Part shown: positions 1 through 36,002 of the stretch, in pieces | Layout: every line of letters starts with the position of its first letter | Position numbering within the stretch: position 1 is the stretch's first letter | Source of the DNA: a virus | IMG/VR virus record: IMGVR_UViG_3300032895_000190 | Span: 1 to 36,002 of that record | Length of the DNA stretch: 36,002 nt | Strand: one strand, 5' to 3' | Position numbers and translations under genes: made by a program | The notes under the pieces: model-generated | What the model saw: the letters and a program-made list of their open reading frames with translations, nothing else | What the model was told of the DNA's origin: nothing | The model's database searches: none

Positions 1-992
1 ACGATGCCCGGCGTCGGCTGGCGGCTGGCGAGGATCCACGCGTGGCCCCTCCGGCGGCTCCGGTGCTTCCCACCCTGGCCGATATCACCCATCGCTGGCA
101 CGCCATTAACGCCCCGCGCTGGAAGCCACACCATGCGGTGGACGTGCTGAACGGGCTGGAGACCGAGATACTGGCAACGCTCGGCGCAACGCCGATCCGC
201 GACGTGACCGCCCCGGCGGTACTCGAGCGGCTTCGCATACTCGAGCGTCGTGGCGCGATCGACACCGCCCACCGCATCCGCGGTCGGCTGGCCGACGTGT
301 TCGCCTTCGCGATCGGCGAGGGTGTGGCCGAGCATAACCCGGCCGAGGCAATCCGGGCCGCAATGTCGCCGATGCCACGCGGCGGCCATCGCCCCGCCGC
401 GACGACTTTGGACGCCGCCAGGGCGGCCCTCGCCGCGGCAGAGGCCATTCCTGCCTATCCAATCACCCGGCTGGCCCTGCGCTTCCTGGCCCTGACGGCG
501 ACTCGTCCCGGTGAGGTGGCGGGGGCGCTGTGGCAGGAGATAGAGGGCGACGTCTGGCGCATCCCGGCCGGGCGCATGAAGGCAGGACGCGAGCATGTCG
601 TGCCCTTGTCTCGACAAGCGGCGGAGGTCGTGGCGGCGGTGCGCCCGCTGTCCGGGCGAATGTCCTACATTTTCCCGAGCGCCAGGTCGGCGCGGGCCGG
701 CCTGTCCGCCAATGCGCTGAACGTCATGCTGCGCCGGGCGGACCTGTCGGGCGTGCAAACCCCGCACGGTTGGCGGGCGACGTTCTCCACGGTGATGAAC
801 GAGCGCTTCCCCACCGATCGGCTGGTCATTGACCTCATGCTGGCTCACAGCGAGGCACGCGGGGCGGTCGAGGCGGCGTACAACCGCGCGCAGCACATGG
901 AGCGTCGCCGGGAGTTGGCGCAGACCTGGGCCGATCTGCTGCTGGACGGGATGGCGCCGGCATCCGATCTGGTGGGGTTACGGAGGAAGTAG
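1..992 (+). CDS. P4-type tyrosine integrase, 5' end outside the window
   Basis: Site-specific tyrosine recombinase that would integrate and excise the prophage. Numbering from an internal GTG at base 42, the catalytic set is visible: Arg155 in ATRPGEV, Lys180 in the following beta-hairpin, His242-x-x-Arg245 in PHGWRA, His269 in LAHSE and the nucleophile Tyr280 in AAYNRA. The tail ERRRELAQTWADLL is typical of P4/CP4-type integrases. The frame stays open to base 3 and reads ARRRLAAGEDP just before the GTG, which matches the end of the N-terminal P4-integrase arm domain, so the GTG is internal and the true start lies upstream. It is followed by a gap of about 530 bases and then by a type I modification operon on the same strand. 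Family and catalytic residues are seen directly; the pairing with this prophage is inferred from adjacency. Confidence 0.93.
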   Translation, partial: DARRRLAAGEDPRVAPPAAPVLPTLADITHRWHAINAPRWKPHHAVDVLNGLETEILATLGATPIRDVTAPAVLERLRILERRGAIDTAHRIRGRLADVFAFAIGEGVAEHNPAEAIRAAMSPMPRGGHRPAATTLDAARAALAAAEAIPAYPITRLALRFLALTATRPGEVAGALWQEIEGDVWRIPAGRMKAGREHVVPLSRQAAEVVAAVRPLSGRMSYIFPSARSARAGLSANALNVMLRRADLSGVQTPHGWRATFSTVMNERFPTDRLVIDLMLAHSEARGAVEAAYNRAQHMERRRELAQTWADLLLDGMAPASDLVGLRRK

Positions 993-1523
993 CCATTCAC
1001 CCGATGTCGTTCAGGAGCTTCCGAGACCACTCCGCACGTGATTTCTAGGTAGAGGCGCGCCTGTAGGACTCCCGCCCGCGGGCCGCAGTTTCGAAGATGC
1101 CAGGTTCTGCTTCGTTCCGCTCCACATCGACCTGCACCAGAATCGGGGCTATCCTTCGCCATGAGCCGTGCAAAAATCGGGGCACGGCGCACCGGAAACT
1201 AACCAGCAGACCGCAGCGCGGCTGCACACCAATCTGGAGGCGGCCGGCCATGCCGACAACATCGAGGAGCCGTTGTCCCGACCGCCGCGCCGTAACTGCA
1301 GCCGAGCCACGAACACGCTCCGGCGCACGCCTAGTCCGGTCGACCTCGTGGTGGGAACACTCGAGGGGGACCGCCTTGCTAACCGACGTGCCGGAGCATG
1401 GACGCAACTTGAGGTGGCTCAGGACGCGTCGGTCACCGCGACCCGAGCACCACCAAGGCCTACGGCCGGTGTGGCTGCACGTTGAGAAGCTGATTTGCTG
1501 ATTTGGGACGTCTTGACAGCAAG
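993..1523. other. intergenic stretch between integrase and hsdS
   Basis: About 530 bases with no convincing gene. Short overlapping open frames exist on both strands (for example 1097-1501 on plus and 1045-1536 on minus), but they are Arg/Ser/Pro-rich, contradict each other and resemble no family I know. An 8-base tandem repeat, GCTGATTT twice, sits at 1489-1504 just before the hsdS start. I see no clear sigma-70 promoter, terminator or attachment core. The promoter of the modification operon should lie here. Confidence 0.5.
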
Positions 1524-3260
1524 ATGCCTGACACATTGCCGCAGGGGTGGATTAAAACGACGCTGGGCGAGGTCTGCATCCCGGTGGAAAGCATCCTTCC
1601 GGAAAGCACCCCCGACGCTGAATTTAGCTACTTCGATATCGGTAGTATTGATAACCAGAGAAACCAAATTGCAGTCAGCAAGACTGTGAAAGGCCGAACC
1701 GCACCGAGCCGTGCTAGACAGGTACTGCGCAGAGGTGACATTCTGTTTTCCACTGTACGGACGTACTTGCGAAACATCGCCATGTTCGAGGGGGATTATC
1801 CGAACCCCATTGGATCGACAGGCTTCGTAGTTCTCCGCGCGGCTGAAGGAGTGTCACCCCATTTCCTCTATTATCAGGTCTTATCAGAAAGTTTTATGCG
1901 ACCGCTACACGCGCTCCAAACAGGCTCGAACTATCCAGCCGTCCATGCACACGACGTGTTTGCGCAGCCGATCCTGCTCCCTCCTACGCGCGAACAAACA
2001 ACAATAGCGGCTAAGCTAGCTGCGGCGTTGGCAGGCGTAGATCGGGCCGAGGATGCCATGCGCCGGGCACGCGATCGGCTCCAGCGCTATCGAGCCGCCG
2101 TCGTCCATGCCGCCGTGACTGGTGAGCTGACGCGTGTATGGCGTGAACGCCAGCCAAAACCGCAGGAATCATCAGAGACAGGTAACGCTTTGTTGACCCG
2201 CTTACTCGCTGCGCGGCGCGCCGCTTGGGAGGAGGGCGAGTTGCAGCGCCAACACACCGCCAACAAAATTCTCAGAGATGACCAGTGGAAGGCGCGCTAT
2301 CGTGAGCCTATGCCTCCACGCACTGACCAGTTGCCTGAATTGCCAGAGGGCTGGGCGTGGGCTTCTCTTGCCCAAATTGGCGAGTTAGATCGCGGCAAAT
2401 CCAGACATCGCCCGCGCGATGATGCCCGTCTTTACGGGGGGCCCTATCCGTTCATCCAGACTGGCGATATCCGAAGGTCCCGCGGGACAATCGTCGAACA
2501 TACGCAGACCTACAGCGAGTTCGGTCTAAAACAAAGTCGATTGTGGCCGGCTGGAACTCTCTGCATAACAATTGCGGCAAATATTGCTGAAACAGCGATC
2601 CTAACTTACCCTGCCTGCTTCCCGGATAGCGTAGTAGGATTTACCCAAGATGAGGTCCTGCTCAATGTTCGCTTCGTTGAGCTTTGCATTCGGTCAGAAA
2701 AATCCGAATTAGAGCGGTACGCTCCTGCCACGGCCCAGAAGAATATCAACTTGCAGACCCTTGAAGGGCTGGCTGTTCCACTTCCGTCGCTTGCCGAACA
2801 ATCGGAGATCGTCCACGAAGTCGAGCGCCGCCTGTCGGCCGCATCTCGGCTGGAAGTGACGTTGGAGCAGCAGGCCACCCGCGCTCACGCCGCTCGGCAA
2901 TCGCTCTTAGACGAAGCTCTCTCGGGTCGCTTCGTTCCACAAGATTCCAATGATGAGCCAGCCTCACTCTTGCTTGAACGAATCCAGATAGCTAAAGAAG
3001 TTGAAGCCCGAAGGCCAAAAGGCGTACCTATGGCAAAACCAAGATCCAGAGTAAAGACCATCGGCCGTCGAGCGCTGCTCGCTGTACTGAAGGATAGCGG
3101 CCAAGCAATGACACCGGAGGAACTGTTCCAGGCGTCTGGCCACTCACAGGAGTCGATCGACCAATTCTTTGTTGAGCTTCGTGAGTTGACAATCGACCCG
3201 GCTAAAATCTCAGAGGAACGGACCGCTACGGGAGTGACATTATTGAAGGTCGTTCCATGA
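1524..3260 (+). CDS. hsdS: Type I restriction-modification specificity subunit HsdS with C-terminal extension
   Basis: DNA-recognition subunit of a type I modification enzyme. Numbering from the ATG at 1524 (578 aa), there are two half-subunits. TRD1 starts at LPQGWIKTTLGEV and ends at ILLPPTREQTTIAAKL, followed by a helical spacer (about 155-205) with the usual AVVHAAVTGELT signature. TRD2 starts at LPELPEGWAWASLAQIGE and ends at VPLPSLAEQSEIVHEVERRL, followed by a second helical spacer with SLLDEALSGRFVPQ. A further 75 or so residues (about 505-578), after a basic linker, read like a winged-helix domain (RRALLAVLKDSGQAMTPEEL); this is beyond the usual HsdS length of about 400-460 aa. A TTG at 1503 could extend it by seven residues, but the ATG aligns with the normal N-terminus. 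The stop overlaps the next start (ATGA). The DNA is less GC-rich than the phage genes. Confidence 0.93.
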   Translation: MPDTLPQGWIKTTLGEVCIPVESILPESTPDAEFSYFDIGSIDNQRNQIAVSKTVKGRTAPSRARQVLRRGDILFSTVRTYLRNIAMFEGDYPNPIGSTGFVVLRAAEGVSPHFLYYQVLSESFMRPLHALQTGSNYPAVHAHDVFAQPILLPPTREQTTIAAKLAAALAGVDRAEDAMRRARDRLQRYRAAVVHAAVTGELTRVWRERQPKPQESSETGNALLTRLLAARRAAWEEGELQRQHTANKILRDDQWKARYREPMPPRTDQLPELPEGWAWASLAQIGELDRGKSRHRPRDDARLYGGPYPFIQTGDIRRSRGTIVEHTQTYSEFGLKQSRLWPAGTLCITIAANIAETAILTYPACFPDSVVGFTQDEVLLNVRFVELCIRSEKSELERYAPATAQKNINLQTLEGLAVPLPSLAEQSEIVHEVERRLSAASRLEVTLEQQATRAHAARQSLLDEALSGRFVPQDSNDEPASLLLERIQIAKEVEARRPKGVPMAKPRSRVKTIGRRALLAVLKDSGQAMTPEELFQASGHSQESIDQFFVELRELTIDPAKISEERTATGVTLLKVVP

Positions 3261-4939
3261 GGCTTATCTACCTCAAGATCGATCGGTTCAAGAATCTGAA
3301 CGATTTCGTGATGGACCTCGACGAGGAGTCTGAGGAACCCGTGACCGTACTGCTGGGCAGGAATGGCGCGGGAAAGAGCAATCTGTTCGAAGCACTAGTC
3401 ATCATATTCCGTGACCTTATCAAAGGAAAGGCAACGACAGACTTTGCCTATGACCTCAGGTACACACTACGCAATGGGGCTATTGTGGTGCGTATCTGGA
3501 ACCCACCCACTGCGACCGTCGACACAGACGATGCCCATCCAAAGATGCCATTTGCTGCGAGGAACGGGGAGTCAATTGAAAGCTTTTCGTTTACGGTAGT
3601 CGAGCAGGGTAAGGAGCGCCGGATTGCGAGACGGGAGATTCGAACCTTCCTCCCACGATATGTGGTGACCTATTATTCGGGTATGAGCAATAGGCTTGAA
3701 CACCACTTCTTCCAACCACAACTCGAGTTTCGTGACGAATTGCTAAAGGGTAATGTCATCCCACTTCGTCCGCTGTTCTATGCGAAGCCGATCCATTCGC
3801 ATTTCGCGCTGCTGGCATTCTTTATGACAGAAGACGAGGAAGTGCGCCAGTTCCTCAACGAGTATTTGTGGATCGAGGCCCTTGATAGTGCGCTCTTTGT
3901 TCTGAAGCGCCCTCATTGGGCGCGGGGTCAGAAACAGCGCAAGGATGGGGATGCCCGCTTCTGGCATGCTGGCGGGGTTGTCAAGGATTTTCTGGCGTGC
4001 GTGTACGAATGCGCACTAGCACCTCTTCGACTACCAGGTAGGATCCAACATAGTTTTGATAGCATAGAGAGCACAGAGTTTCTTTATCTTTACCTTCCTA
4101 GTTTGGAGAAGCTGCGGCAGCTTGCACGACGGTCATTGGCTTCTATGCAATCGCAAGCGGGCCAACAGAGGCTTGATGTGCAAGCGGAAGCATTTAGGGC
4201 CACCGAGTTTTTCAAGTTGTTGGAAAGCACGTTTATGTCCGACCTGATCCACGAAACGCGTATCCGTGTTCAGGTGCGTCATGCGGGGGCGCTGACATTC
4301 CGCGAGCTTAGTGAGGGTGAACAACAACTGCTCACCGTTGTCGGCATGCTGCGCTTTACCCGGGACGAGGACTCGCTTTTTTTGCTAGATGAGCCGGACA
4401 CCCATCTCAACCCGGCCTGGGGCATGGAATACCTGAACATCCTCCGAAGGCACGCTGATGTTGGGAGAGATAGCCATCTTCTTGTTGCCACGCACGATCC
4501 CCTCGTGCTCACCAACCTACGACGTAATCAGGTAATTATACTGGAACGGGACTCAGAGAGCGGAAAGGTCGCAAGCTGCGAACCCGAGGAAGATCCACTG
4601 GGTATGGGTGTCCAAGGAATTTTGCGAAATATGTTCGGCTTGCGTAGTGCGGTGGGGACGGAGACCCAGAAAATGCTGGATGATCGCGCACGGCTGCTGG
4701 CAGTTGGCGACAGGCGCACGGAGGCGGAAGACAGAGAATTCAGCAGATTGTCACAAGAATTGGTCGATCTAGGTTTTGGCAGGGAGTTTCGAGATCCAGA
4801 CTATGCGCAGTTTGTCCGAGCGATGGCACGTCGGCCGGAGTTTCGTAAGCCCGTCCTGTCGGTAGGCGAACAACAGCAGCAAGAGCAGATTGCCGACGAA
4901 ATCATTGATGGCATTCTTCGTGAGGAGAAGAAGGCGTGA
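3257..4939 (+). CDS. SMC/ABC-type AAA ATPase, PtuA-like, nested in type I locus
   Basis: 560-residue ATPase of the OLD/AAA15/SMC-like kind. Walker A GRNGAGKSN is at 34-42, an ABC-type signature ELSEGEQQLL at about 350-359, Walker B LFLLDEPDTHLNP with Asp378-Glu379, and the H-loop ATHDPL with His413, so the ABC-ATPase head is complete with about 300 residues of insertion between the halves. The C-terminal 130 residues are helical and charged. It overlaps hsdS by ATGA and the following HNH gene by GTGA, indicating tight co-translation. ATPases of this class are known next to type I RM genes (the NCBI family called restriction system-associated AAA family ATPase, and the rlo genes of Campylobacter). 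Together with an HNH partner the arrangement equals the Septu PtuA-PtuB defence pair. Whether it works with HsdS/HsdM or independently is not visible. Confidence 0.85.
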   Translation: MRLIYLKIDRFKNLNDFVMDLDEESEEPVTVLLGRNGAGKSNLFEALVIIFRDLIKGKATTDFAYDLRYTLRNGAIVVRIWNPPTATVDTDDAHPKMPFAARNGESIESFSFTVVEQGKERRIARREIRTFLPRYVVTYYSGMSNRLEHHFFQPQLEFRDELLKGNVIPLRPLFYAKPIHSHFALLAFFMTEDEEVRQFLNEYLWIEALDSALFVLKRPHWARGQKQRKDGDARFWHAGGVVKDFLACVYECALAPLRLPGRIQHSFDSIESTEFLYLYLPSLEKLRQLARRSLASMQSQAGQQRLDVQAEAFRATEFFKLLESTFMSDLIHETRIRVQVRHAGALTFRELSEGEQQLLTVVGMLRFTRDEDSLFLLDEPDTHLNPAWGMEYLNILRRHADVGRDSHLLVATHDPLVLTNLRRNQVIILERDSESGKVASCEPEEDPLGMGVQGILRNMFGLRSAVGTETQKMLDDRARLLAVGDRRTEAEDREFSRLSQELVDLGFGREFRDPDYAQFVRAMARRPEFRKPVLSVGEQQQQEQIADEIIDGILREEKKA

Positions 4940-5757
4940 GGTTCATTAATCTGGACGGCCAAGAACCCTGCAAGTCCTGGTACGAGAGAGCCTGCGCGCT
5001 AACTACCCGGCTGGATGCTGCTGCCACAAAACTGGATAGGGACAAGATAATCGAGGACAACAGCGCGGTGTGGGGTGATCTGAAACCGTGGCTTCTGAAA
5101 CTCTCGGCGGGAAAATGCTGGTTTTCCGAGTCTCGAGATTCCTTCAGTCACTTGGACGTGGAGCACTATCGCCCCAAAGGCACGGCGAAAGACATAGACG
5201 GCAAGGAGCGTGGTGAAGGCTATTGGTGGCTAGCCTTTGACTGGCATAACTTCCGGGTCTGCGGCAATGTTGGAAACCGAAAAAAGGGGGCGTATTTCCC
5301 CCTCCGGAGCAGCACGCACCAAGCCACCGCGACCGACCGCAACATTGAGGATGAGCTTCCCTATTTGTTGGACCCTACCCGACCGGAGGATCCGATACTG
5401 CTATGTTTCGACGAGAACGGGGACATTAAGCCGCTACCGGACCTGGACGCCTGGAGTAAGACTCGTGTCGAGGAGTCGATCAAACGATACAAACTGCGTG
5501 AGCACGAACCGTTGATGGAGGCGCGCCGCGATATCTGGTCCAAATGCGCGCGGGAAGTGAATCGCTGCCAAAACTTACTCAACCAACAAAACAGATCCCC
5601 GTCGGCCACAAACAGACAGGCAATTAAGGAGCAGATGATGAAGATTCGGGAGATGTTGGCATTCCGGGCGGAATTCTCAGCCGTCGCTATTGAGTGTCTC
5701 CGAAGTCGGAGCGAGCAGTGGGCGCAACGGTTGGCATCTGAAGCACCGACATCCTGA
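4936..5757 (+). CDS. HNH endonuclease, PtuB-like (TIGR02646-type)
   Basis: 273-residue putative nuclease effector paired with the preceding ATPase. The core is Cys61 followed by DVEHYRPK (Asp74, Glu76, His77, Arg79, Lys81), then FDWHNFRVCGN (Trp103, His104, Asn105, Cys109) and KKGAYFPL, and then the LLDPTRPEDP segment; this order matches the HNH proteins found with Septu and with retron ATPases. The first zinc-ligand pair, normally Cys-x-x-Cys, reads CWFSES here, so the second Cys is absent and metal binding may be altered. The start is a GTG at 4936 overlapping the ATPase stop. The C-terminal 90 residues are helical. It ends 17 bases before hsdM. Known for the family: HNH/beta-beta-alpha-metal DNA cleavage. 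Inferred: activity gated by the ATPase. Confidence 0.82.
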   Translation: MRFINLDGQEPCKSWYERACALTTRLDAAATKLDRDKIIEDNSAVWGDLKPWLLKLSAGKCWFSESRDSFSHLDVEHYRPKGTAKDIDGKERGEGYWWLAFDWHNFRVCGNVGNRKKGAYFPLRSSTHQATATDRNIEDELPYLLDPTRPEDPILLCFDENGDIKPLPDLDAWSKTRVEESIKRYKLREHEPLMEARRDIWSKCAREVNRCQNLLNQQNRSPSATNRQAIKEQMMKIREMLAFRAEFSAVAIECLRSRSEQWAQRLASEAPTS

Positions 5758-5774
5758 ACCGAGGCATCGAACCT

Positions 5775-7217
5775 ATGCGTCAACAAAGTGCGGCGCTGAT
5801 CCAGAAAGTTTGGAGCTTCGCTCACGTCCTCAAGGATGATGGGCTAGCTTTCATGGATTATACAGAGCAAATTACGTATTTACTTTTCATTAAGATGTCG
5901 TGGGAGCACCGTCAATCCGGCGTGGACGAGATACCATCTCGCTACACTTGGGGCGTGTTGAGGAGCATTGGCGACAACCAGAAGCTTTTGGAGAGATATC
6001 ACCAGGGGCTGCGAAAGCTGAGCGAGGTCCCTGGCCTGATTGGTTTGATTTTCACAAAGCCTCAGAGCAAAATCAACGATCCGGCCAAACTGCGTTTGCT
6101 GATTCAGATGATAGACGGTGAGAACTGGTCTCGTCTTGATCTGGACGTTAAGGGCGAGGTTTACGAGGGGCTACTGGCCAGGAATGCCGAAGACGTGAGG
6201 GGGGGAGCTGGACAGTACTTTACGCCTCGACCCGTAATTCGTGCGATCGTAGATGTCATGCGACCAGAGCCGATGATGAGGATTTCGGACCCGGCGTGTG
6301 GTACGGGAGGCTTTCTTTTAGCCGCGTTCGAGTATCTTCTGGACAGGGTAAAAACCCCCAAGGAGAAGAATCACCTCCGAACGAGGGCGTTGCAGGGAAT
6401 AGATCTTGTTCCCAATGTCGCGCGTCTATGCGCTATGAACCTCTTCCTGCGTGGAATTGGCGCTAATCACGCGCATCCCGTGGTCTCAATTTCTGACAGC
6501 CTTGAAACTAAGGTTGAGCCGGTTGATATGGTTCTTACGAACCCGCCATTTGGCAAGAAGAGCAGCTTCACCATCATCGGTGCGGGAGGAAAGAGCCAGA
6601 CCGATAGGATTTCTTATGAACGCCCAGAGTTCTGGACCACCACCAGCAATAAGCAACTGAACTTCGTCCAACACGTTTATTCAATGCTGAAAGAGAACGG
6701 CCGTGCCGCTGTGGTAGTGCCAGACAATGTGCTGTTTGAAGGCGGCGCCGGTGAGAAGATACGTCGGGAACTGCTTCAACGGTGCGACGTCCACACCCTT
6801 CTACGCCTACCGACCGGCATTTGGTATTCTGCCGGCGTGAAGGCGAATGTGTTGTTCTTCGATAAAAAGCCAAGTGCGAAAGCGCCGGCGACGAAGGAGA
6901 CGTGGGTCTATGACCTGCGTTCGAACCAGAAATTCTCCCTTAGGCAGAATCCGATTGAGATCGAAGACATGACAGACTTCGTCCACAATTTTTGTGCAAG
7001 CAATCGTGCTGAACGCAAGGAAACTGACAAATTCCACCGCTTCACGTACTCGGACATCATTGCACGAGACAAGGCAAGTCTCGATATTCAATGGGATCAT
7101 GAACCAGGGAGCGCACCCAAAAACGCCTCCCCTCACACACTACTGAAGGACATCCTAAAGGATTTGGAAGAAGCAATGAAAGAATTCGCCGCGGCCGAAG
7201 CTGAAATCCTCCGATAG
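5775..7217 (+). CDS. hsdM: Type I restriction-modification methyltransferase subunit HsdM
   Basis: 480-residue N6-adenine DNA methyltransferase. The N-terminal helical domain is recognisable (QKVWSFAHVLKDDGLAFMDYTEQITYL). The SAM-binding motif I DPACGTGGF starts at Asp172, after GAGQYFTPRPV, and the catalytic motif IV NPPFG starts at Asn256. The length is normal for HsdM. With HsdS it should form an adenine methylase. It is the last gene of the block and is separated from hsdS by the ATPase-HNH pair, unlike the usual hsdR-hsdM-hsdS order. No hsdR follows: the next gene is a convergent phage tail gene ending at 7270. A GAGG-like ribosome site lies upstream of the ATG. The locus may be a methylation-only system, or hsdR may lie left of the window. 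Confidence 0.93.
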   Translation: MRQQSAALIQKVWSFAHVLKDDGLAFMDYTEQITYLLFIKMSWEHRQSGVDEIPSRYTWGVLRSIGDNQKLLERYHQGLRKLSEVPGLIGLIFTKPQSKINDPAKLRLLIQMIDGENWSRLDLDVKGEVYEGLLARNAEDVRGGAGQYFTPRPVIRAIVDVMRPEPMMRISDPACGTGGFLLAAFEYLLDRVKTPKEKNHLRTRALQGIDLVPNVARLCAMNLFLRGIGANHAHPVVSISDSLETKVEPVDMVLTNPPFGKKSSFTIIGAGGKSQTDRISYERPEFWTTTSNKQLNFVQHVYSMLKENGRAAVVVPDNVLFEGGAGEKIRRELLQRCDVHTLLRLPTGIWYSAGVKANVLFFDKKPSAKAPATKETWVYDLRSNQKFSLRQNPIEIEDMTDFVHNFCASNRAERKETDKFHRFTYSDIIARDKASLDIQWDHEPGSAPKNASPHTLLKDILKDLEEAMKEFAAAEAEILR

Positions 7218-7228
7218 GTTACTTCCAT

Positions 7229-7252
7229 GGCCTGGACCGACCCCGACAGGCC
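7229..7252. terminator. possible convergent terminator hairpin
   Basis: GGCCTG at 7229-7234 pairs with CAGGCC at 7247-7252 across a 12-base loop, in the short gap where hsdM and the last phage tail gene converge. A second inverted repeat (CACGGCC / GGCCGTG) follows at 7271-7291 but overlaps the phage stop codon. Neither has a T-run, so this is weak evidence for a bidirectional terminator. Confidence 0.25.
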
Positions 7253-7269
7253 CGCCAGCGTTCGGCCCG

Positions 7270-7650
7270 TCACGGCCAAAGGACGGCCGTGCCAAACCCC
7301 GCTGCCGGGGGCACCTGCGGCTGGTCGGTGACCAGCACGTTGTCGACTCGTAGCTTGAACAGGTAACCGCTCACCTTGCCGTCCGACCGCGTCGCGGTCA
7401 GCAGCAGCGTGTAGCAACGGGTCGGCTGCCCGGCCGCCGCCGTGAAGGTGACAATCCCGGCAGCGAACGCCAGAGCGGAGATCATCAGCTCTCCGGTGCC
7501 CGAAGGCGCAGCGGCGAGCGACAGCGAACTCAGCACCTGCGCATCGAGCGGGTCGATCTCGTAGCGATAGCCCTTGATGGCAGTTGACAGCTTCGACGGG
7601 AGCCAGATCGGCTCGCGACTCACCGGAACACCGCGAAGCGTGCCATACAT
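7270..7650 (-). CDS. small phage structural protein, fibre-tail adaptor-like
   Basis: 126-residue protein starting MYGTLRGVP with a beta-rich sequence and no signal or membrane segment. The middle (SAAPSGTGELMI-like to FTAAAGQPTR) alternates hydrophobic and small residues like an immunoglobulin-like strand set, ending at FGTAVLWP. It is the last gene of the minus-strand tail run, immediately downstream of the glycine-rich fibre and starting one base after that gene's stop. Small beta-domain proteins in this place are often annotated as fibre-tail adaptor or putative structural proteins in phages of alphaproteobacteria. The role is inferred from position. Confidence 0.6.
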   Translation of the reverse strand: MYGTLRGVPVSREPIWLPSKLSTAIKGYRYEIDPLDAQVLSSLSLAAAPSGTGELMISALAFAAGIVTFTAAAGQPTRCYTLLLTATRSDGKVSGYLFKLRVDNVLVTDQPQVPPAAGFGTAVLWP

Positions 7651-7651
7651 G

Positions 7652-8533
7652 CTACCACCTCACGATGCACAGGCCGGCCGCACCGGCTGCGCCGTTCTGC
7701 GCCGTCGTGCCCGCTGCTCCGGTGCCGGCGCCAGATGCCCCGCCGCCTGGAAAGTAGCCCGCTATCCCGACGCCATTCGCCGTGTCGTTGCACCCGCCGG
7801 CCAGAGGCCCATTGCCGCCGAAGCCGCCCCAGACGCCGCCGACAACTCCGGAGTTGCCCTGTCCGGTGCCGCCATTGCCACCGTCGCCGCCATACAGGTT
7901 GACGTCTCCGCCGGAACCGACGCCGGCCTTATTTCCAAACACCGGAATGCCGGTCGTGCTTGAGACGCTGACGGCGCCGCCGGTCGCACTGACGGCGGTA
8001 AACCCTGCTCCCGCGAAGCTGGTGGCGCCGCCGGCGCCAGGCGCGGCCGGAGAAGTCGTCCCGGCAGTCCCGCCGGCCCCGATCGTCACCGTGATCGTCG
8101 CGCCGGGCGTCAGGCCAGACAGGCGCTTTCGCGCGTAACCGCCGCCCGATCCGCCGCCACCGGGAATACCCGAGACGGATGCCCAGGAGCCGGAACCTCC
8201 GCCCCACACCTCGACCTCGATCGCGGTCACCCCGGCCGGCACGGTGAACGTTCCGGACGTGGTGAAATTCTGCACCCCGTGCGGGATGGCACCGATCAGC
8301 GCCTGGATCGCCAGCAAGACCTGGTTGAACACCGTCCCGGTCGTGTCGGCGGTGATGCTCGCCGCCGCCAGGATCGACATCAGCTCTTCCTGGATCATGT
8401 TGACGAACCAGTAGCGGAGGCGCGTCGCCGGCGAGATACCCGGCACCGCAGGGCCGAAATATCCGGTCGTGCCGGTCAACGTCGGCGGCGCCGGCAGCGT
8501 TGCCACCGCTGTCGGGTCGATGATTCTTTGCAT
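7652..8533 (-). CDS. glycine-rich tail fibre protein
   Basis: 293 residues. The N-terminal 115 residues are non-repetitive (DPTAVATLPAPP ... YWFVNMIQEELMSILAAA) and probably bind the baseplate. From about residue 118 an ordered beta start (FTTSGTFTVPAGVTAIEVEVWGGG) leads into about 160 residues dominated by Gly, Ala, Ser and Thr with many GG and GxG steps, ending AAGAAGLCIVRW. That pattern and ending are typical of glycine-rich phage fibre tips or receptor-binding domains. It lies directly after the gp48-like baseplate gene, where Mu-like phages encode fibres. A second, unrelated fibre locus is at 28682-32715. Host-surface binding is inferred. Confidence 0.82.
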   Translation of the reverse strand: MQRIIDPTAVATLPAPPTLTGTTGYFGPAVPGISPATRLRYWFVNMIQEELMSILAAASITADTTGTVFNQVLLAIQALIGAIPHGVQNFTTSGTFTVPAGVTAIEVEVWGGGSGSWASVSGIPGGGGSGGGYARKRLSGLTPGATITVTIGAGGTAGTTSPAAPGAGGATSFAGAGFTAVSATGGAVSVSSTTGIPVFGNKAGVGSGGDVNLYGGDGGNGGTGQGNSGVVGGVWGGFGGNGPLAGGCNDTANGVGIAGYFPGGGASGAGTGAAGTTAQNGAAGAAGLCIVRW

Positions 8534-8546
8534 GAAAAATTCCCGG

Positions 8547-9143
8547 TCAGGAGAAAACGAAAAGCACCAACGTGCCCGCGGGCGCGTCCTGCGTGATGCG
8601 GCATACCAGCTCGCCGGCGTCGTAGGTTTCCAGCGGATCGTCCACGCCGGAGTCCTCGACGGAAAAATAGAAAGTCACGACCTCCGGCGCGTTCACTTGC
8701 CAGACGAACGCCCACCCTGGTTCGTACAGCGGCTGATCGCAGCCCATGTCCACGGCGAACGGCATGAACTCGGTGATGGTGATGGCGAACCCGAGCGCCG
8801 CCGCCATCGAGATGAAATACGCCGTGGTCAACGCGCCGCGCGCGCCCCACTTTGCCCGCACCGCGGCCTGGCGTTGCTCGATCGACGGGTTCGCCGCCGT
8901 GCACGGGTCGGGCAGGCCGAGCGAGTTCTCCCACTCCACCAGCAGGTTCTGCGTCGTCGCCGGGCTGGCGTTGATCAGGACCTGCGCCGCCGCCGCCGTG
9001 CTGCGGGTGTAAGTCGGCGCGAGCGCCAGCATGACCGCCGATAGCGTGGACTCGGTATCGCGCCGCCAGACGCGACCGGTCGGCAACAGCCGCAGCATCG
9101 CCTGCTGATAGTCGGTATCGCCAAAGGCAGGAGGGGTCGCCAT
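8547..9143 (-). CDS. Mu gp48-like baseplate/tail protein (YmfQ/DUF2313 type)
   Basis: 198-residue protein starting at MATPPAFGDTDYQQAMLRLLPTGRVWRRD, the standard N-terminus of DUF2313 proteins (YmfQ, Mu gp48). The body contains LVEWENSLGLPDPC and RQAAVRAKW, also typical. The ATG at 9143 overlaps the stop of the baseplate J gene (ATGA), which decides the start against a longer in-frame extension to 9266. In Mu this protein sits at the baseplate periphery next to gp47 and just before the fibre gene, exactly as here. Length and order agree with the family. Confidence 0.9.
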   Translation of the reverse strand: MATPPAFGDTDYQQAMLRLLPTGRVWRRDTESTLSAVMLALAPTYTRSTAAAAQVLINASPATTQNLLVEWENSLGLPDPCTAANPSIEQRQAAVRAKWGARGALTTAYFISMAAALGFAITITEFMPFAVDMGCDQPLYEPGWAFVWQVNAPEVVTFYFSVEDSGVDDPLETYDAGELVCRITQDAPAGTLVLFVFS

Positions 9144-10270
9144 CAGGAATAGGTGACTGTTCCGAGAGAGAACAGGAAACCGGCCGCCGAGGTGATCGGC
9201 CACGACGATGGCGTGGTGATCGCGAACGACGGCAGTCCGCCGATGGCCGTGATCGCCGCGGCGCAATCACTTTGCTCGATCGACGTGGTTGCCAACGGGC
9301 TGTCCTTTTGCAGGAACAGCGCGGTCAGCGCAGCGGACACCTGCGCCTGCTGCGCGCTCGAAATCCCGGACAGGCCTGCGATCGTGAACGCCTGCGTCGA
9401 GGCCTGCGGCGCGACGGCATAGACCAGCATCGTCACCGCGCGCAGCGGGTAGAGAAAGTTCGCCACCGCGAGCTGATCTCCGGTCGCCGCAGTGTCGCGG
9501 GTTTCCGCCGCGGCCACGCCGTTCGTGCCCTGCGGAAAGCCGCCGTACCCGGCCTCCGACACGTCCATCATGAAGAACACCGTGACGGTGCCGGGGCCGG
9601 CGATCCTCGGTGCACACCATGCGCGGGTGACGCCGGTCACCTGCAACGCCCAGGTGACGAAATCGGCCTGGTTCCCGCCATGCGGCGGCGCCGCGTAGCT
9701 CTCCTGCATGCGGGTCCGCAGCGGACCGTCCGTCTCCAGGTCGGCACCGCCGGTGATCGCGGCCGTCGCCGCGCCGGTGGCGTTGATGCCGCCGATCGAG
9801 ACACCAAGCTCCAGCGGGGTGCCGCTGTCGGTGTTGCCGTTCGAGCCTGCCACCAGGGCAACCACCGTCACCGCGACCGACCCGCCGCTGCCAACCGTCG
9901 CGTCGGCCGCCGTGGCGTACTGGACGCCATCGCCCCGGCTGCAAGCCGTCCCGCCTGGCAGCAGCGTATTGACCACGCCCGGCCAGACTGCCGCGCCGGA
10001 GGCGAAAGTCGGCGCTTCCCGCAGCACCGGGGTGGGCGCCATCGCCGCCCATCCCTCCAGGTATTCGCCGGTCGAGGTGAACGGCGTCGATTGCAAGGAG
10101 ATCCAGTCGAGGTAGCCGTAATGCAGATAGGCGAGACCCGCCTGCACCCAGGCCAGCACGCGCAGCACGGCCCGGCGCAGGAACCCGTCGGCGTTCGGCA
10201 GATCGGACGCGGTGATGTCCTGCATCGCCTGCGCGCGCAGCGCAGTGAGGGTCGGCCTGGAAAAAGGCAT
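9143..10270 (-). CDS. baseplate J-like protein (Mu gp47)
   Basis: 375-residue baseplate wedge protein. The N-terminus (FSRPTLTALRAQAMQDITASDLP) and the segment from LAYLHYGYLDWISLQSTPFTSTGEYLEGWAA are the usual opening of baseplate J proteins. The central AGSNGNTDSGTPLEL and GGADLETDGPLRTRMQESYAAPPHGGNQADFVTWA are signature stretches of the J family. Length fits Mu gp47. The stop overlaps the gp48-like start. In T4 terms it is the gp6 counterpart, which forms the ring that opens on contraction. Start ATG at 10270, three bases after the gp46-like stop. Confidence 0.94.
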   Translation of the reverse strand: MPFSRPTLTALRAQAMQDITASDLPNADGFLRRAVLRVLAWVQAGLAYLHYGYLDWISLQSTPFTSTGEYLEGWAAMAPTPVLREAPTFASGAAVWPGVVNTLLPGGTACSRGDGVQYATAADATVGSGGSVAVTVVALVAGSNGNTDSGTPLELGVSIGGINATGAATAAITGGADLETDGPLRTRMQESYAAPPHGGNQADFVTWALQVTGVTRAWCAPRIAGPGTVTVFFMMDVSEAGYGGFPQGTNGVAAAETRDTAATGDQLAVANFLYPLRAVTMLVYAVAPQASTQAFTIAGLSGISSAQQAQVSAALTALFLQKDSPLATTSIEQSDCAAAITAIGGLPSFAITTPSSWPITSAAGFLFSLGTVTYS

Positions 10271-10273
10271 GGA

Positions 10274-10738
10274 TCAGGATTCCTGCGACCAGGCGTAGCT
10301 GTAGAGGTTCGGCACGCCGTTCGCCGTGATGGTGACGGTCGCGCCGATGCCGCCCGGGCCGGTGAAAAACGGTTGCGCGTCCACCGCCGACGCGACGCCA
10401 TCGGTAATCATCCAGGCGTGGCACCGGATGATCTGGTCGCGCAGCCAGTTCAGCGTGTCCTGCGTGCGCGGCCGGGCGAAAGCCTGGTAGATTTTCGAGC
10501 CGATACGATCGTCCGGGATCACGGCGAGGGTCGGGTCCTCCAGCGCCGCATAGGTGTCCGCCCACCAGCCATGCGGATCGGTGTCGAACACGATGTCGCC
10601 GGGATCGGCCTGGGCATCGGTGAACATGCTGATGAGGGAAGCCGTCTCCAGGTCGTGCCCCAGCTCCAGCCCGGCCCCAAGCATGTTGAGGTCGCCGGTA
10701 CCCGTGGTTGGGTCCCAGACGATGCGAATGTCGCCCAT
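10274..10738 (-). CDS. Mu gp46-like baseplate protein
   Basis: 154-residue protein of the phage GP46 family (T4 gp25/P2 W counterpart), a lysozyme-like baseplate wedge component without enzymatic role. Seen: DIRIVWDPTTGTGDLNM at the start, LETASLISMFTDAQAD, GWWADTY and RIGSKIYQAF, all in the family's order. The ATG at 10738 overlaps the stop of the gp45-like gene (ATGA); a GTG one codon upstream is less likely. It lies between the gp45 and gp47 homologues as in Mu. Confidence 0.92.
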   Translation of the reverse strand: MGDIRIVWDPTTGTGDLNMLGAGLELGHDLETASLISMFTDAQADPGDIVFDTDPHGWWADTYAALEDPTLAVIPDDRIGSKIYQAFARPRTQDTLNWLRDQIIRCHAWMITDGVASAVDAQPFFTGPGGIGATVTITANGVPNLYSYAWSQES

Positions 10739-11298
10739 CACGTGTTGGCCGTCGGCGCGGTGGTGCCGGCGGCAGCGGTGCCCTCGCCGTGCTTGTGCGT
10801 CTGCAAGCCGACCTGGCCGGCACCGCCATAACCCGCGATGACGGCGCCGGTGACATGCAGATCGCCGGCGATCGTCATGGGGTTGCCCGCACAGGCAACC
10901 GAGGGACCGTCGGCGGTCAGCCAGACATAGGCGCCGCGGAGATCGTACAGCGCGGCATCGCCCACGCCGAGGTTGCGCAGCCGATAGCTCTGGTGGCCGC
11001 CGGCGATCGCCAGCGACTTCGCCCGGTCGCCGTCCAGGAAAGCCAAATGCAGGTCGGTGCCGATCGGCGGTGAGCCGGTGACGCCGAACCCATACAGCAC
11101 CGGGATGTTGTCGCGCATGGACAGCGCATCGAGCTGCGCCTGCACCGTCTGCACCGGCCCGGTGTCGTTCACTGCCAGCGTCGTGCGGGCCAGCGCGAAC
11201 GGTGCGCCTCGGCGCAGCATCAGCGCATTCACCTGCCGCTCCAGCATGACGACCTGGCGCGTCAGCATGGCGACGGTGGCTTCGAGAGACGTGGACAT
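10738..11298 (-). CDS. baseplate assembly protein V / central spike (Mu gp45-like)
   Basis: 186-residue spike protein. The N-terminal 45 residues form a coiled-coil-like helix (LEATVAMLTRQVVMLERQVNALMLRR). The middle has an OB-fold-like stretch (ALSMRDNIPVLYGFGVTGSPPIGTDLHLAFLDGDR), and the C-terminus is beta-helical with repeated GD/GA turns and THKHGEG near the end. In Mu gp45 and P2 gpV an HxH motif at the apex binds iron; KHG preceded by TH fits that motif here. It would be the membrane-piercing needle beneath the hub. It is placed between the gp44 and gp46 homologues. Confidence 0.9.
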   Translation of the reverse strand: MSTSLEATVAMLTRQVVMLERQVNALMLRRGAPFALARTTLAVNDTGPVQTVQAQLDALSMRDNIPVLYGFGVTGSPPIGTDLHLAFLDGDRAKSLAIAGGHQSYRLRNLGVGDAALYDLRGAYVWLTADGPSVACAGNPMTIAGDLHVTGAVIAGYGGAGQVGLQTHKHGEGTAAAGTTAPTANT

Positions 11299-11312
11299 TC
11301 AGCCTCCGGCCG

Positions 11313-12566
11313 CTACGGCGGCGTGCTGGTGGATGGCGGCGCGGGAGCCTGCGAGGTCTGCGGCGCGTTGGTCAGCTCGGCGTCGAACAGGTTCAGCGGG
11401 TTCGGCTCGGGGCTGAACGCGTCGGGCGGCATCAGGATCAGGTCGGTGTGCGTGCCGCTGCCGTCCTTGCGGAAGGTGAGCGAGCCGATGATCCACGTCG
11501 CGTTGGCAATGTCGGCCGCCGGCGCGTCGATCGTCGCCAATCTGTTCGGCGTCCAGAGCGTGCCCGCGCTGTCCCGCCAGCTGTCGCAGGTGATGGAGGC
11601 GCCCTGGCTCCGGCCGATGCGCCTGGCCTTTTCCCAATTCGCGCGTTGCTTGGCGATGGCGTCGTTGTCGATCGCCTGCTGCCCGGCCGGGGTCGGCGCG
11701 ATTTGTTCCGAGACGATGATGCGCAGCCGGTATTCGTCCAGCGTGTCATCCAGGACGGTGGCGCGGCGATTGGCGAGCCCGCCCAGGTCGGCGGTCTGGT
11801 CGACGCCGGAGTAGACCACCACGTACGTCGAGAACCGGCCATCGACGGACCGCTCGGCGTTGATCGCCTCGACGTTGCCCGGGAGGGTGAAGCCGGAGGC
11901 GTGCCGCGCGGTGCCGATGCGGTCCAGCACGAGGTGGCCGAACACGTCCTCGTAGACCAGGTAGCCGGCGTAGCGGGCGACGGATTCGATGATCTGGTAG
12001 GGCGTCTCGCCCAACGGCACCTGGAACGACGGGATCGCGATGCCAAGGTCGGCGACGGCCGAACAGGCTGTGATGCCGTACGCCTTGCAGAGCTTGGCCG
12101 CTACGTCGAGGGCGTTCGCGCCGTTGATCTGGCCGCCGCGGATGCCCGGGTCGTTCAGCAGATCGGCCGAGCAATCGACCAGGTTGCGGGTGATGCCGCG
12201 GCCCGAGAGAGTGACCTGGTGATTGCGTGCGTCGATCGGGATGGAGCGGCGGTCGATCTTCCCGGTAATGACGAGGTCGGACCCGATATAGATCAGGCAC
12301 GGCTGGCCGGGGCGGGTGCCTGCGAGTGCTGGGCCTTGCAGGAACTCGGCGCTCGCGGTGAGCGACCAGGTGTTGGGCATGGATTCGCAGGAACGGGTGA
12401 TGGTCACGTTCTGCCAGCCGACGAAGCGGTTCGAGCCGACCTGGATGGTCACGTCGTCCGGGCCGGAGCCGAGAGAAGGCGCCACAGGTTGTCGCTCCGC
12501 CAGATCAGGAGATTGCGCCCGCGCCGCAGCCTCGCCAGCCGCCAGGATGTCGGTGCCGCTGGTCAC
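11313..12566 (-). CDS. baseplate hub protein (Mu gp44/gpP-like)
   Basis: 417-residue hub protein equivalent to T4 gp27. The family core starts at about residue 38 (DDVTIQVGSNRFVGWQNVTITRSCESMPNTWSL), followed by YIGSDLVITGKIDRRSIPIDA, SGRGITRNLVDCSA, and a C-terminal half with ETPYQIIESVARYAGYLVYED. The C-terminus ends in a Pro/Thr-rich tail. The start is uncertain: the GTG at 12566 has no Shine-Dalgarno sequence and the frame closes at about 12603, so cargo inserted upstream may have removed the native start region. This is the first phage gene after the 12930-17724 insertion; in Mu-like phages it follows the circularisation gene directly. Confidence 0.9.
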   Translation of the reverse strand: MTSGTDILAAGEAAARAQSPDLAERQPVAPSLGSGPDDVTIQVGSNRFVGWQNVTITRSCESMPNTWSLTASAEFLQGPALAGTRPGQPCLIYIGSDLVITGKIDRRSIPIDARNHQVTLSGRGITRNLVDCSADLLNDPGIRGGQINGANALDVAAKLCKAYGITACSAVADLGIAIPSFQVPLGETPYQIIESVARYAGYLVYEDVFGHLVLDRIGTARHASGFTLPGNVEAINAERSVDGRFSTYVVVYSGVDQTADLGGLANRRATVLDDTLDEYRLRIIVSEQIAPTPAGQQAIDNDAIAKQRANWEKARRIGRSQGASITCDSWRDSAGTLWTPNRLATIDAPAADIANATWIIGSLTFRKDGSGTHTDLILMPPDAFSPEPNPLNLFDAELTNAPQTSQAPAPPSTSTPP

Positions 12567-12907
12567 AGAGCCGGCTACGGCCGATTGGGGTGCGAAGCGG
12601 ACCTAATGGCGCTATCGTCCAGAGGTCGATGTATCTGCAAACCAGCCGCCAGGTCGAGGTGTTCCATTTCTCGGTGGTGAGGGGGCACGCCAGACAACCT
12701 GGGCGGATTTTCTCTTGGCTTGCCCAGTGGTGCAGCTATACCTTCGCGGTTGGCGAACGACCCGCGGACCTCCGGCGCCCACGATCGATGTTATCGGGGG
12801 GCGACGAGGCGAACCTCTAATCGTGGACGCCAACATCGCGTCGTGGAAACACAGCACTCGTTTATCCACCTGGGTGGCTATCGTGTCGGGAGGAGACGGA
12901 GAGGATA
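12567..12907. other. intergenic stretch upstream of the nitrilase operon
   Basis: About 340 bases between the divergent gp44-like gene (minus) and the cargo operon (plus). Overlapping short frames (12590-12820 plus, 12612-12869 minus) have no recognisable sequence. A possible sigma-70 promoter for the cargo operon is listed separately. The left junction of the insertion is probably in or near this stretch, but I see no target-site duplication or terminal repeat. Confidence 0.5.
12715..12742 (+). promoter_or_regulatory. possible sigma-70 promoter for the nitrilase operon
   Basis: TTGGCT at 12715-12720 and TATACC at 12737-12742 are separated by 16 bases, each matching the consensus at four of six positions. 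It points into the plus-strand cargo operon about 165 bases upstream of the first strong ribosome-binding site. Motif match only. Confidence 0.3.
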
Positions 12908-13000
12908 ATGGATACGCTCAACCCGAGACGTGAAGCCTGCCGCCGCGTTCCCGCAAAATCATCGAAAGAATACCGTCCCCGTGGCAGAAACCCGCACTGA
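12908..13000 (+). CDS. 30-residue leader-like ORF with strong RBS, overlapping the nitrilase start
   Basis: The best ribosome-binding site of the operon (GGGAGGAGACGGAGAGGA, 12887-12904) leads to an ATG at 12908, which opens a frame different from that of the nitrilase-like protein. This frame encodes 30 residues starting MDTLNPRRE and stops at 12998-13000, inside the nitrilase gene. The larger gene has only GTG starts (12930, or a second one near residue 18) with no Shine-Dalgarno site. Three readings are possible: a translated leader coupled to the hydrolase; a frameshift in the sequence, with the ATG being the true hydrolase start; or chance. The strong RBS is seen directly; coupling is inference. 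Confidence 0.4.
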   Translation: MDTLNPRREACRRVPAKSSKEYRPRGRNPH

Positions 13001-14333
13001 ACTCGCGGAGGACGAGTGGCTGTCCACAGTCACAAAGCGAAGCGCTGTCGAGGACATCCACCCAATTGACGATTTGGTTGCGAGCAGGCGCCTGCTCGTG
13101 GACTGGTATCTCATCGCCGAAGCCGCCCCGCCTGAGTTGCTACGCCACTACGCAACATTCGAAGAGGCCGACCTCACTCGCCGTGCTGCGTTCGATCTGG
13201 AATCCATGCACCGGGGGGACTTCAGCCTGCGCTTGGCTGGGACGAGCGATGCTGTGGCGGCTCTGTTGGGCGTTGGCGCGCGCCTCCGTGCGCTCGACGA
13301 CCTGCTCGCGATCCAAGCACATGATCACGGCCTTCCGTCAGATCCGGAGGGTACCTGGTTAGTTAAAGGTTCGGCCGACGATGCCTTCCTCATCCCGCGC
13401 TACCTGCCGCGGAAGCCGCCCAGAGCTCGGCAAGGCAAACCGGTCACCGCGGGGCCATTCACACACCGCTCCCTGATCCACCACCGTGTACTGCCCACCC
13501 GGATTGGGAGCCGGGCTGTGCGACTGGCTTGCGCAGCAGTTCGGCTTGGGCGGGATGACGGACCACTGATACTCGGTGGCGGCCTCTTCCCCGGACTTCA
13601 CCTTATACCGGAACCCGTCGGCAAGTGCTTCAGGATCAAGGCGGTCCAATGCGATCGCCAGGAGGAAGTCGCTGACGAGATCATGCGTCAGGCTCTGGTG
13701 GACGACTGCTGCGCGGTCGTGTTTCCGGAACTCACGATCAGCCCCGACCTTCGCAACCGGATTGAGCGGAGCCTGCGCCGGCAACCGCCGCGCCCCGGGA
13801 GGCAGAGAAGCATCCCGCTCGTCATAGCGGGCTCCTGGCACGAGCCTGCGGGCGCCCGGTACCGGAACGTCGCGCCCATACTGGACGGGTTCGGAGCGGT
13901 CGTCGCTCGCCATGAGAAGACGATGCCCTACGACTACAACGGATCCATGGAGGCCCTCCAGCGTGGCGGGGCGATAACAGTGGTGGTCACTGAGGACGCC
14001 CTCGTTGGCGTCGCGATTTGCCTCGACTTCTGTGACAGGGGGGGCACGCGGCACAACCCCTATGCCATGCTCGACGTGGACCTAATGCTCGTTCCGTCGT
14101 TCGGCAATGCACGCACACTGGATGGTCACATGGCGACGGCCCAGGACATGAAAACCAGATGGCGCACGGAGACCTTCGTCGTGCAGCAGGGCGACCGCCT
14201 GCCGCCGCCGGGCATAGGCTACGTCCTCGCACCCGCGGATGACCTGAAGTCGCAGGCAACCGACCTCGTTTCAGACCAGCCCTGGAACCGACGCCCTGCG
14301 TCGGGAACCCTTGACCGCGCCCCGAGTTTGTGA
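12930..14333 (+). CDS. nitrilase-superfamily (carbon-nitrogen hydrolase) domain protein
   Basis: 467 residues. The first 190 or so residues are helical and not recognised (VDWYLIAEAAPPELLRHYATFEEADL and onward). Residues about 195-440 form a carbon-nitrogen hydrolase domain with the complete catalytic triad: Glu267 in VVFPELTIS, Lys330 in RHEKTMPYDY and Cys364 in VGVAICLDFCD, with the usual spacing, plus LVIAGSWHE and YRNVAPILDG between them. Such enzymes hydrolyse nitriles or amides, or transfer acyl groups; the substrate cannot be read from sequence. It is the first gene of a three-gene plus-strand operon with a winged-helix protein and a KaiC-like ATPase, set inside a phage tail run. The start is uncertain because the strong RBS serves a different frame. 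Possible role: an effector or signal-modifying enzyme of a conflict system. Confidence 0.78.
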   Translation: MKPAAAFPQNHRKNTVPVAETRTELAEDEWLSTVTKRSAVEDIHPIDDLVASRRLLVDWYLIAEAAPPELLRHYATFEEADLTRRAAFDLESMHRGDFSLRLAGTSDAVAALLGVGARLRALDDLLAIQAHDHGLPSDPEGTWLVKGSADDAFLIPRYLPRKPPRARQGKPVTAGPFTHRSLIHHRVLPTRIGSRAVRLACAAVRLGRDDGPLILGGGLFPGLHLIPEPVGKCFRIKAVQCDRQEEVADEIMRQALVDDCCAVVFPELTISPDLRNRIERSLRRQPPRPGRQRSIPLVIAGSWHEPAGARYRNVAPILDGFGAVVARHEKTMPYDYNGSMEALQRGGAITVVVTEDALVGVAICLDFCDRGGTRHNPYAMLDVDLMLVPSFGNARTLDGHMATAQDMKTRWRTETFVVQQGDRLPPPGIGYVLAPADDLKSQATDLVSDQPWNRRPASGTLDRAPSL

Positions 14334-14368
14334 AACGTTGTGAACTGTGGAAGAGGAATTGAGTAGCT

Positions 14369-15046
14369 ATGACCGAAACGCAGGCACCGCCGCAGGATGG
14401 CGGGAGCTTGGCAGTCGGCGCCGTCCCACCCGGGAATGCCGCGACCGGCGCCCCAACCCTCTCCCCCATAGAGCTACTTGCTCTTGGGGAGCTCCCGCCG
14501 GACGAGGCCGGCCCCCTCATTGCCCAAACGCTCGAAAGCCCGCAGCCGAAGGCCTGCGGGAGAATGTACGATGCCCTCGGCGCTCTTGCGTGGAAGCAGT
14601 CCGCAGAAAGGCTTGCCGGCGAGCCTATGCGGGCATGGCACGACCTTTACCGGTACGCCGCTGGATTGATGCGCGATGCTGGCGAGGTTGAGCTCGGGGC
14701 GAAGCTGCTCGGGATCGCGGATCAGACCCTGCGCTGGGTGCACTATGGGCTCGCGCGCCCCCGGAAGGACATTCGTCGGAGGGCTCATGAATATCGTATC
14801 CTGGTGTTCTTGGATGGGCACGAGGGGAAGAAGGCTTGGCGCGAGGAAATAAAAGCGGAGTTCAGCCTGAAGCAGGGCAATCTGTCGCGCGTGCTGGCGA
14901 ACCTTGCCACTGGTGGGTTCGTTGAGCGCCACGCAGAGGGGCGGAGGCAACTGGTCGAGCTTACAGCGCAGGGACGCGAGGCAATTAATCAGCGCCCAGG
15001 CGCGGGTGGGCTGGTTACCTCACCGCCCATTGAACGTGAAGCCTAA
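14369..15046 (+). CDS. winged-helix (MarR-like) protein of the nitrilase-ATPase operon
   Basis: 225-residue protein. The N-terminal 30 residues are low-complexity Gly/Ala/Pro. Residues about 35-135 are helical (LSPIELLALGELPPDEAG; YRYAAGLMRDAGEVELGAKLLG). Residues 142-205 form a winged helix: YRILVFLDGHEG, then the recognition helix segment KQGNLSRVLANLATGGFVERH and the wing ending LVELTAQGREAI, like MarR or ArsR C-terminal wings. It could be the operon's regulator or an adaptor between hydrolase and ATPase. The ATG at 14369 lies 35 bases after the hydrolase stop, with AGAGGA about 12 bases upstream. The next gene begins two bases after its stop, indicating co-translation. Confidence 0.7.
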   Translation: MTETQAPPQDGGSLAVGAVPPGNAATGAPTLSPIELLALGELPPDEAGPLIAQTLESPQPKACGRMYDALGALAWKQSAERLAGEPMRAWHDLYRYAAGLMRDAGEVELGAKLLGIADQTLRWVHYGLARPRKDIRRRAHEYRILVFLDGHEGKKAWREEIKAEFSLKQGNLSRVLANLATGGFVERHAEGRRQLVELTAQGREAINQRPGAGGLVTSPPIEREA

Positions 15047-15048
15047 GC

Positions 15049-17724
15049 GTGTCTGAGGGCACCAGCGTATCGGACCTAGTTACAGCGACGGTGGACGCCA
15101 GCGCTGCAGCGATTGCCTTGCACTTCGAGCGACTTTACGCTGATCAAGGATGCACGTCGTTCGAGGACGAGCATAGTCTCGGCATACGGCTTGAGGCGGG
15201 CTGGGATGGCGATCTAAGGGACGCGCTCGGGGCTGACGCGTCAGGCTTTCCGCATGTCGCGATCTCCGATGTCTTTGCTAACTGGCTGCGGCAAGCGCTC
15301 GGTCCAGGGAGGGGGAAGGGGCGCCGCCTAGACCGGCATATCTGGGCAGCGGATGAGGATCGAAGACTTCAGTCCCTTTTCCCGACTACTGCGAGACGTG
15401 GTCGCGAGAGCGGTGTGGATGAACCGAGTCTATCCTCCTTGGGAAGAACTCGACTATCCGCCATACTGCAACAGGCACTTCTCCGCAGCAGGCGGGTGCT
15501 GCAGGCCGAGAAGGCACAGACGGCCAACCACGACCCACGCCGCGAGCCGGCGAGCGCCTTTTGTCCGTCGCCGTTCTACGTAGCCCAGAGGATTCTCTCC
15601 AATCCAGAGGCTCCTGCCACCGAGATCTATGCGCGTGCGGCGATCCGGATAGCGCTCGCCGAGCGCGTGGCCTCGCGGGACGACCGTCCTCTGAAGCTGG
15701 ACTACGACACATTGTCCGTGGCGCTCGAGGAAATTTGGGCCAGGGCAGCTACAAGCAAGAACGCTCGGCAGGGGCACCTCGCGGCAAATCGCGAGGCCGT
15801 ATTCTTGCGTCACTACCTTGCGGCCCAAGGCATCCTCGTACTCGAGATTGACTGGACGGAGACGACGAGTCCCTGGGCACGGATCGACCGGCTCCTCAGA
15901 ACGCCTGACGGTCTCTTTACGCTGTCGGAAGGCGGCGAGCTCGGCCGCCATGTGAGCTTCAGGCTCCATCCCGAGTACTCTGGCTTGCCAGACGCGGCGG
16001 TGCTGCTCAACGAGCTTGAAGGTCTGCCTCTGCCGATCGAGGGAATGTCCGAGATCTTCCAGGGCGGCCTCAGATTCGCCGCGAGCGGCGACATTGTTGC
16101 CGCCGTCTCGGGTCCGTTCGGTGCCGGCAAGACAACCGCATGTCTCGCACTTGCCGCCTCGTTAGCGCCTCTCGGATGCCGAACCCTCTTCCTGTCCTGT
16201 GAGGAGGAACCGGAAGATATCACGGTGAGACTGCGGGAAGCGGTGCCCCGCCATCTCGCTCGGAGCTCGTCGCTTTTCAGGTCGGTGCCGGCGCACCAAG
16301 TTGGCTCCGACAGGCTGGACGGCTGGTTTCGCGCCCACAAGCTGCGCGTGGCGGAAGACGACGGCGTAGAGATCGACGTCGCTGTCGCGCTCACCTCGCT
16401 CATTGACGACGCGCTGAAGGAGGCGTCTCTGTTCCATCCGTTCCGTGTTGGATCGTTATCAGACAACAAGCTTCCAAGCTTTGCTCGCCCTGTGATCATA
16501 GTCGACGGATTCCACCAACTCTTCCTTGAGACCAAGACGAGTGGCCACGGGATCGAAAGTTCGCTTAGGCGCCTAATTGACCGGTGCCGTGATATGCGCG
16601 CCGTCTTTCTGTTCACTGTGGGTGAAACAGAGCCTGTGATACGCCGTCTCGATTATCTTTGTGATCTTGTTCTGCAGCTCGACCGGCGCGGCTTCGACAC
16701 GCCGGAATCGCGGGCAGAGAGGATATTCCGCCTTCTCAAGGCACGCCGCCAGCCAGCCATCTCCGGTGCGCACGTGCTACACCTCTCCGGTCCGCGCAGT
16801 TTTCGCGTCAAGCCGAACGCGTCGAGCTATGCCCAACGAGGCAAGTTGCGCAGGTGGGCGGAGCCCGACGCCGCCAGCATCCTTCGCCTCTCGGACAGTT
16901 GGGACGACGTCCATCTACAGGCCGGAACCCAGAGCCTGATTTACGGCTATGGCAGCTCTGGGAAGGCGGGTCTCGGGCTGTACATTCTTCACCGCCGACC
17001 GATGCCGGCTTCCAGAGAGTTTAGGAGCGAACCCGATTTGTTCGCGCCTGAAAGGCACACCTCTGAGGCCCCTCTAGACGTGCGGCACTCGTACGAGAGC
17101 CGGATTCTGATCGTGTCGTTCCTGTACCACGCGACATATTATCGCAAGCTTGCGGCCCGTATCCGTAGACCACCCGGGTTGCGCCCGGACCGACCCTCAT
17201 CGGCGGCGGACAGCATGCTCCTTGACGTGATGGCGCTCTATCCGGGAAATCTCACGCCGGAGGACTTCCTGGCTAAGATCGATAATCGCCTGCGGGCCGC
17301 AGAGGCACGGGGGTTGCCTTACACAGGCGTCATGATCGACGGGATACACAACGTCTACGTGCAGTTTCCGGCATTGCAAGCTGAGACGACGTTCTGGCCT
17401 CAACTCTATGGTGAACTCCGCCGTCGTGGCGTCAACGTTGTGACGACGCACACCGACTTCGAGCTACGCAGCGAAAGTCATACCGGCCAGCCTTCGATTG
17501 ACTTCGAGCACGCCCGCCAACGCGCAGCCCCTCTGATGTCCGCTCTCGTATCCGCCGCCGACTACACGTTTGAACTCTCCGCGGTGACGAAGTCATTTAC
17601 GACGGCATACGAATACATATTCTTTGCCCGGGACACGCTCGGTGCTGACCCGCCAAATGGCTACGCCATCTGGAACCGCCAGACATGTCGGTTGGGGGAA
17701 TGGCAGCCTGGGTTACCCGTGTGA
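15049..17724 (+). CDS. double KaiC/RecA-like ATPase, 891 aa
   Basis: Large ATPase with two RecA-like domains. The N-terminal 330 residues are helical and unrecognised. Domain 1 (about 330-590) has Walker A GPFGAGKT at 355-362, the KaiC-type FLSCEEEPEDI with its Glu pair at about 385-387, Walker B VIIVDG with Asp486, and the closing segment RLLKARRQPAISGAHVLHL, which mirrors the KaiC family's KSRG-type ending. Domain 2 (about 610-890) has a degenerate P-loop GYGSSGKAG (634-641; the usual Thr/Ser after Lys is Ala) and a Walker-B-like VMIDG with Asp764 but no Glu pair. One active and one inactive ring domain is a plausible reading. GTG start at 15049, two bases after the preceding stop. KaiC-like ATPases act as hexameric switches or signal processors; the role here is unknown. 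Confidence 0.75.
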   Translation: MSEGTSVSDLVTATVDASAAAIALHFERLYADQGCTSFEDEHSLGIRLEAGWDGDLRDALGADASGFPHVAISDVFANWLRQALGPGRGKGRRLDRHIWAADEDRRLQSLFPTTARRGRESGVDEPSLSSLGRTRLSAILQQALLRSRRVLQAEKAQTANHDPRREPASAFCPSPFYVAQRILSNPEAPATEIYARAAIRIALAERVASRDDRPLKLDYDTLSVALEEIWARAATSKNARQGHLAANREAVFLRHYLAAQGILVLEIDWTETTSPWARIDRLLRTPDGLFTLSEGGELGRHVSFRLHPEYSGLPDAAVLLNELEGLPLPIEGMSEIFQGGLRFAASGDIVAAVSGPFGAGKTTACLALAASLAPLGCRTLFLSCEEEPEDITVRLREAVPRHLARSSSLFRSVPAHQVGSDRLDGWFRAHKLRVAEDDGVEIDVAVALTSLIDDALKEASLFHPFRVGSLSDNKLPSFARPVIIVDGFHQLFLETKTSGHGIESSLRRLIDRCRDMRAVFLFTVGETEPVIRRLDYLCDLVLQLDRRGFDTPESRAERIFRLLKARRQPAISGAHVLHLSGPRSFRVKPNASSYAQRGKLRRWAEPDAASILRLSDSWDDVHLQAGTQSLIYGYGSSGKAGLGLYILHRRPMPASREFRSEPDLFAPERHTSEAPLDVRHSYESRILIVSFLYHATYYRKLAARIRRPPGLRPDRPSSAADSMLLDVMALYPGNLTPEDFLAKIDNRLRAAEARGLPYTGVMIDGIHNVYVQFPALQAETTFWPQLYGELRRRGVNVVTTHTDFELRSESHTGQPSIDFEHARQRAAPLMSALVSAADYTFELSAVTKSFTTAYEYIFFARDTLGADPPNGYAIWNRQTCRLGEWQPGLPV

Positions 17725-17883
17725 TCGCGTGCCGGCACCACCAACCCGGAGATCGCCGAGCTGGTTTGGCTGCTCGACAACATCTTTCACCACGACTATC
17801 CGGCCGGCACTCTCCGCGCCTTCAAGCGGACGCTCGGCAAGCTGCGCAACGCCGTACCAACCGAGGACGCCCCGGTCAGGTGA
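17725..17883 (+). pseudogene. orphan coding-like remnant after the ATPase stop
   Basis: In the same frame as the ATPase and directly after its TGA, the sequence reads about 52 residues that look like real protein (NPEIAELVWLLDNIFHH, then FKRTLGKLRNAV) and ends with TGA at 17881-17883, overlapping the last bases of the convergent phage gene. There is no ATG, GTG or TTG start. It may be the 3' end of a gene truncated when the cargo was inserted, or a readthrough tail of the ATPase. I do not recognise it. Confidence 0.3.
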
Positions 17884-20518
17884 CGCCGTAGGGTCCCGTG
17901 ACAAGCAGCCCGATCACCGCGCCGCCCGCGTTCAACGCCTCGATCCACAGGTAGGAACTGCCGGCGGTCGCTATCTCGTCCGGGTACCCGCCCCACAGAT
18001 TGCCGCTATAGTTCGACGCGTTGATCCAGCCCGAGGCCGGCGGCACGGTGGCCGAACTGCCGAACGCCTCTCGCAGGCTGGCCGGCGTCGGCGTCGCGGT
18101 GACATTGACACCCGGGCCATAGCCGGGGGCATAAGGCCCACCCGGCGAAATGTAATTCAACGTCAGCGTCGTGGCGTAGGTCGTCCCGTTCGCCGTCGCC
18201 GAGAAGCTGCTCGCGCCCGCTGCGTTCACCGCCGCCACCTGGAAATCATACTCCGTGCCCGCGCTAAGCCCGGAGATCGTCGTCGCGGTGCCGCTGATCC
18301 CGGTCACCTGGGTCCAGGCACCGCCCACGCTCGCCACGCGATACTGCGCGGTGTAGCTGCTCGCCGCGTCATGCGAGCCGTCGATCGCCGCTGCCGACCA
18401 GGAGATGGCGACGCTCGACGTGGTGATCGCCAGCAGCGTCCCCGCCGCAAGGCCCCCAGGCACATTCGGCGCAGCGGCCGAGGTGGTCGCGCTCGCGGGC
18501 GATGACGTGGCGGTGCCCGCGCTGTTGGTGGCGATCACCTGGAAATTGTAGGCGGTCGCGTGCGCCAGCCCGGTCACGCTGACCGACGTCCCGGCGACCG
18601 GCGCGCCGAAAATCGTCCAGCCTCCGCCCGGCGCCACCTGGTATTGCACCGTGTAGCTCGCTGCGGCGTCGTGCGTGCCGTCCGAGGCCGAAGCCGTCCA
18701 CGACAGCGCGACCACGCTATAGGCCGGCGAGCCGGCCGCCGCCACAAGCCCGGCCGGCGCGTTCGGCGGGTTGAGCGCCGTGGTGGCCGTTGCCAGGTTC
18801 GACGGAGGTCCAACGCCCGAGGCGTTGCTCGCCAGCACCTGGAAGTCGTACGCCGTATTGCTCGACAGGCTGGTGACCGTGAAGCCGGTCGGCGACGGCC
18901 CGACCGTGCCCGCGGTTGACCAGATACCGACGCCATGCGCGCTGACCTGGATGATGTAGCCCGACGCCAGACCGCCGGACGTCGCCGGCGACCACGACAA
19001 CACTGCGGTGCTCGCCGTCGTGCTGACCACTGTCAGGCCCAGCGGCGGGTTCGGGGAGGGAAGCTGGTAGACGCCAACGCTCGCGGCCGGCGCGATCAGC
19101 GGGACGCTCGCGCCCGCCGCCAGGTCATAGGTTGGGTTCACCGTCGGGCCGGTGCCGGAGGCCAGTGCCTGAAACGTGGTCGGGCAAAACGCCGGATGGA
19201 TCGCACCTGATTCCGCCGCGATCTGATCCGACCGGCTGACGTCGCGGTAAAGCCGCTGCGCGATCACCAACGACGGCAGCGGGAGCTGCAGGTTGACCGT
19301 CACGATGCTCGGCAGGCTGGCGCCGCGCGCCGTCAGGTCCTGCACCACGGCCGAGCGGAGCGTCTTCAAGGCGGTATAGGTCACATCCTCGCCGGCGTCC
19401 CCCGCGGCGGTGATCTCGCTGTCCAGCGCAGCGGCCAGCGACACGCGCAGCGCGGCGGCGTCGTTGTAGCTGCTCGGCTGGTAGGACGCCGATGCGCGCG
19501 CCAGGCTGACCAGCGTGGCCCGCCGGCACGCCGCCGCCATCGCGTCGCGCATGGCGGCCATCGCGGCACCGATGCCCACGGTCCCGCCGGCACTGTCCGC
19601 GAAGGTGAACCCGGCCAGTGCGAGCAGGACCTGCACCTGGTCGGCCGGATCGGTGATGCCGGCCCGCATCGCCTCCACCAGCGCCGCCAGGGCGTCCAGC
19701 ATGTCGGTGGAGGCACCGTACGAGGCAGCGGCTGCGGCGGCGCCGGAGGCGGCCAGGGCCAGCGCGGCACGCTGATTCGCTAGCTGGGCCTGTAGCGTCG
19801 CCACCGTGGTGCCGATCGGCAGCATGACCGAGGCTGAGCCCGCGCCGTAGCGGCCATAGGTGGTATTGGCATCGGGCGCCGGGAGGGCCGCTGCCATGCC
19901 GACGATCGCGGTCGGGTTGGCGCCACCGGCGATCGTCGCCGCGGCGAAACTGGTCACCACCGCCTGCCCCTCGCCGGTAACGGCCGGGCCGGCTGTGGCG
20001 GCCGGGATCGCCGTGCCGCCCAGGTCGCTGCCGGAGGCCGTCAATGCGCTGTCGGCCGCGGCGAACACGGCAACCGCGGTGGCGATGATCGTGGCCGGGA
20101 AGACCGGGCTGCCGGCTTCGATGAATTGGAACGCGACCTCGATCACCCGCATCTTGTCGCGGTGGATCGCGGTCGAGGCCGACCCGACTGCCACCTTCAC
20201 TGCGCCGATCGTCGGGTGGATCAGCAGTCCCGGACCCTTCGTCTCCACCGCGTTGTCGAGCAAGAGCTGCATGACCGGCGCCAGATCGCCGATCAGGTAG
20301 CCGGAAAAGCTATAGATTCGCAGCGCGCGGCCCATGTCCTCGGGCCAGCCGCCATCGACATAGGGGTATTCGTGGATCGCCTGCCGCCGGCCCTTTTTGG
20401 CCTGCGCGGCGATCACCTTGAACGGCACACCGCGGAAGCTCGCCGTTTGCAGCAGGCCCATGAAGCCCGCGATGCTGGTCGGCGGCGCAATACCAGTGAC
20501 CCCGGTAAAGCCGCTCAT
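17876..20518 (-). CDS. DNA circularisation protein (Mu gp43-like) fused to FN3 domains
   Basis: 880 residues from the ATG at 20518, five bases after the tape-measure stop. Residues about 18-135 are a DNA_circ_N domain (FMGLLQTASFRGVPFKVIAAQAKKGRR, YPYVDGGWPEDMGR, YSFSGYLIGDL, GPGLLIHPTIGAVKV, VIEVAFQFIEAG), as in Mu gp43. Residues about 150-470 are Ala-rich helical, as in the family. Three fibronectin type III domains follow (about 487-575, 578-676, 680-783), each with the SWSxA / YxVQY / YDFQVxAxNxAG pattern. A 95-residue cap ends the protein. Usual gp43 proteins end before the FN3 part, so the C-terminal 390 residues are an added module, similar in layout to the fibre at 30757-32715. It may display adhesive domains near the baseplate. 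An earlier in-frame ATG at 20656 reads only Arg-rich overlap sequence and is rejected. Confidence 0.88.
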   Translation of the reverse strand: MSGFTGVTGIAPPTSIAGFMGLLQTASFRGVPFKVIAAQAKKGRRQAIHEYPYVDGGWPEDMGRALRIYSFSGYLIGDLAPVMQLLLDNAVETKGPGLLIHPTIGAVKVAVGSASTAIHRDKMRVIEVAFQFIEAGSPVFPATIIATAVAVFAAADSALTASGSDLGGTAIPAATAGPAVTGEGQAVVTSFAAATIAGGANPTAIVGMAAALPAPDANTTYGRYGAGSASVMLPIGTTVATLQAQLANQRAALALAASGAAAAAASYGASTDMLDALAALVEAMRAGITDPADQVQVLLALAGFTFADSAGGTVGIGAAMAAMRDAMAAACRRATLVSLARASASYQPSSYNDAAALRVSLAAALDSEITAAGDAGEDVTYTALKTLRSAVVQDLTARGASLPSIVTVNLQLPLPSLVIAQRLYRDVSRSDQIAAESGAIHPAFCPTTFQALASGTGPTVNPTYDLAAGASVPLIAPAASVGVYQLPSPNPPLGLTVVSTTASTAVLSWSPATSGGLASGYIIQVSAHGVGIWSTAGTVGPSPTGFTVTSLSSNTAYDFQVLASNASGVGPPSNLATATTALNPPNAPAGLVAAAGSPAYSVVALSWTASASDGTHDAAASYTVQYQVAPGGGWTIFGAPVAGTSVSVTGLAHATAYNFQVIATNSAGTATSSPASATTSAAAPNVPGGLAAGTLLAITTSSVAISWSAAAIDGSHDAASSYTAQYRVASVGGAWTQVTGISGTATTISGLSAGTEYDFQVAAVNAAGASSFSATANGTTYATTLTLNYISPGGPYAPGYGPGVNVTATPTPASLREAFGSSATVPPASGWINASNYSGNLWGGYPDEIATAGSSYLWIEALNAGGAVIGLLVTGPYGVT

Positions 20519-20522
20519 CGCG

Positions 20523-22328
20523 TTAGCTCCACGGACCGCCGACCATCGGCATGCTGTGTTCGATCCTCGGCGGCGACGCGCTGACCGCGCCCGTGCCGAC
20601 CGCCGTTGCCGTCGTGCCCTGCGGTGCGTTGTGCAGATGCACGTCCACCTGGACATGCCCGGCCAGGCTCGCGATGGCCGGCGCGCTCACGACATGCCCG
20701 GCACGTTGCGATTCCAGGCCGACCGCGCCACCGCTTTCGTACGGAAAGAACGCATTCGCTGCACCGAAGGCATCGGGTGAACCGCGCACGCTGCTCATCA
20801 GGGCGGCGTTCCTGCCGCTGCGGAGATCCTCGACAAGGAAGCCGTAGTTTGCCTCATCCGAGGATGGGTCCAGATGGTGCGCCGCCGCCCATTGCTCGAA
20901 CTCGACACGCCGCGGACCCGTCCACTGCGCCCAACCGAAACCGCCGCGCGAGCCGGGGATCAGCGGATGTTCCTCGTTGATCCCTTGCAAGCCGGACTCA
21001 GCCATCAGGTTCGACACGATGCCGGCGGCCTGATCCTTGGTGATGCCGAGGTCACTCGCGAGAGCATCGCGAACGCCAGCCGCCCGCTCTTGGTTCTCCT
21101 TGTTCAACAGGCTCCGCGACGCGGCGCGATTGCTGGTGGCACTAAGCCAATGCCATGCACGTTCGTACCAAGGCGGGCGATAGTCATCCGACGATGACGC
21201 CGGGTTGAACGGGGAGCCGAGCGGGGCAAAGGGCAGGTGAACACCGCCCGGCGTGAAGATCGTCCTGGTGTCGTCAAACGTCTTCGCCGGCGGAAGCTGA
21301 TTTGCCAGCGCGCCGATGCCGGCGCTCACCGCCAACAGCTCAGTCGGCCCGAGCAGGCCGAGCGCGCGCAATATCCATACCGCCGGCTTGATGGCAGATA
21401 GTGCGGCAACCGCGCCGAGGACGGCGCCGGCATTCTTCCCGTAGGAGTCTGCCAGGTCTTTGTTGTGTTCGATCCAATGCGACGTGGTGTCGAGAACCTT
21501 GGTCGCGGTGCCCGACCAGCTATCCACGATGCGATTGCCGACGCCCTCGATCGCCAAGCCGAGTTCCGACCAGGACGCATTCATCTTCTTCGCGTTGGCC
21601 GCCATCTCGGCGGTCATCACGCCGCCGGTCTCCCGCGCCCGGCGAACGAAGTCATCAAGGCCTGCCTGTCCTTTCTCCAGCAGCGGCAGCAAATCCTTGT
21701 CGACACCGACCGCCGCGAGCGCCCGGCCAGCCGTAGCCTTGTCGGTATAGGTGGACGCCTTGTTCGCCAGCTTGCCGAGCGCATCCTCGGTCTTGGTGAT
21801 GTTGCCCTGCTGGTCGCGCCAGTCGATGCCGAGCGCCTTCAAACTCATCTGCGCGGTGGCGTCGCGGTTATAGAACGCCGCATGCAACGTTTCGGACAGC
21901 CCTTTCAGGCTGCTGTCCATCGCTTCGGCCGAGCTGCCGGCCAACCGGGCGGCACCGCGCAATGCACTCAGCCGATCGACCGGCGTGTTCAGCAGGTTCG
22001 CGGTCTTGCTGATCGAATTGCCCGCGTCGGCCCACCGCCGGCTCAGTTCGACCATCCCGCCGAGGCTGGCGGCGGAGGTAATCCCGACCATCGGGCCGGC
22101 CAAACGTTCCACCGCCCGTGCCGCGCCGAGCGCTCGATCGCCGAGCGTTTGCATGCCCTCGGCGGCGCGGTTGATCCCGGTGACCTCGCCGAATTTCGCC
22201 AGGCTTTTGTTGAACCGATCGGCCGGCGCAGTCAGCGCGGCGATGCGCTTGTTGATCGCATCGAGGCCTGCACTCGCGGCATCATTGATGCCGACGCCGA
22301 TTGCGAACCCGGCTGATTTACCCGCCAC
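20523..22328 (-). CDS. tail tape measure protein with embedded lysozyme domain
   Basis: 601 residues, GTG start at 22328 overlapping the end of the chaperone frameshift frame. Residues 1-300 are helical tape-measure sequence (LDAINKRIAALTAPADRFNKSLAKFGEVTG; GNSISKTANLLNTPVDRL). A hydrophobic stretch at about 300-345 (AGAVLGAVAALSAI ... LLAVSAGIGALA) is the usual membrane-like segment. Residues about 415-515 form a phage tail lysozyme domain (Phage_lysozyme2 type): GITKDQAAGIVSNLMAESGL with probable catalytic Glu444, then GGFGWAQWTGPRR. The tape measure sets tail length and is ejected; the lysozyme would cut peptidoglycan during DNA entry. At about 600 aa it predicts a fairly short tail. Confidence 0.9.
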   Translation of the reverse strand: MAGKSAGFAIGVGINDAASAGLDAINKRIAALTAPADRFNKSLAKFGEVTGINRAAEGMQTLGDRALGAARAVERLAGPMVGITSAASLGGMVELSRRWADAGNSISKTANLLNTPVDRLSALRGAARLAGSSAEAMDSSLKGLSETLHAAFYNRDATAQMSLKALGIDWRDQQGNITKTEDALGKLANKASTYTDKATAGRALAAVGVDKDLLPLLEKGQAGLDDFVRRARETGGVMTAEMAANAKKMNASWSELGLAIEGVGNRIVDSWSGTATKVLDTTSHWIEHNKDLADSYGKNAGAVLGAVAALSAIKPAVWILRALGLLGPTELLAVSAGIGALANQLPPAKTFDDTRTIFTPGGVHLPFAPLGSPFNPASSSDDYRPPWYERAWHWLSATSNRAASRSLLNKENQERAAGVRDALASDLGITKDQAAGIVSNLMAESGLQGINEEHPLIPGSRGGFGWAQWTGPRRVEFEQWAAAHHLDPSSDEANYGFLVEDLRSGRNAALMSSVRGSPDAFGAANAFFPYESGGAVGLESQRAGHVVSAPAIASLAGHVQVDVHLHNAPQGTTATAVGTGAVSASPPRIEHSMPMVGGPWS

Positions 22329-22605
22329 GTTCGCGCTCCGTGATTCGAGGCATCAGGCTTGCCCAACGCAGCAGCGCCGAAAGCGGCAGGATCAGCGCCC
22401 AGCGCAGGCCGTCGCCATAGAAGCGACCGACCCTCGCCGCCTGAATCTCCAGCTCACCCGATCGGGCGAGCAGGATCAGGAGGTCGGCGCCGCTGCCGCT
22501 GCCAACGCGGCGGCGGCCTTCGCTGCTTGCTCGGCCGCCAAAGCCTCGGCCGCGGCCTCGGCCAGCACGGCCTTGCGCCGCGCGGCCCGCCAGCTCTCCA
22601 AAGGG
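22318..22605 (-). CDS. -1 frameshift extension of the tail assembly chaperone
   Basis: In the -1 frame relative to the chaperone, a stretch ending at 22318 reads DLLILLARSGELEIQAARVG and RFYGDGLRWALILPLSALLRWASLM. This pattern is typical of the C-terminal extension made by frameshifting in Mu-like gp41/gp42 and other tail chaperone pairs. It has no start of its own in a plausible place, and its 5' part overlaps the chaperone gene. Frameshifting at C_CCT_TTG (22605-22599) would give a product of about 191 residues; slippage further downstream is also possible, because the early part of this frame is Arg/Gly-rich. Confidence 0.6.
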   Translation of the reverse strand, partial: PFGELAGRAAQGRAGRGRGRGFGGRASSEGRRRVGSGSGADLLILLARSGELEIQAARVGRFYGDGLRWALILPLSALLRWASLMPRITERERGG

Positions 22606-22892
22606 TCGGGGGCTGGCGCGCCCACGAACTCCTCCAGGTAATCCGCGATCTGCTGGTTGAACCAGTGCGGCTGCACTTTCAGCACGTCGTACGGCACATG
22701 CTCCGCCGAAGCGGATTCCAGCATGCGCAGGGTCACGTCGAGGCCGCTCGCGCCGTGAACCGCCGTCGCCTTCAACACGTCTTCCGAAGTCGGCGCACCT
22801 ACGGTCAGCGTCGTGTATTGCATGCCGCCATGCATCTGCGGCTTCGGCAGCGTCCAGACGATCGGCTCTGGCACCGGCACCCATTCGGTCAT
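22476..22892 (-). CDS. tail assembly chaperone (Mu gp41-like)
   Basis: 138 residues. The N-terminal part (WTLPKPQMHGGMQYTTLTVGAPTSEDVLKA) and LRMLESASAEHVPYDVLKVQPHWFNQQIADYLEEF fit the phage tail assembly chaperone E family between tail tube and tape measure. The last 40 residues are an Ala-rich helix. The start ATG overlaps the tube stop (ATGA). A -1 frameshift would replace its C-terminus with the extension ending at 22318. Known for the family: short and long forms together chaperone the tape measure. Confidence 0.85.
   Translation of the reverse strand: MTEWVPVPEPIVWTLPKPQMHGGMQYTTLTVGAPTSEDVLKATAVHGASGLDVTLRMLESASAEHVPYDVLKVQPHWFNQQIADYLEEFVGAPAPDPLESWRAARRKAVLAEAAAEALAAEQAAKAAAALAAAAAPTS
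22599..22605 (-). promoter_or_regulatory. candidate -1 slippery heptamer CCCTTTG
   Basis: On the minus strand, C CCT TTG lies exactly in the chaperone reading frame in the X_XXY_YYZ form, with codons CCT at 22604-22602 and TTG at 22601-22599. It is inside the overlap of the two frames. Contractile and siphophage tail chaperone genes normally use such sites. No downstream pseudoknot was assessed. Confidence 0.45.
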
Positions 22893-23293
22893 GATTTTGC
22901 TCCAATTTCCATGATGGTTCCGGCCACGCCCTCAAACCGGAAATCAAATCCCGCGTCGGCACCGTTCACGCCGGGGCGGCCGACATACCAAAGGTTGTGC
23001 CCGACGATCTGCTTGCCGTTGGCCAGCAGGAACACCACCGTCGCGTTGCTCAGCCCGGTGAATGACGTGACGCTGTTGGAACCGGTATCGCGGAACTTGC
23101 CCGAGATGTAGGGCGCGACTGGCTTCTGATCGTAACCGTCAACGCCGGACAGGCTGCTCATCGTCGTGTTCTCGACGTTCGCCGGGTCCCAGATAAATTC
23201 AATGACAGAGATCGCACTGCCGTTGACGCTCGCCGCGGTGATGCCGGCGAGCCGGCGATTGGTCGGCGTGCTTGGTGCCAGAGTTCCCGACAT
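22889..23293 (-). CDS. tail tube protein (Mu gpM-like)
   Basis: 134 residues, the right length for a Mu-type tube protein. It opens MSGTLAPSTPTNRRLAGITAASVNG, then SGVDGYDQKPVAPYISGKFRDTGS and LANGKQIVGHNLWYVGRPGVNGADAGFDFRFEG, which follow the order of the tube family (DUF2597/phage tail tube). It is preceded by the sheath and followed by the chaperone, the canonical order. It forms the inner tube through which DNA and tape measure pass. Confidence 0.9.
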   Translation of the reverse strand: MSGTLAPSTPTNRRLAGITAASVNGSAISVIEFIWDPANVENTTMSSLSGVDGYDQKPVAPYISGKFRDTGSNSVTSFTGLSNATVVFLLANGKQIVGHNLWYVGRPGVNGADAGFDFRFEGVAGTIMEIGAKS

Positions 23294-23305
23294 GGATCAG
23301 CTCCC

Positions 23306-24811
23306 TCAAGTGCTCTGCTGGAATTGGATGAGCAGGCCGACGTTGATGACCTGGTCGCTGAAATCGAGCGGCAGATACATTAGCACCTGCCCCTTGGTCC
23401 CCGGCCCCGCGGTGGCGTTCTGTGCAAAGGTCTGCACGTTCTGCACGATGAAGATGCTCGCCAGGTAGGCATAGACCGCGATCACCGCCCCCAGTATCGC
23501 GTTCGGCGTGGTGGCGGGCGAACCGGGCGGGATCAGCGTCCCGTTGCTCACCAGGATCTTGCCCGGAGCGATGAATTGGCTGGTGATCTGATCGGCAATA
23601 TAGCGCGCCGCGTACATCGCCTGGAACATGATGTTGGTGTTCAGATACGAATTGTCCGGCTGGCCGCTCGCGTTGCTCTGGTACGTGGTGATCGACCGGT
23701 CGATCCGGCACACCCCGGCTGAATCCACCGTGAACGTGCTGATGCCATCGAACAGCAGGGTGTTGCGCTCCGCCGGCGTGTCCTGCGAGGCGATCGGCGG
23801 CGGCAGCAGGTTCAGCACCTGCGTCGCAAGCCCCTGCGCCGGGTTGACGCGCAGCCGGATGACATGCGCGGCGCACCAGTCGGACGCCTCCAGCCACGCC
23901 GGCGTCGGGCTGTTGTAGAACCCCAGGATGCTCGCGTGCTGGTCGTTGCGCCCCGTGCCGAAGGTCGTCCGCGCGCTGAAGGTGCCGCGCCAGGCCGAGA
24001 ACACGTGCCCGTACAGCATCGTCTCCGCCGCCCAGCGGCCCGACGCATCGGAGAGGAACGTCTGCAACGCATTGAGGCTGGTCGTGTCGGTGTACGGCAG
24101 GTCGATATAGTCGAAGAGCTGGACGCCCAGGTTCGACAGCAGCGTGGTCAGGGTCGGGTTGGTCGCGCCGCCGGAGAAGGCGGTGATCGTGTAACCCACG
24201 CCCGGCGGTACGACCTCGCCGTTCTGCGCGCCGCGATAGGCGAACCGGATGTCGATGTCGTTGAGCGCGAGGCCCTTGTGCAGCGCGGTCAGATCGACCT
24301 GGTTGGCGTTCGTCCCGTCAACCGCGGCCGTGCATGCAACGCCGGCCGAGGCCGCGATCGCGGTAACCGTGTTGGTCGCGATGATTGACGCGGTGTCGCC
24401 GCTGTTCACCGCGACCGGGATCGACACGCCCATCAGATACAGCGGCAGCGTGCCGGCGGCGGTAGCCGGGCCGGTGAAGCTGATGCTGCCGGTCGCGGCG
24501 GTGCCGCCGCTCGCGTCTGCCAGCGGGCCGAGCCAGACCTCGCCGAACGGGTCCATCGCGCGGTAGGCGGCGTATTTCAGCGCCAGCATCGAGTTCAGTC
24601 CGCACAGGCCGTTGACCTGGGTCTGGCTGTACGCCTGCACCGCGATGTTCGGCGTTGCGGTGCCCGCGCTGGTGATCTGGCCGATCAGCAGTGCGCGCGC
24701 ATTCTGCGTCGCGGTGTTGGCCTGGCTGGGGTCGAACTCGGCATTGACGCCGGACGGGCGCCAGTACTGCCATGGGAAATACTTGAAGGCGAGCGAGGCG
24801 CTGTAGCTCAC
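23306..24811 (-). CDS. contractile tail sheath protein (Mu gpL-like)
   Basis: 501 residues. It opens MSYSASLAFKYFPWQYWRPSGVNAEFDPSQA and contains NARALLIGQ, GEVWLGPLAD and the long insert typical of gpL. The C-terminal part QVLNLLPPPIASQDTPAERNTLLFDGISTFTVD...GVCRIDRSITTYQ and the ending LPLDFSDQVINVGLLIQFQQ are the conserved sheath C-terminus that mediates subunit linking. The GTG start overlaps the stop of the DUF2635 gene (GTGA). It makes the phage a contractile-tailed (myovirus) type. Confidence 0.95.
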   Translation of the reverse strand: MSYSASLAFKYFPWQYWRPSGVNAEFDPSQANTATQNARALLIGQITSAGTATPNIAVQAYSQTQVNGLCGLNSMLALKYAAYRAMDPFGEVWLGPLADASGGTAATGSISFTGPATAAGTLPLYLMGVSIPVAVNSGDTASIIATNTVTAIAASAGVACTAAVDGTNANQVDLTALHKGLALNDIDIRFAYRGAQNGEVVPPGVGYTITAFSGGATNPTLTTLLSNLGVQLFDYIDLPYTDTTSLNALQTFLSDASGRWAAETMLYGHVFSAWRGTFSARTTFGTGRNDQHASILGFYNSPTPAWLEASDWCAAHVIRLRVNPAQGLATQVLNLLPPPIASQDTPAERNTLLFDGISTFTVDSAGVCRIDRSITTYQSNASGQPDNSYLNTNIMFQAMYAARYIADQITSQFIAPGKILVSNGTLIPPGSPATTPNAILGAVIAVYAYLASIFIVQNVQTFAQNATAGPGTKGQVLMYLPLDFSDQVINVGLLIQFQQST

Positions 24812-25233
24812 GGCTTGGTCTCCGCGTGGTGCGTGTCGTCGGGCGATTGACCCGGGGGTTCGTCACGGGTGAGAAGCGGCGCCGCAGGGTCCGGCTCATG
24901 TTCGGCCGCGGTCAGTGGAAGCGGCTCGGCGGCAAGATGTTCGAGTTGGTCGGTGGCTGGCGACGGGTGCCACTCGAATGCATCCGCCGCCGCCCGCGCG
25001 GCGGCATAGTCGATCATCGACGGAACCACGGCGTCGGAGAGAGGCGGCTGAGGCGGGGGCGAAGGCGGGGCCGGTGGGTCGGCCAGCACCACGTCGCCAT
25101 CGCGGACGCGGCGGTGCCAGAAGGTTACCTCGGGAACATCCTCGCCCTGCGGTGACAACAAGCGCTTGTTCGGCCCGCGCACGATCAAGGGGATGGTGGG
25201 ATCATCCTGCCGAAGTCCCGGTTTGACGAGCAT
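24808..25233 (-). CDS. DUF2635 phage protein (Mu gp38-like)
   Basis: 141 residues from the ATG at 25233, which has GAGGA seven bases upstream. The first 60 residues, MLVKPGLRQDDP ... LLSPQGEDVPEVTFWHRRVRDGDVV, match the short DUF2635 family found just before the sheath gene in Mu-like phages. The rest is a Pro/Ala/Glu-rich tail not normally present. The upstream in-frame extension to 25431 lacks a good start. It is the first phage gene after the 25563-28384 cargo insertion, so the insertion separates it from the preceding tail genes. Its function is unknown even in Mu. Confidence 0.82.
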   Translation of the reverse strand: MLVKPGLRQDDPTIPLIVRGPNKRLLSPQGEDVPEVTFWHRRVRDGDVVLADPPAPPSPPPQPPLSDAVVPSMIDYAAARAAADAFEWHPSPATDQLEHLAAEPLPLTAAEHEPDPAAPLLTRDEPPGQSPDDTHHAETKP

Positions 25234-25562
25234 TGCTTCCTCGGAGTGTAAGAGTTGCCTGCGGAGGCTGGCTGGGCGGTTACGGCCGGAAGCGACCCGA
25301 CGCGAACATTCGGCGCCCGGGGTTGCTAGGAGCTTGGATCCCGTATTCCGGCCCAAAAAGGCATGAACAGACTTGACGGGACTTGAACTGCCAAGATTGG
25401 CACTGCTCGATGCAACTAATGTGGGCGACAATGCTGATATTAGTCACAGATTCCAACAGTAAGATGTGAAGAACTGGCCCTGCGCACCGATGCAGCCGCC
25501 ACTAGTCAGCAAGAAGCCCGCGGCCCGGCCGGTCGGTAGAACGCCACTGGATCTATGAAAAC
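25234..25562. other. intergenic stretch between DUF2635 gene and XRE gene
   Basis: About 330 bases without a gene. It contains a perfect 6-base-arm palindrome TGCCAA-GA-TTGGCA at 25389-25402, which could be an operator. Base composition changes from GC-rich near the phage gene to AT-richer toward 25450, so a cargo boundary may lie here. No terminal inverted repeats or duplicated target were seen. Confidence 0.45.
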
Positions 25563-26897
25563 TCAAAGCTTTGGCTGATCCGGTTCCTTGGACTCTATAG
25601 ACATTGCAACCTCATCATGCATATTTTTCGTTTGTAAAGACAGATCGTTCAACAATTCCGTAAACCCGTCGCGATGACAAGATTCGATCGCGAGGCGATA
25701 TTCGTCGTCGAGCACTATGGAGTCCGGAACGGAATCCCTTATTGCGACGAGCTGCATTAAGTTGGTCCGCATAGCATCTATTGCGCAACGATATTCCTGA
25801 CCACTCTTCGCAATAATCGCAAGCGATGCCGCTGTATGCGCAAGCCACTCCTTTTCTTTGCGTCCTGGGATTAAATTACAAGAACCGGCTGCCTGTATAC
25901 GATCTCGAAGCCTCACTATCCGGTCGGCAACAGACCCGGCCGTCGTTAGACCGCGGCGATAAGCAATCGCGTGAGCACCCGTTTCCTCAACCTCAATGTT
26001 CAACTCTGGGCCGACTGCATCAAAAGATCTAGTCAGCTCTCTGCAGTACTTCGGCACGCATAAGAGCCGCTTATCCCCAACGACTCCCTCGTGATGAGCC
26101 AGTATTTTGATGGAAGCAACTATGTAGTGATGAGGGATCACGACCTCCTGCACTACCGGGTCAAAGCCCGGGTCTCCGTCGTCCCGTAGGCTGCTCAGAG
26201 GGTATTCTTGCGTGGAGCCAGGAAGGAGCACTGGTCGCTGCAGTTTAGTCCTCTCAATTTCAGTAAACATTTTATAGGCGTTCCGCGCCAAGGCGATGCG
26301 TTCGTTCGCATCCTTTGATATCGACAAGATCGCGAGATCAATCCGCCCCAATACCCAGCGGGCTGCCATGCTCTCAGGTTCTGCCTTCCCCGCCAGGCTC
26401 CTCGTGTGAGTAAGCTTGTCTCTATGCACCTTGCAGGCGTTCGGCCCTAATTTAAGCAGCGCATATGCCAAAATTATGCTTGCGTAGCTACCGTTGTCGC
26501 TGCCGTCGTATAAAGCGTCGTCCTCCACCCTTACCAGTTGCGCAAGACGGCGATCATTCATTCGGAACGTAGGTACACGGACTGCATTTTGGAGAAACTC
26601 TATCCGTGGTTCTAACCGCCTCGGCTCGTCAGGCGCCGCCAAATCAGTGCTGTCGTGACCGTCGCAGCCCGTACGCTCGCCAAAGTTCCAAAAGGCTGAT
26701 GATTGCACCGACAAGGCGCTCGCAATTCTGTTTAGGGTCACGTTACGCGGATCTTTGGTGTTACCCTGTTCAAGAGCTTGCAACGTATTCAAACTGACTT
26801 TTGCCTTGTCGGCAAGCTCCGCCTGGGTAAGGCGACGTTGCCCCCGCAACTCTTTCACCCTCAGTCCATGTTCTCGATTCCAAGGCGTGCCTGTCAT
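25563..26897 (-). CDS. XRE-family transcriptional regulator with long helical C-terminus
   Basis: 444 residues from the ATG at 26897; a TTG at 26933 would add 12. Residues about 10-72 are a Cro/C1-type helix-turn-helix (LRVKELRGQRRLTQAELADKAKVSLNTLQALEQGN, then NVTLNRIASAL). The following 370 residues are helical with no recognised domain; segments such as ESMAARWVLGRIDLAILSISKDANERIALARNAYKMF resemble a TPR-like repeat scaffold. It is transcribed divergently from two unknown genes at 27363-28384 and probably regulates them. The gene is markedly AT-richer than the surrounding phage genes and uses many A/T-ending codons, a sign of separate origin. DNA binding is well supported; the sensory role of the C-terminus is inferred. 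Confidence 0.8.
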   Translation of the reverse strand: MTGTPWNREHGLRVKELRGQRRLTQAELADKAKVSLNTLQALEQGNTKDPRNVTLNRIASALSVQSSAFWNFGERTGCDGHDSTDLAAPDEPRRLEPRIEFLQNAVRVPTFRMNDRRLAQLVRVEDDALYDGSDNGSYASIILAYALLKLGPNACKVHRDKLTHTRSLAGKAEPESMAARWVLGRIDLAILSISKDANERIALARNAYKMFTEIERTKLQRPVLLPGSTQEYPLSSLRDDGDPGFDPVVQEVVIPHHYIVASIKILAHHEGVVGDKRLLCVPKYCRELTRSFDAVGPELNIEVEETGAHAIAYRRGLTTAGSVADRIVRLRDRIQAAGSCNLIPGRKEKEWLAHTAASLAIIAKSGQEYRCAIDAMRTNLMQLVAIRDSVPDSIVLDDEYRLAIESCHRDGFTELLNDLSLQTKNMHDEVAMSIESKEPDQPKL

Positions 26898-27362
26898 TTT
26901 GGGTAGCCTTCTGGGGGGTAAATTGGGGACCAAATCGGGCTGGTGTGCGGGGGCCGCGGCAAGGCATTTTTGCGCTCGTCGCAGTAAGAGAGCGTCACGT
27001 ACAGCCTGATAGCTTTGTCCCCCGCCAGCATCCGCTATCCACGCTTCCTGAAGCTCGCCGTAGATCCTCCTATGGCTGCTCCAGCATAGGCGTACTGGCG
27101 GTGGATGACAACATCGCGCCCGGATTCGTGCGGCGCTTACGCCGATTGGCCGCGCGTCGAATGGATGTCGAGTTCGGGGTCTAAGGCGAGGTCGCAGCCC
27201 TCCAGTTGAGGGAATTTAGGTCAACGTCGAGGGGCTAACCGCAATGCACTCCGGAATAATTCACAGAACGGCTAGCCGCTTATCAACGGGTGCCGACGCG
27301 TTTGGCCCTTTTTTGACGCCTTCAGAAATTCTTGGCGACAGTCAGCTATGTCGGAGGCACAC
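26898..27362. other. divergent intergenic region between XRE gene and unknown operon
   Basis: About 465 bases. A frame at 26945-27184 on plus ends in protein-like residues (VRRLRRLAARRMDVEF) but has no family match and is probably chance or a remnant. The region holds a GGCTAGCC palindrome near 27272 and AT-rich tracts (TTTTTTGACG near 27310). It should contain both divergent promoters and the operator of the XRE protein, but no site is clear enough to call. Confidence 0.4.
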
Positions 27363-27791
27363 ATGAGGACATTGGCTCTTCCCCCACCTGAGCTACTCGA
27401 TCATCAGACGCATATACAAGATCAGGACATTACCTCAGCGTCGCTGGCTTTCCTGGGTACCACTTCTTGGAACCTTGCGGATTTGCGGAAGGCAAGTGGT
27501 GACTTAGAAGGTAGGCGCTGGACACTATCGGACGTCCCGGACGGACGCCCCTACCAACACCGAGAGACAGCTAAAAATAGGGAGTATGACGAGTACTTTC
27601 TGATCACGCGTGTGGCTAGAAGCTCGCCTGGCTCAGTTCTTGCGGCAGCGCTGCTTACTGTCACCTCAATCGCCAGCGAGAACGCGACTCTCGGGCATAG
27701 TCTTTCTCCTTGGGAGGAACGCCAAATAATTCTAGCACTCAAAGCAGGCCTAAGGCTGCTGCTACCGAGTGAAGTCGTTGGGAGGCAATAA
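27363..27791 (+). CDS. unknown small protein of the XRE-linked operon
   Basis: 142 residues from the ATG at 27363, chosen because GGAGG lies six bases upstream; an ATG at 27348 is possible. I do not recognise it. It is a soluble mixed alpha/beta sequence: an N-terminal part with LPPPELLDHQTHIQDQDITSA, a charged centre (RPYQHRETAKNREYDEYFLITRV) and a helical C-terminus (GSVLAAALLTVTSIASENATLG; EERQIILALKAGLRLLLP). No membrane segment is convincing and no catalytic motif is visible. The stop overlaps the next start (TAATG), so the two are co-translated. Codons are AT-richer than in the phage genes. Confidence 0.65.
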   Translation: MRTLALPPPELLDHQTHIQDQDITSASLAFLGTTSWNLADLRKASGDLEGRRWTLSDVPDGRPYQHRETAKNREYDEYFLITRVARSSPGSVLAAALLTVTSIASENATLGHSLSPWEERQIILALKAGLRLLLPSEVVGRQ

Positions 27792-28384
27792 TGGACGCTG
27801 CCGCTGAAACCGGTCTCACCCATCCTTATCGGGGAAATCCCCTAGTTCGCTGGAAAGTGAACCACCAGCTTTTTTTCGTGTGCATACAATTGTTAATTGT
27901 CAATCTATCACGTTTGGAAGTAGCTATAAAGGACGAAGATCGGTGCGCTATCCTACTTGGCCTTCATCGGCTCACGGAGCTTCTCCACGGCTCGGCAGTA
28001 GCGATGAAGCTGGCGGCGGATTTTAGTCGTGCTAGCTACGAAAACGTGGTGCGCCTTGATATGAGTGGCCAAGACCCTGGCTTCAGCGGGGCATTCTCAG
28101 CTGACCACGCGCACATGTTGCGCCGACTGCCGGTGCTCAAAGCAGTACCAAGTTTTGCTTTCGATGAATACAGCAACTTTCTGACCGCCATTGATGCCAC
28201 TTATCGTGCACATGCAAATGTTTGCGAGGCGGCCGTGGGCGGAGCCGCACCGAGCTTGGCACAGGGTTCGACGACAATATTAACCACGGAAGCTACGGCG
28301 GCTTCGCAGCTTCGAGGCACTCTTCGGAGACGTACTCTAGAACGGGCGGGCTGCCCAGTTTCAGGCGTCAATCTGCAGAGGTAA
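27791..28384 (+). CDS. unknown helical protein, faint tryptophan-dioxygenase/PrnB-like pattern
   Basis: 197 residues; GGGAGG precedes the ATG, which overlaps the upstream stop. It is mostly helical, with HQLFFVCIQLLIVNLSRLEVAI near the start and LHRLTELLHGSAVAMKLAADFSRASYENVVRLDM in the middle, then PGFSGAFSADHAHML and FLTAIDATYRAHANVCEAAVGG. The spacing of RASYENVVRLDM, PGFSG and DH recalls heme-dependent tryptophan 2,3-dioxygenase/PrnB-like proteins, but this is impressionistic and the protein is shorter than those enzymes. The last 40 residues are Thr/Ala/Arg-rich. Its two-gene operon with the XRE regulator looks like an acquired cargo. Function unknown. Confidence 0.6.
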   Translation: MDAAAETGLTHPYRGNPLVRWKVNHQLFFVCIQLLIVNLSRLEVAIKDEDRCAILLGLHRLTELLHGSAVAMKLAADFSRASYENVVRLDMSGQDPGFSGAFSADHAHMLRRLPVLKAVPSFAFDEYSNFLTAIDATYRAHANVCEAAVGGAAPSLAQGSTTILTTEATAASQLRGTLRRRTLERAGCPVSGVNLQR

Positions 28385-28414
28385 GAATCCATCCAAAGTG
28401 GCTGTGGCCAGCGC

Positions 28415-28669
28415 CTATGGTGCGTGATGCAAGAGGAGGTTGATCAACATCGTAACCAGCGCCCCTGCCAGGCCCGCGCCGCCCGCGATCACGGCCGAGT
28501 CCAGCCGCGACGTGACAGAATTCTGGCCCCTTTCCTGGTTCACCCGCTCGGACAGCGTTTCGACCGTCGCTGCAAGCTTTTCCACCGACCAGGTGACAGT
28601 CAGCAGCAGCGTTTCCACCACTGCCACGCGCTCGCGCATCGAGGCCTCGACGGGACATTCAGCCGTCAT
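28415..28669 (-). CDS. small coiled-coil membrane protein, XhlA/holin-accessory-like
   Basis: 84 residues with a strong AGGAGGG ribosome site before the ATG at 28669. Residues about 10-50 form an amphipathic coiled-coil helix (MRERVAVVETLLLTVTWSVEKLAATVETL), then a polar linker, and residues about 61-80 are one hydrophobic segment (AVIAGGAGLAGALVTMLINLLL). This layout matches phage XhlA-type or Rz-like accessory proteins of lysis modules. It follows the tail-esterase gene by 12 bases on the same strand. No endolysin is adjacent, so the lysis role is uncertain. Confidence 0.6.
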   Translation of the reverse strand: MTAECPVEASMRERVAVVETLLLTVTWSVEKLAATVETLSERVNQERGQNSVTSRLDSAVIAGGAGLAGALVTMLINLLLHHAP

Positions 28670-28681
28670 GCGGCCCTCCTG

Positions 28682-30760
28682 TTATGTTGGGCCATCGCTG
28701 AGCTGGATCGGCGTGTTCGTCGCCTGCACCGGCAAGTTCCAGTCCCAGCCGCTGCCGAGGTCCGCGCCGATGTCCCACCCCGCCGGCCGCTCCACCGACG
28801 CCGCGTTGTCGGTCACCGCATTGCCGCGATAAATCCAGGTGTTGCCATAGGGGTAGAACAGCAGGCACCCCGAGCTGGCCGAGGTCAGCGCGGATCCAAG
28901 CGTCACCTGCAGATGCGTCGCATCCACCCGCGCGCACGCTGTCGCTGTTCGGACGGTTCCCGGCACCGCCTCCGACCCGCCATCCATCACCGCCCAGCCG
29001 ACCCCGTTCACCGCTTGCAGCGGCACGATCAGGTCGGTCCCCGCGTCGTGCGCCACGGTGACGATGATCACGGTGTCGCTCTGCCGGTAGGCGTGCGTGA
29101 TCGTCGGCCCGACGCTCGGCATCCCAGGCGGTATCGTGGTGATGCTGTCGCCGCCGCTCGATGCCAGCACCGCCCGCGCGATCGGACCGGCCGCGACCTG
29201 TCCCAGCCGCAGATTGTCGGTCGCGTCCAGGTGGTTGTAGTCGCCCCCGGTCACCAGGCCCGTGTTCGCATCCCAGGTCGCGCCGCGCGGGTTGCTGTCG
29301 GCCGTCAGGGGCATCGCGCACACCGCGTTCTGAGCCGCCAGCAGCGACACCGCCGGCATCGCGTTGCGGATCATCAGGATGCCGGGGGACGTCCAGAACG
29401 CGATCGGGTCCCACCAGGCCAGCGGCAGCGACGCGGCCGAGCGGCCGAGCATGCCACGCACCAGCGCCATAAAATTCTGTGCACCGGCCTGCCAGAACGC
29501 GCCCTCGCCGTATGCGCGCGTGCTGTCGCTTTCGAACCACGGCCATACGATCGCCGCGATGTCCCCCAGGTCGGCCGCGGACCACGCGGCGAGATACGCC
29601 TCGACCGCGAGGCCGTCCGCGCCGAGGCCCCAGTCGCCCGGATTGGAGCCGTCTCCCGGGTCCGCCAGGAAGTTGCCGGGGATGTAGACGCCGCCCGTGC
29701 CCGGCGGCTGGCGCACGTTGTAGATGCCGTGGCCGCCGATCGCGGTGTAGGCCGCGCTGCCCTGGCCGCCGATCACGCCGTAGCTGGCCGCGCCCAGGTG
29801 CCAGGCTAGGCCCTGCGCGCACAGGTTCCACGCCCCATCCGCCAGCGAGTTGACCGCGTTGCTCTGGCCGATCACCAGCAGGTTCACGCCGCGCCGCGCG
29901 CCGCACAGCCACCGCGCCGAGGCGGTGATCAGCGTGGTCACCTCCGCCGATGACAGCGCGCGCTCCCAGGTCGCCGCCTCGTTGAACCAGCACTGCGCCG
30001 ATCCCTGCGCGGTCGTATCGGACAGGACGGTGAGGGTGCCGGGGTTGCTGGCGGGCAGCGGGTTCGCGACGGCGCTCGCCACCTTCACGCCGTCGAGCCA
30101 GGCGTCCACGCCCGTCCCCGCGGTGTAGCGCAGGATGACGTTGTGGGTGTGCCGGCGTTCCATCGTGACCGACAACACGGTCTGCGCCGTGCCGGGGAAC
30201 AGTACCAGGCGGCCGGCGACGACGCTGTCCAGCGCCAGCACCACGGTTGAGCCGATGGTCAGCAGCGCCACCGGATCGGCGTCGTAGCTCGTGCCGGCGC
30301 GCAGGTTCGGGCGCGTCCAAACCAGGTACCTGGTCCAGGAACTGCCCGACCCCATCGACAGCCCGTTCACGGCGAACCCGACGCGCGGATCGAGCAATGG
30401 CGCCAGGCCCGCGCCGGCCGGCATTGCGGTCGGGAGGCCCGCCCCGCCCAACAGGCCGTTGATGCGCGGCGCGGCCTGCACGGGCAGGCTGGGCACCATC
30501 GCGCGGCCCGACCCGGAGAGATCGGTCAGCGCGGCCACCGAGCCGCCCGACAGGCTCGCCAGCGGCACGCCGGCCGCGTTCACCATGTTGGCGGGGGCGC
30601 CCGCGTCCCACCAGCCGGACAGCCCCGCGATACTCCCCGGCGTCGCCGAGGTGACCGGCGGAGGGGTTGGCGCTGTGGCGCTGCTCAGCGGTGCCGCCAG
30701 CAATACCTGGCCGGCGCCGAGGCCCAGCGCCGCGCCCGGCCCGGCTTGGAACACACTCAT
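28682..30760 (-). CDS. tail-associated SGNH esterase with LamG-like N-domain
   Basis: 692 residues from the ATG at 30760, which overlaps the fibre stop (ATGA). Residues about 46-283 look like a concanavalin/LamG domain (AGLSGWWDAG ... YTAGTGVDAWLDGVKVAS ... FNEAATWERALSSAEV). Residues about 290-530 carry an SGNH/GDSL or sialate-O-acetylesterase-type core: block I GVNLLVIGQSNAV with Ser300, and block V GGDYNHLDATDN with Asp507 and His510. The last 160 residues are beta-rich. Such tail enzymes deacetylate capsular or O-antigen polysaccharide during adsorption. It is paired with the FN3 fibre upstream and placed between the tail terminator and the sheath, an unusual location for receptor-binding genes in Mu-like phages. 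Confidence 0.8.
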   Translation of the reverse strand: MSVFQAGPGAALGLGAGQVLLAAPLSSATAPTPPPVTSATPGSIAGLSGWWDAGAPANMVNAAGVPLASLSGGSVAALTDLSGSGRAMVPSLPVQAAPRINGLLGGAGLPTAMPAGAGLAPLLDPRVGFAVNGLSMGSGSSWTRYLVWTRPNLRAGTSYDADPVALLTIGSTVVLALDSVVAGRLVLFPGTAQTVLSVTMERRHTHNVILRYTAGTGVDAWLDGVKVASAVANPLPASNPGTLTVLSDTTAQGSAQCWFNEAATWERALSSAEVTTLITASARWLCGARRGVNLLVIGQSNAVNSLADGAWNLCAQGLAWHLGAASYGVIGGQGSAAYTAIGGHGIYNVRQPPGTGGVYIPGNFLADPGDGSNPGDWGLGADGLAVEAYLAAWSAADLGDIAAIVWPWFESDSTRAYGEGAFWQAGAQNFMALVRGMLGRSAASLPLAWWDPIAFWTSPGILMIRNAMPAVSLLAAQNAVCAMPLTADSNPRGATWDANTGLVTGGDYNHLDATDNLRLGQVAAGPIARAVLASSGGDSITTIPPGMPSVGPTITHAYRQSDTVIIVTVAHDAGTDLIVPLQAVNGVGWAVMDGGSEAVPGTVRTATACARVDATHLQVTLGSALTSASSGCLLFYPYGNTWIYRGNAVTDNAASVERPAGWDIGADLGSGWDWNLPVQATNTPIQLSDGPT

Positions 30761-32715
30761 GTGGCGGTGACGGCGGCGGTGATCGCCGTGCCGTTCTGCA
30801 TCGTCTGGGTGGTGCTCGCGATCACCGCGAACACGGCGTCGCCGCCGCTGTCGTAGAAGATCATCCAGCCGTACCAGGTGCCGGCCGATGCGGGCATGTT
30901 CGCGGAGTAGGAGCCGTAAACCAGGGGATTGCCGTTGAACAACGTCATCGCCTGCAACGTCGCCGGTGGATCGACCTGGGTTGCCGACCATCCGAAGCTC
31001 GCCGAGGCGACCGACGAACTGGTGCAGAAGGTGGCGATCGCCCCGGTCGAACCGTGCGCCACCGGGGCAATCGGATAACCGCCGGTGCCCCAATAGGTGA
31101 AGCTGCCGAGCGCTGGTCCCGGCGTGGCGGTCACGGTCGTGCCGGGGCCGCTGCCGGCCGCGTTCACCCCGAACACGTTGAACTGGTATTCCAACCCGGC
31201 GATCAGGCCGGTGACCGTGTAATACGCGTTGGCGATGCCGGCCGCGGCGGTGACCCAATTCGAAGAGCCATTGATGCGATACTGGATCGTGTAGGTTGCC
31301 GCCGCCCCATGCGAACTATCGACCGCGGGCGCCGTCCACGACAGCGGCACGGTGAAGTTGGTCACCGTGCCGGCGGCGAGCGCGGTCACCGCGTTCGGCC
31401 CGGCGATCGTGGTGGTGGATGCGGTCACGGTGCCCGACGCCGTGCTGCCATTGCCGGCGGAGTTCGCCGCCACATAGAAATCGTAGGACGTGCCGGAGGC
31501 CAGGGTGGTCACCGTGTAGCTGGTCGCGCTCGCGGCCAGGCCCGCCGTCGCCAGCGACCACGTGCTGCCCGAGTGCAGCTTGAAGTAGGCAGAGAAGCCC
31601 GAGACGGTGCCTCCGCTTCCCGGCGCACTCCAGGTCAGCGTCATCGTGCTGCTGGTCGCCGCGCCCGCGGCAAGGTTCGTGGGCGCGCCGGGCGCCGCGC
31701 CGGCCGCGTCGGTCGATGCGGTGACGGCCGATGATGCGGTGCCGCTGCCGCCGCTGTTGGTCGCGATGACCTCGAAGTCATACGAGGTCGAGGCCGACAA
31801 GCCGGTCACCGTGTAGGGCGATGCGCTGGCACTGGTGGTGGCGGAACTCCACGGACCGCTGCCGGTGACACGGTAGTTCACGGTGTAGGCCGTCGGCGTG
31901 CCGCCGCTGCCGGGCGCGGTCCAGCTCAGCGTCATGGTCGAGGACGTGGCGCCGGACGTGGCAAGCCCGGTGACCTGGCCCGGCGCAGCCGGTGCGGGGC
32001 CCCCGCTGCCCGCCGAGAGCGTGGCGAAGTTCACCGTGCCGCCGCTATAGGTGGCCGAGCAAATGCGCGCCGATTCCCCGGTCGGCAGGACATTGCCAGC
32101 GTTGCTGGTGGTGATGCCTGCCCCGAGAGTCACGTTGCTGCCACTGACGTTCACCACGTCGCACATGAAGCCGCTGCCCATCGTGCCGGTCGGCGTGATG
32201 GTCACCGCCTGGCTGCAGATCAGCAGCGCATTGTTGTGCGTCGAACCGTCGAGGTTGGTGTTCTCCGTGAGCTCCACCACCGGACGGTGATAGCCAGGCA
32301 GATGCGATGCCATGAGCGACCACACCCCGGACAGCGTCTGCCGCAGCAGCACGTTGCTGCCCTGGCCGCTGGGGAAGGTGTCGGTGTCGGAGGCCGGACT
32401 GGCAGCCGACAACAGATCGATCGTCTCCGGGTTGAGCAGGGTTTGCAGAGTCACCGCCACGGTGCTGCCGCCCTGCCCGATCGGTACGGTATCGGTCGAT
32501 GCCACCGACGAAACCACGTCCAGTGCCGGCACCGAGAGCGCAACCGCCGCGAGCGCCGCAGCAGAAGTCGCCGAGGCCTGCGCCGCAATAGAGTTTGACA
32601 GCGCAGTCGCGGAATTGGCGAGCGCCGTTCCCGCCGCGGTCAGGGCAGATGCCGCCGTCGCCTGCACCGCCAGGACATCTGCTGCGAGTGCTTCATCGCC
32701 GGTCGCGATTGTCAT
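30757..32715 (-). CDS. FN3-domain tail fibre / receptor-binding protein
   Basis: 652 residues. Residues 1-65 are an Ala-rich helix (fibre-stem trimerisation-like). Residues about 70-235 include a phage fibre-type segment (PIGQGGSTVAVTLQTLL; TITPTGTMGSGFMCDVVNVSG). Three fibronectin type III domains follow at about 244-335, 341-433 and 438-531, each with SWTAPGSGG or SWTAPA and YDFEVIATNSGG-like strands. A 120-residue cap follows (YWGTGGYPIA ... ASFGWSATQV ... GTWYGWMIFYDSGGDAVFAVIAS). The FN3 and cap layout resembles the C-terminus of the circularisation protein at 17876-20518. It overlaps the downstream esterase by ATGA. Surface adhesion is inferred. Confidence 0.8.
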   Translation of the reverse strand: MTIATGDEALAADVLAVQATAASALTAAGTALANSATALSNSIAAQASATSAAALAAVALSVPALDVVSSVASTDTVPIGQGGSTVAVTLQTLLNPETIDLLSAASPASDTDTFPSGQGSNVLLRQTLSGVWSLMASHLPGYHRPVVELTENTNLDGSTHNNALLICSQAVTITPTGTMGSGFMCDVVNVSGSNVTLGAGITTSNAGNVLPTGESARICSATYSGGTVNFATLSAGSGGPAPAAPGQVTGLATSGATSSTMTLSWTAPGSGGTPTAYTVNYRVTGSGPWSSATTSASASPYTVTGLSASTSYDFEVIATNSGGSGTASSAVTASTDAAGAAPGAPTNLAAGAATSSTMTLTWSAPGSGGTVSGFSAYFKLHSGSTWSLATAGLAASATSYTVTTLASGTSYDFYVAANSAGNGSTASGTVTASTTTIAGPNAVTALAAGTVTNFTVPLSWTAPAVDSSHGAAATYTIQYRINGSSNWVTAAAGIANAYYTVTGLIAGLEYQFNVFGVNAAGSGPGTTVTATPGPALGSFTYWGTGGYPIAPVAHGSTGAIATFCTSSSVASASFGWSATQVDPPATLQAMTLFNGNPLVYGSYSANMPASAGTWYGWMIFYDSGGDAVFAVIASTTQTMQNGTAITAAVTAT

Positions 32716-32779
32716 CGTGCTGACCGCCTTTCGACGAATGACGCATCACGTTCGCTTCGCGACCGTTGGCAAGATTGCG

Positions 32780-33400
32780 TCATCCCCACACGTCTCCATC
32801 ATCCCAAACGAACCCACCCCAGACCGCGACCGTCCCGCGGACGGCTTCCTCGGCGATGATCGGTGTTGCGAGCTTGGTCGGATCGTCGGGTTGGATTGTT
32901 TCAGTGACGTTCGTCAGCGGATCGCCACGCGGCACGAAGCCGTCGGCATCGCTGATCGTCGCCTCGAAGCTCATCCGGTACATCCAGAACAGGCGGGCGC
33001 GATCGAAGGTCAGCAGCTCGCCGCCCGCGTAATAGAGACCGCGCGCGCCCCGGTCGGGGTCGATGTTCCACGCCAGCAGCGCACGGAACAGCGCGTACTT
33101 CATCGCCTCGACTTGGCTCACGCCGGCTTGGCCGCGGCGATCGGCCGAGGCGTCGAACTCGACAATCACGCCGATGGTCTCGGTGACGATTTGGAGGTTG
33201 CCGTCCAGCAGGTCGTTGCTACCGGTTTCATCCTCCAGCGGGATCACCACGGCCGCCGGATAGACGAACTTCCCGGTCGCCGGATCGGTGATCGCGATGA
33301 CGGACTCGACTCCGGTTTCAAAATCGGCCGCACCGCCGACGCGCCCGCCCAGCTCCGGGCAGTAGCGCCGGAGCTGCTCGATCACTTGCGAAATGTTCAT
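32780..33400 (-). CDS. putative tail terminator protein (Mu gp37-like)
   Basis: 206 residues from the ATG at 33400 (MNISQVIEQLRRYCPELGGRVGGAADFETG). The N-terminal helix, then AVVIPLEDETGSNDLLDGNLQIVTETIGVIVEFDASADRRG and VEAMKYALFRALLAWNIDPD, are typical of the tail terminator family that caps the tube and joins it to the neck. It lies between neck genes and tail genes as expected, though hicA-hicB now separates it from the neck genes. The in-frame extension to 33499 is Gly/Arg overlap with hicA and is rejected. Confidence 0.75.
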   Translation of the reverse strand: MNISQVIEQLRRYCPELGGRVGGAADFETGVESVIAITDPATGKFVYPAAVVIPLEDETGSNDLLDGNLQIVTETIGVIVEFDASADRRGQAGVSQVEAMKYALFRALLAWNIDPDRGARGLYYAGGELLTFDRARLFWMYRMSFEATISDADGFVPRGDPLTNVTETIQPDDPTKLATPIIAEEAVRGTVAVWGGFVWDDGDVWG

Positions 33401-33421
33401 CAGATTGGTCCGGTCAGTGGC

Positions 33422-33450
33422 TTGACAATCGGACACAGGCGTCCGAATTG
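33422..33450 (+). promoter_or_regulatory. putative hicA promoter with HicB-type operator
   Basis: A perfect -35 box TTGACA is at 33422-33427. Overlapping the spacer is the inverted repeat TCGGAC-ACAGGC-GTCCGA (33429-33446), a likely operator for autoregulation by the HTH-bearing HicB. The -10 region (about 33445-33450) is weak. The site sits in the 56-base gap between the divergent terminator and hicA starts. Confidence 0.45.
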
Positions 33451-33456
33451 GTGCCG

Positions 33457-33666
33457 ATGAAAGCCGCCGAGCTCCTGCGCCGCCTCCGCCGCCTGGCAAA
33501 CCGGCGTGGGTGGGATTTCAGCATCAGCGAGGGCGGCAACCACACGAAGGTGCGGATCAATGGCAAGCAAACCGTTGTGCCGCGTCACCCCTCGGACCTG
33601 AAGACCGGGACGCTGCGCGGCATCCTGAAGCAGATCGATGTCACGCCCGATGATCTGGAGAACTGA
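33457..33666 (+). CDS. hicA: HicA-family mRNA interferase toxin
   Basis: 69-residue toxin of a type II toxin-antitoxin pair. It starts MKAAELLRRLRRLANRRGWDF and has the dsRBD-like core with the catalytic histidine in GGNHTKVRI (His29), followed by TVVPRHPSDLKTGTLRGILKQIDV, the usual HicA C-terminus. Length fits the family (60-80 aa). A GTG and a TTG lie one or more codons upstream. It cleaves mRNA when free of HicB. It is followed by hicB three bases later on the same strand and is inserted between phage neck and tail-terminator genes on the opposite strand. Confidence 0.92.
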   Translation: MKAAELLRRLRRLANRRGWDFSISEGGNHTKVRINGKQTVVPRHPSDLKTGTLRGILKQIDVTPDDLEN

Positions 33667-33669
33667 GCG

Positions 33670-34098
33670 ATGCGCTACGCCTATCCTTACCACTTGGAAA
33701 CCCAACCCGAAGGCGGCTTCACCGTCACCTTTCCGGACGTTCCGGAGGCGATCACGCAGGGCGATACACGCGAGGAAGCAGCGACCATGGCCGAGGACGC
33801 TCTGGTCACTGCCCTGAGCTTCTACACGGACGATGGCCGCCCGCTGCCGCGGCCTTCGCCGGCGCGCGGCCGGCCGGTTGCCTACGTTCCGCCTCTGGTG
33901 GCGGCCAAGCTCGCATTGCACGAGTCCATGCTGGCCGGTGGTGTCTCCAACGTCGCGCTGGCTCATCGGCTGGGCCTGGATGAAAAGGCGGTGCGGCGTC
34001 TGCGCGATCCCCTGCACCGCAGTCATATCGATGTCATCGAGCGTGCGCTGCGAGAACTTGGACACCGGTTGGTTGTCGGGGTGACGGAAGTGGCGTGA
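33670..34098 (+). CDS. hicB: HicB-family antitoxin with DNA-binding domain
   Basis: 142 residues. Residues 1-65 form the partial RNase-H-like fold of HicB (YAYPYHLETQPEGGFTVTFPDVPEAITQGDTREEAATMAEDAL). Residues about 80-140 form a helix-turn-helix (KLALHESMLAGGVSNVALAHRLGLDEKAVRRLRDP), with which it would autorepress at the repeat upstream of hicA. GGAG lies about ten bases before the ATG at 33670. It neutralises HicA and, as a prophage moron, could stabilise the lysogen or act in phage defence. Confidence 0.92.
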   Translation: MRYAYPYHLETQPEGGFTVTFPDVPEAITQGDTREEAATMAEDALVTALSFYTDDGRPLPRPSPARGRPVAYVPPLVAAKLALHESMLAGGVSNVALAHRLGLDEKAVRRLRDPLHRSHIDVIERALRELGHRLVVGVTEVA

Positions 34099-34121
34099 AC
34101 GGGCCACGGCCTGACCGAACA

Positions 34122-34619
34122 TCACCGCTTCCCCCGCTGAAACTTCAGCCCGCTGATCACCGCGATGCGCACTCGGTCAGCCAGGCCGTTCGCGATAGCC
34201 TGGTCGAGTGCCGGCTCCAGGAATGGACGCGGCAGCAGGATGCGCTTCTTCGAGATCGCGCCGCGCTTCATGCGGCGAGGCCCGATCGAAGCGGCTAACA
34301 CGAAGCTGGATGCTTTGCTTGTGTCACCGCCGCCGCCCTTCGCGCCGCGCGACAGGAACAGCGCGTAGAACTCGGAGGCGCGGATGGTGACTCCCTCGCC
34401 GTCCTTCCAGACCCGGGCGCGGATAGACCGCGCCAGCTTCCCCGAGACGCTCCGCGGCGGCTCGCCGGGAGCTGACGGGTGTTTTCTGCCGCCCGCCCGG
34501 ATCAGGGCGCGGGCGCGCGCCACAACCTCGGCACCGACGCCGCGCATGACGGCGCGCACCTGCTGCTTGCCGGCCACGATCGTCCAGCCGCCCGGCACGG
34601 TGATGTGCAGGAGGGGCAT
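34122..34619 (-). CDS. HK97 gp10-like / neck-tail completion protein
   Basis: 165 residues. The segments QVRAVMRGVGAEVVARARALIRAGG, PGEPPRSVSGKLARSIRARVWKDGEGVTIRASEFYALFL and LLPRPFLEPALDQA follow the phage HK97-gp10 family: an N-terminal helix, SG..L..SI, a beta pair, then RPF. It joins the head-tail interface. The start overlaps the stop of the adaptor gene (ATGA). It converges with hicB over a 23-base gap. Confidence 0.8.
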   Translation of the reverse strand: MPLLHITVPGGWTIVAGKQQVRAVMRGVGAEVVARARALIRAGGRKHPSAPGEPPRSVSGKLARSIRARVWKDGEGVTIRASEFYALFLSRGAKGGGGDTSKASSFVLAASIGPRRMKRGAISKKRILLPRPFLEPALDQAIANGLADRVRIAVISGLKFQRGKR

Positions 34620-35014
34620 CAGACGCGTTTCTCCAGTTCACAATCGAGCCGCAGAAACCGCTGGCGGCCGTCGATCGGCATCACGCGCCGCACCCGGAAC
34701 CGCTCGACCATTTCGCTCTCATCCGGTCGCTTCGTGACACGAAAAATGACGTGCGTCGTGTCAACCCAATCGAGCCACCGAATGACGATGCGATGCGTGA
34801 CCGGGGTGTTGACCTGTTCCGCCGCATAGAACGTCATCGTTCCGATCGGCTGGACATCGGCCCGCACAGTCTGCCGTTTCGCGATGGTTTCCAGAAATCC
34901 CGGGCTGTCCGGGTCCGCCGCCTGCTCGCGGGTCGCAATCACCACCCGCCAGCGCAGCGAGCCGATCCGAACCGCATTCGGGTCCGGTCCAGGTGCGGGT
35001 TCTGGCAAAGCCAT
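34619..35014 (-). CDS. phage head-tail adaptor (head closure) protein
   Basis: 131 residues from the ATG at 35014. The beta-rich body RIGSLRWRVVIATREQAADPDSPG, TIAKRQTVRADVQPIGTMTFYAAEQVNTPVTHRIVIRWLDWVDTTHVIFR matches head-tail joining proteins (SPP1 gp16/HK97 gp7-like). It overlaps the following gene by ATGA. It sits between the gp6-like connector and the gp10-like protein, the usual order. An earlier in-frame start at 35098 gives Arg/Cys/Ser-rich overlap sequence and is rejected. Confidence 0.85.
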   Translation of the reverse strand: MALPEPAPGPDPNAVRIGSLRWRVVIATREQAADPDSPGFLETIAKRQTVRADVQPIGTMTFYAAEQVNTPVTHRIVIRWLDWVDTTHVIFRVTKRPDESEMVERFRVRRVMPIDGRQRFLRLDCELEKRV

Positions 35015-35018
35015 CGCA

Positions 35019-35660
35019 TCAACCGCCGAGGAACTGCAACCGCTGCCGGTCGAGCAACCACTGCGCCGCTTCCGGCATCGTAGCCGCAGAGTCACCACGA
35101 TGTTCGTAAAGAAATGCCGTGGTCATCATAATCGCCTGGATCACCGTCGAGGGCACATCGTCTGCCTCGCCATAGCCGGCGACCATCGAGACTTGCAGAT
35201 GTTGCAGCTTGGTTCGGTAGGCCGCAAAGCCGCCGCTAAGTACCGTTTCGGGGCCGATGAACAGCGTTGCCGGCTCCAACGTCAGGTCGGCGACATAGCC
35301 AAGGATCACCGCCGGCGGCGTCACCGGCAGCGAAGCGGGCGAGATCGTTGTGGCGTTGCCCCATTCATCGAGCGTCGTTACCGACAGGATCGACTGCACC
35401 GGCGCGCGCGGCAGTTCCAGGGTTTCGTGCAGCCGGAGACGATCGCGAGGCAGGTCGGATGACGGCCGCATGGTCCACAGCAGCGTCTGCGTCAGGAGCG
35501 CGCGGCTAAGGTAGCCCTCCGCCATGACCCGAGCCGCGGTCAGGTAGCCCGTCAGCAGTTCGTCGTCCGCGTTGCTGTCGATCCGGCAGTGTCTCTTGAC
35601 TTGCTCGATCGACACCGGCTCCCCGGTTGGTTCCTCTGTCACCGTCAGCGTGGTTCGCAC
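35019..35660 (-). CDS. gp6-like head-tail connector
   Basis: 213 residues of the HK97 gp6-like connector family: EPVSIEQVKRHCRIDSNADDELLTGYLTAARVMAEGYLSRAL at the start, the middle LPRAPVQSILSVTTLDEWG, and the C-terminal VPSTVIQAIMMTTAFLYEHRGDS. It connects portal and neck. The listed start is a GTG at 35660 without an obvious RBS. Immediately upstream, a different frame (from ATG at 35730) reads MERSGYRNRALVAPVRRDG, which looks like the missing N-terminus; one base fewer in the six-C run at 35668-35673 would join the frames. Confidence 0.85.
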   Translation of the reverse strand: MRTTLTVTEEPTGEPVSIEQVKRHCRIDSNADDELLTGYLTAARVMAEGYLSRALLTQTLLWTMRPSSDLPRDRLRLHETLELPRAPVQSILSVTTLDEWGNATTISPASLPVTPPAVILGYVADLTLEPATLFIGPETVLSGGFAAYRTKLQHLQVSMVAGYGEADDVPSTVIQAIMMTTAFLYEHRGDSAATMPEAAQWLLDRQRLQFLGG

Positions 35661-35743
35661 TGCCCGGCCCCCCGTCCCTGCGCACCGGCGCCACGAGGGC
35701 GCGGTTGCGGTAGCCGCTGCGTTCCATCATCGTGTTGCATCCT

Positions 35744-36002
35744 TCACAGCATTTCCGATCGGGTGACGATGTTCACCACAGCGGCGGCGACCTGGTTCAC
35801 CGGAGATCCCGCCGTTCCGCTGCGCACCTGAAGCATGTTGATGCCGCGCCAGAGATAGGAGGGATCGGCCAAGGGAATGATGAACTGACCCGCTGCGGCG
35901 GTTATCGTCACCTCGTTGCCCGCGCCGTCGTACAGCTCCTGCCAGGTCGTCCCGCCGTCCGGGCTGACCTGAAACGTCAGGGGAGCCGTGGTCCAGACCG
36001 CC
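35744..36002 (-). CDS. C-terminal part of a phage structural protein, open at the window edge
   Basis: Reading from the right edge on the minus strand, an open frame gives about 85 residues, beginning AVWTTAPLTFQVSPDG and containing TTWQELYDGAGNEVTI, YLWRGINMLQVRSGTAGSPVNQ and ending VTRSEML. The beta-rich pattern and its place just upstream of the connector suggest a small head decoration or neck-associated structural protein. No start is visible because the gene continues beyond 36002. Confidence 0.65.
   Translation of the reverse strand, partial: AVWTTAPLTFQVSPDGGTTWQELYDGAGNEVTITAAAGQFIIPLADPSYLWRGINMLQVRSGTAGSPVNQVAAAVVNIVTRSEML

Follow-up and report, generated by a model that had tools for sequence, protein, structure and literature searches.

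Analysis of the 36,002-nucleotide stretch of viral DNA (the window) identified a KaiC-like tandem ATPase gene as the third gene of a cassette that also encodes a nitrilase-superfamily hydrolase and a winged-helix (wHTH) protein. We favour, with moderate confidence, the explanation that the KaiC-like protein is the NTPase subunit, acting in sensing or assembly, of a nitrilase-wHTH-NTPase conflict system that is carried by a prophage as anti-phage cargo. The nitrilase-wHTH system is well supported, and the way in which the KaiC-like protein would work within it is what we infer.

The cassette occupies a variable cargo site in a prophage

Phage genes matched in the window include those for an integrase, a tail fibre, a baseplate hub, a gpN-like protein, a tape measure, a sheath, a portal and a head-tail adaptor. 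The cassette is flanked by the baseplate hub gene (phrog_177; 11313–12566, - strand), which is 86–95% identical in many IMG/VR contigs, and by a gpN-like gene of the DNA-circularisation/baseplate hub type (17876–20656, - strand), whose product includes fibronectin III domains. In blastn comparisons with close relatives, no homology was found between ~12549–12592 and 17741, which delimits inserted cargo at 12593–17740 (+ strand). Phage homology returns at 17741, which is 17 nt past the stop codon of the KaiC-like gene, within the 47-codon remnant (17741–17883, + strand) of a phage ORF of ~100 aa that is complete in four relatives (L044, L048, L057 and L071); by this comparison, the ORF has been cut to 47 codons by the cargo insertion. 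The homology breakpoints at the cassette edges indicate that the insert comprises exactly the nitrilase, wHTH and KaiC-like genes. GC3 is 0.69–0.74 in the cassette versus 0.80–0.90 in the hub, gpN-like and tape-measure genes.

The gap that separates the gpN-like gene from the hub gene was compared in close relatives, which were contigs with a hub gene 86–95% identical to that of the window. The gap contains a type I-like N6-methyltransferase, a weak match to a specificity subunit and a protein of 213 aa in L046, a DUF4268 protein in L071, other cargo of no assigned identity in L042, L044, L048 and L049, and ~1 kb in L057. The cargo of L049 includes a 691-aa protein. The two flanking genes are adjacent in five distant relatives (L066, L067, L069, L070 and L074) and nearly so in a sixth (L065). 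Carrying differing cargo in close relatives and being empty or nearly empty in distant ones, the gap is, as judged from these alignments, a prophage cargo hotspot of this soil phage lineage, and further candidates can readily be drawn from it.

The location of the operon inside the tail module would be expected if it were the phage's own anti-host or superinfection machinery in lysis or packaging, an explanation that we regard as highly improbable because the cassette lies on the strand opposite to the tail genes, differs from them in composition, and is absent from the relatives that are 86–95% identical at the hub gene, which have unrelated cargo there instead.

Elsewhere in the window, HsdS, PtuA, PtuB and HsdM are encoded in a tight operon without HsdR (1503–7217, + strand, GC 0.52–0.56), in which Septu genes are embedded within a type I methylase/specificity pair; the proteins also match mad5, mad3 and mad2 of MADS, so that this operon may be MADS-like or a methylation-guided Septu. 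The stretch between the tail sheath and portal genes (25563–31258), in which a regulator-like gene is accompanied by large ORFs that match no PHROG, is possibly another cargo site.

The nitrilase and winged-helix genes

The first gene of the cassette (12930–14333, + strand) encodes a 467-aa protein that was assigned to the nitrilase superfamily by alignments, an AF2 model and fold matches in the PDB. The catalytic residues E267, K330, E341 and C364 are intact and are invariant in 17–22 relatives in the alignments. The AF2 model (pLDDT 84) matched Nit2 (2w1v) in Foldseek with an E value of 8e-10, a probability of 1.0 and a TM score normalised by target of 0.56, and, of the solved structures, those of Nit2 and N-carbamoylputrescine amidohydrolase come closest. 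With the Glu-Lys-Cys residues present and the nitrilase fold predicted by the model, the protein is a nitrilase-superfamily member. The ~190 N-terminal amino acids that precede the enzyme domain are mainly helical.

The second gene (14369–15046, + strand) encodes a 225-aa winged-helix (MarR-like) protein, which matches PF12802 at its cut-off and is homologous to wHTH proteins adjoining nitrilases elsewhere. The nitrilase, wHTH and KaiC-like genes follow one another in a tight same-strand operon, with a gap of 2 nt between the wHTH stop codon and the start of the KaiC-like gene. Promoter and terminator scans of the cassette gave no signal above chance, and no relatives of the nitrilase or of the wHTH protein were found in IMG/VR.

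The KaiC-like protein combines an intact and a degenerate domain

The KaiC-like gene (15049–17724, + strand) is an ORF of 891 aa with a GTG start codon. The Pfam KaiC family (PF06745) matched residues 330–395 only (E 2e-6; 27.7 bits, above the cut-off of 26.6), and the NCBIfam tandem-KaiC model PRK09302 matched with an E value of 2e-6 and 26.7 of the 408 bits needed. A comparison with KaiC, which was among the checks suggested together with the original prediction, was made against four tandem KaiC proteins from Microvirga- and Acidisphaera-containing genomes; it found the motifs of domain 1 in order and domain 2 to be degenerate.

Domain 1 (residues ~318–600; 16003–16848, + strand) contains the Walker A motif GPFGAGKT, a Glu run (EEE, within FLSCEEEPEDI), the Walker B motif VIIVDG (within PVIIVDGF), LDYLCDLVLQLDRR, and a KaiC-type end that extends from RIFRLLKARRQP to HVLHLSGPRSFRVKP. 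The order of Walker A, Glu run, Walker B and end segment is collinear with that in real tandem KaiC domains, and the hhalign score of domain 1 against a KaiC profile was 61.6. Since all motifs are in order in the KaiC alignment, domain 1 is, by its motifs, a complete KaiC-type ATPase domain, despite the Pfam match covering residues 330–395 only. The acidic CEEE and the KaiC-family end segment that the original prediction had described in this domain were thus recovered.

Domain 2 (residues ~600–891; 16849–17721, + strand) has a P-loop-like GYGSSGKAG that has no Ser/Thr after the Lys and is therefore not a functional Walker A motif. It also lacks the Glu pair, as determined by inspection; the strand expected to carry the pair reads RILIVSFLYHATYY, and the automatic alignment is unreliable there. 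Both absences had been predicted. The same KaiC profile aligned to domain 2 with an hhalign score of 27.5 and with the two Walker motifs, A and B (TGVMIDGIH), in the expected order; this score was reached by 0 of 200 shuffles (best 24.7), and each half scored alone. The hhalign probability was ~10% only, which is weak in absolute terms, no sequence match to domain 2 was found in the PDB, and an AlphaFold prediction of residues 318–891 from a single sequence without an alignment had a pLDDT of 32 and was uninformative. A RecA-like fold of domain 2 is supported but not proven by these sequence comparisons. As regards the proposed split into an active and an inactive domain, an intact KaiC-like domain 1 and a domain 2 that is degenerate by sequence were confirmed, and a RecA-like similarity of domain 2 was weakly detected.

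The N-terminal region of ~318 residues (15049–16002, + strand), a possible sensor, had no match in Pfam, NCBIfam, PHROGs, PADLOC or the PDB or among all ORFs of the related loci, which agrees with the earlier description of an unrecognised N-terminus of 330 residues. The view of the protein as a regulated switch, which had been put forward from the protein alone, is plausible. No homologue of the full-length protein was found by pattern scans of genome and viral contigs or by tblastn of plasmids and phages, and 337 alphaproteobacterial genomes, 299 genomes of the same order as Acidisphaera and 297 Acidobacteriota genomes gave just weak matches aligned around Walker A, an absence that is bounded by sampling and search sensitivity.

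If the protein were a genuine KaiC-type ATPase, with a double ring that acts as a clock or in signalling and an output domain at its N-terminus, this would account for the KaiC motifs of domain 1, including the Glu pair and the end segment. We consider this very unlikely, because the tandem-KaiC model score is a small fraction of that needed, domain 2 has neither the P-loop Ser/Thr nor the Glu pair, and the KaiC matches in the sampled genomes align around Walker A only. No KaiA or KaiB gene was recognised beside the KaiC-like gene, and identity as a KaiC clock protein was rejected on this ground together with the distance from the tandem-KaiC model and the absence of KaiC catalytic residues in domain 2.

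The nitrilase-wHTH pair is conserved and the third slot is variable

Relatives of the nitrilase were obtained from alphaproteobacterial plasmids, from genomes and from Acidobacteriota, and 14 more genomes were identified by profile in a sample of 378 Pseudomonadota genomes. The resulting 44 loci belong to Alphaproteobacteria, other Pseudomonadota and Acidobacteriota, and at 38 of the 44 loci inspected a recognisable wHTH gene comes directly after the nitrilase gene in the same orientation.

The third slot is usually occupied by a KGGVGR-motif ATPase (13 loci, 12 of them above the curated NCBI cut-off and L114 by motif). These ATPases have extra parts, either TPR repeats or an Mrr nuclease with NACHT and pentapeptide/WD40 parts, which are typical of immune NTPases. 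At several loci (L031, L105, L106, L113 and L114), the start of the KGGVGR gene overlaps the wHTH stop codon, a spacing as tight as that of 2 nt seen in the window. At 13 loci, the wHTH is part of a fusion with a histidine-kinase-like region, which matches profiles of kinases, ZraS among them (best E 5e-10), and looks degenerate by inspection; at 12 loci the slot contains a ~150-aa protein, and a few loci fit no class. Among the loci inspected, a KaiC-like protein in the third slot was seen in the window only. On the nitrilase tree, the slot-3 types are clustered (6 changes versus a shuffled mean of 23), and the nitrilase of the window is placed among the alphaproteobacterial sequences on a long branch of its own. 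The distribution of slot-3 classes across the relatives shows that the third slot is a swappable module, of which a P-loop NTPase is the most widespread form. A counterpoint to the NTPase-subunit explanation is that slot 3 is not an ATPase in the histidine-kinase-fused and ~150-aa forms.

The KaiC-like protein could instead be independent of the nitrilase-wHTH pair, for example as a RadA/KaiC-type regulator or a recombination factor that merely shares the insert. This possibility is suggested by the single example of a KaiC-like third slot and by the many alphaproteobacteria in which the nitrilase-wHTH pair has no adjacent P-loop gene. It is considered unlikely, since the KaiC-like gene starts 2 nt past the wHTH stop codon, the insert ends 17 nt past the KaiC-like stop codon, so that the cargo is exactly three genes, and a P-loop NTPase gene is found in the same slot at 13 other loci. 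From the operon position and these other loci, we infer a functional link of the KaiC-like protein to the pair.

The nitrilase-wHTH-KGGVGR ATPase operon is conserved in Pseudomonadota and Acidobacteriota (L104–L116, L031 and L087), and no published account of it was found in the literature searched. The cassette of the window has the nitrilase followed by the wHTH gene as in this trio, and was not assigned to it, its third protein being KaiC-like and not KGGVGR.

Bradyrhizobium nitrilase-wHTH-150aa cassettes (L005, L007, L022, L025, L027 and L032) are divergent from neighbour genes of similar size, which are annotated in L005 and L007 as an alpha/beta hydrolase, a serine protease and a metallopeptidase, with an S8 peptidase further on. 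In L107, a 973-aa protein (1938–4859) that is actin/HSP70-like by eye is encoded divergently to a nitrilase relative without a recognised wHTH partner.

Associations with phage defence

The KGGVGR ATPases match the PADLOC candidate defence system PDC-M28B, and the PADLOC CARF_nitrilase model matches two of the nitrilases. Gabija GajA and GajB are neighbours of the relative at L008, and a Septu-like ATPase and an HNH gene are neighbours of that at L005, the defence neighbours being recorded at selected loci with no formal null for comparison. The PADLOC matches and the Gabija and Septu-like neighbours point, by guilt by association, to phage defence.

It is also unlikely that the cassette serves metabolism or the stress response as an accessory operon of the lysogenic conversion type, in which the nitrilase would detoxify or use an amide or nitrile, the wHTH protein would regulate, and the ATPase would sense energy or stress. 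In favour of this, the nitrilase superfamily is mainly metabolic, Nit2 and N-carbamoylputrescine amidohydrolase are the closest structures, and catabolic loci commonly have a wHTH gene beside that of an enzyme. However, the conserved partners are KGGVGR/NACHT/Mrr/TPR NTPases and pseudo-histidine-kinases rather than transporters or pathway enzymes, several relatives adjoin Gabija or Septu-like genes, and the copy in the window lies within a phage site of variable cargo.

Proposed mechanism and implications

If the KaiC-like protein is the NTPase subunit of a nitrilase-wHTH conflict system, the wHTH protein may keep the operon low or gate it until infection, when a phage cue would be recognised by the N-terminal region or by domain 2. 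ATP binding and hydrolysis at domain 1 would then drive a ring-like assembly, with domain 2 as a non-hydrolysing platform, and this assembly would bring nitrilase protomers together or release them. The active nitrilase might hydrolyse an essential amide-bearing metabolite or make a signal, by which the infected cell would be stopped.

The cassette is probably a variant of the modular NTPase-effector conflict systems, with a nitrilase-wHTH core. Because the pair recurs beside immune-type ATPases and a KaiC-like ATPase is in that slot here, the cassette would represent a new version of a nitrilase immune switch. A broader proposition, for which we see nearly even chances, is that of a widespread immune family with a nitrilase effector, a winged-helix partner and signal modules that can replace one another (KGGVGR-NACHT/TPR ATPases, pseudo-histidine-kinases and, in this case, the KaiC-type ATPase); a clock-type ATPase would thereby have been co-opted for immune sensing. 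No description of the nitrilase-wHTH family was found in the literature and databases searched, and the literature searched yielded no paper on KGGVGR ATPases or on KaiC in defence.

Comparison with known systems

The defence reverse transcriptase DRT1, which has a nitrilase domain, is the sole case of a nitrilase in phage defence in the literature searched; its nitrilase is gated by oligomerisation and leads to abortive infection, and its substrate is unknown (PMC13275509). DRT1 resembles the proposed system in that a nitrilase, as the putative effector of abortive infection, is controlled by oligomeric assembly, and this assembly gating provides a mechanistic precedent for the cassette nitrilase (PMC13275509). 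In contrast to DRT1, the cassette has no reverse transcriptase, and regulation would be by a separate NTPase and the wHTH protein. A nitrilase system separate from DRT1, present in several phyla and equipped with swappable sensors, would, if real, offer a second and simpler entry to the question of the nitrilase substrate, and would illustrate how new sensors, a KaiC-type ATPase among them, come to control an effector.

The KaiC-like protein resembles the tandem KaiC ATPases (PF06745; PRK09302) in its domain 1 motifs, Glu pair, end segment and tandem layout, and is unlike them in its degenerate domain 2, its unmatched N-terminus of ~318 aa and its operon with a nitrilase and a wHTH gene. It shares with the KGGVGR-motif variant AAA ATPases (NF047398; PADLOC PDC-M28B) the third slot, which they occupy at 13 loci, and a P-loop NTPase fused to other modules. 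The KGGVGR ATPases belong to another P-loop family (ParA/MinD-like motifs) and have TPR, NACHT, WD40 or pentapeptide tails, whereas the KaiC-like protein has a putative second RecA-like domain instead.

The cargo site is comparable to the antiviral hotspots of P2/P4 prophages, where small loci flanked by conserved phage genes vary in their defence cargo, although the window represents another phage lineage and a position between gpN-like and hub tail genes (PMC9122126). The vWA-MoxR ternary conflict systems are likewise three-gene, NTPase-centred systems with swappable modules; in place of vWA, MoxR and VMAP, which the cassette lacks, its core is formed by the nitrilase and the wHTH protein (PMC7159879).
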